From positions 2,852,001-2,916,000 of the forward strand of contig JBANDB010000001.1 in the NCBI GenBank assembly GCA_037576215.1: a stretch of DNA of 64,000 nt. Direction: 5' to 3'. A program made the position numbers and the translations under genes. This document shows positions 1 to 64,000 of this stretch, piece after piece (the stretch's first letter is position 1; every line of letters begins with the position of its first letter). Origin of the DNA: Armillaria gallica. Taxonomy: Eukaryota; Basidiomycota; Agaricomycetes; Agaricales; Physalacriaceae. Under the pieces are notes generated by a model. That model saw only the letters and a list, made by a program, of their open reading frames with translations, ran no database searches and was not told the origin of the DNA.

Positions 1-8
1 CTTGTCAC

Positions 9-1778
9 TGATGAGCCTCCAGGCTCTGTATGCTCAGAATTCACGGATTTAGCCATCCATCACCCAATACCTTCAAAACGACGCCATTATAATCCTCACA
101 CACTCCATAATACTGCCAACACTCGATAATACCACGGATTTTCACAGTATAAGCCACAAACATTCAGATCCAGTCCTAAAACTGTGACATCCACTCCTCA
201 CGCACTCCGCTATCCTTCCCAGAAAGCCTCGCATCACAATTACCATATCCCATCATGGCAAGGCACCTTTGATCGACAATCATCCTAAAATGGGGTTGCT
301 ATATCACTCAGAAGCACTAGTTGATGTGCCCATCAATCATTTAATGAAATGACGTGATTGACGCGAGTACCCTCCCAGCTACAATAATTACAGCTACGGC
401 AACTATAGACCACATTTACTAAGGCTGTTACAGTGCCAAGACTTCGAATTATCGTTGCCCCATGCATACACCTCAGCACGGTGACTGCAGCTCAATAATC
501 TGCAGCTACACAGCACCTTATGATCTGCTCCTCGCTCAATAAAACCACATGGTTCGCATCCATACACAGCAATGTCGAGGACTTGCTGTTACTTTAGAAC
601 CACAGATACCATATGTTTACTACAGCTATTACAAAAGCCAAGGACTTACAGCCTTACTAAGGCTCCAAAGAATATTCTATTTATAAAATCGTACTTGTAG
701 TATAAAAACTAGGTAGAAACCGCATTTTTAGAGCTAGTTCTTACCCAGTTGACGAGGCTACGGCATTACCAGTCAGCTACGGTTACTCCAAGTTATTCCC
801 CACTGCTTGCTTTACTCTTTAAACGTTGTTGGTTGCACCAATACACGAAATCTTGCATCAATAACTTGCTTTTGTCTTTGAATGCCACAACATTGCTTCA
901 CTTTCACCACATAGGATTGTTTCATCACTTTCACCTTCTACATCGCCATCGTTTTCATCACCCAGTTCAGTATTGCCTCCATGTAGGCCCAGTTCAGCTC
1001 CATAGGATCACCCTCATCCTTATCATTGTTCGGAGTTGCCATGCATCTATTGCCACAGCACCCCATTCAGCACCTCAGTTGCTATGATTTCTACCAGTTT
1101 CTTGCAGTCTCCATACGTTTATTGCTATTGTTTCGACTCACAACATTAGGTACACCCCAAGCCATGTTTACTAGGCTATTTCGATGTCTTCTAGTCCATT
1201 GCCATGATTTCTAGAGCATTGCAACGTTTTCTAGTGCGTTGCTACGATTCTAGGGCATTGCTACGATTTCCAGTCCTTCCACACGATTACTCGTCCTCCC
1301 CCATGATTACTAGAGCATCACAACATTTTCTAGTCCCTCCCTACGTTTTCCAGTCCCTCCCCATGATTTCTTGACCATTGCAACGATTTCTATCGCATTG
1401 CTACGTTTTCTAGCACCTCCCTACATTTTCCAGTCCATCCCCACGATTTCTAGACCCATTTTCGTGGTCTCTAGATCATTTTCGCAGTTTCTATTGCAGT
1501 TTCTTGGTATTCAAGTCATACCAGATTCCATCCCATCTCGTTTATCGAGATCCCTTCCCAGCTTACAGCCAACATCTATTAGTACTCCTTGACCAAGAGT
1601 ACTACTTCACTGACTGAAAAGTCGCAGTGTATCTTGCGTTATTGAGGAATTGACCGCACAGAGGTGCACCGAACCACTCGCACACACATTGCCTTGATTG
1701 CTGTGTTGCTACGTTAATTGCCTAAGCTCTCTCCAAGTTTTGGGTGTTGCCGTTGCCACGGAAGTCCAAGGCTCATCA
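9..1778 (+). mobile_element. Solo LTR (LTR1) of the compound-element family
   Basis: The left end reads TGATGAGCCTCCAGGCTC and the right end GGCTCATCA. The same ends occur, in opposite orientation, on the LTRs starting at 7419, 14993 and 30059. The 4 bp TCAC at 5-8 is repeated exactly at 1779-1782, as expected of a target duplication. There is no internal region on either side, so it is a solo LTR left by LTR-LTR recombination. Sense is the + strand: TATA-like TATAAAAACT lies at 701-710. At 1770 bp it is about 95 bp longer than its relatives and is clearly divergent from them. It interrupts the RNase H end of the older gypsy element that resumes at 1783. Confidence 0.85.
1183..1512. repeat. 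Degenerate tandem repeat of about 20 bp inside LTR1
   Basis: About 16 imperfect units in direct tandem follow the pattern TTTCTAGWSCATTGCHACGA, with variants in which CATTGC is replaced by CCTCCC. The array lies downstream of the LTR1 TATA box, in what should be the transcribed part of the LTR. I do not see an equally clear array in the other LTRs of this family. Confidence 0.6.
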
Positions 1779-1782
1779 TCAC

Positions 1783-3155
1783 AATAGGAGGTCAGCTTTT
1801 TTGTTGGCGGTTCCGGCTTTATGATGAAGGGTGAAATGGTATTCCACTAGTTTGGTGATCCACCGGGCCTGTCGTCAGTTTACCTTCTGAGGCTTTTGGA
1901 AGTACTGGAGGTTTTGGTGATCTGTCCAGATCTCAAAGTCTTGGTACACGCCCATGAGATAATGCCTCCATTCCTCTAGTGTGAGCATGATCGCAAGAAG
2001 TTCCTTGTCGTAGATCTCATAGTTACGTTCTGTAACTGAAAGCGACTTGGATAGGAATGAGACAGGTCTCCATTTGCCATCCTGCTCTTGGGAAAGGACC
2101 GCACCAATGGCTCCTTCGTTAGCATCTGCTTCTACTCTGAATTTCCCCTTGTTTGTCAGTATAGCGAGTACGACGTCCTTGGCTAACTGTTTCTTCAGCT
2201 GCTCGAAAGCCTCCTGCTGAGCCTTGCCCCATTTCCATGCATCGTTGCCCATTAATTGAGTCATAAGCTTTACAATTTTGCTGTAGTTCTTTATAAAGCA
2301 TCGGTAGAAATTAGTGAACCCCAGAAAAGACTGAAGTTCTTTCTTCTTGGTCAGCACTGGCTAGTCAAGGATGCATTTGATCTTGACTGGGTCCATTCGG
2401 ATACTGCCCTCGCTAACGATGACACCCAAATATTCCGTCTCCAGAACTTCAAACTTGCATTTTTCGGCTTTAAGGAACAGTTTATGCTTTTGCAGGGTGG
2501 CCAGCACTTCTCGGGTGATTCGGTGGTGTTCCTCCTTGGTGTGGGACATGATGAGAATATTGTCAAGGTAGATGGTGACCTTCCCAGACACGATGAGGTC
2601 TTTGAAAATGTCATTCATCATCCATTGGAAGGTGGCAGGTGAATTGGTAAGCCCAAAGAACATTATCGTCAGTTCGTACAGACCATGGTTGGTTCTGAAA
2701 GCTGCCTTCCACTCATCCCCCATCTTGATACAAACATTATTGTACCCCCATTGGACGTCCAACTTAGAGAAGTATTTGGCACCGCATAATTTGTCCATGA
2801 GTTCTGAGATCAAAGGAAGCGGGTATCAATTTTTAATCGTCATTTTGTTAAGCTTCCAATAATCCTGGACCAGTCTTAGCTTTTCATCCTTCTTTTTGAT
2901 GAAGAAGAATGGCAATGCCATGGGTGATTTGGAGGGTCGTATCCTTCTGCTGGACAGGTTTTCATCAAGGAATTTGTCCAGTTCCTCCTGCTCTTCTCTA
3001 TTAAGCAGATAGACCTTGCAGTTGAGATTGGCATTGGCATTTGGAATAAGTTCGATGGCATGGTCCCATGGTTTTGGTTCTGGGCATTCATCAAAGCTTT
3101 CCTTGTCGAATAAGTCTTTGAAGTCTCAGCACCATTTGGGAACCATTTCTTCAAA
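1783..3155 (-). pseudogene. G1 gypsy reverse transcriptase and RNase H, decayed
   Basis: Read on the minus strand this is the pol part of a Ty3/gypsy retrotransposon. Visible RT landmarks are the palm segment [12 protein letters not shown], the [12 protein letters not shown] motif and the catalytic box, which reads YLDN where the family has YLDD; the second catalytic aspartate is therefore lost. After the connection segment (QSFLGFTNFYRCFI) comes RNase H with the DANEGAIGAVLSQ segment and a LALL/AIML-type helix, then the HHKAGTANKKADLL tail. In-frame stops break it, including a TAG where relatives have tryptophan (ILD*PVLTKK). The integrase is not in the window, because solo LTR1 interrupts just after RNase H and the remainder would lie left of base 1. 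Dead as an enzyme, certain as a family. Confidence 0.9.
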
Positions 3156-3720
3156 CGTTTTGGCTTTCTTTTCTGTGTTTGCCTTGGCAGCCAGATCGTT
3201 GGCTACATGCTGCATTGCCCTAATATGAATGGCTTCCTCAAAGCTTATCGCAAGGATAGTGTTGCCCTCTTCAAGCTCCTCGTCCCACTTATCATACAGG
3301 TCCACATCCAGTAACAGAATTGGGATCTGGCAACATTGGCATCGGGCGAAGGTCATTCTCCTGGTCTGCCAATTGATTAACAGATTGTGTCTTACTAGCC
3401 AGTTGTGCCCGAGGAAGATGTCGCAATCCTTTAGATTGGTGATGGCCAGATCAATGCGCTCAGCATGATACCCGATTGTGATGTACAGCTCTGCGAAGGT
3501 GGTGATTTGTCCTGCACTATTTCTTGATCCGTCTGCATTGTAAACGGTGATGGGCGCTGCTGTCGTGTGGGTGGGAATGTGGTGCTTTTCAACAAAGGCT
3601 CAGTCAATGGCGCTACTAGTGCAACTGCTGTCAACCAAAGCCGAGGAGGCAATGCGAGTATGACTTCCTGGTATGTTAATTTGTACATTGGTTGTCAGGG
3701 CCTTATTGCTTCCGCTTAGT
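3156..3720 (-). pseudogene. G1 retroviral-type aspartic protease region
   Basis: This minus-strand stretch lies directly upstream of the RT and reads through to it with frame breaks. The protease core is recognisable from ALVDSSCTSSAI, where the catalytic DSG/DTG triad has become DSS, and from the second half DIFLGHNWLVRHN, the I-L-G-x-x-W-L signature of gypsy proteases. A Tyr-Asp-rich linker follows and leads to the RT. Loss of the catalytic glycine and the in-frame stops indicate a non-functional copy. Confidence 0.8.
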
Positions 3721-4020
3721 CAGCAAATGTAGCATCTGGGTTGTTGGAGCTCGTCCATCTGCTTCAGCGCATTGATGTGCATGGTCTTCCACAAGCCTTC
3801 GATCATCTTGTCAACTACTTCCTTGACTTGTGTCTTATGGATCCAGTTTTTTAGGATCGCCTTTGCTTCTGACTCAGTCCTCGCCTCCTTGATGCCTCGT
3901 AATGTCCATTCTGCTTCGAACAGTTTGAGCCATGTATGTGGGACCTTCTCAGTCTTCATGCCAGGGCCTGATGGCTCAGCTACCATTGACTGGGTCTCCT
4001 CAGAGATAAGCGGAGGGCGT
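3721..4020 (-). pseudogene. G1 Gag-Pol linker, part downstream of LTR7
   Basis: A minus-strand reading frame encodes a charged linker (segments PPLISEETQSMVAEPSG and AILKNWIHKTQVKEVVDKM) between Gag and protease. When the solo LTR at 4021-5884 and one copy of its GCGT duplication are removed, this frame joins the Gag frame that ends near 5889 without a shift, passing from NRR to PPLISEE. The upstream codons on the left side of the LTR are LTR sequence and are not part of G1. Confidence 0.7.
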
Positions 4021-5051
4021 TGACACGCTTGAAAAGCATTCACGCGTGTAAATTTGCGAATTGTACAAATGAGTACAGGCAATAATGCCCAGACACGAAG
4101 GCAATGATGAAAGCAACAGAGCGCAGTGTTTATAATGCCAGTAATGATATTACCAGAGTAAAGCTGGGTGGAGCGCATGGCTTAACCTGAGAATGGTACT
4201 AGAAAGGCCGTACTAGGTATGAAGTCCCAGTGCTTGACACTGAGTGCTCTGACAAGGCAAAGCATACGTGTGCTAAGAATAGCGCGGGACACGCTTGCGG
4301 GGTAATTAAGACTTCGCGTAGCAGTGATCTATGACGCGCAAGGCATGGCAGGCCCGGAGCTTAGAGTTCTAGACCTTGAGATGTCAGAACTCAAGTAAAT
4401 CCGAAGTTCTGGGCTTCAGCCAAAATGCGCGAGGCCTAGACAAGAAGCACATTGCCCTCACTACAATGGAATTCCCTGTGAGAATACTAGGAAGCGAAAT
4501 AAGAGTTGCGGGGTAGGCTATAACTCTGGGGATATGGCAACTGATGTCAACCCGCGTGTCATAGCCTTGGTAACCGATGCCGTGACACTCAGAGACAGGA
4601 CCTGGCCCCGGGCCAGACTCCTGAGTCAGCGCCAAGCTATGGCGTGATAATTGCAACATGCGCGGGATACAGGCGAAAGTACCCCGCAGCTTAAATAATA
4701 CTATATTTGGTGGTACAAATTTGTAGGATGTAAAATAGATAAATAGCGCAGTGTACTTGTAGTGTACAAGTTTCGGACCCCCGTTGTAGTCGCGCGCAAG
4801 CCTCCAGCTTGACGCCCTAGCAGCAGGATTAGTTTGTAACTTCGAGCGAGAGAATAAACCTAGAATTGATATCATACCGAGTGAATTGAGTTGCACGCGA
4901 GGCGTAGAAAGCTTAGCGGGGGACTTGCTTAGCAGGGGACTTGCCTAGCGGGGACTCGTGTATGGTTTGAGTGACTGGTTGACTGCGCTCTACCCTGAGA
5001 ATAAGAGATATTGTGTCATTGCGGACGCGCTCTTGAGTTTTGAGGGTTTCT

Positions 5052-5475
5052 TGTGACGCGGTGTTACAGGCGGCAGAGGTTCAAACCCTTTGGTCTGATT
5101 AGCACGCGCTTAGTTGGGTATACCATTCCGCAAGTGGCAGAGGTTCAAACCCTTTGGCTTGTCGGACGGCATTTCTTGTGTGCGAGATACTACAGGCGGC
5201 AGAGGTTCAAACCCTTTGGTCTGATTAGTGTTCGTACAGAGGCCTTCTTCTAACGCGCGGCGCTACAGGCGGCACAGGTTCAAACCCTGTGGTCTGATTA
5301 GTGCGCGCTTGAGGGTTCTCATTTCCGCAAGCGGCAGAGGTTCAAACCCTTTGGCTTGTCGGACGGGGTTTAGTTGGTTATTGTGTCTCTGGATCGGCAT
5401 AGGTTCAAACCCTGTGGGTCTACGATTGGTTTTGGAAGCTTGAGTGCGTAGGTTCAAATCCTGTGGCTTGAGTGG
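5052..5475 (+). repeat. 62-bp tandem array with seven TFIIIC B-box-like motifs
   Basis: The core GGTTCAAACCC, or GGTTCAAATCC in the last copy, begins at 5079, 5142, 5204, 5277, 5339, 5402 and 5451. Spacings are 63, 62, 73, 62, 63 and 49 bp. Each core is preceded by GCGGCAGA or a variant and followed by TTTGG or TGTGG. The core fits the eukaryotic B-box consensus GGTTCRANNCC. No tRNA body accompanies any copy. The array sits 200 bp upstream of the LTR7 TATA box. Confidence 0.8.
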
Positions 5476-5660
5476 ACGTTTTGTGAAGGGTTTCTGCTTA
5501 GAGCGCAAGCTTTGAGTCGTGTTTAGAGTGTGTTTAGGTTGTTGTGGTTACCTGTGTGTGACGCGCGCAACTTATTGAGGGTTTTGTGGGTGTGTGGCAA
5601 CGTATCGTGTATTGTAGTACACCTTGCCTTGAGGCCCGGCGACATTGGTCGCCCCTCTTG

Positions 5661-5668
5661 TTATAAAA
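5661..5668 (+). promoter_or_regulatory. TATA box of LTR7
   Basis: TTATAAAA sits about 220 bp before the right end of LTR7, a position typical for the core promoter of an LTR whose sense strand is +. It lies downstream of the B-box-like array. No other element of the promoter can be assigned by eye. Confidence 0.5.
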
Positions 5669-5888
5669 GCCTTTGGACTTAGAGAGATCTAGATACGTGA
5701 CGCGCGCTATTGCTATACGCGTGTATTGTATATTCTGAGAGTTTAGTTGTTTTGCTTCAATCTGCTTCTATCGCATAATATCCCCCCAAGAACTTGAGGG
5801 TTTGTGTGTGTAGTGTTGGGTGTGAGTGTGATCAGTGTCTTCGACACTGTTGCATTTCTAGCCTGCACGCACAGAGTCTCTTCAGCGT

Positions 5889-6498
5889 CGGTTAGTCTTC
5901 TGGCTCATTCAGAAGCTGGTATTATCCTTGTCGTCGGGAATCTCCTCGATCTGTACTGAATGCCCCCTTTCTACTGCCTGGGTGCTAGTGGCTCCCCCCT
6001 TTTCATCAGCTGCACGGTATCCCAATGGGTCATATCCCGAGGGGTCATGTCTTGATGACTCTTGCTGTTCCTTTGTGTGGCATGAGATGCGTTTCTCTGA
6101 GGAGTCACCTTGGGCAACAGGCTCGACTTGTACCAAATGAACGGTTTTACTAGCCCAGCCGGCTCCCTCTGAGCCCACAGGGTCTCTCGTTACTTTCGGT
6201 GCCTTTATATCTATAACTAAATCCTTGGTCTTCGTTGAAGCCTCTGCCTTGCCAGGAGATTTAGACTTTGACATCCTTGCGTTGCACTCCGTTACCAGGG
6301 GGGACGACACCGCAGTGCTAGTCCCTAAACTCTCAGCATGGCTGGAGCCTCGTGGAGGTACCTCATTGATGGGCGAGGCCGCTTTGTCAGGGCTCGAGTG
6401 AGGCTCTTGCCCTGCCCTACCTAGTCGTGCATCTGTCACTACAGCGTTCTCGCTAGGAGAGGGCCTCGACTAGTGCAACACTATTAAGGTAGGCGTCA
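5889..6498 (-). pseudogene. G1 Gag C-terminal acidic linker
   Basis: A 176-codon open minus-strand stretch is low in hydrophobic residues and rich in Ser, Glu, Asp and Lys (for example SSPDKAASPINEVPPRG and QIEEIPDDKDN). It ends in TGA and then continues in frame as MSQKTNRR up to the LTR7 insertion point. It lies between the zinc knuckle and the protease, where gypsy polyproteins have a poorly conserved spacer. No domain is recognised. Confidence 0.6.
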
Positions 6499-6812
6499 CT
6501 ATGGTGAGTGACTTTTCGTTTGCTGCTTTTGCTCGCAATGAGCTACTTGCCAAATGTTTAGCCAGTTGCACAGTCCTGGGGTCGGGGCCCCCACTGCCTG
6601 TTTCGATTCTTCCTTGGTTTCACTCTGGGTAATAAAGTCGCTAGCAGGTATATTTGAATGCACAGTAAAAACTACAGAAATACAATGAGTCTGACTAGCA
6701 GGCAATGAAGGCATACCAGGTGAAACTAAGTCCTTGGCCAAGTCAGTTGAATCATTTACTGCTTGGCCCTGTCTTTTACTTCCTCAATTTTTGAGTCCGT
6801 TTTCTTGTTTGT
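6499..6812 (-). pseudogene. G1 Gag linker, frameshifted
   Basis: This minus-strand continuation downstream of the zinc knuckle is reached by a frameshift near 6790. It carries the segments STDLAKDLVSPGMP and SETKEESKQAVGAPTPG, then stops. Composition matches the neighbouring linker. It is included because the frame continues the Gag reading on both sides; no independent function is claimed. Confidence 0.45.
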
Positions 6813-7414
6813 TGCTACATGGTCCCAGTAGTAATTGAGTTGTCGTAGCACCTCTTCCCTTGTCTTTGGGGCCTTGGGACAATCCCGTTTGAAGTGTCTG
6901 ATTTCACCACATCAGTAGCACTTCGCCTTGATGCACGTTCTGTTGATATCCATTGGTGCGCCTGTTTCTCCGTATGTTGTACCAGTTTCCGTCTTCTTTT
7001 CCAGGACACTGCTCTGCTGTTGATTCCCCTTTGTTGTCGGGGTGGTATTCATCTTTGCCTGTTGCTTCCATTCAGCTACTTTGGCTCCCCCTTGCTCTGC
7101 CTTTTGCATCCTCCAGTTATGATCGATCCAAAGTATTTGCCGTTTCCACTCCTGATAGTTCATCAGAACGTCCCCATCTGAGGCGTAAATGATGTCCTTG
7201 GTGGACAAGTGGCACGCCTTCTTGACTTGAGCCATCATCATCTGGTCGATACCAAGGATCCCTGCCTCAAAGGCTAGTGACTTGAATTGTTAGAAGAACA
7301 AGTCACCGTCAGGGAAGTTGCTCTGGCAGAGCCTTTCCCATTGTGCAAACTTGATCTCAGTGTTAGTGTCCTTTCAGAATCGCCATCAGACCTCTTCCAC
7401 AAACTGCTCATAGG
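6813..7414 (-). pseudogene. G1 Gag capsid C-half and CCHC zinc knuckle
   Basis: The capsid segment IKFAQWERLCQSNFPDGDLFF is followed by a helix-rich part and by a zinc knuckle C-x2-C-x4-H-x4-C. In the knuckle a TGA has replaced the residue after CY (CY*CGEIRHFKRDC). Several stops are of the TGG-to-TGA or CGA-to-TGA type. The capsid reading frame stops abruptly at the CCGG duplication where the compound element begins, and its N-terminal half is found in frame at 31739 and beyond, on the other side of that 24.3-kb insertion. Confidence 0.85.
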
Positions 7415-7418
7415 CCGG

Positions 7419-9094
7419 TGATGGGCCTAAGACTTCTGTGGCAATGGCAACACCAACTCGGAATGAGCTTGGTTAATTAACGTAGTGGCACGGCAATCAA
7501 GGCGATCGTGTGTGCAAGTGGTTTGGGGCACCTCTGTGCAGTAGAACAATTCCTCTATACACAAGAATACACTGCGACTTTAAGTCTGCGAAGTAGTACT
7601 GCTTGGTAGTCAAGTACTAGATGCTATGGCTTCAAGCTGGTAGGGATCTCTCGAAATGAGAGGGAACAAAAATGGGTATGACATGAATACCATGAATCCG
7701 TATGAGAAAACATGCTGCGAGACTAGAAAAACGTCGCTCAATGGTAATCAAAGCAGGGTGAATGATGGAGAATAGACTAAACGGTCAGCAATAGACTATG
7801 AGTGAGCGAGGTGATGAGAAAACAGCGTGGGGACTGCGAGTGGTGAAATAAATGTGGAACAAGGTGCTGAGGGTGGACTAGCAAGGGAAAATGTGGAACT
7901 ACGAAAACTGGTGGTGATACTGGTCCTATACGATGCGAGGGTGCTGAGTCGATGTCGAAACTGGTCTGGTACTGAAACGATTCTATCCTATGTCAAAACT
8001 AACCTTCAAGTCCACTTGAGGGACTGATACAATACAAAAACTTGCTGAACTGATCCTAAGTCTGCTCTGAGACTACCCAAGTGGGTGACAATAACGATGG
8101 CGAAAGTGAAACTGTAAAAACTCCAATGGTGTGAAAGTGAAACAATGACGGCCTATAAAAGATAATGTGGGCAAGGTATGGCATGGCAATCATGTATTGG
8201 CACAGTATGAGTGTGCACCAATAGTGTTAAGAGTGAAGAGCACGTAACAAAGGACTCTTCACAGTTAAAACCCATGGAATAACTCTGATGAGCTCAAGAG
8301 TCGACGTGCTATCAAGAATATGCTGGTGCAAATGGTATATTGCCATAGAACGGTGAATAAACATTGTTTACTGGCGATAGACTAGAGCATGATGATAATT
8401 GACATAGTCTGGGGTCAACTAGAGATGAACTGCCTTGTAACTACATTTTCTAGCTAGTTTTTATACTACAAGTACGAATTTATAAATAGAGTAGATATGC
8501 GAGACTTAGTAAGGCTATAAAGCCTTGGCTTTGTAAAAATCGTAGGTAACATATGATATTTCATCTTCTAAAGTAACAGCAACTTGTTGACATTGCCACA
8601 TATGGATGCGAACTGTATGGTTTTTGTTGAGCGATGCATGGATCGTTAGGTGCTGTTTAGCTGTGGATTACTGAGCAATAGTCGTCGTGCTGAGGAGTAC
8701 GCATGGGGCAACATTTTCTGGAGGCCTTGGCAAAGTAACAGCCTTAGTAAACACAGTCTGTAGTTGCCATAGCTGGGAGGGTACTTGCGCCAATCATGTC
8801 ATTTTCATTAAGTGATCAATGAGCGCGTCAACTAGGTGCTTCTGAGTGATGCGTCAATTCCGTATTGGAATGATTGTCGATCAAAGGTGCCTTGCCATGA
8901 TGAAGTACGGCAATTATGCTGCATGGCAAGATGGGATGGATAACAAAGCGCGTAAGGAGTGGTTGCTGTAGGATGAAAGTGGTATCAGTGGGTGTGCAAT
9001 CATTGGTTTGCTGAAAGTCCGTTGAAGGGACAGTAGCGTTAATTAGCAGGCAAAATCCATGAATTCTGAGCGTACAGAGCCTGGAGGCTCATCA
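7419..9094 (-). mobile_element. LTR2, left terminal LTR of the compound element
   Basis: It starts TGATGGGCCTAAGACT and ends GGAGGCTCATCA. The ends form an extended inverted match TGATGRGCCT/AGGCTCATCA that is longer than the usual TG...CA. Element sense is the minus strand: a minus-strand TATA-like TATAAAAACTAG lies near 8454-8465 and a polypurine tract adjoins the right side, so this is the 3' LTR of the outer unit. It is almost identical to the LTR at 30059-31734. There is no coding region; the short open frames in it are not supported. Confidence 0.9.
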
Positions 9095-9110
9095 TCCCCC
9101 CTAAACTTTT
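9095..9110 (-). promoter_or_regulatory. Polypurine tract next to LTR2
   Basis: On the minus strand the sequence AAAAGTTTAGGGGGGA abuts the LTR start TGATGAGCC with no spacer. This is the position and composition of the plus-strand primer of an LTR retrotransposon, and it fixes the direction of the element as minus. Confidence 0.75.
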
Positions 9111-9721
9111 ATTATGCTACTCGGGAACATAAGACCGATGTATGAGTAACTGTGTTCTCATGAGAAGCCAGGGTTTTGGGTCCTGTTGCCAGGAGATGAC
9201 GTGGTGGCTGTATGATCTATCTGATATTGGTGATCGAATTGCTTTAGATGCATTGGTGATCTAAAGATAGATGCTGTTAATTGCTGTTCACAGGCACGGA
9301 AGTCTTCGTATGTCTTCTCATTTCGCAACAGAATCTTCTGTGACATGTGGAGGAGTGGAGAACTTTCTTTTGCCACATGACAAGTTGGACTTAGAGAAAT
9401 TTTCCATTCATCTCTCTTGCTTTCTTTCTCTCACTTTGCCCTCTCGTTCCCCTTTGCCTGCATCTTTGTCCCCCCTTTCTTTTACTCTTAGTTTTCCTTC
9501 TCCAAGACATTCTTCCTCCTCTACCTTTTGGAGGTGAGTCGTCTTCTTGTGGACACCATCTGTTACACAGACGGATCCTTCCATTTTGATGCATACTGAT
9601 GATATCCTTCAGTTTTACTGATAGCTTTTCAGTGTTGTGTCCCTTTCTCCTTCGCGTGCTTCATCGGTGTTCAATGCTGGTGAGGTTGTCTGCTGAACGA
9701 CTTACTCGCCGCCTATGCGAG
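9111..9721 (+). promoter_or_regulatory. Upstream region of aORF1-A
   Basis: There is no convincing gene here. The first 300 bp match the equivalent region at 16682-16990 closely, with differences mostly C/T and G/A. It contains TTGGACTTAGAGAAATTT (9385), a motif that recurs upstream of aORF2. It then runs into a pyrimidine-rich stretch (9410-9520, TTCTCTC and CCTTTC runs) typical of basidiomycete core promoters before the aORF1 start. From the pyrimidine stretch onward the two cassettes diverge. Confidence 0.45.
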
Positions 9722-12231
9722 ATGGCTGAACCAACTAATCCTGCCAAGGTCGCCGCACTCAAGGCTTATGATGATGCCTATAGTAAACTTGTTGGCCTTC
9801 AAGAAAACCTTCCTGATGCGGATGTAGAGGGTGCGGTAGACGCTTGGGTCTTAAATGCGCATTCTCTCTGGAATAGTGTGTGAACGAATTGGGTCAATGC
9901 CGGAATTAGTTCCAGGGCATGGCATGGGGTGGAAACAACATTGGTAGAGACCTTGCCCAATCTCCAAGAAGACAGTATTACCATCGCTTTTGTCGAGTAC
10001 AATGAATTGGTCGCGCGTGCGGTGCATCTGTTTTTCTTTCATTCACTTTTGTTTGACTGATTCGTCCTCTTTTTACAGAGACAGTCCGGTATCAAACTCT
10101 TTCCTCTGCCTATCCCAGATGCGCCTGTTCGAAGACAAACCCCTGCACTTCGAGCAGGTTCTCAAATTTCATCGAGTCCAGTTCAAACACATCAAAAATC
10201 TGTAGTGCCCCCAGCGGATCCCTGTCAATTGATGCCTACACCGCAGACTTCCAAACCACCGATTCTGACCTCTTCTAAAGAGAAAACCCCTGTGCCACAT
10301 CAACATTCTCTTTCTAGAGAGCGTACTCCTGCTTTGCTGGCCTCTCAGAAAACAGCTTCTCCATCTAGCTCGGCTTGGCCAATTCCAGTTCGAAAACTGG
10401 TGTCTTCCAAGTCCAATTCTGGGGCTTTGGCAGCTAAATCGTTGGCTGGCCCTTCGTTCTTAGGCTTGAGGGAGCCTGACACCCGCTCTGAAGGCTCTCC
10501 ATGGGGTGCATACAATGCATCTTTTTCGCAATGACCTGGGTGGGGCACTCCTGCTTGGTTTACTCCTCCGTCTGACAGTGATCATTCTAGTCCTTCAAAG
10601 TCATCCTTTGGTCTCTCTTTTGGCCTGGTGACCTTGTTGCTGTCATCTCTGCCTCTTAATAATGCCGATGTTGCCTCTTCCAGCCAAAATACCATTGCAC
10701 ATCCTTCGGATGCTGGTTTACTTGCCGTCAATGGTGAGTTTTTGTCGCGATTTATCCTTTCCTGTTCTTGCTGACTCTTATTTCTCTTAGCTAGTTCTCG
10801 TCCCAACATTATCCCACAAGAGGCCAGGTCTAGTATTCGGGACCAAGGTGCCATATTATCATCTTTCTTTAACCAAGGCATGCCCTTATTTTATCTGGGC
10901 ACAGATGACGAAGAGGAATGGGGTCGTCAAAATCAAGAGCAAGGTGCAAGCATTGTCGGCTTAGAAGGTGGGATTGCCGATCCAGTTTTTGATGAAGACA
11001 ATGCTCCGACTCCGCCGGCACATACCACTTCTGATAGGGATGCGAATCCTCCTCCCTATGTTTGTCAAGAACCTGAAATATCATTCGTCTTTGATGATAT
11101 AACCGGGGACTGGGAGCCTTATCCTACAATTTTTCTTCCTAGACCTCAACGCTCTGTTCCTTCTGAGCAAGAACTGTGCCGCTCTTCCTGTCCTCGTGCC
11201 TCTCCCGTTGGTCATGATGCCACCAATCTTGCAGCTGCTCAGGGGTCCAAACCCAAGAAGGACAAGAAAGGCAAAAACAAGGGTACCGATACTGCTGCCC
11301 CTCGTAAACGTACGTGCCATGCCGATGACGATGATGAGACTACCGAGCAGCCTGTCACCAAGAAACCGAGGGTGAAGGCTATTGTTGTGGTCTCCGACGA
11401 TGAACATAAGTATCTCCCACAAATGGTTCATTACTTTGGCTGAGCTTTTCCCTAGCTGCCGTAGCTACCAAGGCCGTTCGTAAATGTGGGCCTGGGCCTT
11501 CAAAACCGCTGCCAGTCACCTTAGGCATTAGTGGTAAGGGATTCGGAGAGAAGGTCCCTTCTTCGGCAAAGGCAGTTAAGAATGGTATTAAGACCATTGG
11601 GGTTCTTTCAGTTGACAAAGATTTTGGCGAATTTGTTGAGGTTGATAAGGCTTATTGGAACAAGGAAGTGGCCCCATTTGTGGGTGAACAAGTATGTCTT
11701 TTCTTTTCTTGTTATCCTTTTCCTGATATCGGTTTGTGCAGTATACCGAAGGTTGCAATCACTGCAAGCGCTTGGGCACTCAATGCCGCAAATTCCTGAC
11801 CAACACCATTATTTGCATGCGCTGTCACTATGCCAAGCTGCCTTGCAAGGTTAACGGTGTTTGCACCTTGAATCCTATCAACCATTATCGCCCTAACTCG
11901 TATAGTACGTTCTTCTTCATCGACTCATCGTTTTTCTGACTTAGAGTATGTTTCAGAAACCCTCAATGCTTTCTTAGCTGCCCTTGATACCCTTGGGCAA
12001 CATGCCGACTCTATCGAGGATATCCTCCTCAATTACTTGTCTGGCATCAATGTCCTATCTCATGTGGCTGGCCTTTGTCTTCAGGCAAGCTGTATTCATG
12101 AGTGCACAGTTGCTAACGGCATCATTGATGAGGAAGGCAATGAGGATGAAGATGCTGATGCTGAGGACGAATCCCCAGAGGACATTGCTGAAGGTGTTGC
12201 CAGGCCTTCCAAGAAAAGGAAGCACAAGTAG
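9722..12231 (+). pseudogene. aORF1-A: antisense Zn2Cys6-like gene, cassette A
   Basis: A six-exon model is 9722-10021, 10079-10733, 10791-11405, 11456-11691, 11742-11904 and 11957-12231, giving about 747 codons with phases identical to the copy in cassette B. Landmarks are an N-terminal MAEPT start, a Ser/Pro-rich second exon, an acidic third exon with a DDITGDWEPYPTIFLPR motif, a Gly-Lys-rich fourth exon, and a C-x2-C-x6-C-x9-C-x2-C-x6-C cluster near residues 606-637. The basic tail PSKKRKHK could be a nuclear signal. Breaks: TGA near 9881, TGA at 10532-10534 (CGA type), and donor GT changed to AT at 11406 (ACATAAGT). The protein differs strongly from its cassette B partner although both flanks are nearly the same. 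The function is unknown; DNA or RNA binding in the nucleus is an inference. Confidence 0.75.
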
Positions 12232-13141
12232 GGTTTGGCTGCAGTATCAGGTTCCTTGGTTGTCTGCCAGTGTTGTCTCTTGGGGGCTAGGCTCCAATAT
12301 CTTTGAACATTTTATATACAGACTTGTATCGTGTGCCTACAGGCAAATATTTTCGTACTTGCATGTAACCACCCCAAAGAGGGTTAAAATATAAATAAAA
12401 CCATGTTTTCTTGCTATTTTGTTGTGATTTTTGAAGATTTTTGAGTGATTTTTGGTGAATTTGGACTTAGAGAAATTTCAGCGGCTGGGGATCATGTGAT
12501 CATCTGCCTTGGGCTGTTTCTTGAAATAATTTCTCTAAGTCTGAATTGCTGTGAAATTGAAATGGTAAGGAATGTGGATGGCCATGGCTCTGAGCCGTTG
12601 GCCTTTGGATTTGTCGTGTTTTGTGTTACTGGTTATGAGTTTTCATTACTGAAGTGTGATTTTGGTGATATCTCCATTGTGTATAGTCAAATTGACGGTG
12701 GAGCGTGGTATTTTTGTTGTTAGAAATGATATTTTCGTAGTTTTTTGTATGGTATTTCGTAGATTGAAAGGTCATTTCTTTCATGATTTCTTTACTTTTT
12801 GCGGGAAAATGTCATGTTGAAAAGAATGCGTGTTTTTGTCCTATGATCAACATGGGGACCATGTCTCTCCCCCCTAAACTTTTTAAATCTTTGCCGGCCA
12901 AGGCTGAAAAGATTTAAACTGAGGTTCGAAGACTTGTAATTTGAAAGTGAATGCCACTGAGTTTTGAAAGCTGCAAGCATGCGGCTGGATTCTGTGCTGG
13001 ATTCCGTCGAGCGTATGATCCAAGCCCGATAGGAATTTTCGCGTAAATGCAATGAGGTGAGTTGTTCTTTGAGTTTTCATATAAAGGGAACATTTTCTCG
13101 TCGTTGTGTCCTCAGAATCATTGCATCTTTACTGAATCGCC
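12232..13141 (+). promoter_or_regulatory. Spacer between aORF1-A and aORF2-A
   Basis: No supported gene lies in this 910-bp stretch. It probably holds the 3' end of aORF1 (TTTTATATACAG, GTTAAAATATAAATAAAACC around 12310-12400) and the promoter of aORF2. From about 12400 on it is nearly the same as 19860-20598. It contains an inverted repeat (12457-12480 with 12522-12547, both built on GACTTAGAGAAATTTC), the TTGGACTTAGAGAAATTT motif shared with the aORF1 upstream region, and a 16-nt copy of the polypurine tract at 12868. Confidence 0.5.
12868..12883 (-). repeat. Internal copy of the polypurine tract, cassette A
   Basis: TCCCCCCTAAACTTTT is identical in all 16 positions to the tract next to LTR2. 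It lies between the two antisense genes, about 3.8 kb from the LTR. The same copy exists in cassette B at 20326-20341. Confidence 0.8.
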
Positions 13142-14992
13142 ATGTCTACTTCTGCTGCTCAAACCATTCCATCTCTCATCTCCCTTGTCAAGCGTGCTGA
13201 CGCCGTCTTGCAAGTCTCTCTCAAGCCCAACGCGCAATTGTTGAGGCTCACCACCTACTTTGACAAGGCAGTACACATCAAGGTAAATTGCCGTGCTCCT
13301 GTGCGGGTTTTCGTGCTCTAATTGATGTTGAATAGTGCCAGATCAAGGCTTACTACCCATCCGCTCTCAAGGAAGAATTCTTTAAGACGTTCGAAGCTGC
13401 TGTTGATGGCTGCGTCTCTAAGTTCAACTTCCACAAGACTTGGGACACTATGCTTAAGATTGAATCTGACCGTCTCAAGGTTTCTGTTGGTGGTCGGTAC
13501 TCCATCTCCGGCAACCAAATCTTGGACGCTCTGGAGGTCCTCCCTCCCTTGCGTTACCGTATCAACAACGATATCCAGATGTCATCTGCTCTTTTCACTC
13601 CCAATGTCACTCCTCCTAAGGAAGTTCAGACCACGCCTTTGTCTTCAGATGCCGCATCTGCTTCTGCCTCTCAGGGTGCCAACATGGTATTAGAGGAGGA
13701 AACTCCTGCTAGGGAAACTCGTGCCGTGTCTCCTTCTATGGTCTCTTCTGCAGATTGGGTGGTATGTGCTTCGAATCAATTAAAACCGTAGCATCACATT
13801 AATTTGACTTGTTACGATCTAGATGCTGTCTCTGGTTGTCGCTCCTTCCGGTGCCTTCATTGAGCAGTTTGCTGAAAAAGAAGGTACCCTCAAGGATGCC
13901 AGTCAGATTGGCAAGAAGATCACTGATCTGTATCGCCACTCTTTCAACAAGGCTGACCTCCAGTACGGCAACACTTTCTGTGCCTATTGCTCAGGCACTC
14001 CTAGTCATCCTGCTCATCGATGTCCTGCTTGATCCACCAAGGTATGTTTTCTTTTTAATCCACGTTTTCTTTTGTATTGACATGAATCTGAGGCTGTTTG
14101 TCCTTGTGGGCCTTGCATTCTTGAGGGCACTGAGTGCACTTTTGCCAGGCTGTCTTCGGTCTGCCACGCTTGCCATAAATCTGTGACTCGCCGCTGCATC
14201 GGAGGCCTTCCTGACCAGCAAATCCTTTTGATGCCGTTCAAGGATCCCCATCTGGAGGACGATCAAGATATCCTCGACATTATTGATGAACTCATCGACA
14301 CCAATCCTTATGGAGCTAGTAAGTTCTTGTCTTCCACGTTTTCTGGTCTGCGGTTACTAATTCCATGCGTTTACAGAAATTTCGGGCATCCTTGGTGATG
14401 ATCCTCATACGGAATCGATTGTCGACAATGCAAAGGCCTATGTTGGGGTGAACTTCCAACAGTTTGCTCCTCATGGACCCGAGTCCATAGCTTCTTTGGT
14501 GAATACAAAGGAGGCTTACTACCAGCAGTTGGAGTCCAACACTTGCAATCTCTATTTGAACCTGAAGCTTCATCACATCCTTGTCCAACATTACCATCTT
14601 GTTATGGTTAAACTCGATGAAACGCGTGCTCAAGAGGAAGCAGAGGCTAGTACTGTGGCCAAGATGAAGACTGGCAATCACGCAACGTCTTCTTCTCACA
14701 AAACCTATGTTCCTTGGTGGAGGAATAAGCACCAGCGCTTGGGTCATGGCCATAGCAAGAACTAGTCGAAGAACAAGGGCAAAAAGGAGGATTGGAAGGG
14801 TAAAGGTAAAAATGAGGCCGCCCAGTACATTAAGGAATGTGCTGGGTGGGGTTGTGACCATAATAACTGTGATTCTAACATGGAGACTCCAGACCCTGTT
14901 CCAGCTCTTTGTACTTGCCGCAGTTGGGGTAGTTGTGGTGAAGCTAACTGTCCTTCTAAAGGCAGCTGGACTCTGCCTCCCCAGGCATCTGT
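13142..14992 (+). pseudogene. aORF2-A: antisense zinc-cluster gene, cassette A, truncated
   Basis: Exons 13142-13282, 13336-13761, 13823-14041, 14093-14318 and 14377-14992 match the intact copy in cassette B exon for exon (141, 426, 219 and 226 nt, then a shortened last exon). Two premature stops are present: TGA at 14030-14032, where cassette B has CGA, and TAG at 14763-14765, where cassette B has CAG. The last exon is cut by the start of LTR3 within the Cys-rich C-terminus, about 100 nt before the normal stop. The protein content is otherwise as described for aORF2-B. It is a decayed duplicate, not an active gene. Confidence 0.85.
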
Positions 14993-16665
14993 TGATGGGC
15001 CTAAGACTTCCGTGGCAACGGCAACACCAACTCGGAATGAGCTTGGTTAATTAACATAGTGGCACGGCAATCAAGGTGATCGTGTGTGCGAGTGGTTCAG
15101 GGCACCTCCATGCAGTAGAACAATTCCTCTATATGCAAGAATACACTGTGACTTTAAGTCTGCGAAGTAGTACTGCTTGGGAGTCGAGTACTAGATGCTA
15201 TGGCTTCAAGCCGGTAGGGATCTCTCGAAATGAGAGGGAATGAAAACGGGTATGACATGAATACCACGAATCCGTATGAGAAAACGTGCTGCAAGACTAG
15301 AAAACATTGCTGGACGGTAATCGGAGCAGGGTGAACGATGGAGAATAGACTAAATGGTCGGCAATAATCTGTGGGCGAGCGAGGCGATGAGAAAATGGTG
15401 TGGGGACTGCAAGTGGCGAAATAAATGTGGAATGAGGTGCTGAAGGTGGGCTGGCGAGAGAAAACGTGGAACTACGAAAACTGGTGGCGATACTGGTCCT
15501 ATACGATGCGATGGTGCTGAGTCAATGTCGAAACTTGTCTGGTACTGAAACGATCCTATCCTATGTCAAACTAACCTTCAAGTCCACTCGGGGGACTGAT
15601 ACTATACGAAAACTTGCTGAACTGATCCTAAGTCTGCTCTGAGACTACCCAAGTGGGCGACGATAACGATGGTGAAAGTGAAACTGTAAAAACTCCAATG
15701 GTGCGAAAGTGAAACAATGACGGCCTATAAAAGATAACGGGGGCGAGGTATAGCGCGGTGATCACATATTGGCACAGTATGAGTGTGCACCAATAGTGTT
15801 AAGAGCGAAGAGCGCATAGCAAAGGACTCTTCACAGTTAAAACTGTGAGATAACTCTGGTGAGCTCAAGAGTCAACGTGCGATCAAGAATATGCTGGTGC
15901 AAATGGTATATTGCTGTAGAACGGTGAATAAACGTTGTTTACTGGCGATAGACTAGAGCGTGACGATAATTGACGTAGTCTGGGGTCAACTGGAGATGAA
16001 CCGCTCTCCAACTATGTTTTCTAGCTAGTTTTTATACTACAAGTACGAATTTATAAATAGAGTATATATGCGAGACTTAGTAAGGCCATAAAGCCTTGGC
16101 TTTGTAAAAATCGTAGGTAACATATGGTCCTTGGTCTTCTAAAGTAACAGCAACTCGTCAACGTTGCCGCGTATGGATGTGAACCGTATGGGGTCATTGA
16201 GCGATGCACAGATCATTAGGTGCTGTTTAGCTGCGGATTACTTGAGCAATAGTTGTTGTGCTGAGGAGTACACGTGGGGTAATGTTTTCTCAAGGCCTTG
16301 GTGAAGTAACAGCCTTAGTAAACACGGTCTGTGGTTGCCATAGCTGGGAAGGTACTCGCTTCAATCACGTCATTTTCATTAAGTGATCAATGAGCGTGTC
16401 GACTGAGTGCTTCTGAGTGATACGTCAATTCTGTATGGGGATGATTGTCAATCGAAGGTGCCTTGCCGTGATGAAGTACGGCAATTATGATGCATGGCAA
16501 GATGGGATGGATAACAAAGCACGTAAGGAGTGGTTGCCGTAGGATGAAAGTGGTATCAATGTGCGTGCAATCATTGGTTTGCTGAAAGGCCATTGAAAGG
16601 ACAGTAGCATTAATTAGCAGGCAAAATCTGCGAATTCTGAGCGTACAGAGCCTGGAGGCTCATCA
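14993..16665 (-). mobile_element. LTR3, internal LTR of the compound element
   Basis: It has the same TGATGGGCC...GGCTCATCA ends as LTR2 and LTR4, at 1673 bp. On its right it is followed by a polypurine tract and cassette B, so it is the 3' LTR of the complete 16.7-kb element LTR3-LTR4. On its left it joins aORF2-A inside an exon, without a primer site or gag; the joint shows short similarity to the sequence in cassette B (GTTGA against GTCGA). It differs from LTR2 and LTR4 mainly by C/T and G/A changes, and is the most divergent of the three. Confidence 0.9.
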
Positions 16666-16681
16666 TCTCCCCTAAACTTTT
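16666..16681 (-). promoter_or_regulatory. Polypurine tract next to LTR3
   Basis: The minus-strand AAAAGTTTAGGGGAGA abuts the LTR start TGATGAGCC directly, like the tract at LTR2, with one G/A difference in the G run. Confidence 0.75.
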
Positions 16682-17286
16682 ATTATGTTACTCGGGAACA
16701 TAAGACTGATGTATGAGTAACCGTTTTCCCATGAGAAGTCAGAGTTTTGGGCTCTGTTGCCAGGAGATAACGTGGTGGCTGTACGATCTATCTGATATTG
16801 GTGATCGAATTGCTATAGACGCGTTGGTGATCTAAAGATAGACACCGTTAATTGCTGTTCACAGGCACGGAAGTCTTCATATGTCTTCTCGTTTCACAAC
16901 GGAATCTTCTGTGACACGTGGAGGAGTGGAGAACTTTCTGTTGCCGTGTGACAAGTTGGACTTAGAGAAATTTTCCATTCCTCTCTTTTGCCTTCTTACT
17001 TTCACTTCACCCTCTCATTCCCCTCTATTTGCACAATCATCCTCTTTTCTTTTGCTCGTTGTTAGGTTCACAAAGACGCTCTTCCTCCTCTACCTCGGAG
17101 GTGAGTACTCTTTTCTTGGACACCATCTGTTACACAGACAGATCCTTCCATTTTGACACGTACTGACATTCTCCTTCGGTTTCACTGAAGGTTTCTCAGT
17201 GTCGTACCCTTTGCTCCTTCGTACTTCACCGGTGTTCAATGCTGGTCAAGCTATCCGACGCCCGACTGACCTGTCGACTTCACGAA
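16682..17286 (+). promoter_or_regulatory. Upstream region of aORF1-B
   Basis: No supported gene. It contains TTGGACTTAGAGAAATTT at 16956 and a pyrimidine-rich stretch (16975-17100). An in-frame ATG at 17239 lies 48 nt upstream of the ATG at 17287. I chose 17287 because MAEPT is shared with cassette A at the equivalent position, but the upstream start cannot be excluded. Confidence 0.45.
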
Positions 17287-19687
17287 ATGGCTGAGCCAAC
17301 CGACCCTGCTGAACTCGCCAAAGTCCAAGCTCAGGACATGTACAATGCCGCCGCCGCCGCCGCAATCGATGATCTTTTGGACGACTTTCCCAATCCAACT
17401 TGGGATTCTACGAGGATGGATACCTGGCTTATCGATGCTGTAACTCACTGGTCGGCAGCCGGCATTGTTAGCAAGGAGTGGTACAAACTGGAGTACAGTT
17501 TGATAGCGCGAGTGCCCGACCTATCCATGGATAAGGTGACTTTTGCGTGTATGGAGTTTAATGAGCTGGTCGAACGAGCGGTGTGTTTGTTATCTGCTAT
17601 TTCTGCTGATCTCTGACCGATGCTTTTTAGCTTGATTATAATCTTGACGTTGTGCCTTTGCTGGTTCGTCGTGCGCCAGCTAAACGTTCCAAGACAACGC
17701 CTTCTCAACCACTTCAAAATACTGCGGCATCGGGTTCTCGAACGACGACTCCAACTCCTTTGGCTACGTCTTCCAAGCCTACTACTCCAATTCCGCCGCC
17801 TATGGAAACACGAATTAGCGAGCCGAGTACGGCAAAGCGCGTGCCTCCTCCACGTAATCAAATCATCCGGAGTTCAGTGCCTCGTCTTAATCTTTTGGCT
17901 GTCAGCCCTACAGCTCCTGCGCCCTCGACTTCGAATTCCGGGTCTTCCAAGAAACAAGCTAACCAACTGCCTGCTGATAAGGCTACCGGGGCCCAGCAGC
18001 AAATGACTCAAAGGAAGGTGAAGCCTACGCCTATCACCGCTGGTTCTGCCAACATCGCCTTTCTTCCTGATACAACTTCGCCGCTACACCAGAGGCCTGG
18101 TAAACCCGTCAACGTCGGTCCACCTATTCCCGCTGCGAGATTGGAGGCGTCTGCTCGATCATTGTCAGCTAAGCTTTTGAGAGTAGATGGTACGTTTTCT
18201 TGTACTTCTTTTATTAATGTTGTAGTGACTTAGAATTTTTTTTTTTCAGCAGCCACTTGTGCTTCGGTTATTCCAGGTCCTAACCCTGCTGAAGAAGGTA
18301 GCATTGCTTCACTTCCTGGAGTTCACGAGGCCTTATTTTTACCGGGTACAGATGACGAGCTGGAGCAAGTCCAAGGAGATTTGGTAGAGGACGAGCGAGC
18401 AGAAGAAGTAGCGGGTACCGATGGTGAAGACGACGATGTTGGTGGTCTTAATGAGGATGACGAGGAAAGTCCTCCTCCTACCAATATGGCTCGACGTCTT
18501 CAAAAACCCCATACCGAGTTTGTTTTTGACGACCTTACTGGTGATTTCGATCCTTACCCTACAATTTTCCTTCCTAGACGTTCTGTTGTCCAAGAACAAA
18601 ACCCGCGCTGCTCTGCTTGTCCCCACGCCTCTACTTTGAATCCTACTGCTGTGTACCTCAAAGTCAACCAAGGATCTAAGTTGGATTCAAGGAAGAAAAG
18701 GAAGGACACGAAAGGCAAGGATAAGGCGACAGATCCCTCCGTCTCCCTCAAACGTACTCGTGACGACGACGACAGCACTCCGAATGTCAAAAAACCAGTT
18801 ACCAAGAAATTGGAGTCCAAAGATACTAAGGTTGCCGATGATCAAGGTACGTAATCCTTTGGCGTTTTCGTTCGACAATTAATTCTCTTTGTTAGTCGTT
18901 CTTGCTACTCCCGCCGTCCGTAAGCGCAGACCCGGTCCTGCTAAACTGCCAATGGTTACTTTGGGTGTCAGTGGTGGAGGCTTTGGCGAGAAAGTCCCTT
19001 CCACTGCAAAGGCTGTCGAGAACGGCCTTAAGAGTATTGGCATCCTTGAAGTCGAGGAGGACTTCGGTGCTTTTGTGAAGGTGGATGGCCATTATTGGAA
19101 TAAGGATGTCGCTCCTTTTGTTGGGGAACGCATAAGTAACATTCCATTTTTCATTATCCAGCGGTTGACTTGATGTTTTTAGTACACCGAGTGTTGTGAC
19201 CACTGCCGACACCTGGGAATGCACTGCCACAAGTTCTTGACCAATACGGTCATTTGCGTGCATTGCCATTATGCCAAGTTGCCTTGCAAGGTAAACGGCG
19301 TCCCTGCCCTTAATCCCATTGACCATTATCGTCCCAAGTCCTATCGTATGTTTTCTTGTTCCCTTTTGTGATCCTGTCCTGATCCATTTCCTAGGAACCC
19401 TGAATGCTTTTGAGGGGGCTCTCAACACCCTTGCTCAGCACGCCGATTCTATTGAGGACAGCATTGTCAATCACATGGCTGGCCTTAATGTCTTGACTCA
19501 ATTAAACGGTCTTCGGGTTCAAGCCGGGCGCCTTCGTGAGTGCGCTGTTTATGATCAGGAAGATGACGCTGAAGGTGGTGATAGCCATGGTAAGGATGAT
19601 GATTCAGGTGCTGAGGTTGAGGTTCCAGAGGACGTCGCGGAAGGTGTTGCCAGTCCTTCCAAGAAAAGAAAGCATAAGTTGGGTTGA
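17287..19687 (+). CDS. aORF1-B: antisense Zn2Cys6-like protein, cassette B
   Basis: Six exons: 17287-17580, 17631-18189, 18250-18846, 18896-19131, 19183-19345 and 19395-19687, about 713 codons. Introns are 49-60 nt. There is no in-frame stop in the exons. Order: an alanine-rich N-terminal helix region; a Ser/Pro/Thr-rich exon 2; an acidic exon 3 with DDLTGDFDPYPTIFLPR and then a Lys-rich patch; a glycine-containing domain (VSGGGFGEKVPSTAKAV, YWNKDVAPFVGE); a C-x2-C-x6-C-x9-C-x2-C-x6-C cluster at about residues 566-597; an acidic segment; and PSKKRKHK near the end. The spacing fits the fungal Zn2Cys6 consensus, but the cluster is unusually far from the N-terminus. One defect: the donor of intron 4 reads ATAAGT instead of GTAAGT at 19132. 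It lies antisense to the gag-pol of its element. Role unknown; a nuclear nucleic-acid-binding factor is an inference. Confidence 0.75.
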
Positions 19688-20598
19688 GCGGTGGCAACTG
19701 GGACCTTGGTCGCTGATAGACGTCGTCTTTTGGGAGCTTTGCTCCGATTATTTTGGACTTTTTATATACAGACTTGTAGCGCGCCTTTGGGCCATTATTG
19801 TTTTGTATTTGCATGTCGTCACCCCTATGAGGGTTAAATAAAAATCATATTTTCTTGCAGTTTTGTGTGATTTATTGAGATTTTTGAGTGAATTTTTGGT
19901 GAATTTGGACTTAGAGAAGTTTCAGCAGCTGGGGCTCACATGCTTGGGTTCATGTGATCATCCACCTTGGGCTGTTTCTTGAAATAATTTCTCCAAGTCT
20001 GAATTGCCGTGAAATTGAAATGGTAAGGAATGTGGATTGCCGTGGTTCTGAGCCGTTGGCCTTTGGATTCGTTGTGTTTCGTGTTACTGGTCATGAGTTT
20101 TCGTTACTGAAGTATGATTTTGGTGATATCTCCATTGTGTATAGTCAAATTGACAGTGGAGCGTGGTATTTTTGTTGTTAGAAATGATATTTTCATAGTT
20201 TTTCATGGAGTATTTCGTAGATTGAAAGGTCATTTCTTTCATGATTTCGTTACTTTTTGCCCAAAAATGTAGTGTTGAAAAGAATGCATGTTTTTGTCCT
20301 ATGAACAACATGGGGACCATGTCTCTCCCCCCTAAACTTTTTAAATCTTTGCTGGCCAAGGCTGAAAAGATTTAAACTGAGGTTCGAAGACTTGTAATTT
20401 GAAAGTGAATGCCACTGAGTTTTGAAAGTTGAAAACATGTGGTTGGACTCCAAGCTGCATTCCGTCTAGTGTACAATCCAAGCCCGATAGGAATTTTCAC
20501 GTAAATGCAATGAGGTGAGTTCTTCTTCGAGTTTTCGTATAAAGGGAACGTTTTCTCATCGTTGTGTCCTCAGAATCATCGCATTTCACTGAATCGCC
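19688..20598 (+). promoter_or_regulatory. Spacer between aORF1-B and aORF2-B
   Basis: There is no supported gene in these 911 bp. Content matches the cassette A spacer: a probable 3' end of aORF1 (TTTTATATACAG, GTTAAATAAAAATC near 19760-19850), an inverted repeat with GACTTAGAGAAGTTTC and TTTCTCCAAGTC arms, and the internal polypurine tract copy. Short open frames in this stretch are not accepted. Confidence 0.5.
20326..20341 (-). repeat. Internal copy of the polypurine tract, cassette B
   Basis: TCCCCCCTAAACTTTT, 16 of 16 identical to the tract beside LTR2, lies between aORF1-B and aORF2-B. It is followed in both cassettes by TAAATCTTTG, which is not LTR sequence. Confidence 0.8.
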
Positions 20599-22537
20599 AT
20601 GTCTACTTCTGCTGCTCAAACTATTCCATCTCTCATCTCCCTTGTCAAGCGTGCTGACGCCGTCTTGCAAGTCCCTCTCAAGCCCAACGCGCAATTGTTG
20701 AGGCTCACCACCTACTTTGACAAGGCAGTACACGTCAAGGTAAATTGCCGTGCTCCTGTGCGGGTTTTCGTGCTCTAATTGATGTTGAATAGTGCCAGAT
20801 CAAGGCTTACTACCCATCCGCTCTCAAGGAAGAATTCTTTAAGACGTTTGAAGCTGTCGTTGATGGCTGCATCTCTAAGTTCAACTTCCGCGAGACTTGG
20901 AACACCATGCTCAAGATCGAGTCGGACTGTCTCAAGTTTTCTGTCAATGGATGGTACTCCATCTCCGGCAACCAAATCTTGGATGCTTTGGAGGTTCTCC
21001 CTCCCTTGCATTACCGTATCAACGACAATATCCAGATGTCATCTGCTCTTTTCACTCTCAATGTCACTCCTTCCAAGGAAGTTCAGACCGTGCCTTTGTC
21101 TCTGGACGCTGCGTCTGCTTCTGCCTCTCAGGGTGCCGACTTGATATTGGAGGAGGAAACTCCTGCTAGGGAAACTCGTGCCGTGTCTCCTTCTATGGTC
21201 TCTTCTGCAGATTGGGTGGTACGTGCTTCAAATCAATTAAAGCCATAGCATCATGTTAATTTGACTTGGTATGATCTAGATGCCATCTCCGGTTGTCGCT
21301 CCTTCCGGTGTTTTCATTGAGCAGTTTGCCGAAAAAGAAGGTACCCTCAAGGACGCCGTTCAGATTGGCAAGAAGATCACCGATCTGTATCACCGCTCTT
21401 TCAACAAGGCTGACCTCCAGTACGGCAACACATTCTGCGCCTATTGCTCGGGCACTCCTAGTCATCCCGCTCATCGATGTCCTGCTCGATCCGCCAAGGT
21501 ACGTTTTCTCTTAAAATCCGCGTTTTTCTTTTGTATTGACGTGAATCCAAGGCTGTTTGTCCTTGTGGGCCTTGCATTCTTGAGGGCACCGAGTGCACTT
21601 TTGCTGGGCTGTCTTCGGTCTGCCATGCTTGCAATAAATCCATGACTCGCCGCTGCGTCGGAGGCCTTCCTGACCGGCAAATCCTTTTAATGTCATTCAA
21701 GGATCCCCATCTGGAGGACGATCAAGATATCCTCGACATTATTGATGAACTCATCGACACCAATCCTTATGGAGCTAGTAAGTTCTTTTCTTCCGCTTTT
21801 CCTAGTCTGCGGTCACTAATTCCATGCGTTTTACAGAAATTTCGGGCGTCCTTGGCAATGATCCTCATACTGAATTGATTGTCGACAATGTGAAGGCCTA
21901 TGTTGGGGCGAACTCCCAACAGTTTGCTCCTCATGGACCCGAGTCCATAGCTTCTTTGGTGAATACAAAGGAGGCTTACTACCAGCAGTTGGAGTCCAAC
22001 ACTCGCGATCTCTATTTGAACCTGAAGCTTCATCACATCCTTGTCCAACATTACCATCTTGTTATGGTTAAACTCGATGAGATGCGCACTCAAGAGGAAG
22101 CGGAGGCTAGTACTGCGGCCAAGATGCGGACTGGCAATCATGCTACATCTTCTTCTCACAAAACCTATGTTCCTTGGTGGAGGAATAAGCACCAGCATTC
22201 GGGTCGTGGTCACGGTAAGAAGAACCAGTCGAAGAACAAGGGCAAGAAGGAGGATTGGAAGGGTAAAGGTAAAAACGAGGCCGCCCAGTATATTAAGGAA
22301 TGTGCTGGGTGGAGCTGTGACCATAATAACTGTGATTCTAACATGGAGACTCCAGACCCTGTTCCAGCTCTTTGTACTTGCTGTGGTTGGGGCCATTGCG
22401 GTGAAGCTAACTGTCCTTCTAAAGGCAGCTGGACTCCACCTCCCCAGGCATCCGTCGAGTACCAGGAGGGTGTCCCTGGTAACTATAGAGGAAACTGGCA
22501 GAGCAAGGCAGGCTCCAGTCATCGTGGTCATTACTAG
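20599..22537 (+). CDS. aORF2-B: intact antisense zinc-cluster protein, cassette B
   Basis: Five exons: 20599-20739, 20793-21218, 21280-21498, 21552-21777 and 21837-22537. They give 570 codons with no stop, and all four introns (53-61 nt) have GT...AG ends. Order: an N-terminal helical region (residues 1-110); a variable acidic Ser/Thr stretch; FCAYC with a following His-rich segment and Cys (about 241-256); a C-x2-C-x6-C-x8-C-x2-C-x7-C cluster (about 267-297) that fits the Zn2Cys6 spacing; an acidic DDQDILDIIDELID segment; a helical region with a Tyr/His-rich repeat; a basic Lys/Gly stretch (KKNQSKNKGKKEDWKGKGK); and a Cys-rich end with ECAGWSCDHNNC and CTCCGWGHC. The start is supported by the conserved ATG in both cassettes. 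Its stop lies 200 bp from the integrase stop of the convergent gag-pol. The protein family is not recognised; nucleic-acid binding is an inference. Confidence 0.85.
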
Positions 22538-22736
22538 AGTTGCTGTGGTCGCCTAGGTGGTTGTATTCAATTCATACGGACAATTTTGCAGGGGTATATT
22601 TTGAATGAGTGTCAGGGGACCAGTATGGATATACCGGTCAGAATAATTAGCTATGAATGAATGTGTAGGGGCCTCCAAAATGGAGCCCAATTATTTATAT
22701 AAAATTTTTGGTTTTTGCCAATGTCTCGAGTGAAAA
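22538..22736. other. Short gap between aORF2-B and the gypsy integrase
   Basis: A 199-bp convergent 3' intergenic stretch, A+T-rich around 22680-22710 (TTATTTATATAAAATTTT), is suitable for 3' ends of transcripts from both strands. No gene or repeat is seen. Confidence 0.4.
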
Positions 22737-23975
22737 TCAAGCAAGTTCTGCTTCATTATGCGCTCCTTCTAGATCTGGGAGGTCGTCGAGCGTACCATCA
22801 TCTGATGACATGAAGAGATCATTGATCCACATGGGTGGCACGTCAATGATCGCATTGATATCCGGTACGTCAATCTTCTTCCTGGCAAAGTACGGCAATA
22901 GCCTGAATGTGGCAACTGGTCTTGCGAAGGTCAAACCATCTAATTCACAAAGGAGATATGTGCCACCTTTATTCCTTCCCAAGATCACTAAGGGGCCCAA
23001 ATATCTGGCATGCATTTTACTATTTAGAGCCTTCTCTATCTGTGTGTTGTGCATCAAAACTAAATCTCCCTTCTGGAAGTTGAAGTCTCTGATAGAGTAT
23101 TTGTGGTCCTTCTCGAAGTTAACTGCGGCATTTCTTCTAGCTTCGTAGACTTTAGACCTCAAATGCTCAAGATCTTGAGAACGTTTGTGAAGACTGATGG
23201 CTCGGCATGCGATTAATGACGTGGTACTGATGATATTGTCTGGTGGCAGCATCAGCCATGTAGATTCGACTATGTCCATTGGAAGAAGGGGTTCTGTCCC
23301 AGTTGCAGCAAAATACAGTGAACAACCCATGCATCTCCTGATTGTTATTTGGTCTGCCCAAAATACAGAATAGGTGTTTTGACTCCACTTCTTTTAATCA
23401 CCATCAGACGCCTTAAACAGTCCTTGATGGACATCAAAGTGTGGTCTTTCGGCAATTCCATTGGCTCTGGAGTTATAACTGGAGATATGAATGTGATTGA
23501 TATGGTACTTCTTGCTCAAATAATTGATTGTGGCAACAAAGGCGGATCCGTTGTCAGTAACAATCTTGACTAAGGATCCCCAACGACATAAGATATCCTC
23601 GAAAATCCATTCTCCTAAGGTTCGTGCTGTTTCTTTGCGCAAGCAATGAAATTCTGGATAATGACTGAGTGAACATCTGCCTTGGACGATGTAACTGTAT
23701 TGTCCTGAAACTGGCATGATCATGGTGTCCATATACATTTTGGAAAACAAAGGAGCGGGAAGAGCGACGGTAGGCGGGATATAGATTTGTCGGGTTTGAC
23801 AGATTTGGCACAGATGACACATCCTTACGAACCAGGAAATATCATACTTCATATCTGGCCACCAATAACATTCCTTGATTAGTGCGTGTGTCGCATAGAA
23901 GCCCTTGTGAGCAACGTCATCATGACAAGACATCATTACTTGAATGCAACGTTCGGGGAACAAGACGAGCTGATG
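22737..23975 (-). pseudogene. G2 gypsy integrase with GPY/F-type module
   Basis: The minus-strand reading starts with a zinc-binding HHCC region (SCHDDVAHKGFYATH, then MCHLCQICQ). The core follows with MDTMIMPVSG (first Asp), KIVTDNGSAF (second Asp) and NGIAERPH (Glu), the last two about 35 residues apart. The C-terminal part has KGDLVLMHNTQIEKALN and the ARYLGPLVILGRNKGGTY stretch of a GPY/F module, then an acidic tail. TGA near 23976 (DG*HQLV) and TAA near 23395 (DGD*KKW) break it, while the three catalytic residues remain. It is the 3' end of pol and is convergent with aORF2-B. Confidence 0.88.
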
Positions 23976-25170
23976 TCACCCATCTATGTTTTTGTGCCAT
24001 AGCTTTCCTTGCCTCTCGAAGAAATGAACGGCATATTTCATGAATTTTGTGTATGCAATATCATCGAATCCTGCAGGTCTCTTGAGATATAGATGCCATA
24101 GCAATAGGTGCGTTAGCCGTTCATCTAGATGTTGTTGCTTTGCAGTACGAGGAACTGTCGAGTAAGGAATGATTTCCGTGGAATCTACGGCAACTTCTTG
24201 TTGTAGAACTTGAATTAACTTGATTGGCGAATTAACCGTAGGTGAAGTTGAATTAATAAAATGCATAAGCCTGTAATGAGTGTGTAAGAAGTCTTCCATG
24301 CTGTCTTCGGGCAAAGGAGGGTCTCCTAGTTGGGGTGGGTGTCGCGATAATCCATCTGGACCATGCTTAGAGCCTGGTACATGGACTAGAATGAAATGAA
24401 AAGATAGAATGCCAATAATCCATTGGTTAACTGCTGCTGAGGGTGCGATATCAGGGTTCTTGAGCATTCCCTTGATAGCACTCATGTCTACTTCAACAAT
24501 AAATGTAGGAAGACTGATAAGATAAATTTTGCAATCTCCTAAGGCGCGGTATAGTCCAAATATCTCTTTCTTGGCTTGAGAATATCCGCACTCGCGTTCG
24601 TTAAGTGTGATTGAACTGAATCTAGTCAAATATCAGATCTTTGGATTGACAGGGTCACACTGTGCTAGATAATATCCAACTGCGGCAGGTCCTGTATCAA
24701 CGGCAAGTATAACAGCTCCGGTTGACGTGTAACTGAGCGGCCTTAATGCCAGGCTGACTCTAACTGCGTCTTTAAGATCTTCTTGTGCGGCAATCTCTGC
24801 TGATTCGAATTTAAAAGGAACGTCTTTTCTGAATAACTTGGTAATGGGTAGAGCTCGGGTTGCAAAATTATTGATGAATATTCATAGGACTCTGATGGTA
24901 CCAATGAAGGCACACGCGTCAGAGATATCAATACAAGGTCCCCATCAAAGTATTGACGAGACAATACTTTTGAGAGGTAGTCGGCCTGCATACGTGCATC
25001 TATGACCTAGCATGGTAATTTCAGTGCAGCAAAGCTTTCTTGGCTGAAAACATGCCTCCACAATATTTCATGCGTTGGACAATTCTGTTTAGGTTTTGGA
25101 AATGTTCCCAAACAAAATGTCGAATGCCGGTATTGAGAGGAATGGTTTCGTAGCCTCCTATGATTTTGTA
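23976..25170 (-). pseudogene. G2 RT connection and RNase H, heavily decayed
   Basis: RNase H is visible from AVDTGPAAVGYYLAQ, LNERECGYSQAKKEIFGLY, and FIVEVDMSAIKGML followed by FILVHVPGSKHGPDGLSR. A spacer then leads to the integrase. Between 24650 and 25170 the RT thumb and connection must be assembled from all three minus-strand frames, so this is the most damaged part of the element. Confidence 0.8.
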
Positions 25171-26433
25171 TCAAGTTTCTGGTCCTCGAACTGGAATGTC
25201 ATCAATGTAAGGAATGGTGAACTCTGGGATTTTGGGTTGTAGAATGAAGGTAACGTCATCATGGAATATTGGTACGGAATTGGTCCAACCCATGGGTAAA
25301 GTAACGAGTCGTAGTGCTCCATAAGGTGTCTGGAAGGTGGTGAGATCGCAAGATGACTCTGCCAATAGATGTTCATTGTATCCAACGAATAAGTCTAGAG
25401 TAGCGCCGCATGCATGACCTGCGAAATGTTCTGCAAGAGGGTCTGTTGCCAGTGGTAATCCAGAATGAGCAATTGTAACTTCGTTCAACGGTTCTAGACT
25501 GTGAACTATGCAAAGACTTTTGCCATCTTTCTTTAAAACAGTAAACCATCTCGAGTGGTAGGAAGAATTGGAAGGTTCATAAACGCCTGCATCAATCTTT
25601 GTTTTGATCATACGGCAAACTTCTGCATAAATGCCTGGAGGTATAGGAATATTTTGTAGAATCCAAGGGGTGTGTTCGATGACTGGAATATTGATTGGAG
25701 GGAAGAAATCTCTATGAAAACTGCCTCTTTCTGAATCCTCCCATGTGAATGCTTTCTCCTGAACCGTCATGAAGTGATGCATGAGCTTCATTTCTTCTGG
25801 CCAGAGGAAACCATCATTATGGATGGAGTTGATGTACTCCTTGCGTTCTTGGGTATAACGTTTGGTGGGAATGAAAGGGGGTGGTGTTGGAGATAATGTA
25901 GGTATTTCGGCTAAGGGGTCTCCTCGAATATTGCGAATGATACAGAATTTATCAGGCAAGGTTGCAAGTACAGGCTTTGTTTTTAAGGCTACCGGCTTGT
26001 ACTTCTTGCCTGCGAAAACCGAGACTTTCTTAGAGAACCATGGCTTGTAGGATTGATCTCCAATAATATTAGAACCATATAGACAATACATGTAATCTCG
26101 GGGCTGGGAAACAGAACTGGAATCTGAGAAATCTTGAGGAATCTGAGTAGGAATAGAATATAACGGTAACAATTGTTCACGATCTGTTGGTAAAGAGAAT
26201 TCGGCATATGGGGTGGAACTGTACACGGTTTCGGTCGACCATAGTGATTGTGTAAACGTAGTGGGTTGGATAGGGAATTTATTAGGGTCACAGGCCGATA
26301 AATATTGGGTTGAAGCTTTTTCTGAGTCAAATTCGGAAGTGGATGCTGTGTAGGCAATAATTTTAGGTTCTTGATTCGTGTCTAATTCAATAACGAGGGT
26401 GATCTCCTCTATATCATCATTGGGTTCTTCTAG
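25171..26433 (-). pseudogene. G2 reverse transcriptase
   Basis: A 351-codon open minus-strand stretch carries the N-terminal RT fingers (PIPPGIYAEVCRMIKTKIDAG, YHSRWFTVLKKDGKS) and the palm with TLDLFVGYNEHLL and TLPMGWTNSVPIFHDDV. The catalytic YIDD box is intact in IPYIDDIPVRGPET. It stops at a TGA where relatives have arginine (CGATAC to TGATAC). A long low-conservation linker (26230-26433) joins it to the protease. Confidence 0.88.
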
Positions 26434-27261
26434 TCAATTTTCCCAGGAAAATGGGACATGGTTAAGGATATGGGGACGACCATGAGGAATCGTCAGGATG
26501 GTGGCAGTCTTGCCGGTGTTCAGATCATGGATGGTAATGGTCTGGTTTTCGTCCGAATAATTGCGAACAATGCTCTGAGTTAACGTGCCAAAGGGTCTGC
26601 CGAGCAAGATATTGTAGGCAGATTGCTGAATGACGTGCACTTGCAAGTATAGCATGATATCTCCAAACAAAAATGCAACATTTCGTGCTAGACCCAAGGA
26701 ATAATTTGTAGTTCCATTGGCTGACTGCATTTCCAATATAACCGTAGGATCATAGATCAACCCCAAGCACAAGCACACAGCTTCTGACATGGAGATTACT
26801 TGTGATCCGGGATCAATGATGCACTCGACTTTGAGCTGATGATCCACCACTGGGACGATGGATCTTAATGAAATAGAATCTGCTGTGCATTTCAAGGGTC
26901 CGATCTTCTCCCCTTTCTTGATGCGAGCTTCATACAGGTCTGGGACGACTGATGATCCTGCTGGCAGTTCCTTCTGCACATTACTGGTCTGCTCAAAAGT
27001 CTGCATGAAATTATTCAGCATGCTGTATAAAAGAGTGGAAGTTTTGCCGTTTTCGTGGTCTTCTGGCGCCTTTACCATGATCTCTACGGTTTTGGGTCCA
27101 GTAAACAGTAAAGCTACCTCCTTTTGGAACTGTTCCATGGTATTTGGCACTTTGCGCTTCGTGTTATCCTCCTTAATCATTTCCCTGATTGCTGGTGATA
27201 AAGAATATAACTCTTGATGCGACAATGTGATTGTGGAGTCAAGTGCATGCTTGTAGACTTC
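26434..27261 (-). pseudogene. G2 aspartic protease
   Basis: The 263-codon minus-strand frame contains VECIIDPGSQVISMSEAVC, in which the catalytic motif is D-P-G, a variant I associate with this group of basidiomycete gypsy elements, and the second half YNILLGRPF. The frame is bounded by stops at both ends that read as CGA-to-TGA changes (SHVA*EVYK upstream and WEN*LEEP downstream). Confidence 0.82.
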
Positions 27262-28440
27262 TCATGCAACATGCGAACCTTCTATCGGCACCCGCGTCCT
27301 ATAAGCAGGTTCATTGTCTTTGGGACACTTGCGGACATCTGGCTTTGCACCTGTGTTACGAACTGCTGGCGGTGCATAATTGGCTGGCTTTGCTGCGGCA
27401 AATGGATGAGTATCTTTGGGGATGAGCTGGGCTACATGCTCCTTGACTGGCACATGCTCGGGTACTGCCGTGACAGTCTTGGATGGATCGCGTTGCGGAG
27501 TAGCAGGTGGGATGTAAGATGGAAATTTGGAACGAATATCCTGATCATTGCCATGGACTACGGTCTTAGCTTTCTCGAATTGACATGGAGAATAAGTCTC
27601 AATAATAGCTGTGGCAATTTCATCGTCTTGCTTGGTCTGAGTAGGTATGGCAATATCATCTTCATCATCTGAATATTCAACTAAGTCGGGCATGCCATCA
27701 TAATCTGGGGTAAGATCTTGATTGAAGTGATCGCGAATCTTAGGTATGGCAACCTCCTGCTCATCATCAAGCATGGCTTCTTCAGTGGCCTTCCGACTAG
27801 TATGAGTTTGTCGACCAACTGCCTTAGTAGGTTCTTGCAGAACAGCAGCCTCCGCTTTTGCTGCAGGAGCTGCCTTCTTGGTTGGTCTGTGTTTAAGGCG
27901 GGGAACCTCGACTATGACTTGGCGAATCATAGTATCCATAGTGTCTGTGGTATTCGGACTGGACAAGTCTTCTTCGGCAACATGCATAAACTGTTTGATG
28001 CCCTGGATTTCTTTTCCAATAGCTTCAGATTTGGCAATGAGTGCCTTGAGACGTTGACGTGCATCAATCCTGGAAACGGGCATGCTAAGTGACTGAGCAT
28101 CTGCGTTAACTGGTGAAGAACGTTGCTGGCTAAGATGTGGAACTGGCTCGACAATGGCATTCATCAGCTGATTGACGATGCCAATCTGGCCTGGATTCTG
28201 ATGGTGCCATTCCTCAATGCAATCTTTAAGCCAAGTGCCTTGGAGACCTCTAGGAACCCAAGCGCCAGTAGACAGGACAATCTTCCCATCTATATTACGC
28301 CTGCATTTCCCTTCTTTAATCATCTCCTCGACTTTGAGACATTCTCGAATAAAATGACCAATTTTGCCGCAGAAACTGCAATTTTGGCCAGTTGCCGTAT
28401 TAGCATAACTGCTCTGCTGTGGTGGACCGGACGAAAACGA
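27262..28440 (-). pseudogene. G2 Gag nucleocapsid knuckle and long charged spacer
   Basis: The zinc knuckle NCSFCGKIGHFIREC (C-x2-C-x4-H-x4-C) lies near 28350-28392. It is followed by a 350-residue charged spacer with Lys/Ala-rich (KKAAPAAKAEAAVL) and acidic (YSDDEDDIAIP) segments, leading to the protease. Only one stop occurs at the C-terminal end of the spacer. The spacer is unusually long for a gypsy Gag-Pol junction. Confidence 0.8.
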
Positions 28441-29235
28441 TCATTGCTGAGCTTTCTGGAATCGATCATTCGAGTTTAGCTGCAATAATGTCTCGCCAAG
28501 TTTAATGAGCTGATTAATATGCTCCATCTTGACTTGTGGTTCCACAGGTTCCTCTTTGACGTGAACGATTGGCTGAGGTTGTGAAATGGGACTGGGATAT
28601 GGCATCTCTGATGGTCTGGCTGGACCAGCATCACAAAAACTCTGAATAGGCATACTGCTAAGAGTGCTTTCTCCTTTATTTGTGCCTTGTAGAATGAACT
28701 GAGCAGCTGCATAAATATCGCTGAGGTCGTAAGGGTCTGCTGGATGATGGTCTGGTAATTTGATCTGGAGTCGATGGGCAATGGCATCCCAAACATGGTT
28801 AGGAAAGCCTTTGCTGAACATATTGCCAGTCTCATGGTTCAACAAACGATTATTCATGACCAAATGCTTTACTTTGGGGTAGAATTCTCGATAAAACACT
28901 CCTAGGTCTGCGAGATTATCAACTTCTCACGCATATTTTCCAATGATGTGCTTGAGGTTGTGTCTCTCGTATTTACAAGTGGTGCTAGCATCAGGATACT
29001 GAGCAACTACAGCATCCTTGAAATTTTTGTAGGTTTTGCTGGCGTCACTATACTTGGGCAAGCTCTCCCAAAACTCAGAGATGACAAGACCAGGATAGTA
29101 GATAAACCACTTCTTTTTATCGGCTTCTGCGTTTATACTATGATGGGTGAAAAGGCCTTTGATATCACTGATATAACACATCAATTCGCGTCCAGGACTA
29201 ATTTCATCAATGATATTTGGAGTGCTCTTCTCCTT
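28441..29235 (-). pseudogene. G2 Gag capsid
   Basis: Minus-strand segments YYPGLVISEFWESLPKY, FKDAVVAQYPDAS, LADLGVFYREFYPKV and NMFSKGFPNHVWDAIAHRL correspond to the helical capsid of gypsy Gag proteins. A Pro/Gln linker and a short amphipathic helix follow. Two internal stops are TGA codons at CGA positions (KYA*EVDN and AQQ*SFSS). Confidence 0.8.
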
Positions 29236-29796
29236 TCAGAAAGGCATAGATGCTGCTGCCATGGCTGCAGGTTGTTGTACTGGCTGTTGAACTGGAGGTT
29301 GTACTGGGGGCTGTACAGGTGGTTGTGCGCTGGGTTGCGCTACGGGGGCTGGTTGTTGATTCAGATTGACTGGTGGTAAGATGGGAAAAATGGGAAAATA
29401 AGAGGTGGAAGCCTCTACCGGTGGATCAAAAGTAAGACTTTGTTTGAAGGACTCGTCCTTGATATCAAAGTTTATAGTGGTAGCAGAATCTGGTACTAAT
29501 TCGTCACTAGATTCGACGGATTCTTCTTGTCGATAATTGGTAAACGAGATGGATTCTACGTGATAGCCTCTGAAAGCTTGTCCAGAATAAGGTGTGTCAG
29601 GGGCTGTTCCATAGTTTGAACCAAAGAGTTCTGCGGTAACTTCAGTTTCTTTGTTGTCTTCTGGTCCAGAAAACGACAAGTTCTCTCTTTCAGAGATGTC
29701 TAATTCTTCAGGAAACGGGGATGTGGGAGATTCAACGAAAGACCCAGGGATGGGACTACGAGGGGAGTCTGGTAACGGGGTTTCTGTAGCAAGCAT
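29236..29796 (-). pseudogene. G2 Gag N-terminal region
   Basis: This minus-strand start of the polyprotein is 240 bp downstream of the primer site candidate. It is acidic and low-complexity, with a Pro-Val-Gln tandem (QPPVQPPVQPPVQQPVQQP) near its end. TGA directly after SMPF interrupts the frame into the capsid. The start Met was chosen because the leader from LTR4 to here has no earlier in-frame start. Confidence 0.7.
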
Positions 29797-30036
29797 CGAA
29801 GATGACGCTTCAGATGATGCTAAATGGGCTGTAGATTCTTGTAACTGAAGACATGCAGAGGTATTTTGAAGGCCTCTGCCTGGAACTGGGACGTAAGGTG
29901 TTTTACGTTTGAATTTTCATGAAATGGTGAAGAATTCGGGTTTGCAGCAAGTATAAGCTCACTATGAAGGGCGAATTAAAAGGTGATAGGTGTATATAAA
30001 CGCGATCAAAGAATTGATCTGGGATGTGAACTGATC
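29797..30036 (-). other. G2 untranslated leader
   Basis: A 240-bp leader lies between the primer site and the first Gag codon. Nothing else is recognised. Confidence 0.5.
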
Positions 30037-30054
30037 CCCTCGCGGTGGGCTCCA
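30037..30054 (-). promoter_or_regulatory. tRNA primer-binding site candidate of G2
   Basis: On the minus strand, four bases inside the LTR4 end (CATCA then TTTC), the sequence begins TGGAGCCCACCGCGAGGG. The TGG start pairs with a tRNA CCA tail. I cannot name the tRNA by eye. Position and TGG start are what is expected for the 5' LTR of a minus-strand element, and agree with the polypurine tracts at the other end. Confidence 0.6.
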
Positions 30055-30058
30055 GAAA

Positions 30059-31734
30059 TGATGGGCCTAAGACTTCTGTGGCAATGGCAACACCAACTCG
30101 GAATGAGCTTGGTTAATTAACGTAGTGGCACGGCAATCAAGGCGATCGTGTGTGCAAGTGGTTTGGGGCACCTCTGTGCAGTAGAACAATTCCTCTATAC
30201 ACAAGAATACACTGCGACTTTAAGTCTGCGAAGTAGTACTGCTTGGTAGTCAAGTACTAGATGCTATGGCTTCAAGCTGGTAGGGATCTCTCGAAATGAG
30301 AGGGAACAAAAATGGGTATGACATGAATACCATGAATCCGTATGAGAAAACATGCTGTGAGACTAGAAAAACGTCGCTCAATGGTAATCAGAGCAGGGTG
30401 AACGATGGAGAATAGACTAAACGGTCAGCAATAGACTATGAGTGAGCGAGGTGATGAGAAAACAGCGTGGGGACTGCGAGTGGCGAAATAAACATGGAAC
30501 GAGGTGCTGAGGGTGGACTGGCAAGGGAAAATGTGGAACTATGAAAACTGATGGTGATACTGGTCCTATACGATGCGAGGGTGCTGAGTCGATGTCGAAA
30601 CTGGTCTGGTACTGAAACGATCCTATCCTATGTCAAAACTAACCTTCAAGTCCACTCGAGGGACTGATACTATACGAAAACTTGCTGAACTGATCCTAAG
30701 TCTGCTCTGAGACTACCCAAGTGGGTGACAATAACGATGGCGAAAGTGAAACTGTAAAAACTCCAATGGTGTGAAAGTGAAACAATGATGGCCTATAAAA
30801 GATAACGTGGGCAAGGTATGGCATGGCGATCATGTATTGGCACAGTATGAGCATGCACCAATAGTGTTAAGAGTGAAGAGCGCGTAACGAAGGACTCTTC
30901 ACAGTTAAAGACTGTGGAATAACTCTGGTGAGCTCAAGAGTCGACGTGCTATCAAGAATATGCTGGTGCAAATGGTATATTGCCATAGAACGGTGAATAA
31001 ACATTGTTTACTGGTGATAGACTAGAGCATGACGATAATTGACATAGTCTGGGGTCAACTAGAGATGAACTGCCTTGTAACTACATTTTCTAGCTAGTTT
31101 TTATACTACAAGTACGAATTTATAAATAGAGTAGATATGCGAGACTTAGTAAGGCTATAAAGCCTTGGCTTTGTAAAAATCGTAGGTAACATATGATATT
31201 TCATCTTCTAAAGTAACAGCAACTTGTTGACATTGCCACGTATGGATGCGAACTGTATGGTTTTTGTTGAGCGATGCATGGATCGTTAGGTGCTGTTTAG
31301 CTGTGGATTACTGAGCAATAGTCGTCATGCTGAGGAGTACGCATGGGGCAATGTTTTCTGGAGGCCTTGGCGAAGTAACAGCCTTAGTAAACACGGTCTG
31401 TAGTTGCCATAGCTGGGAGGGTACTTGCACCAATCACGTCATTTTCATTAAGTGATCAATGAGCACGTCAACTAGGTGCTTCTGAGTGATGCGTCAATTC
31501 CATATTGGGATGATTGTTGATTGAAGGTGCCTTGCCATGATGAAGTACGGCAATTATGCTGCGTGGCAAGATGGGATGGATAACAAAGCGTGTAAGGAGT
31601 GGTTGCCGTAGGATGAAAGTGGTATCAGTGGGTGTGCAATCATTGGTTTGCTGAAAGTCCGTTGAAGGGACAGTAGCATTAATTAGCAGGCAAAATCCCC
31701 GAATTCTGAGCATACAGAGCCTGGAGGCTCATCA
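30059..31734 (-). mobile_element. LTR4, right terminal (5') LTR of the compound element
   Basis: It has the same 1676-bp length as LTR2. About 14 differences occur over the first 690 bp, almost all transitions at CpG-type positions. The minus-strand TATA-like TATAAAAACTAG is near 31094-31105. It is followed on the left by the primer site, so it is the 5' LTR that would drive gag-pol. On the right it borders the CCAG target duplication inside G1 gag. Confidence 0.9.
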
Positions 31735-31738
31735 CCAG

Positions 31739-33347
31739 ATAGACCTGGTCCCCGTTGATGTTCCTTCCCAGTTCTCAAGCGCATAGTTCCCACCATACCT
31801 GGGCATCCTTGCCGAAGCATGATGCGCAGAAGATGACTTTATGAGGGTGGTACCAGAAATACTGGTTGAAAACCGAGAAGTACATGTCACACTGCGAGAA
31901 GAATCGGGCGATGTCATTGGAGTTGCCATTGAAGTTCTTGGGTTTTTTGACCATGTTGGGTGTCAACACTGCCCACGGTCCCTGCTGGTCTTTGTTGAGG
32001 ACCCATGGGGCAGGAGGATCCAGTGGTCCAGGTGGCGGTGGGTACCAAGGTGATGCCCACCTCTGAGGGATGATGGGCAGTGCTTGTGGTGGTCCAGTTG
32101 GAGGCTGTGGTTTGCTGGGCAGTTGGGGTGCATCTGAAGGTCCTGCGCTATCATCGGCGATGGCAGCAGCAAAGAGTCTAGGTCATCCTTGCATGCCTGG
32201 CGGTCCCTATCCTCGTGGGTATGCGGAGCTCGGTACTGTTGGTGCATAACCCAGTTCCCATCTCAGGTAATCGGGTACAGCGGCCTGTGGCGGGGGTACT
32301 GGTGGTTCATCATCCATGGGTTCCAGCATGTATGTTATCAGCAGTAGATCAATCTGGGGTCATTGATATTGGGCTGGTACCTGGATCTAATGATCACGAT
32401 GGATCATATTGTAAGCATGGCAGGCAAAATGAGCGGCTTCCTCCTTTAGGATATAACTATATCCATAGTGTGCGTAATCTATTCCAGCCAGGGTCCTAGC
32501 CCAATCTTAATCCACTACTAATTCCTCCCTAAAGTGGTCAAATAACTCTTCCAGGGATGCACAGAGGAGTACATTGGGGATCTGGACTAGTTTACCTGTC
32601 GATAGAAGGTACAGGGCCCAAGCAATGGTTATCGGGGTGGTTGGCTGGGGGAGTGTTCAGGATTGGAGGCGTTGGGACTGGGGAGAGAGAGGGACTTCTC
32701 CCGACGATTCCGTTGATGTGCTCCTTGACAGGGAGCATCTCAGTCCTGGTACTGTCATCGGAGTAGTATATGGTTTCTCCTTGACTGTCGGGCCCGGTAC
32801 TGGGCTGTTGCTCATTGACCTCCCTAAATGCTGCTACCCACTCTCGCTCTGCTTGTCTCCTTTCTTGATCATACTGACTGAGCTCCTCCGAAATGTCGAC
32901 AGCTGATCTTGGTGGCTCCCTCCTTCTCCTTGGGATGGCGAGTCTAGCCTGGATTGTTGGGATCCCTCATACTTCAAGCTCTGGTGAGGACTCCCTGGTT
33001 GGTTTTGGGGGGTGGGGGGCTGTTACACGATTCGTACTGGCTCATCCCAGCATATGATGGCAGGATACTTGGGATCCAATGTTCTTGCTCGATATGGGTT
33101 TCCTCGATGGGGGAAGAAGGCAGTGTAGGGTAAATTGAGGTTGTCCCAGACAATGTTGAGCTTGGAAGTGGAATCGATGAAGATGTTGTGGGCCCCAATG
33201 GTGGTGGTTGGTACCCAGTCATCCCTAGGATGACTGCCGGAAGGTTGCTCGGTGGCTGAGGAGCCGAGAGGGCCTGTTCTCCCTGGGCTGAGTCAAATGA
33301 GGTACCTTGCTAAGTCTGCAGCAGTGGCTCCTGATGGATGGGGGGTA
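31739..33347 (-). pseudogene. G1 Gag N-half up to the capsid
   Basis: The minus-strand capsid start is PKNFNGNSNDIARFFSQC, then YHPHKVIFCASCFGKDAQVWW, the conserved beginning of gypsy Gag of the PF-x-G-d-x family. It runs into the insertion at DQVY. Upstream is a long Pro/Gln/Arg-rich region with frameshifts (RLAIPRRRREPPRSAVDI) and a helical segment (SQYDQERRQAEREWVAAF). Several stops and shifts are present. It continues at 34678 once the solo LTR is removed. Confidence 0.8.
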
Positions 33348-33351
33348 GCGC

Positions 33352-34673
33352 TGATGAACCTAGAGACTCCTGCGGGCAGAAAACACAAGACCTGTAATAG
33401 TGAGTGTAGTCAAGCACAGAATCTGAAGGCAGGTTCTAGCGAGTCTAGTCTTGCACCTCCGTGCAATGACTGTAGCTTCCTGGTGGTGTAGCAAAGGATT
33501 GCTACGCTTTGTTATGATTCTCTGAAGGCTGTTCAGAGGCTCAAAGTATGTATGTGAACTTTCCTGGAAGGGAAAAGATGCGTAAACATGGGTGTATGCT
33601 GAGCGGGGGCGACCTAGATGCGGGGCGAACTATGTGGTGTCAGAATCCTGGCTATGGTTCCGGTAGAATCTATTTTCCTATGCTTGCATGCTTTCTTTAG
33701 AGAAACACAGAGATGGAGCTGGCTTATCTAGAGAAACTCAAATTAGTATTGTTCCTAACTTATAGGAACAGTATTCTGTTGGTGTTAGAGACTAAAGTTC
33801 AGAATCCTAGCTACGGATTACCCTTTGAAGTCTTCAGGTATGTGAATTTATGACAGGAGGATGACAAACAAGGTAGTCTTTATATAATACCCTTGCTTGT
33901 GTTTTGGATGAGAGGACGTGAATTAAGTTATTTAACACTTGGTAGCTAGCGAGTTTGGAGAAACTTCGCAAAGTGTTATATCTCTTAAGAACGTAGAGAT
34001 ATTAACTTTAATTCACGTGTATTGGGTGGTATGTGTGGTGTGTGTATCCTCTATGGAGAACTGTCCTTTTTCTATCTACAGGCCATTATCTTTTATACTA
34101 CAGAACTGTACTTGCTAAGTAAGTGAACTTTTACCTTGGCTTGATAACCGCAGTACATGATTTGTGAGCATAGTGAACTATTTGTAACCGTAGTTCACTA
34201 TACTGTGTGCTACTCTACTGTGCATACTTATTAAAAGTTTGCATAGCCTAATAAAGCTACGGAAGGTTTACTAATTTACTTACTACTTACTCAGCCACAG
34301 TTAATGGCTCACTAATCTCTACTATATTTCTAAGCTGTAAAGGTGTATCCATATGGCCTCTTGAGAATCCATAGCTTGGCATAGCCTACACATAGTTAAA
34401 CCACGTGACTGTATGGCTCTGTCCATGTGCAAAGGCCTAGAATAATGACGCGTGTTTAATTTACTGCGGAAGGATTGGCAATCAATGTGCCTGGAGGCAC
34501 AATGACTCATAGATATTGAAGTGAAAGTTCACATGGAGTGGGGGATTTAATATGATTCTACCTGTGCCGGGCTTGCAACATTTGGTTTAGTGAAAGGCCG
34601 CGTAAGGGAGATAGGTGATAAATTGTAAGTGGTGTCTGTGATTTCAGAGCGCACAGAGCCTGGAGGCTCATCA
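33352..34673. mobile_element. Solo LTR (LTR6), short divergent member
   Basis: It starts TGATGAACCTAGAGACTCC and ends GAGCCTGGAGGCTCATCA. The last 18 bp match the ends of LTR2-4, but the 1322-bp body is only distantly similar (for example the TTTATACTACA part). An exact 4-bp duplication GCGC flanks it (33348-33351 and 34674-34677). The G1 Gag frame reads through the empty site (HESAGA then TPHPSG). No gene inside. Confidence 0.8.
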
Positions 34674-34677
34674 GCGC

Positions 34678-35068
34678 CAGCGGACTCGTGATGGGAGGAG
34701 CTGTCTGAAGGAAGCTGGATAATGGGGAGCCTTGCTCCAGTAGTACCTCCATCGCTTCCTTCTTGAATGCCGATTTCCATCTCCCCAGGAACATCTTTGT
34801 CTCTCCTAAGGATGAAGTGAGGGTGCTCGTCGAGTGTTGATGCTTGGTGCAGTAGGGGTGGGTAGAGGTGTGCTGGTGGTGGCTGCTGTGGGAAGACATT
34901 GTTTATAATAGGCGGGTTGTCGTTTTGTTTGTTACAAATGCGAGGGGTTATCCTGTAGTGGTGAAGGATCACTAGTATGAGGGTGGCTGCAAAGAGTGCT
35001 GTGCCGATGCTGAAGAAGGCCGCCAGTAAAAGTGTCTCAAGCGTCGTCAACATGTAGGCTCTGGTCAA
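34678..35068 (-). pseudogene. G1 polyprotein start with a predicted membrane segment
   Basis: The minus-strand frame starts MTRAYMLTTLETLLLAAFF and carries one hydrophobic stretch (about residues 9-38, LLLAAFFSIGTALFAATL) followed by HHYRITPRICNK. A Pro-rich region and an acidic region follow. It is in frame with G1 Gag once LTR6 is removed. A membrane anchor at the N-terminus of a gypsy Gag is not typical. The alternative is a small separate upstream ORF or host-derived sequence. Confidence 0.6.
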
Positions 35069-35519
35069 GGAGCAGGGAAAGCTTCGAGCTAATTATTAAA
35101 CCTGAACTCCTATCAAGGATAAACAACAGCTGTCTCACGTTCGGGCAGTCACCGATGAGTTTCTCAAGTGATAGGCAATAAGGCTCAAGTCCTTAGTTCT
35201 TAGCAAATTAAGCGATAGTTTTGGTATAGATTAAAGTTAGCTCGAAGCTGGGGTACATACAGGGAGAGCTACTATCTAAATATTTGAAGTGAGGTTCTAA
35301 TAATAGGTCATTCATAAGGGATAAGGTTTGTGAGCACACAGTGTTGGAGTAGGAACATGTAAGCATGCAATGTCGAAGCAAGAACATGCAATATTGGAGA
35401 GATAGCATGGGAACATCATTCTGTTGCTTGGTTGCCCCTATGGTCAGCGGCCCGGTCGGTCTGGTGTGAGTGATAAGATAAGATAGAGCAAAAAAGTGAA
35501 TAAATTGTGACAATTTTGA
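35069..35519. other. Unassigned stretch upstream of G1
   Basis: This 450-bp stretch should contain the G1 leader. No LTR end, primer site or gene is recognised. The minus-strand open frames here do not resemble a known domain. Confidence 0.3.
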
Positions 35520-36740
35520 GTCGCCAGTTATAATCTATGTGAAGAAGGCGGTCCTTCCATTCATAGTAGGTGGCAGGAACAGTGCTGTCCCCTGCATATA
35601 TGGTGTTTTTGCTGGACTCATGGGCCACCTTTTTGATCTGAGCACACATGTATCACTTGTTGCTGATGATGCTGGCCTTGAATGCCAGTGCCTCACATTT
35701 CTGAAAGAAGAGGTTGCCATTGGAGAAGTTTGTTTAGCAAAGCTTCTCCCACTGGGCAAACTTGATTTCCATATCTGCATCCTTCCAGAAGCACCCCTAG
35801 ACTTCTTCCTTGAAGACAGCATATGCAGGGTATTGCTGTTTCCCATTCATGTCTGTCTCCAACTCTCAGGCTGCTAGTTCCCATCAGTTTTGGGCTGCTC
35901 TGTCAAATCAGGATGCACAGAAAACTACTTTGTGCAGGTGATGGCAGAAAAACTGGTTGAACATGGAGAAGCACATCTCACACTGTGAAAAGAAGCATGA
36001 GATGTCTGTTGATTCCCCCTTAAAGTTATCTGATTCCCTGACAATCTTTGGTTTGAGATCTCCTCAGGGTCTCAAGGCTGCAGTGGTTAGTACCCAGGGA
36101 TTTGGTAGGTCTGGTGGCTTTGGAGAGGAAGAGTATCAAGGTAATGACCATAGTTGTGGTGGAGGTGGTACTGGTGGTTGAGTAGGTGGGTTAGTAGGTT
36201 GGCTCGAGGGTCCCCCACCTGCTCTGGCAAAAGGATGTTATCCTCAACGGTCTGGGTTGGGAGGTCCTTGTTCTTGACAAGAGGGGTATCTGGTAAATTT
36301 GGCCTGCTTTGGTGGTACCAGGGGTTTGTCTGGCATCAGTTCCGGTGTGTCACTGGGTGAGAGTAGATCTATTGAGGGTCACTGATAAGGGCTGATTACC
36401 CTCTTTGGGGACTCTGGATGGATTAAATTATAGGCTTGGCAGGCAAAGTGTCTGGCTTCCCCTTGCAGTATATTCAAGGCTGGAATATTTCAATTAATGA
36501 AGTAAAAATAGTCAAACTCTGTTTTTGTCTCTGCCCAGGCAGGATCAGCTAAAAGTTCATATATGAAATGTTTAAATAAATCATTATAGCTGGCCTTCAA
36601 CAATATTTCCAGGATCCTGACCAGTTTGCTGGTACAGAGAAGGTAGAGAGCACTAGCCAGATTCATTGGGGGAATTGGCAGTTGCCTCATCAAATGGCTG
36701 CTCTGCTGGGATTGGGGACAGTGAGGGGCTTGGTCTATTG
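35520..36740 (-). pseudogene. Second G1-like gag fragment
   Basis: Homologous to the G1 capsid region. The minus strand reads HLHKVVFCAS, WWELAARELETDMNGKQQYP, EIKFAQWEKLC, FFQKCEALAFKA, and ends at DYNWRLK, where similarity to G1 (WIDHNWRMQK) stops. It keeps the uninterrupted sequence QYPAYA at the site where the compound element entered G1. Stops and shifts break it. The N-terminal part (36000-36740) resembles 32000-32900 weakly. Confidence 0.75.
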
Positions 36741-37499
36741 GTTCTGTTGAGGTACACCTTGGAGAGGGGAGCCTCTTAGTTGCAATGCTGGAGTCTGTGC
36801 TAGGCTCCTCGCTTGGCCACCTCCCATGTCTAGCCTGCTTGTTGATGATGATTCATTGTCATGGGGATCTGGATGGTCTGGCAACAGTGTCATGCCCACA
36901 GCATGTTTAAGGGTGTAATTTTGCAAATTACCATACCTTACATGATAGCAATGCAAAAGCATAGCGAGCAGGCTGGCAGTGTAAGTGGCATGCAGAGAAG
37001 CAAGGTCACAGAGGAAGAAAGCTCTATAATAGAAAAAGAAGCAGCAGAATTAAAACATAAGGACTTTGTCATGCACTGTACCTTATGAGTGGGCATAGCC
37101 ATAAGGCTGAAGAATGAGCTCGCTTGCAAAGCAATCCATTCTGCAATAGAGATTTGAGCCTCAGTGGGATGTGCTTGTATGCAGGCTGAGACTAATTTAG
37201 ATAACTACGCATCTGTAATCTATGACACATGGTCCCTGGAGATCTGGAGAAACTAAAGTGTTGCACGATTGCTGATTCGGGTACACCTGGACCCATTTTA
37301 GGAGAACCTGCATCATTAATCTTACATCCATCACCCCCACCCCCCACCTGGGTAACAGCACACCTGGGTGCCACAGGTACAGGTATGGGTTAGTACACAA
37401 ATACTAATTGTAACACATACAATATTGCCTTAATATTCATTTTGTTTAAATAATGATACATGTTAGCATGCCAGTGAATGACCAGAAATAGAGAGAAAG
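36741..37499. other. Unassigned, no gene seen
   Basis: No convincing gene. It contains a C-rich run (CCCCCACCCCCCACC near 37332-37346) and short tandem-like A-rich parts. A remnant of the G1-like gag upstream region may extend to about 36960. Confidence 0.3.
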
Positions 37500-38549
37500 T
37501 AGAAAGCCAAGATTCCCTCTCCTCAAGAGTGTCATCGGAACTCTTGAGAGTTGAGACACCTCATCTTTAACTCATTCTGAGGGTAGCATAGAAAACCAGG
37601 TCTGCTGAGGACTTGTCTAAGAAATAATGCACCAGAGCTTTGATAGAGGGGTGGTCCTGATCCTTTGAGGTCAGTGGAATATTTGACAAGAAACACTATA
37701 CCATGCACCTTATGTTTATGCATATGCAGCACCATCAGCAGCGCATAAGGATTACTCTCTATTTTATCAGTTTTTATTGTTGTCCCCACCTTAGGCTGGC
37801 TTAGGATCAGCTCCGTGAGCTCGTGCATATGAAAAAGAGCCTTTCCAAAGCATAATAGTCCACACTGTTCAGACATACTTATTCTGCTCAAGTTCCCAGC
37901 CAGGGTCATCATGTAGATGGAAAATAGGGAAGGAATTCATTGACATCTCTTCGAGTACCACTAAGGATGTAGATGTGGGTGCCTGGGTCAGTTGCCAAGT
38001 CCAACACGATGTCCTTCCTCCTTACCAAGAGTAAACAAGTCTTTGTAATGGCCCAATAAGACTTGAGGTTCCGGTATATCTGATTTTGTCTGGCTGTTGT
38101 CAATGTATGCACAACTCAGGATGTCCAGAGTGGTCAAATTCAAAATAGGATTCTTCTGAGAGTGCCCATCAGCCAAGCCATTGCTAAAAATGTTGTAGTG
38201 CACCAGAGCTACCAATTCTCTCATTCAGATCCTCTCTTGCGGTGTCTAGTATCCTCTCTCCAAGCTCAACACCAATGGCCTTCCTGAATGGGGTAAACTC
38301 AATTGTAGCCTGACTTGTAGCCCCAAGTTGAGCAATAAGTGGTAATTTAAGGCCTGTTGTGTGCCCTAGACTGGCAGTGAGGTCCCATCGCAGTTTGTAG
38401 AAGTGAAGACACTGATTGTCAAGTAGAAACAGTGTGTAAAGATAGTCAAATCTTGACTGGGATAGATATGCAAAGGTCACCATAAAGTTGTTGATTAACC
38501 AATCACAGCAACCACCGATGCACTCTCTCCTTTTGATCCACTCCTTCAA
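37500..38549 (-). pseudogene. Unrecognised minus-strand coding-like region
   Basis: Four overlapping minus-strand frames chain into about 330 residues if one to three frameshifts or introns are allowed. The first starts MKEWIKRRECIGGCC and includes SRFDYLYTLFLLDNQCLHFYKLRWDL; the next has LVALVHYNIFSNGLADG and TTLDILSCAYIDN; the last has DPGTHIYILSGTRRDVNEF and GLLCFGKALFHMHELTELI. Hydrophobic-polar patterning and length suggest a former protein gene, but no family motif is recognised. Confidence 0.35.
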
Positions 38550-39751
38550 GCCACTAATAGCCTCTCACATTAATACATTTATTCAAGAAACAACTTCCAC
38601 CATAGACAGCAACCAATGTTCAATGTTCAACATCAATGCCCACCTCACCCTCACAGCCACTGACAACCATCCCTCACCATGTCACAGCCAGTCGTTCACT
38701 CCCCTGCAGTGCATGCACCATTCCCTCTATACATTCTCTCTGCACTTGTTACCCCATACTCATGTGTACTACTGTCTCATCTCTCCTTGGCTATAGTACC
38801 ATTTCTTTTCCTCATGCATATGGTTCAGTTCATATGTAACTGTATACATCTTGCTAGTAAGAGTGGCTGCTGTCAACAAGTAATGTACCTTTCAAATTTG
38901 TCCAACAAGCCATGTCTATGATGTGTACTTTGGACTGCAACACATTCCTATGCAAACAAAACCCTAACATAGACACTCAGTAATCACGCAGGAACTAGAC
39001 AAGAGGTACACACCCTTAATATTCATACAATCATGACAGTAACCACCTACGGTGGCACAAAGGACCTAGGGCTTGAGCTCATGCATGCACATGTGTAGAA
39101 TAAGCCAGGTGCCAACATGTCGTGAAAGCAGTAAGATTTGAATTAAAATATAAGCGATAACAAAAAATAAAGGGCCTAGTAGACACACCTGGTCGCTTAG
39201 CCAGTCTCAGTCCTTCACCATGACCATTGTCTTGGTCCTTCACTTGAGCTTCCTGCAATCAAGAACAGTGAGTGGGAAGGAAAAGGTAGGATAGAAGAGG
39301 TGGCCGTACCTCAGAAAAATGATGTATTTATGATAAAACCTGTGATATCATTAGTACAACTTAATAATAGTCAATGATAGTGGCTCACACACCCAGTCCG
39401 ATTTTGCCTCTCAAGTTGGTGGACCAAAGACTGGAAAAGAATCTGTTAGCAAGAATAGGTACTCTTAGAAAAAGTTTAGCTTACCTTCATCAAGGCTCTG
39501 AGAAAGCACTTAAAACAAAAAGTCAGTAAAAAGTAAAACCTTCAAACAAGTACACACCTTTGTATTGAGTTAAATGCATCCATGCTGAGCACTTGAGCGA
39601 CAACCACTTCATTGTGGTGAAAGAAATGAAATTTTTACAAAATCCAAAAAGGAAACCCATGGTGATCATAAGATCCTGAATTCAAGGAAAATGTGTACTA
39701 TTCATAATAAAGGATGCATTCTCAATGGATGAAATACTGTATTTACAGCAT
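38550..39751. other. Unassigned, no gene seen
   Basis: A 1.2-kb A+T-rich stretch without a supported gene. A pyrimidine-rich part with many CTC and CAC runs lies at 38590-38790. If the surrounding minus-strand frames belong to one gene, its introns would lie here, but I cannot place them. Confidence 0.3.
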
Positions 39752-41608
39752 CTAGAGTAATCTCAACCCTACTGGATGCATGTACCTCCCTCCTTCAACT
39801 AACAAGAGACAAGAGTACCATGACCCTAACCAATCCCATAAAATATTCCACCACCTTTCATGACTCTGTTGCCATGCTGTCAGAGAGTAATGCCTGGCTA
39901 ACAGGGTAGTCCCCATCTTGTTAGTGCATCCACTCAGACCTGAGCTTAGAAGGCCAAAACTGCAGCAATTGTAGCAAGTTGTAGTGTCTCGTCTTGATAA
40001 TCCTACAGTAACAAACACCCCGTTAGCTATTACCAATGGTATGCAATAGAGCTCATATACCTCTCTATCAGTAGCAATCAAAGCATAAATTCTGAGTGTA
40101 GCCTTTTCATCGGTTGAGTTCTGCAACGAGTCATTAATCAGTGGAATTCATCAAAAACTCAAACGAGGATGGCTTACCATGGATCGAGCTAGGATACATG
40201 CCCTAATGAGAGTGGGTCCTTGCTTGCTACCATTGCATTTGGGTTGCTCTAGTTGCAATAAAGGACAATGTTGATGCCTTACAATGAGCTATTGGGCATG
40301 TGGATTTGTAGTCTGGCGGTAAAAAGACATGGCTTACTTAGATAGCTTCATGCTCTGAGCATACTCTCAGTCTAGAGTTCAAAGCCTCATTGTCTTGTCT
40401 GACAACCTTGGAAGGTTGTAGCCTTCATTACAGCCTGGCCGTTATTCTGCACTGCTACATAGAATAAAAAAATACATTAGGCTAGGAAAGGATAGCATGC
40501 ATCGACTGCATACCTGCATTGGCACTATTGAACTGGGGTGTAGGGTTGTCCTTGAAGCTTGAACGAGCTAAGGAAGACATGTGTCACTGGACTGCTCTTC
40601 ATCCCCTTCCCATCTCTGACCACTGACCATCCTGGTGATGGTCTCTCTGCCCTGTAGCCTTTCCCATTGTATACCATGTTGAGCTTGATGTCTTCTGCCT
40701 CTCATCGCTGTTCTAGGCTGGGATTGCATTCCAGGTGGGAAGTCCAATTTGGAATCATCGCGGAGCACTGACATGCCAGGATTGCAATTAGGGCTGATGC
40801 ATGTGCAGGGAATATGGGATGCATCATGGTGTGTATCAGGACAATGGTGGGTTGGATCTTGTCTTAGTTGATGGTGGCCACAAGTGGTCATCATTTTGGG
40901 GTAGTGCAAAGTACTGTCTTGTGCAAACTGTGCCTAAATCAATGAGCTATTATTGAAGTAAAGAAAGAAACCATACTGGATATGGGCAACATCAATGGGC
41001 GAGAGCCAAAGCAGGAGTGGTAGAAAGGAAGGAGAAAAAGTGTAGCTGATCGTTGGTCTTCTTCTTCTCCCATACAATGGCCTCTTCATCAGAGAGCTCG
41101 CAACTAGCTGGCCATATGTGCGATAGAGATGATGTGATGCATCAAGTTCTGTCAGTAGGCAAAGGAAGGAACCATGCACTGTGAAGGAATGGGGACTTTG
41201 CTGAACAAAAGGAATCATCCATGCTCATGGAGGAGGTATGGGCACATGGTTAAAGATGAAGGTTTTGAGAGTGCTGGGTGGTGGCTGTGGCCAGGATACG
41301 TTGAAGGTTAAATTGATAGGGTCTTTCCAAGTGGGCGAGGTTGGAGTGCAGCCAGAGATCCACGCATAATCTTTTGTGAACAACAGGCTTGTCAATGTTG
41401 ATGTCTGTGACAGCTTTAGCTTGTAAAAAAAAAAAAAAAAAAAATAACATACAAGTTCCTGGGTGAGTGTGTTCAGAAGCCCTCTACCAAAGTTCCATCT
41501 ATGATAAATTGTTTGTCCAATCCCTCCAGTCACTAAGATGGCTGGAACTTGTGGATGCAGACCCAAGGGTATGATCTGGCAAGTGTCTTCCCCTTCCATC
41601 ACTGTCAT
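39752..41608 (-). pseudogene. Unrecognised minus-strand frames, possibly one decayed gene
   Basis: Minus-strand frames at 41608-41225 (MTVMEGEDTCQIIPLG, GGIGQTIYHRWNFGRG), 41218-40934, 40909-40568 and 40126-39752 are in the same orientation as those at 37.5-38.5 kb. Near 41420-41452 a run of about 21 A on the + strand sits inside a possible short intron whose ends read GTATG and ACAAG on the minus strand. No domain is recognised. Confidence 0.3.
41425..41448. repeat. Homopolymer run of A (about 21)
   Basis: An uninterrupted A run on the + strand (GTAAAAAA...AATAAC). It creates an artificial Phe run in minus-strand translation. It could be a relic poly(A) or a slippage tract. Confidence 0.8.
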
Positions 41609-42132
41609 TGTTTCCTTTCATTCATGCACTGTTAGGAGCTGCTAGGCATGCATCATCATCATATGGCTGCCCAACTGGTCCATGCACAGCCAGGAAATTC
41701 CTTAGAGATTGAGGCTCCGATCTAACTCTCATTATTCCCTTCCCTGCATCTCACTCCACTCCTATTTTGACAGCAGCACAGATGTTGCCTTGTCAAAGGC
41801 AACATTGTAGTTATCGGTACATCAAAACTTGTTTGTCTGACAACATCTTTTCTAACCCTATACCAGGTTTACCTTGTTTTTGTGTATTTTGGGAGAAAGA
41901 ATATTACATTGTTGTACATTTGTGTCACGTTGCAAATTTGTCTTTTCTTCAGATCAATTGAAGATGCCCTTGTCATGTACTTTGCTCGCTAAGTCCATAG
42001 TCCATTATGCATTATCAATGAATGGTCCTTTATCCTAACTTGCTTTACATTCTGGTACATTGTCCTACTCACTACTGATCTTCTATATAATCTCCAACCA
42101 GCAGTGCTTGATTACCTTTACTCTCTACCAAT
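41609..42132. other. Unassigned, upstream of the hAT gene
   Basis: No gene seen in 524 bp. This should contain the hAT promoter and possibly its 5' end, but I could not find terminal inverted repeats or an 8-bp duplication for the element. Confidence 0.3.
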
Positions 42133-42400
42133 ATGGCCATGTCTACCTCTTCATCCAATGCTCCTAGCAAGCGAGCACAATCACATGCAACTTCTGACAC
42201 CGAAGCAGATCCCAACAATGCCAGCTTCTTGGAAATGTCACACCATAAACAACAGCGGCACACAGGCAACAATGACAATAATTCTGAAGATGCCTAGGAT
42301 GCTGCAGTTGAGGAGCCCTCTGGCAGTGACGTGCCTACAATGCCAGAGGCATCTGCTCAGCCTGCGGTGATACACTTGGTATCAGGCTACCCATAGATTT
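42133..42400 (+). pseudogene. hAT transposase, N-terminal exon
   Basis: The frame starts MAMSTSSSNAPSKRAQ and continues as a charged, Asn/Asp-rich disordered leader (NNDNNSEDA), then a TAG and EEPSGSDVP. Such leaders precede the BED finger of fungal hAT transposases, and the finger follows at 44115 on the same strand. The assignment is by position and composition only. Confidence 0.45.
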
Positions 42401-43960
42401 TGTGAATTTCCATCAAATAATGCAGTCTACAAGCAGTACAGAGAGCTATAGTGAAGGCTTTACACTGATAGCTAGTACACTACATAAGATAGTGAGCAAT
42501 ATAGTATCAGAACAGACTTAGAAACAACATCTAGACGAGTCAACTCTACAAGCCTTCAACACTGAATGCTATTCCCTGCTCAAAACAAGACTATTTACAG
42601 TTGGAACCAAGGGACACATCGAGATGAGTTACAAACATAAAGCAGAACACAGAAGGACTAAATTACTCATCATCTTGACGACTTGAATAAACCTAGAAAA
42701 GAATTGCTAAGTCCACAATGATACACACAGTGAAATAAACTTAGTTTAGAACACGACTAAACTTAGGAATAACTGAATAACCGATGCTTGGCACTGAGAT
42801 AGCTAATTAAGATCACATACTGATCAAAGCAATACAATCTTGGTCTGACAATTGATCACAATCAGTGGTTACATCCTCGAAATACTGCACAAACCATAGT
42901 ATTGAATAGGAATCCATGTGACAAGGCATGAAGGAGAAGTGAGGAGTTCCTACAGACCAGTAGGGCACTCCTCAGCAATAGAATGACTAGTAGTTATTCC
43001 ACCTGACTAAATAGAAACCCCAGAATGGCACAATACTTGTAAATTAATTACTCACCGTTTGTATTGATACCCAAAGCTCGTACCATAATTAATTTTAGAT
43101 ACAAGCTCCTATACCTAGGCTAGAAATCATATAAATTAGCAGCGACTAGATGCATAACGACAGGAAAGCATTCCCCCTGCATTTGTGCTAGTAGCCTTAT
43201 TGCTACCTAATCAATCACTGGTTTAATCGCATATCCTTGATTGAAGTGAATTAAGTTTACCAAGTCAACCCCAAAAGGGCAGCTATAAGTAATCTAGAAG
43301 AACTGAGTAGGAAGAAGAGTCATCCCTGTGTTTGTGCCTTGCTAGTTAATTGAACTGCTCCACATACAAAGGCCTCATGCTCCCTCACTGACTAAAGTGA
43401 TCTAGACATGCTAAGTCGACTACAGATCAAAGATGTTGCCTAGTTGAAGTGAAATAAGCCCTAGAACACTTTAAGTTCGAACAGTTAATGAGTCAGTGTA
43501 TTTTTTGCAAGTCTCATACTTGAAGCCAGGACCTGTGTGTTCTTTGTAGAGTCTGTGTACTCTTTGTAAAACTTCGGTTCTTTGTTGCAAGTGCATATGC
43601 TTGTGTGGTAATCAAGTTCATGTACTCCAGAGCAATTATGCTCTTTATAGACCTCTAGGTCTTTGATTGTTCGATTGTTAAAGCTTCCCTAGTTAAAGCT
43701 TTACCAGCTCTTCTAGATAAAGTCGTTTCAAGTCTAAGCCACTCAAATTATATCTTACAAAACCCCCACGTCCATATACCTCACTGTCATGATTAGTGTA
43801 TCTCATGTAAACACTTCTAGACTTGAATCGAAGTTGTTTTAAAGCAAAACCCAATTGATTATCAAAATCTACATACACCACAAGTGCTTCTATTGTATTC
43901 ACCCTCGAACTTAATATTGGTGATTGTGTGTGTGTATGTGATTTAATATCTAGATTGATG
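42401..43960. repeat. Repeat X, LTR-like sequence inserted near the hAT gene
   Basis: Part of this stretch is repeated in inverted orientation elsewhere in the window: 43458-43790 matches 58104-58378, and 43389-43458 matches 63932-64000. A small minus-strand frame (43693-43902, ending LSGLDLKRLYLEELVKL) is preserved in the second copy as LSGLDSKQLCLGELVKL. The ends of the repeat are not clear. It may be an LTR retrotransposon end plus LTR. I could not find a target duplication. Confidence 0.5.
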
Positions 43961-44114
43961 ATCTAGACACTTGTTTCATTTGCATGCTGCCCATTACCAA
44001 GCACATCAGCAGATAGTGGAGTCATTCATTTAAACACTAAACAGTGTTGGCAAAAATTTATAAAGAAATTAGGTATGCCTATTTTGATTTGGTGATGCTC
44101 AGCCTTCTAACTGT

Positions 44115-44602
44115 TTTTGGCAGCCAAGTTGAAGGTCAAGTGGCATGCAGTGGCCTACCAACATTTTGAAGCCAATATTAAAGTGATTTGGAATGAGAAG
44201 ATGTCACAATGGGCTCAAGAGTTTACTTGTTCTCAGTCAGTGTGTTTTGTTGACAGAACTATTCATCTCTTTAATTTATCCTCCCAGCACTGCCACCTGA
44301 GTTCGCTATCTATTCTCTGACAACTGTACCTCCAACCTAAACAACCACATGAAAGCCTGCCAAAAACAGCAAGCCGCCACCGAGAAAGCCATTGCTGCAT
44401 GAAACAGTGAACCTCTCCTTCAACAGTCTAGTCTGGTACCTTTTGTTCAAGGAAGCACCTACATACATGGTGGGCTGTGACTCAAACAAGTCTATTGGGC
44501 TGCTCAATGCCATAGACCTTACCAAATGTTTGAGGATCCTGAGTATCACAACATCCTCCATATGATGAATGCTAACATCAGGATACTGTCAGCTGATACT
44601 GT
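44115..44602 (+). pseudogene. hAT transposase, BED-finger region
   Basis: The + strand reads AKLKVKWHAVAYQHFEANI, a break that may be an intron (44225-44287), then a piece resembling the second half of a BED zinc finger (NCTSNLNNHMKAC), then FEDPEYHNILHMMNAN and ILSADTVS. The latter leads, after removal of the insertion at 44609-53576, directly into DVKEVYTMVKKEVKRLLQ. Frameshifts and a TGA are present. Confidence 0.75.
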
Positions 44603-45321
44603 CTCATGTACCGAATACAAGACTAGTACACTCCGGTTATATGCATAGCCGGTGTGTGTGTATATTTGTTCTTACTATACATAGTAGTAGGACCTCAGAC
44701 ACATTGATTTGCTATATTAATACATATATAGAAGGAATATCAATTGTGACTAAGATGCATAAGATAGAGGACGTCTGTTTTCGACATCTGTTATGTAAGC
44801 CATTGGTAAGCAAAAATTGTCTCCATATTTCCTCTGTGACATCATCACAATGAAATATTTTGACTGCAGAAATGGACTCTTTGGGTGTTTGGGTACATTT
44901 CCCTGAAGACCAATTGAAAAAATATCCATTTTTAAGTGAGCAGAAGTCAAAATACATTTTTTATACAAAACTGTTTCTTTTTGTATTTAAAGTCCACTAG
45001 TATCATCAAAAAAAAATCTGCCCTTTTCCAACTCAAATATTTGTCCAGTCACATGACTCATATGGACTGGTCTATGCACCTGCAAACTCACTACATGCCC
45101 TTAAGAGGCCAGATTTAAAGATTTAGGACTTTCAGGAGTGAAATTTTGCTTTGGAACTACAAAGACACTCTACAGAACTGTAATTAATCTAAATTTTTTT
45201 TTTTCAAAAGCTGATTTTGTCCATACATGTCCTGCTTACATAAGGTGTCAGAACCAGATGCTCTCTATCTTAGTCATATTGAAATCATTTGGCAATTAGA
45301 CTTGTATAATATATATTTTAA

Positions 45322-46050
45322 ATTCAATTACAGATCAAATTGATAAAAATAAGATTTAAGATTGTCAGATAATGAAAGATATAATGTGATAGGTCTATAA
45401 TAAATAGCAATTAAAGCAAATAAACTGAACTGTAACGTACCTCTAGACTTTATTAAATCAGTAAATAAAATTGTGATTGTGACTGTAGTCACATGTCATT
45501 CAGCTGAATGGCTCTTTGTCACATCATGTGACCTGGCACTCATTGAGCTGGATGACTGCTTAGTCATATATAGTCATCGAGCTGAGCACATGTCTAATGT
45601 CTCCAACTCTAACCACCATTCCTTTTACTATGATTATAAGCAACATAATCAATCCTTGTGAGGTTATTTTATTGAAATGTGGCCAAAAATGGATGAATGT
45701 GTCGAAATTTGTTGGATGTAGTGGCAGTGCAGAATGCCATCAATAATATCAGTCCATTTTCGGACTAAATAAGGGTTTAGGCCTATTGGAGCATTCTCTG
45801 GGTGGTTAGTGGGTTAGAGGATAGTACTATTATATACCCAAATATAAATAACATAAAAGTGAACCATCTGGTGAAGTATGGGAGCCCTGGGGAGTGGTTA
45901 AAAGGGCTAAAATAGTGGAAAATAGCGAAAATTTGCAGGAAATTTGCAATTGGGGTGGTTTCTGGATACTGGATGGGCCAAGGGATGATACTAGTACATG
46001 CCTAAAGATGAATAACATAAAAACGAAGCCTCTGATGAGGTATGGGTGTT
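45322..46050 (+). repeat. Left internal inverted arm
   Basis: It is an inverted near-identical copy of 52318-53050. Both carry GTGACTGTAGTCACATGTCA, AACCCTTATTTAGTCCG and the CATCTGGTGAAGTATGGGAG block. No open frame is convincing in the arms. Confidence 0.8.
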
Positions 46051-46133
46051 GGAATACAAGCTGAAAGTCAGTGCAAAGTTAACTTGATGGAATGATTGAT
46101 TGCTGTCCCAATATGGTAACTAGGTTCAACCAG

Positions 46134-46790
46134 TAGTGTTGCCATGGCTCGGCTCAGAGTCGCCGAGTCATCGAGTGAAGTCGGAATTTGACTGAGTTGA
46201 GTCGCAAAATTGACTCGGGTGCAAAACGGCTTGACTCGGCTTCGACTCGACTTTGACGGCTTGAAGTCAGCTGAGTCGATGACTCTATCCAATTTTGGAA
46301 GAGGTGTCTCTACCTTGACCTATTGTGCCTAGACCATTATTTATGTACACAGGATATTAAACTGATATCATTAGTCTGTCTTAGAGCGACGACCACTTGG
46401 TACCCTGATGAATTACTGACCGGTGGCAGGTGGGCATCTAAATTAAGTAACATGGGAAAATAATATCTAAATAGCCGCATTTTTGCCGCTCTATTTTCTC
46501 ATGCCAACAAGTTACACCTGTATACCACAACAACTCTCGGAAAACATGAAAATTAGATACATCTACATTTATTCAGGCATTTGCAATGAATTTTGCCTAT
46601 GAATCATCAGTTATTGAAGTTTACTTTTTGCACTTTCCTATTTGGGTAGACAATCAATGACTCGTCACAGCTCCGTGACTTGTAGCCGAGTCAAGCCGAA
46701 GTCAATCTTTCATTTGACTTTGGAGTCGTTCCGGAGCCGAGTCATCCGAAGTCAAGCCAAGTTGAGTTGAGTTGAGCCGTGGCAACACTA
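46134..46790. mobile_element. hAT-type MITE, 657 bp
   Basis: The ends are TAGTGTTGCCA and TGGCAACACTA. The 8-bp duplication TCAACCAG occurs at 46126-46133 and 46791-46798. Both the duplication length and the TAGNGNTG-like terminus are typical of hAT elements. Subterminal regions are full of GAGTCAAG and CGACTC-type direct and inverted repeats. No coding capacity. Confidence 0.85.
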
Positions 46791-46798
46791 TCAACCAG

Positions 46799-46995
46799 TG
46801 TCATACTCACTCATACTCTTGAGTACAGCTCCATTTGCTCCTATGGTAATTATTCCTTGGATACTTATGTTTCTATGATACTTAGCTATGCTATGGACTA
46901 TATATTTTATTTAAATAGGACTGTAATTTGATACATTTAATAATAACTTCATTCATCATACTTGTGCTCAAGTGCCTGCTATACCAAGGATTTCA
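46799..46995 (+). mobile_element. Probable copia 5' LTR
   Basis: A 197-bp segment TGTCATACTC...AAGGATTTCA sits directly before a copia-type primer site and 130 bp before gag. It has TG...CA ends. No second copy is found because the 3' end of the copia element is missing, so the boundaries are tentative. Confidence 0.45.
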
Positions 46996-46998
46996 ATA

Positions 46999-47012
46999 GG
47001 TTATGGGCCCCG
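46999..47012 (+). promoter_or_regulatory. Copia primer-binding site (half-tRNA type)
   Basis: GGTTATGGGCCCCG closely resembles the Drosophila copia primer site GGTTATGGGCCCAG, which pairs with a fragment of initiator tRNA-Met cut in the anticodon loop. It lies a few bases after the inferred LTR end and before gag. Confidence 0.6.
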
Positions 47013-47127
47013 GCTGTATCTAGAAATCCATTGAAGCACACTCTAGTATCATCTCGTCTCACTGATAAACACTGGTCATTTATTTCATCCTATCTAAACA
47101 CAAAAACTGGAACTACCATTCCCAATC

Positions 47128-48195
47128 ATGTCTGCTGCTGTTAATAGCAAATTTGGTGAGTATTTCGTCCGTCTACCACATTGCAAGGCCGATGGGATGA
47201 ACTGGATATTTTATCGAGATCGCCTAGTGTTCGCTGCTGAAGCCGCTGGCCTTGGAGACCATTTAGACAAGGTCCATAAGGCACCAGATCCACCAGTTCC
47301 TGCAGACCCACAAAATCCTACAAAGGAAGAGACTGCATCAATAGCTCGTCACCCAGGTGTGGTGAAGCTATGGAAATCAGAGGAGGCAATAGTGAAGCAG
47401 GGAATCACATCAACAATTCCGGATTCCCTTTTCTTGAAAGTTAATGGAGAGGCAACAGCAGGGAAGATGTGGGAGAAGGTGAAGGATGAATTTGAGAAGA
47501 AATCGAAGATGATGACTGTGGATTTGTGCTGGAAGCTCCAAGAGGAGCGTTGCCCAGAGAATGGAGATGTCAAGGCTCACCTAACAAAGCTCCAATCCTT
47601 ACGCAAGGATCTCACTGCAATGGGAGCCGATCCAGGAGATGAAAACTTTGTTGCAATACTCCTAGGATCACTGCCGCCATCGTATCACCTGTATCTAGCA
47701 GCATTAACAGCAACGTCTGCTCTCCTCAACAAAACTCTTGACCCAGACACTTACCTTCATGGTATTGGCAATGAGGCCAACTGATGCACCCTAAAAAGCC
47801 AGACCAAGGAGGCAAAAGAAGTTGCATTTAATGCAGACTCAAGCTCGTCTAAAGGTGGCAAGCAAGGAAAGGGAAAGAAGTCCAATGTGGAGTATTACAA
47901 TTGCCACAAGAAGGGACATATCAGCGTGGATTGCTGGGTGAAAGGAGGAGGAAAAGAAGGACAAGGTCCGAATCAAAAAGGCAAAGAAAGGGCTGCTGCG
48001 AATACTGCAGCAGACAGCGATGACAATGGTGTTTGGGCAGCCGCATACAAATATGATTTGGAGGAAGAGTCCGAATGGTTGGAAAGGGCAGAACAAAATG
48101 TTGCTGAGTACTTGGCTGCCGAGTATTCAAGAGCAGAGGAGAATAATCGCTTGGAAGGACCAGAAGTTGAATTTGTGGAGGAGAAAATTGCCTAG
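47128..48195 (+). pseudogene. Copia Gag
   Basis: The frame starts MSAAVNSKFGEYFVRLPHC. It includes MNWIFYRDRLVFAAEAAGL, MWEKVKDEFEKKSKMMTVDL, and LRKDLTAMGADPGDENFVAILLGSLPPSY, the capsid pattern of copia Gag. A TGA (NEAN*CTLK) breaks the frame at 47782-47784. The nucleocapsid knuckle reads YNCHKKGHISVDC, with the first cysteine of C-x2-C replaced by tyrosine. An acidic linker and a TAG (KIA*LTDD) follow. Confidence 0.88.
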
Positions 48196-49108
48196 CTAAC
48201 AGACGATGGAGATATCAGTCTGGATGAGATGGAAAGCAGCAAACTCGACACAGAAATAGACAACTCACTTCCTAATTGTTCCCCTCATGAAATCGACACT
48301 GAAAGCGACTGTGGATCGATGCCAGACCTTGAAGATGTCTCAGACTCTTCAGATAACAAAGATATCGATGACAGCGACTGTGATTCGATGCCAGACTTGC
48401 AGAGTGTATCCAGCTCGGAAGGCAACTCAGAATACAATGAATACACATCCTGGATATTGGATATCGATGAAATATTCAGTGAGGTCAATAAAGACGATAT
48501 TCCCGACCTAGAAAGTGTCTCCGACTTGTCAGAAGCTTTGGAAGATGATAGGGACTTGCTGGATTCATTCCAAATGGATGGATACTTCAGTGATGTTGAA
48601 GACTCATTTGAAGTCATTCCAGATGTGCAGATTGACTTGGAAATCGATTCAAATGGTCCTGAAAGTCCAGAAACAGTCTCAGATGAAGGAGATGACACAT
48701 ATATGCGTACTTTTGATAGCACGTTCCTTGCTGGCACCAGAAACTCATCACTGGTCGAAACAGTGCTATATGACTCTGGAGCCTCGTGCCATATGTCCCC
48801 ATATCGACACAGATTCCTTAATTTTGTTTCCATTGATCCCAAGGACATCAACAGCTGCGGATAATGGGAAATTCAGTGCTCTAGGATGAGGGGATATGAA
48901 AATTATGATCCCAGGGAAGGGGAAAGTCAAAACAACCATTCTTTTGAAAGATGTGTTGTATGCCCCAACTCTAAGTGTTACCCTTGTATCTGTGAGCAAG
49001 ATTGCCATGTCAGGACATGCTGTATTATTCCGAGGGACGAAATGCTGAATATATGACCCCAAGAACAAAGTCCTGGCTGAAATCTCAGTCAAGCATGGTC
49101 TATATTGA
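48196..49108 (+). pseudogene. Copia linker and aspartic protease
   Basis: An acidic linker with a threefold repeat of DCxSMPDLEDVS-like units (48295-48410) is followed by the protease VLYDSGASCHMSPYR (catalytic DSG intact). The second half LLKDVLYAPTLSVTLVSVSK is reached after a frameshift and two stops around 48860-48890. Confidence 0.82.
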
Positions 49109-50050
49109 GTGGAGAATGATTCACCAAAGGCAATGTCTGTAGATGGAATGGATGGTCCCCCAATAGCTGTAACGATTGATAGATTGCATCAGATGATGGG
49201 CCATATTTCTCCTGAGACTGCGAGACGATTGGTGAAGGAAAACCTTGTCGAAGGAATCATTCTGGATGAAATAGAGTCACCAAAGTTGTGTGACTCATGC
49301 AAGTATGGGAAGAAGACTCAGAAACCTGTTAAGAAGGTTAGAGAACAAGAGAGGGCGAAGAATTTTGGAGATGAAGTCCATTCTGACCTTTGGGGGCCCT
49401 GACCAGTTGAGACACAGCAACACAAGGAGTATTACATCTCCTACACCAATGACCACACCAATTTCTCAACTATATTCCTTGTCAGAGCAAAAAGCGAAAC
49501 CTTCAAGATCTACAAGCAGTATGAAGCTTGGGTCAGGACGCATTCGAATGCTAAAATCAAGGTCTTGCATACAGATCGAGGTGGAGAATATCTTAGCAAA
49601 GAATTCTCTGCTTACTTGGCTGAAAAGGGCACCAGATGAAATTTGACTGTGCATGACACCCCCAAGCACAATGGAATTGCAGAGAGACTGAACCATACTA
49701 TAGTCAAGAAGGTTTGCGCCATGCTACATGCTTTGGGACTGCTGAAATTCTTGCAGGGAGAGGCTTTAAAGCATGCAGTTTGGCTTAAAAACCAAACTTC
49801 AACTCGAGCTTTGAAGGGAAAGACCCTATATGAGATGGTATATGGTATGAAACCAAATATCAGGGACTTACACGAATTTGGAACCAAAGTCTGGGTGCAT
49901 GACAACAGGAATTCAAAGCTGGATGGCTGCTCTTGAGTTGGGAGGTGGTTAGGATTTGACACTGTAAGCAGTGGTCACAGGATTTACTGGCCGGAACATT
50001 GTTCAATCAGCATTGAAAGGAGTGTAAAATTCGATGAATTAGCAGATGTA
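49109..50050 (+). pseudogene. Copia integrase
   Basis: The HHCC zinc-binding start is LHQMMGHISPETARRLVKEN with CDSCKYGKK. The catalytic core has DEVHSDLWGP (first Asp), VLHTDRGGEYLSKEF (second Asp) and HNGIAERLNHTIV (Glu). The D-D-E residues survive, but TGA codons interrupt at GP*PVE, TR*NLT and CS*VGRW. Confidence 0.88.
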
Positions 50051-51380
50051 TTCATGCAGAAACATGAAGGTGTGCAAAATAAGGGGGAGAATGGAAAGGA
50101 AAGCATTCCGCCCATCTCTCAGCCTCAGAATTTGAATTTCACAACTGGAAACGAGTCTGCAACGCCGCATACACTGCCTACATCATCGCAAAGTCATCCT
50201 GTGACATCGACACCAGCTGAAACTTTGAATCAATCCATACAGCCAAATTATCTTGGAAATTTGTTACAGTGCAAAGGTCTAGATCCCTCAAACGTTTTGG
50301 AAGGGAAACAAACATGGAAAAAGTCTAAGAAGCTACAAGATATTTGCTCAGGTACTGGAATGTCAAGTTTAAAGCCTGGAGACCCAAAGTTCACGAGAGG
50401 ATTGCAACCTGCAGCAGGAATGACTGACTCGGACCAACAAAGGGATACTGTTGGATATGTTGATTTTCTGGACCAGTGGATGGAAATTGCAATGTTTGCA
50501 GCCATGGCTGAATCCGAGGCTATTGAGCCATCATACAAAGAAGCCAAGAGATGTGCAGACTGGCCCATATGGCATGAAGCAATCAAACTCAAGCTGAAGA
50601 CCCTGATCGAAGCAGGCACATGGGAGATGTTACCTCGACCAGCAAATCACAATGTCATTGGTAGCAAGTGGGTACTCCAGATCAAGAAGAAGTCTGGTGG
50701 AGTAATTGACAAATACAAGGCTCGATTTGTTGGCAAGAGATTTACACAGGCAAAAGGAGTTGACTATTTCGAAACCTTTGCTCCTGTTGCAAAGCTAGCA
50801 TTACTCCAAACAATTCTTGCCATTGCTGCCTGAAACGATTGGGAAATTGAAGTATTTGATTTCCACGGAGCATTTCTGAATGGGGAATTCGATGACAATG
50901 AGGAGATATACATTGAGCAACCACTGGATCACAAATTTGTGAATCAACACAAGTTTGTACTTCGACTTCGCAAAACTATTTATAGCCTCAATCAAAGCAG
51001 TCGGAAATGGTACGAGAAGCTTACTGGAGCTCTCGGATCTCTTAGATTTTCACCACTTGAAAAGGATCATGGTGTATTCTGACTTGCAACAGAAGGAGAA
51101 TTAATCATTCTGGCCATACATGTTGATGACTGCACCATCACTGGCAGTTCTACATCATTGATCAAGGAAATTCAGGCTCGCATCTCCAAATTGTTCAAGG
51201 TTACCTTGCTTGGACCTATCAACTGGTTGCTAGACATGGAGATTACTTGAAACTGTGTCGAAAGGACTATTTCCCTCAGTCAAGAGTCGTATATTGACTC
51301 TGTGTTGCAGAGGTTCAATATAGCAGATTGTAAATCTGCTGCAACACCCATGGATCCGAATATCCAGCTCTCTTGGGACT
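50051..51380 (+). pseudogene. Copia reverse transcriptase, 3' truncated
   Basis: After a Ser/Thr-rich linker the RT begins KWVLQIKKKSGGVIDKYKAR. Landmarks are VDYFETFAPVAKL, DFHGAFLNGEFDDNEEIY (catalytic Asp) and ILAIHVDDCTITGSS (the DD pair kept). A TGA occurs at AA*NDWEIEVF, where CGA is expected. The frame is lost at MDPNIQLSWD, where a palindromic element begins. The remaining RT, RNase H and 3' LTR are absent. Confidence 0.9.
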
Positions 51381-51673
51381 ATCACCCTGATTTTGATATT
51401 CTGGTCATCCTATGGCCTGGGGACCATTAGATTCGGATTCCTAGACCTAAAAAACATTAGACTCATGTATTATCCCTAGAGGTAATTTTTAATAGTGCAA
51501 TATCTATACACAGAGGATATCTTTATGTATAACTGAGTGCACACTCATTACTTCGGAGTTTTGACACATAAACCCCATGGATGATTGGTGATTCTGGGGT
51601 TTTTGAGGTCTAGGAATCCGAATCTGATAGTCCCCACGTCATAGGATGACCAGAACATCAAAATCAGGGTGAT
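51381..51673. mobile_element. 293-bp palindromic element
   Basis: The ends ATCACCCTGATTTTGAT and their inverted copy extend into arms of about 70 bp with about 6 mismatches; both arms carry CAGATTCGGATTCCTAG-like sequence. It ends the copia frame. No target duplication is visible, so it may have entered by another route or the flank was deleted afterwards. Confidence 0.6.
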
Positions 51674-52317
51674 GCTCCTCTATATTTTCAGAAAGATCAT
51701 CTTATATCTCTGCCAATACATTTTGGATCATCCCAGACTTTTGTACATACTATTATATCATATATATCATGTATTCTATACCAGAATTACCTTCCTCAAC
51801 ACTCAGAAATGTGAGCTATATGGCATTTCAGGAATCTTCACTATCACCCTTTTTACTGTGGATTTCAAAGGTTTGTAATGTGCTCCTGGGGTGTTCTGGG
51901 TGTTTTTAAGGTCAAGGAATTCATTGGACACAACTCTGAAAATTTCTGAGGCTTGGAAACATGAGTATTCATATGTGCCCCTCCTAAACTGTTATATCAA
52001 TTATTATGATTGATACTGAGACCCCACAAATGAGACCTAGAGTCATTTAGGGGTTTTAAAGGTCACGAAATTTAATAGTAATACTCTCAGAGCAATCCGA
52101 TGTCTAAAAACCAAAATAATATGTATTTACCCCTCAATTCCCCATTTTTTACAGTGTTCTGGTACTCATATATAACTAATGAGAATGTATTGTCAGGTTT
52201 TTTGATAATGTAGAAATTGAATGGTGAAGTTCCTGAAGCGATCCGATGCACGTAGCATCTCTAAAATGTGAATTTCCTGCATATTTTCGCTATTTTTCAG
52301 CTTTTACCCACTCCACA
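51674..52317. other. Unassigned interior of the 9-kb element
   Basis: No gene. A diverged motif of the form TTCTGGGGTTTTTGAGGTC recurs near 51590, 51892 and 52050. The stretch is not copia sequence. Confidence 0.4.
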
Positions 52318-53050
52318 GGGTCCCCATACCTCAGAGGCTTTGTTTTTGTGTTATTCATCTTTAGGCATGTACTAGTACCATCCCTTGGCTCATCCAGTAT
52401 CCAGAAACCACCCCAATTGCAAATTTCCTGCAAATTTTCGCTATTTTCCACTATTTTAGCCCTTTTAACCACTCCCCAGGGCTCCCATACTTCACCAGAT
52501 GGTTCACTTTTATGTTATTTATATTTGGGTATATAATAGTACTATCCTCTAACCCACTAACCACCCAGAGAATGCTCCAATAAGCCTAAACCCTTATTTA
52601 GTCCGAAAATAGACTGATATTATTGATGGCATTCTGCACTGCCACTACATCCAACAAATTTCGACACATTCATCCATTTTTGGCCACATTTCAATAAAAT
52701 AACCTCACAAGGATTGATTATGTTGCTTATAATCATAGTAAAAGGAATGGTGGTTAGAGTTGGAGACATTAGACATGTGCTCAGCTCGATGACTATATAT
52801 AACTAAGCAGTCATCCAGCTCGATGAGTGCCAGATCACGTGATGTGACAAAGAGCCATCCAGCTGGATGACATGTGACTACAGTCACAATCACAATTTTA
52901 TTTACTGATTTAATAAAGTCTAGAGGTACGTTACAGTTCAGTTTATTTGCTTTAATTGCTATTTATTGTAGACCTATCACATTATATCTTTCATTATCTG
53001 ACAATCTTAAATTATATTTTTATCAACTTGATCTGTAATTGAAATTTTGG
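52318..53050 (-). repeat. Right internal inverted arm
   Basis: Inverted partner of 45322-46050. The similarity is high over the whole arm, including the block ending in CTTTATTAAATCAGTAAATA. Outside the arms the two sides of the element are not similar until the last 21 bp. Confidence 0.8.
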
Positions 53051-53582
53051 ATAACCTTTATTGTGTGTACCAGCAACTCCCTACTAAATTCAGGCTGCAA
53101 GCATTACCGAAAATGGACTAGAATACCCAAACTTCATGGATGCACCTACTGTGGGTCAAAGAAGCAAGATTTAGCAGTACTTTTGCTAGAACAATTTACT
53201 CCAAATATAATTTAGCATATTTTCTTTGTGTTAGATTTTTACATTTACATCATTTTAAATGATTTTTGCAAAACTTCTCATACTTGCACACTGTATTTTT
53301 CACTTTTGTCTCAAAGAAAACATGTATTCTAGTTGGAAAGGCATCCCCATGGATTTCTAGAGAAGCTTACTCAGCTCATAGTACAGAACTGGGAGTTGCC
53401 GGTACCCATTTATTCCTTCCATACATGGAGCTAATGGTATTAAAAAGGTTTTCCTAAAATAGTTGTATTTATTATATTTATAAAGAATTCATATCTATAT
53501 TTGGCAATACAGCAGTATCTGGGGTATTAAGGCACAGATGCATTTGAAATAGAGCGTACCAGTCTTGTATTCGGTACTCATG

Positions 53583-55795
53583 AGATGTGAAAGAAGTCTA
53601 TACCATGGTGAAGAAAGAAGTGAAGAGACTCCTTCAGGTATGTGGCTTGTTATTCTTGGAATGCTCACTATTTATGTCTTGCATAGGCTACCCATGGTAA
53701 GATCCACATAGCTCAGGATGGCTGGTCAGCTCCTCAAAAGTTGTCACTCCTGAACCTTGTCACTGTGTGGGTTCAGGATGGGAAGACGCAAGTTCTAACA
53801 ATGGACATGATACAGTAAGCTATACATGTTGCATATGTGTTGTTTTTGCTCAATTTCATTCAGCCTCCACGAGTTGCATACCAGTGCCAACCTTGCTAGT
53901 GTCTTTTACAAGTCCTTGCAGGACTTTGGTGTTGTCAACAAGCTCCTGTCTGTGCCAGGTGATAATGCCTCCAGTAACATATCAATGCTCCAGAGCTTGA
54001 AGGCTCCAGGAAAACTGCTCCATGTGCACATTGCTGGTACCCAGACACAGGTTCATTGTGCGGGCTATATTCTAGATCTCTGCAACAAGATACATAGTTA
54101 TTCATATATATCTATCATTAATGTGTTGACTTGGTGTACAGGCTATTTTCCATCCTTTCATGGTCAAGACCAAACATGGACATGACCCCAATGAAGATGA
54201 TGATTGGCTTGATGATGATGAGGAGGATGAGCTTGATCAAGAGGAGCAATGTTTAGTGGAGGAACTTGCAAATAGCAAATGAGATGAGGGGGATGAGGTG
54301 ATGCTCAAAGATCTCCTGAGTGCCATCAATAACCTTGACAACTTGGAGCATGAGGATGGTACACTTGGTCGAAATGCCGTGATGAAGGTATTCCCATAAT
54401 TTAGCATTCACATTTATCAATTCTCTGACAATATGTTACAGATATGCAAACTTGGGCGACATATCTTTAATAGTGGTCCCATGCAAGCAAGCCTTCAGCG
54501 CAAATGTGCTGATGTGAACATCAAAGAATAAAGCATGATTCGTGCTGTGGTGATGTGATGGCTTACTCAGGGTACTGTATTGCAACGTGCCCTCGAACTT
54601 TGTCCTGCTCTAGACCTGCTCTGTGATGACTCGGATTGGACCTCAAATTGCAAGAAGAGGATAGCCAAATTCAAGCTCAACAATGATCAGTGGCTCTTTC
54701 TGGAGCAACTGGAACCTATGCTGATTGTACGTCCTCACTTTCCTATCTTCAGACTGTTATTAATTATGAGACAGATACTCTTTCTTACTTCTGAGTATAT
54801 GTCGAAGTCAAAATTCCTGTTAATCCATGAGGTCATCCCTCTCTTTGACTCACTCATCAACAAATTTGAAGACTTCATCTCCAACAAGGATCTTTTTGCA
54901 GGTGTGCAAGCTGCTGCAGTTCATGGTCAGGCCATCATCTGCAAATACTATTCCAAAACAGATGACTCCATAATGTACAGGATAGCAATGAGTAAGTTGC
55001 ATTTAGCTGCCAGATCCTTTGCTAATGATATACATGGTATTATTGTAGTAATGCATACAGCATATAATATGAAGTACTTTTGAGAGAAGGAGTGAGAGCC
55101 TAAATGGATAGACAATTGTTACAATATTGTCCAATCAGTCTGGAAGCAGCATTATAAACCAGCTGCTGCTGCCATCGCCCCAAAGGAAAAGCAGGTATAT
55201 ACCTTGCTTTGTAATTTCAGCCTGATACTAATTCTTGGCATAGAAAAAAGGGATTTCTTTCAATGATGTCTTCCTGGAACTCTCAAAAAGAGGACGTCAT
55301 AACAATAATGGTGACTCTCTGGAGAAGTACCTCAGTACTCCACCATTTGAGGATGTCAATGATCCCCTCCACTATTGGATGAACCAACTCAACGAATCTG
55401 ATGAATTAAGTAGTGTCATTTGGACTACACCTCAGAGAGCATTGGCTCAGATGGCGTTGGACTTTTTGTCCACACCTGATGAGTAATCTAGTTGATTCCT
55501 TTGATGTACATGGATCCAAACTTGAGTTTAGCTACTTTTACCAATGTAGAATGACTCTTCTCACATGGTAGCCTTAATGTTACAAAGTGTCATCACAATC
55601 TCTCAGCTGAGTCCACAATTGACCAGATGGTGCTGAACTCATGGTTGGCTCGCCCAGATCTTGTACCACAAGATAATATCGCTGTATATTTTAATAATAA
55701 GTCCAAGTGTCTGAATAATGGTGGTGGACCGAAAAGGCAAACAGCAGGTGCTTCATCAGCTGGGGCATCCAAAATCGTTGTCATTGATGAGTAGA
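53583..55795 (+). pseudogene. hAT transposase, catalytic and dimerisation part
   Basis: Order: DVKEVYTMVKKEVKRLLQ, an intron-like gap, IHIAQDGWSAPQKLSLLN (first catalytic Asp), LLSVPGDNASSNISML (second), HCAGYILDLCNK, acidic DDDEEDELDQEEQ, LFLEQLEPMLI, SKFLLIHEVIPLFDSLI, DPLHYWMNQLNES and LAQMALDFLSTP. The hATC region is SLATFTNVE*LFSHGSLNV followed by STIDQMVLNSWLARPDL. The TGA stands where CGA is expected. The frame ends with a stop near 55795. Several introns and stops lie between the blocks, so exact exons are not given. It is clearly a hAT superfamily transposase and clearly dead. Confidence 0.9.
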
Positions 55796-56068
55796 TTATC
55801 TTAGGTCTAGTTTGTTCTGTCACTTGCTAGTGTTATCTACATATTCTTGTATTTACTTTTGATGAAAGTGTCTCTCATTTTGCAGGTACTCTACAAGTGT
55901 GTTCATGTATCTACTCACTCTCTGTGCTCAGTATTCGGCACTTGCCTGCTACCCACATCCACCAATCCATGCATACCTCTTGGCAAGAGGCAGTTACACC
56001 TGTTCACAGGTTGCTATCTGGGTACACCCATTTAGACAGGAAATCATGCGACACTTTATAAATAACTG
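55796..56068. other. hAT 3' region, no gene seen
   Basis: A 273-bp stretch after the transposase stop without a supported gene. It may be the hAT 3' untranslated part. Confidence 0.35.
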
Positions 56069-56640
56069 ACTAGTGGGGTATTATTGACAAATATTTCTTG
56101 GCTAGTCATGAGTAATAGTGAATAATCATGCAATAGTCAGTCTAAAAACAGTCGCTTGCTGACTAGTGAGCCTAGGAGCTTTGCTAGCAGTAGTATTCCA
56201 TGTCCTTGGCACAGCAATGCTCCACTAGTGTTAAGGATAAATGGCTAGGCTGGTGAATGTGTCTGTAGCAGCTGTTGATCTTGATCAAAGGCACAGCCTG
56301 GCTATACTAGTGCTGATTGTAATAGATCTGTATCACACTAGTCAGATCTGTCACAAGATTAATCCATTGCTAATTCATTTCTAAGTCCTGCTTTGAAATT
56401 ACTGTGTGACTGGTTAACCTGACTTAGACATTTTATGCCTAGATTGGTCCACTAGTGACTGAACTTCATGAGATTTGTATCCTCTGCCTCTTGTTTGGTG
56501 CACTAGTTGTGTTACTCATCTGCTAGTGGTCATATTTATTTAGCCCTGCTAGCATTCAAGTCACTAGTGTGGCTGGCTGGTAGACTTGACCCACTAGTGG
56601 TATCACATCTAAGTCCTGACTCTACTAGCAGCATACTAGT
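56069..56640. repeat. Array of ten ACTAGT palindromes
   Basis: ACTAGT begins at 56069, 56162, 56224, 56306, 56337, 56451, 56502, 56563, 56593 and 56635. Four are inside the 8-bp palindrome CACTAGTG. Spacing is irregular (30-114 bp). There are also partial copies (CTAGTC, CTAGCA, CTAGTG). The array follows the hAT transposase and may be its subterminal transposase-binding region, as known in other hAT elements, but I could not identify the terminus. Confidence 0.75.
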
Positions 56641-56759
56641 CTAACTATCAGCTCAAAGCCTCAGCTATAGTCCTCTTTGTATCACTAATGTAAGGTAGAT
56701 GTGCAATAGTATTTATATAAAATTGCAAAATCTAAGTGTGAATGTGTAAACAGTGTATC

Positions 56760-57836
56760 ATCACAAACATATCCACTTCCACAGAACAAAAATGAAACAA
56801 GGCACTGGATTCCATGCTCTCTGTGATGGCCTTTACCAAATCATTGGCTACCCAAGCAATGGCTCTATTTCCTTGTCCACCTCTATGAACTCGCAAGAAC
56901 AGATGTTTATCAACCTGAGTACCTTTTCTTATGCCCAATCTGCTCTGAACATGCCACCAAATAATATAACATTGTTTCCTTCTACTTATATGTTCCATCC
57001 TTCAATTTCCAACTCTTATTGCAATCCTTACTAAGATACTCAGAATTTCTAGACTCAAATACTGCCTCTCTATTACTTATCATTTCCACCTATGTACAAC
57101 CAAATTTATGCTACAGATCAATTTTTGAACTGAAATTACAAAACAGGTGACACACCTCAACCCTTACCTACTGCTCCACCAACAGCTAATAATCAAACTC
57201 TTTTACCTACAGACACTCTGCTGACAGCTCAAAATACTCAACATGCTCCTCCTCCACCTGATCCTCCCTCCATTCCCCCACCTCCCCCATCTGTCCCTCC
57301 TCCTGTCCCTCCACCTGTCCCCTCTTCTGTCCCTCCACCTAGACAACTACCACCTCCCATCCCTCCCCATAATTATCATCAACCATATCCTCACCCCAAT
57401 CCATTCCATAATGTGCTGCCCCAAATACCACAAAACTTTATTGTAATAACCATCAAAATTTTCAATATGTATACTCACCTATGCACCATGACTCTTCTAA
57501 CTCTAATATTCCTAATACTTCTCACATACAAGAACTAAAATCTAAGGCAGATTGGGTAGCATGATACCAAGGAACCAAAAATGTCATCACCACAAAAGGA
57601 CTTCTGAATCACATCTGCAATCCTTCCCCACCTAATGTTATATGGACCACACTCAATACTCCCTCATATTCCCCCATACTTCCACAGCGATATATGCATG
57701 CCCACATTAATGAGTGGTAAACCTGGTACCATAAGGACATTATGGTTTTTAGAATCCTCATGGCCAGACTCTCCAGGGAAATCCTTGGCATGATCCCATC
57801 CATACAGGATCCTGCAACAGGCACTCAGAGAACTGC
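56760..57836 (+). pseudogene. Copia-type Gag fragment with Pro-rich N-terminus
   Basis: The + strand reads a Pro-rich region (VPPPVPPPVPSSVPPPRQ near 57290-57350), then DWVA*YQGTKNVITTKGLLN, WTTLNTPSYSP and RYMHAHINEW*TWYHKDIMV, then ILMARLSREILGMIPS. This matches the DW...GLLGHI...YRRW pattern of basidiomycete copia Gag. TGA and TAG codons replace tryptophans. The frame ends where a truncated LTR begins at 57837. The nearest copia pol (47-51 kb) has a different Gag, so this is another family. Confidence 0.65.
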
Positions 57837-58103
57837 TGATGAGCCTAGACTTCCATGGCAATGGCAACACCAACTCAGAATGAGATTAGGCGAGTTAACG
57901 TGGTAGCATGGCAATCAAGATGATCATGTGTGCAAGTGGGTTTGGGGCACCTCCATGTAGTAAATCAATTCCTCTATATGCAAGTATACACTGCGACTTT
58001 AAGTCTGTGAAGTAGTACTGCTTGGTAGTTGAGTACTAGATGCTTTGGCTATAAGTCAGTAGGGATCTCTCAAAGTGAGAGGGAACAGAAACAGGTATGA
58101 CAT
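57837..58103 (-). mobile_element. Truncated LTR (LTR5) of the compound-element family
   Basis: It starts TGATGAGCCTAGACTTCC and follows LTR2 over about 265 bp (GGCAATGGCAACACCAACTC, CTGCGACTTTAAGTCTG) until GGTATGACAT, then breaks off into repeat X. Only one end remains. Confidence 0.8.
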
Positions 58104-58378
58104 TGTCATGCCAGTGAGGTATATGGATGTGGGGTTTTTGTAAGCTATAACTTGAGTGGTTTAGACTCAAAACAACTTTGTCTAGGAGAGCTGGTAAAGC
58201 TTTAACTAGGGAAGCTTTAACAATCAAACAATCAAAGACCTAGAGGTCTACAAAGAGTGTAATTGCTCTGGAGTACATGGACTCAATTACAACACAAGCA
58301 CACACACTTGTGACAAAAAACCAAAGTTCTACAAAGAGTACACAAACTCATTAACTGTTTGAACTTAAAGCATTCTAG
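58104..58378. repeat. Repeat X fragment, left of the Plavaka element
   Basis: Inverted homologue of 43458-43790. The matching sequence continues on the other side of the Plavaka transposon at 63932, so the two halves belong together. Confidence 0.75.
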
Positions 58379-58583
58379 CACAGCGTAAGATCGAGGATTT
58401 CAGAGCTGGGGTATTGTAGCTAATTTTGGTAATCCCTGTCAATTTACCGGCAATTCCCAAGTAACCATTTTCCCACTGAAGTATTTTGAGAGCTCTTAAG
58501 TTTTTACTCTATCATGTGTACAGTATGCGTCTTTGACTCGACCATCCATTAATGCAGTTCTGATTTCTTCTTACATGGTAATG

Positions 58584-61500
58584 TCTGCTACCCAAATTCT
58601 TTGCCCTTGCAACTGCTGCGCCAAAACACCTCTCAGCTATGACTACCAGAGTGCACAACTGGTGAAAAAACACCTTGCAAATTATAGTGATAGCAGAGTC
58701 AAAGCCTCAGAAACAGCGATGCAAGACCCAAATTTGAACGAGTCTGCCAGCACAGAAGACAATAATCCTTCTGCTCAACATTGGTCACCTTCACCATTAC
58801 AGCCAGCTCCGAGTCTCAATGGCGACAACGAAATTGGCATCAGATTTGATAGTGGGAATGACTGGGATGACTGGGATTGGCTTGACATTGAGCAGGAGCC
58901 TGAGAGTGCAGATGACATTGAACAAGATATGTATAACCCAGCTTCTCTTCCTCCATCACCCTGTTGCTCACTCAGTCCAGCTCTGCAAGAGCAAGAACAA
59001 CCGGATAGCTTCCCTGCTCGTGGGGATACAGAATTTCTTCCAATTTCCCTTCCAGACATCCAAGAACCTCAAGTTGACTCTGCTGATGGTGCTCCTGACC
59101 TTTCTCATCCAGCATTTCATGAAAAAGCGCATATTCGGCTCACGTATTTGCAGGCTGCTGTCGGAAATGTGTATAATGGGCTCAGTGTCAAGCAAGCTAC
59201 TGACCAGCTCAATGGAACTCTCAACTCACACCTCATTTCTGGCACCCTTCCAACATATCCAAGGCCAGTACAAACTTTGGAGAGCACCAAGTGTCATCTT
59301 GGGATCAATCCAGATGCATTTATCACTCAGTACACGGCTTGTCCAAAATGCTGGAAGCACTACTCTCTGACACAACTGCAAGAGCTCGAGTCTCTGGAAT
59401 GCAGAGTTGAATGGTGTGATGGAGTCCTGTACAAGGAAACGAGAGATTCCAAGGGAAGGAGACAACGAGACCCATACCTGATTATCCCCCACACCTCCAT
59501 CATTCACACCTTATGTCACTTCTTCATGTGCCCAGGCTTTGCCCAGTGGATTCATGATAGTCGCAACGATATCGAGGGACACAATGACAACCCTGATTTT
59601 GTGATGAATGATATGTCTGATGGTCAGGCATGGCATGACTTGTATACAAATACAATACGCAAAGCTGGAGACAAGAGGACCATTCATGATATCCCTTCAG
59701 GGGATATAGCTGATCCTATCAAGCTCACAAGTCATTGTTATGGGCTCCACCTATCTTGGAACATCGATTGATGAGAATAGTCTGTATTTAAGTTTGCAAT
59801 CTAATCATCTCTTTTAGGCTTGGGCTTCTCGATAACTGACCTCACTCTATGGGGCCAGCCTATCTGTCAATCAATGACCTCAAAATTGATGCCTGTTTCC
59901 TCCAAATCAACGTGATATGTCCATTTGTGATGCCAGGACCAAAGGAGCTGACACCACAGCAGCTAAATCATTGCTTGGAGCTCTTGACAAAGGAGATGGC
60001 TATGTTGAAGAATGGTAAATCCCTGATGTTTCTACTTCGCAGCTGATACCCCTTGAAGGCATCAAAATGGATATACATGATCACCCTGAACCTGCATCTG
60101 TCTATGCTGATTACATCTGCTTAAATTGTGATACACCTGCTGCACAGAAGATCTCTGGACAGGCCGGTCATGCTGCTGATCTTCATCCCTGCCCATACTG
60201 CAAGATGACACTTCTGGATATCAATAAATCCAAGTCATATACTGATAATCATGGTAATCTACTTTCGCTTGTCCAGGAAGGAAGCATATACTGATCTTTT
60301 TTTCACAGTTGTGCCAAAGGATGATTATGAGCTGCTACAACATGCATTTTGTTCCTGCGATGCTCCTGTACGTCGCCAGAATCAGATTCTAAAGGACTAC
60401 GGCATCTGTTGGTCCACGGTAAATCTCTTGCCCAATTGGACTCCAGTGAAGAAAACTGCCCTTGACTTTATGCATGCTGTCTTCCTGGGCATTATCATGC
60501 ATATCTTTGTGCAAGTTCTGTTTGTGGCTCATATGTTTTCAGGTATTGGTGGCCAGGACTCCACAAAGTAACAATTTGAAGACTGTATCAACTTAATTCG
60601 CTGGCCAAGTCATATAACCCATCTTCCAAAGAACATAAGCTGGCGCTAATCTTTCAATTTATACAGTAATTCATTCTATAGATGGGAGAGAATTAATCCC
60701 TCAAGAAGACCGATGAATGGCAATGACTTATTGCCATCACGCCTGTTCTTCTCTGGGTCTCATGGCACAATGACTTCGACATCATACCTGACTCTGCTCC
60801 CCCCATCTCACCAGCTGAAAAAATTACCACGACATGCTCCTGGAACTGGCAATCTCTCTATCGAGCTATTCTTCTTCTCTGTGCGAGTGTCCGACTCTTT
60901 GCAACATGCAAAATATTGATGGCACAAGCACAACAAGCCCAGCAATTTATGGCCCAGTATTGTTGTGCTTGTATTCATCTGTGGATCACACTCGTTATCA
61001 ACCATCATCTCTCCCACCATTTCTGTGACATGATCAAGTGCTTTAGTTCAGTATACTCATGGTGGCTGTTTGCATTTGAATGATTCAATGGAATGCTGGA
61101 GAAGGTAAACCACAATGGACATGATAGCAGACGTATGGAGCTGACATTAGTTCAGAACTGGGTCCAAACCCATTTGATATATAAGCTTCTTCTTGCTCTT
61201 CCTGATGACTCTCACCCTCTTGAGCGGCAGCTTCTAGAGCATATCATCAAATCTGAAGGACAAGAACGAAGCACAATGATGACACAAATCACTATTTTTC
61301 AGAGTGAAACTGAAACAGGTACATCCTCTGTTACTTGCGGGACATCTATTCACTCTCTTTTTATCTCCTAGATCATGTCAAGCTTCCAAAGCAACTAGGA
61401 AAACCCCAGAGCCTTCGAGTCATTGATAACTCTGGAGCATTATACAATCTCATTCTCGCATATCTACAGAATCTGTGGCCTGATCTCAGCATTGTTCCTG

Positions 61501-62048
61501 AGTTTTCTATGGAGCCTGGCGCACCTTTTGTTTCCAGCAATTTGACATGCTTCCCATCATATATCCACAAGAATGGAATCTGATATGGGTGTCTCCAAAA
61601 CACTCAGACACAGGCAGACTCTTTTGCGCTAATACTCCTACATCAAAGATGTGTTCCTGTGCAAATATGCCATCTGATGGTTATTGATATTCCATTTTCA
61701 AACAGAAAGCCCCATATCTGCACAGTCATCCAGCCATTAGTGTCGGATAATGCTATTCTGACTCTGCCTTGGGACAAGTAGTAAGGCTACATCTACCTCC
61801 ATGGTCCTACACTAACAGGTCTACAGTGCAGAGATGCTTGGCATACATGTCTCTTCATTCGAGGCTCCATTGGCACTCATTCCAGTCTACTCAAACATCC
61901 TGCAGAAGGATCTTTGGATAACAGTTTCATTTGACCATGTAAGCAAAGTTTTATCTATGTGAACTGCTTGAAAAATGCATATGTATCATGTTCTAGGAAG
62001 GATCCAAGCTAGAGATTTATGACAACGATGATGATAACGATGAATAGG
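58584..62048 (+). pseudogene. Plavaka transposase
   Basis: The first block starts MSATQILCPCNCCAKTPLSY, an N-terminal zinc-finger-like segment, and runs open to 59771 with an acidic middle and FPARGDTEFLPISLP. Later blocks are PGPKELTPQQLNHCLELL, KMDIHDHPEPASVYADYICL, HAADLHPCPYCKMTLLDI, WTPVKKTALDFMHAVFLGI and LPKQLGKPQSLRVIDNS, and the tail EGSKLEIYDNDDDNDE. These match the order I know for Plavaka transposases. The part that should carry the first catalytic residues is disordered by stops near 59770-59850. Introns of 50-70 nt are likely near 60010 and 60260. Its stop lies 3 bp from the stop of the convergent gene. Confidence 0.85.
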
Positions 62049-62050
62049 TA

Positions 62051-63538
62051 TCAATCAGACCAGTCATCAGCAATGTTGGTCGAGGGTCCTGCAGCTGATG
62101 GCACCTTCCTCAAGCATTTCTTCATCTTCTCCACATATGCCACTGTCTTACCATTCCCCTCCTCATCCAACCACATCTTCTTCTTGATGTCCTGTTTCTC
62201 TTCCTTCACCTTTTTAGCCTTCGCTTCAAGATCCTCGGGATCGTCCTTGTCTCCCCAGAGCTTCCTGCTCTCTGCAAGGTGGCTTGGCATGTCATACTTG
62301 TTGTTCTCCTCCTTCACTAACCATACTGCATTGATCATCCAACGACATGCTTTGTTCTTCAATTTATTTGATATAGGTGGTGGTATGCCCTTGGCATTGC
62401 CATGTACACATGGAATGTATCAGACAGTAGGCACAGGATCCTTTTCTTTATTGAGGGCCTCATAAAAGTCAGTCAACTGTTGGTTGTCAGGGCTTATACT
62501 CATTACCACAGAACAAAGGGACTCACAGCTTTCAAACGATACAATGGCACATGTGATTCATATCTTCCTGTGACAAGATCTTCCCCCTCATAGATGTCGT
62601 CGTCCTCCGACATGAGCGTGTACGTTAGTGCCAGTACAAACTTTGGATCCTTCAATGGATGACCATCTGCAAGACTGTCATACTTGTGCTGGCGAATGGT
62701 ATATTTCTGTTGTGACAGCTGTTAGCTTAGCCTTTCTAGCAAACGAATGACTTACCCCCTTCTGGCAGCTCTGCTTAACTAACTTTCCCATCTCTTTCTT
62801 TCCCTTCTCAGACTTTGCAGAGATGCTCTCCTCGACTGGTTCTTCACCTGTACCTGACCCCATCGCTAGCATAGGCTCAACACTCTCTTCCTTCTTCACA
62901 GCCTTGTGAGCATTCTTGGCCATCTCCTGAAAGCACTTCATGACATGATCATAAAGATCCTCCACTGTGATTGCAGCTATGGCAGGTCCAGCAGCCAGGG
63001 CATGAGAGGCTCCTTTTGTGATGATATAGCTGCAGATTGTCCTGATGCTGAAATCATTGTCCTTGTCCCTTGCCAGCTTGTCCCAGCGGAATCGAAGGTG
63101 ACATTGTTTTGTGATTTTGTTCATTGGCCAGGCTGACTTGTCTTCAGGGTATGGTGGTACAACAGACAATGTCTTGGGCAGGCCCATAAGCTCATTAAAA
63201 ATCATGCGGACAAGGCCCTGGTCAATTGGAGTAAGTATCCTTATCAACTGGCTAGAAGAATTGATACTCACCTTGAATATATTCGAGTTGGCATGGAACG
63301 TACTCAGTTCAAGCTTTTTCTTCATCTTGTCATCAAGCTTGCCCCCTGAACCCTCGTTCTCCAGATCCTCTTGTGCCAGCTGTGCCTTCATTGCCTTGAG
63401 GGCATCCTTGATCTGAGCGACTTCACCTTTGAGTGCTTGGATTTGTGCTTGATCCCGTTCTCGACCTTTCTTGAGCTGCTTACTCTCATCCATCAGCATG
63501 GCAACAATTTCACCGAGTTCATTGAGGTGAAAAATCAT
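62051..63538 (-). pseudogene. Plavaka accessory gene (coiled-coil protein)
   Basis: Minus-strand exons are 63538-62756, 62706-62527 and 62458-62051, with introns of 49 and 68 nt and GT...AG ends. The model is about 457 codons. The N-terminus is a coiled coil (LKKGRERDQAQIQALKGEV, then about 50 heptad-like residues). It is followed by a conserved-looking domain (SNIFKVSINSSSQLIRIL, MNELMG-type helix), a Lys/Glu-rich linker, IRQHKYDSLADGHPLKDP, and a C-terminal basic-acidic domain ending DDWSD. One premature TGA (PTV*YIPC) at a CGA-type position is the only break. I do not recognise the family. The convergent location inside the inverted repeats makes it cargo of the transposon. Confidence 0.75.
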
Positions 63539-63931
63539 GGCATTTTTCTAAGATGCGGTGGGACCATTGGTTGTGATGGTTAACTGGATGGAGGCCATAG
63601 TGTACTCAGAGCAGAGGGTGTAGGGTGAAAAGAACATGTATTAGATACCAAAAACATGAACACAGTATTTGTGCTATCCATGACAGACAGTGAGCAGAGA
63701 AAGAAGCCCAGGTACAGTGTGGGACGGGTCAGGTGGGGCAGCAAATGAGAATTCATGGGGGATTGAGAGAGAAACAGTGGGGGGAATCAGGGCATATTCA
63801 GATGACAATTTGTAAATTCAGATCAATTCACTTATGAGGTATTTATAGCATAATCCAAGGAACTTCTCAGGGATTCCGGCAATATTCTCACATTATCCCA
63901 CTGCCAAAATCCTCGATCATATGCTGTGTAG

Positions 63932-64000
63932 GGCTTATTTCACTTCAACTAGGCAACATTTTTGGTCTGTGGTTGACTTAGCACATCTAGATCACTTTAG
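63932..64000. repeat. Repeat X fragment, right of the Plavaka element
   Basis: Inverted homologue of 43389-43458 and continuation of the fragment ending at 58378. It runs off the window. Confidence 0.75.

What the first reader, a model, noticed from the sequence alone, without database searches (positions are those of the whole stretch)
14993..31734. Gypsy retrotransposon carrying two spliced zinc-cluster genes antisense to gag-pol
Seen: between the integrase stop and the polypurine tract lie two + strand genes with six and five exons, opposite to the minus-strand gag-pol. Primer site, polypurine tracts and LTR orientation all place them inside the element. Known: extra antisense ORFs between pol and the 3' LTR are described for some plant gypsy lineages. 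I know of no description of such a two-gene, Zn2Cys6-like cassette in a fungal element. Inference: the products may regulate the element, for instance by countering silencing or controlling LTR transcription. Because the introns are in the antisense direction, they survive passage through the genomic RNA.
Basis: partly seen in the sequence, partly recalled or inferred. Interest (0 to 1): 0.92.

Follow-up and report, generated by a model that had tools for sequence, protein, structure and literature searches.

The report
Retrotransposon with a swappable antisense gene
A jumping gene in a mushroom genome (likely honey fungus, Armillaria) carries two extra intron-containing genes on the strand opposite to its own machinery, and one of them comes in 14 versions, each less than 90% alike, among 19 otherwise similar copies, versions that were apparently traded between copies and are likely kept diverse because rare ones escape the host's silencing.

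Summary
The cassette is real and lies inside the element: two + strand genes (six and five exons) between integrase and 3' LTR of a roughly 16.7 kb Ty3/gypsy-type family. Three copies elsewhere carry the cassette between their LTRs. aORF2 has dN/dS 0.25, like integrase (0.23), and GT..AG at all four introns in 19 of 19 copies.

The main point is new. aORF1 is hyperdiverse: among 19 copies it forms 14 clusters at 90% identity, while LTR, intergene, aORF2 and integrase form one each. Three young elements (LTR pairs 99.6% identical) are 97-99% identical in aORF2 and 94-95% in LTR, but 60-67% in aORF1. Fourfold sites in aORF1 exons are 45-57% identical, against 91% in integrase; the protein is still constrained. 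Versions recombine and resemble those of other Armillaria species. Two copies of the polypurine tract flank aORF1, also in the one sister-subfamily copy examined. Hypermutation is contradicted. Rare-variant advantage against silencing is inferred. Antisense ORFs in this place are known (plants, Botrytis Boty); an exchangeable ancient-version antisense gene was not in what I searched.

The parts
7419..9094 (-). LTR of copy I (3' LTR); true partner of 30059-31734; flank 7415-7418 CCGG
   Evidence: 97.1% identity to 30059-31734; flanks
9095..14992 (+). Cassette of copy I: own polypurine tracts at 9095 and 12868, 18-bp repeats at 9385 and 12461, an aORF1 of N-type C, and an aORF2 cut off at 14989
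14993..16665 (-). LTR of nested copy II (3' LTR), inserted in copy I's aORF2
16666..16681 (-). 3' polypurine tract next to the LTR (one change from the 16-mer of the other 18 copies)
   Evidence: 19 of 19 copies
16956..16973 (+). 18-bp repeat TTGGACTTAGAGAAATTT, left border of the variable block
   Evidence: 19 of 19 copies with up to 3 changes
17020..19840 (+). Hyperdiverse block = aORF1 gene with adjoining untranslated sequence
   Evidence: mean identity 0.55-0.86 in 60-base steps here against 0.89-0.97 outside
17287..17580 (+). aORF1 exon 1 (variable N-terminal domain; types A, B, B2, C among copies)
17631..18189 (+). aORF1 exon 2 (Pro/Ser-rich; low-confidence, unstructured in the model of homologue P0018)
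18250..18846 (+). aORF1 exon 3 (acidic and basic stretches)
18896..19119 (+). aORF1 exon 4; donor uncertain in this copy
19183..19345 (+). aORF1 exon 5: C-x2-C-x6-C-x9-C-x2-C-x6-C zinc-cluster-like motif
   Evidence: Pfam Zn_clus below cut-off
19395..19687 (+). aORF1 exon 6: predicted helix and basic C-terminal end
19905..19922 (+). second 18-bp repeat, about 65 bp beyond the right border of the variable block
20326..20341 (-). second, internal polypurine tract
   Evidence: 19 of 19 copies, 17 exact; sister copy L039 has its own duplicated tract
20538..20543 (+). TATAAA upstream of aORF2 (read from sequence; untested)
20599..20739 (+). aORF2 exon 1
20793..21218 (+). aORF2 exon 2
21280..21498 (+). 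aORF2 exon 3 (first Cys/His cluster)
21552..21777 (+). aORF2 exon 4 (second Cys cluster, C-x2-C-x6-C-x8-C-x2-C-x7-C)
21837..22537 (+). aORF2 exon 5 (predicted helical, then basic Gly-rich tail with Cys)
22737..23963 (-). integrase (broken here into two open stretches)
   Evidence: Integrase_H2C2 3.1e-13
23976..27225 (-). RNase H, reverse transcriptase and protease pieces (broken frames)
27262..29796 (-). gag-like open stretches; no Pfam match in the three sent
30036..30054 (-). primer-binding-site-like TGGAGCCCACCGCGAGGGG, 4 nt inside the 5' LTR; tRNA not identified
   Evidence: tRNA search did not complete
30059..31734 (-). 5' LTR, belongs to copy I; flank 31735-31738 CCAG

Best explanation
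This Ty3/gypsy-type retrotransposon family, in what is likely an Armillaria genome, carries two spliced antisense genes between integrase and its 3' LTR, and the first gene, aORF1, is a multi-version, apparently ancient module that seems to be passed between otherwise similar elements by recombination and is likely kept diverse because rare versions escape homology-dependent host silencing. Shown by sequence: position, antisense orientation, intron signals, coding constraint on aORF2 and on the aORF1 exons tested, deep divergence of aORF1 on much more uniform backbones, mosaic versions, and two copies of the polypurine tract on either side of aORF1. Inferred: the block is exchanged during reverse transcription (the internal polypurine tract would start a separate plus-strand segment that covers aORF1) or by gene conversion through its conserved borders. 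Predicted: the aORF products are nuclear, aORF1 is a DNA-binding protein with a zinc-cluster-like motif, and they promote expression of the element in trans, so that an element whose aORF1 sequence is rare would escape small-RNA or pairing-based silencing while keeping the same protein function.
For: Cassette inside the LTRs; 29 of 36 aORF1 matches have aORF2 beside them. Coding: aORF2 dN/dS 0.25 against 1.04 and 1.38 in shifted frames, integrase 0.23; aORF1 exons 1, 4, 5, 6 dN/dS 0.05-0.15 for same-type pairs. Diversity confined to aORF1: mean pairwise identity LTR 93.2, aORF1 65.3, intergene 91.4, aORF2 92.6, integrase 95.0; fourfold-site identity 0.45-0.57 in four aORF1 exons, 0.87 aORF2, 0.91 integrase; fourfold transversions 0.18-0.28, 0.021 and 0.003; 14 clusters against 1. 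Uncoupled genealogies: aORF1 against LTR, intergene, aORF2, integrase rho 0.14-0.28, Mantel p 0.06-0.20 (18 copies), while those four among themselves give 0.60-0.77, p at most 0.002; with window copy I included aORF1 values are 0.15-0.38. Young elements with different versions. Mosaic L036. Not hypermutation: six same-version pairs, chosen by aORF1 similarity, average 97.0% in aORF1 and 96.0% in integrase. Versions intermixed among species. Duplicated polypurine tract. Host attack: 102 of 105 LTR-pair differences are transitions read as C-to-T, 74 at CpG; Argonaute and DNA-methylase matches in the genome.
Against: No transcript or small-RNA data. The zinc cluster is below Pfam's cut-off and the models are poor (mean pLDDT 45 and 38). 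Silencing escape does not by itself explain why aORF2, gag and pol stay uniform. Version sharing among species is partial: 18 label changes on 56 leaves against a shuffled mean of 26.5 and minimum of 21, so species structure exists, and this genome may be close to A. gallica. The weak positive aORF1-LTR correlation (p 0.06) is not excluded. Internal polypurine tracts are not proof of exchange: Ty1, Athila4 and Calypso have them too (PMC2829016, passages).
Confidence: 0.45

Rival explanations
1. Protein-level recognition: aORF1 is a factor whose variable N-terminal domain must match, or must avoid, a partner (a self-encoded copy-number control factor of resident elements, or a fast-changing host factor), so rare protein types win.
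For: Four N-terminal types, about 25-45% identical to each other (types A, B, B2, C); between-type dN 0.70 in exon 1 against 0.22 in the zinc-cluster exon. Precedent in mind: Ty1 copy-number control (recalled, no call).
Against: Synonymous divergence is near saturation across the whole transcript, including exons with conserved protein, and introns and untranslated sequence diverge too, with sharp borders; within types the protein is conserved (dN/dS 0.05-0.15).
Confidence: 0.25
2. No selection for diversity: one successful backbone repeatedly picked up aORF1 from a standing pool of divergent relatives or introgressed elements by template switching, and the pool is simply old.
For: A sister subfamily with a divergent cassette exists in the same genome; mosaics show exchange; the internal polypurine tract brackets the block.
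Against: Recombination should affect all segments, yet only aORF1 is old (LTR, intergene, aORF2, integrase one cluster each). Among 36 aORF1 matches none with over 55% exon-4 identity lies away from this family.
Confidence: 0.2
3. The antisense transcripts act as RNA, making double-stranded RNA with the genomic RNA to limit transposition; the proteins are secondary.
For: Antisense transcription across the 3' part is expected from the gene layout; discussed for plant aORFs (PMC7264820, parts 1-2 of 3 read).
Against: dN/dS 0.25 for aORF2 and 0.05-0.15 for aORF1 exons indicate that the proteins matter.
Confidence: 0.05
4. Targeted hypermutation of aORF1, as in diversity-generating retroelements.
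For: Divergence is confined to one block with sharp borders.
Against: Pairs that share a version are not more divergent in aORF1 (97.0%) than in integrase (96.0%); mosaics of whole stretches.
Confidence: 0.02
5. Captured ordinary host genes.
For: Homologues are annotated as host hypothetical proteins in Armillaria.
Against: In this genome 34 of 36 aORF1 matches sit with aORF2 or with an antisense integrase; one of the two others is a decayed relic, the other (C13:1736512) was not examined.
Confidence: 0.03

Closest known systems
[quoted passage not shown]
   Same: Position between pol and 3' LTR, antisense, long internal region; nuclear or DNA-binding products proposed (PMC7264820 parts 1-2 of 3 read; PMC11963269 passages)
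   Different: What I read describes no introns in these antisense genes, no two-gene module of cysteine-cluster proteins, and no gene whose versions are swapped between similar copies
Boty of Botrytis cinerea with antisense gene brtn
   Same: Fungal gypsy-type element with an antisense gene in the same place (Zhao et al. 2011, not read, seen as cited in PMC7264820 and PMC8365987)
   Different: brtn is one gene; its sequence relation to aORF1/aORF2 was not tested (no sequence at hand); no hypervariability in the passages read
HTLV-1 HBZ / HTLV-2 APH-2 antisense genes
   Same: Antisense gene with a nuclear product; HTLV antisense promoter in the 3' LTR (passages of PMC11963269, PMC7264820; splicing and transcription-factor role of HBZ recalled)
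   Different: No homology claimed; single gene; no zinc cluster (recalled); no swapping
Athila4, Calypso, Ty1 and Sireviruses with extra polypurine tracts
   Same: Second or multiple polypurine tract in the internal region; in Athila4 and Calypso in the linker of env-like elements (PMC2829016, passages)
   Different: Here the two tracts lie on either side of a hyperdiverse antisense gene
Loci under balancing selection (fungal mating-type HD genes, het genes; recalled)
   Same: Deep versions shared among species, with diversity confined to one gene block
   Different: Here the locus is inside a mobile element and is multi-copy within one genome

Membership tests
LTR retrotransposon, Ty3/gypsy order | LTRs TG..CA, short target duplication, PR-RT-RH-IN order | tested here: met
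   LTR ends, and 4-bp duplications exact at five insertions and with one change at two; PR, RT, RNase H, IN order on the minus strand; RNase H and integrase zinc domain above Pfam cut-off, PR, RT and IN core below
[quoted passage not shown]
   aORF2 conserved like integrase, aORF1 in protein though not in DNA
Antisense aORF between pol and 3' LTR (aORF-3R) | Sequence homology to a described aORF-3R (TRP28, brtn) | tested here: inconclusive
   No TRP28 (PF04195) match listed among 30 aORF1 and 9 aORF2 proteins at E 0.5; brtn sequence not available
Fungal Zn(2)-Cys(6) binuclear cluster | C-x2-C-x6-C-x5-12-C-x2-C-x6-8-C spacing (recalled) | tested here: met
   aORF1 exon 5 in most of 24 copies and in sister copy L039
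Fungal Zn(2)-Cys(6) binuclear cluster | Pfam PF00172 score over cut-off | tested here: not met
   10 of 30 aORF1 homologues match, best E 0.052; 12.4 bits against 21 for the member shown; aORF2 no match. So not filed as a member.
Fungal Zn(2)-Cys(6) binuclear cluster | Zinc and DNA binding | not testable with these tools
   needs protein assay
Locus under balancing selection | Genealogy far deeper than flanks | tested here: met
Locus under balancing selection | Versions shared among species | tested here: met
   types A, B, B2 in A. gallica, A and B in A. nabsnona, A in A. mellea; 18 label changes on 56 leaves, species structure not absent
Locus under balancing selection | Stable intermediate frequencies in populations | not tested
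   no population data

The most novel reading that the evidence does not exclude
A transposable element with a balanced, immune-evasion-like locus: an antisense trans-acting gene is kept as many ancient nucleotide versions of one conserved protein, passed as a block between elements through a second polypurine tract, because the host silences by sequence identity and only rare versions stay unsilenced. It would be a retrotransposon gene behaving like an S-locus or mating-type allele series, the first I know of.
Probability: 0.33. Interest if true: 0.92.

Novelty: new variant of a known kind. Interest (0 to 1): 0.82.

Why it matters
Genes of a transposon family normally share one history. Here one gene has a history apparently many times older than its neighbours in the same copies, while its protein is conserved. 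That is a footprint expected if hosts select against common sequences, and it makes a standing question testable: does homology-dependent silencing impose frequency-dependent selection on transposons? It also suggests that proteins annotated as host Zn(2)-C6-type genes in Armillaria may often be parts of mobile elements, and gives a fungal system for asking what antisense genes do in LTR elements.

Tried and rejected
Rejected: one intact element at 14993-31734; host-gene capture; hypermutation; CpG decay as the cause of aORF1 divergence, since fourfold transversions are about 60 to 95 times more frequent in aORF1 exons than in integrase. Led nowhere: Pfam and PDB for function; structure models too poor for a fold search, which I did not run; the profile search of the protein database named only Armillaria and Guyanagaster, besides unnamed records; a search for the primer tRNA did not complete. 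The 10 open-access paper searches listed no report that I recognised as this cassette; I saw listings for all and opened five papers (PMC7264820 parts 1-2 of 3; PMC11963269, PMC5408684, PMC8365987, PMC2829016 passages). Subscription papers are not covered. Not examined: aORF1 match C13:1736512, and integrases C11:3075042, C6:4251400, C19:308301 without a nearby aORF2 match. One search stopped with an error after printing the aORF2 window values that I cite.
Full report
WHAT IS THERE. The window is C1:2852001-2916000 of an unnamed 86 Mb genome in 28 contigs. The named homologues of the cassette proteins come from Armillaria and Guyanagaster (several records are unnamed), so the genome is likely an Armillaria; I did not identify the species. 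The family has a 1.67-1.69 kb LTR with TG..CA ends and about 700 candidate LTR places (774 and 689 candidates, 40 scored each). Between the integrase stop at 22737 (minus strand) and the LTR at 14993-16665 lie two + strand genes: aORF1 (six exons, 709 aa as modelled) and aORF2 (five exons, 570 aa).

THE BOUNDARIES. LTR 7419-9094 is 97.1% identical to LTR 30059-31734; LTR 14993-16665 is 90.8% identical to it. The outer flanks are CCGG and CCAG; 14993 is preceded by CTGT. Sequence 12143-14989 is the cassette of copy I, 90% identical to 19593-22452. So copy II landed in the aORF2 of copy I and its 5' LTR, and probably its gag-pol, were lost. Three other copies (C1:4930195, C7:3113771, C1:1925261) are collinear over about 16.7 kb with the cassette inside. 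C7:3113771 has an exact 4-bp duplication, C1:4930195 one with a single change; only one flank of C1:1925261 was fetched.

THE GENES ARE REAL. I compared 19 copies (17 fetched loci and both window copies; L022, L028, L031, L035, L037 and L038 were left out of the 23 loci because the LTR, cassette or integrase is truncated or interrupted). aORF2: dN 0.049, dS 0.195, ratio 0.25 over 171 pairs; shifted frames 1.04 and 1.38; two integrase pieces 0.23. One reverse-strand frame also gives 0.33, as expected when codon third positions face each other. All four aORF2 introns have GT and AG in 19 of 19 copies, with intron lengths not held to multiples of three. 10 of 19 copies have one or two stops in aORF2, so many copies are decayed. 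aORF1 exons: same-type dN/dS 0.15 (exon 1), 0.07 (exon 4), 0.05 (exon 5), 0.11 (exon 6), in 22 to 24 copies.

THE SURPRISE: aORF1. Mean pairwise identity is 93.2% for the LTR, 87.7% for the stretch next to it, 65.3% for aORF1 (range 50.9-99.0), 91.4% for the intergene, 92.6% for aORF2 and 95.0% for integrase. gag-pol of four copies shows no 400-base window below 92.7% mean identity (lowest single pair 90.5%). Identity falls at about 17020 and recovers at about 19840, that is, over the aORF1 gene and adjoining untranslated sequence. Fourfold-degenerate sites: 45-57% identical in four aORF1 exons, 87% in aORF2, 91% in an integrase piece. Fourfold transversions: 0.18-0.28 per comparison in aORF1, 0.021 in aORF2, 0.003 in integrase. 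So synonymous sites are near saturation while the protein is conserved. At a 90% single-linkage cut-off there are 14 aORF1 clusters among 19 copies, 6 for the stretch next to the LTR, and 1 each for LTR, intergene, aORF2 and integrase (18 copies for integrase).

EXCHANGE, NOT FAST MUTATION. The elements of L009 and L011 are 98.3% identical over 6.7 kb of gag-pol, 97.2% in aORF2, 95.1% in the LTR, but 66.8% in aORF1. L011 and L024: aORF2 98.6%, LTR 94.3%, integrase 98.2% over the 386 bases held, aORF1 62.5%; L009 and L024: 97.1%, 94.0%, 98.9% over 526 bases, 60.1%. The LTR pairs of these three elements are 99.63%, 99.58% and 99.62% identical over 1575-1663 bases, so all are young. Conversely L024 and L027 share an aORF1 (95.9%) on backbones 92.1% identical in aORF2. 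Six pairs that share a version (chosen by aORF1 similarity; three involve L011, L021, L033) average 97.0% in aORF1 and 96.0% in integrase: aORF1 does not mutate faster. L036 is 94-98% like L021 from about 17066 to 18266 and 87-96% like L025 after about 18466; 8 of 171 pairs meet my mosaic criterion. Identity matrices of LTR, intergene, aORF2 and integrase agree (rho 0.60-0.77, Mantel p at most 0.002, 18 copies), while aORF1 agrees with none of them significantly (rho 0.14-0.28, p 0.06-0.20; 0.15-0.38 with window copy I).

OLD VERSIONS. Exon 1 comes in four types (A 16, B 2, B2 1, C 3 of 22 copies). Types A, B and B2 occur in A. gallica, A and B in A. nabsnona, A in A. mellea (type C was not sought outside by its own search). 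On a tree of 56 N-domains, species labels need 18 changes (shuffled mean 26.5, minimum 21); on 55 C-domains 15 (24.8, 19): species are intermixed but not at random. The genome studied may be close to A. gallica, which weakens that one comparison.

BORDERS. A 16-base polypurine tract stands next to the LTR (18 of 19 exact, window copy II one change) and again between aORF1 and aORF2 (17 of 19 exact, two with one change), and not on that strand in the gag-pol halves of three copies. A sister-subfamily copy (L039; integrase 83% identical in protein; 71% in DNA) has both genes in antisense, with the same cysteine spacing in aORF1 and a different polypurine tract, which is again duplicated in the same two places; of the roughly 340 LTR bases fetched there only those at the edge match. 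An 18-bp repeat borders the block in 19 of 19 copies with up to three changes; in L039 the only match has four changes and lies elsewhere. Extra internal tracts are known in Ty1, Athila4, Calypso and Sireviruses (PMC2829016, passages).

HOW IT LIKELY WORKS. Shown: antisense spliced coding genes under constraint; exchange of the aORF1 block between backbones, read from incongruent and mosaic sequences. Inferred: exchange occurs through template switching or conversion in the conserved borders, helped by the internal tract. Predicted: aORF1, with a zinc-cluster-like motif, a long helix after it and a basic end, acts in the nucleus. Pfam Zn_clus stays below cut-off and the model is poor, so I do not file it as a member. 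Why diverse? Selection on one protein part should leave the highest divergence near it; instead the whole gene is divergent, with conserved protein in exons 4 and 5. That fits selection by nucleotide identity. The host has Argonaute-type and DNA-methylase-type matches, and LTR pairs of four elements differ mostly by transitions read as C-to-T (102 of 105, 74 at CpG), so these elements are likely targets of cytosine methylation or directed mutation. But a block that recombines mainly at its borders would also diverge as a whole, so protein-level recognition is not excluded.

COMPARISON. [quoted passage not shown] What differs: two multi-exon cysteine-cluster genes, one of them an exchangeable series of deep versions between two polypurine tracts. 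None of ten open-access searches listed such a case that I recognised.

I recounted against the calls; one search was added to give the gag-pol and LTR identities of the young elements.

Noticed in passing
LTR insertion sites, window and L002-L034: Of 15 insertion sites counted (14 of this family, one of a related LTR at window 9-1778), the middle two bases of the 4-bp target are CG in 11 and TG or CA in 4 (CG is 2.5% of window dinucleotides). Not counted: flanks at window 34673, L038, L041 and a second L002 site, which fit, and L035 (TATC), which does not. Integration seems centred on CpG.
   Followed up: partly
LTR pairs of four elements: 102 of 105 LTR-pair differences are transitions read as C-to-T, 74 at CpG: methylation-linked decay or RIP-like mutation in a basidiomycete.
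   Followed up: partly
window 21791-22090: A smaller peak of divergence inside aORF2 (mean identity 0.86-0.89; dS 0.37 at codons 286-380 against 0.13-0.23 elsewhere in the gene).
   Followed up: no
C7:5903471 (L040): Isolated, apparently decayed aORF1 relative with no LTR, integrase or polypurine tract match in the 7 kb fetched: likely an old relic.
   Followed up: yes
P0014 (A. gallica): An annotated protein joins the start of aORF2 to the middle of aORF1, so some public gene models may span nested or rearranged copies.
   Followed up: no
window 45320-46046 and 52323-53047: A 0.73 kb inverted repeat, 97% identical, unrelated to the finding.
   Followed up: no
window 9-1778, minus strand: An LTR-like stretch of a related family (about 77% identical in parts) in opposite orientation with flanks GTGA on both sides.
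   Followed up: no
own genome: Many Argonaute (Piwi) matches, 38 pieces over at least a dozen places.
   Followed up: no
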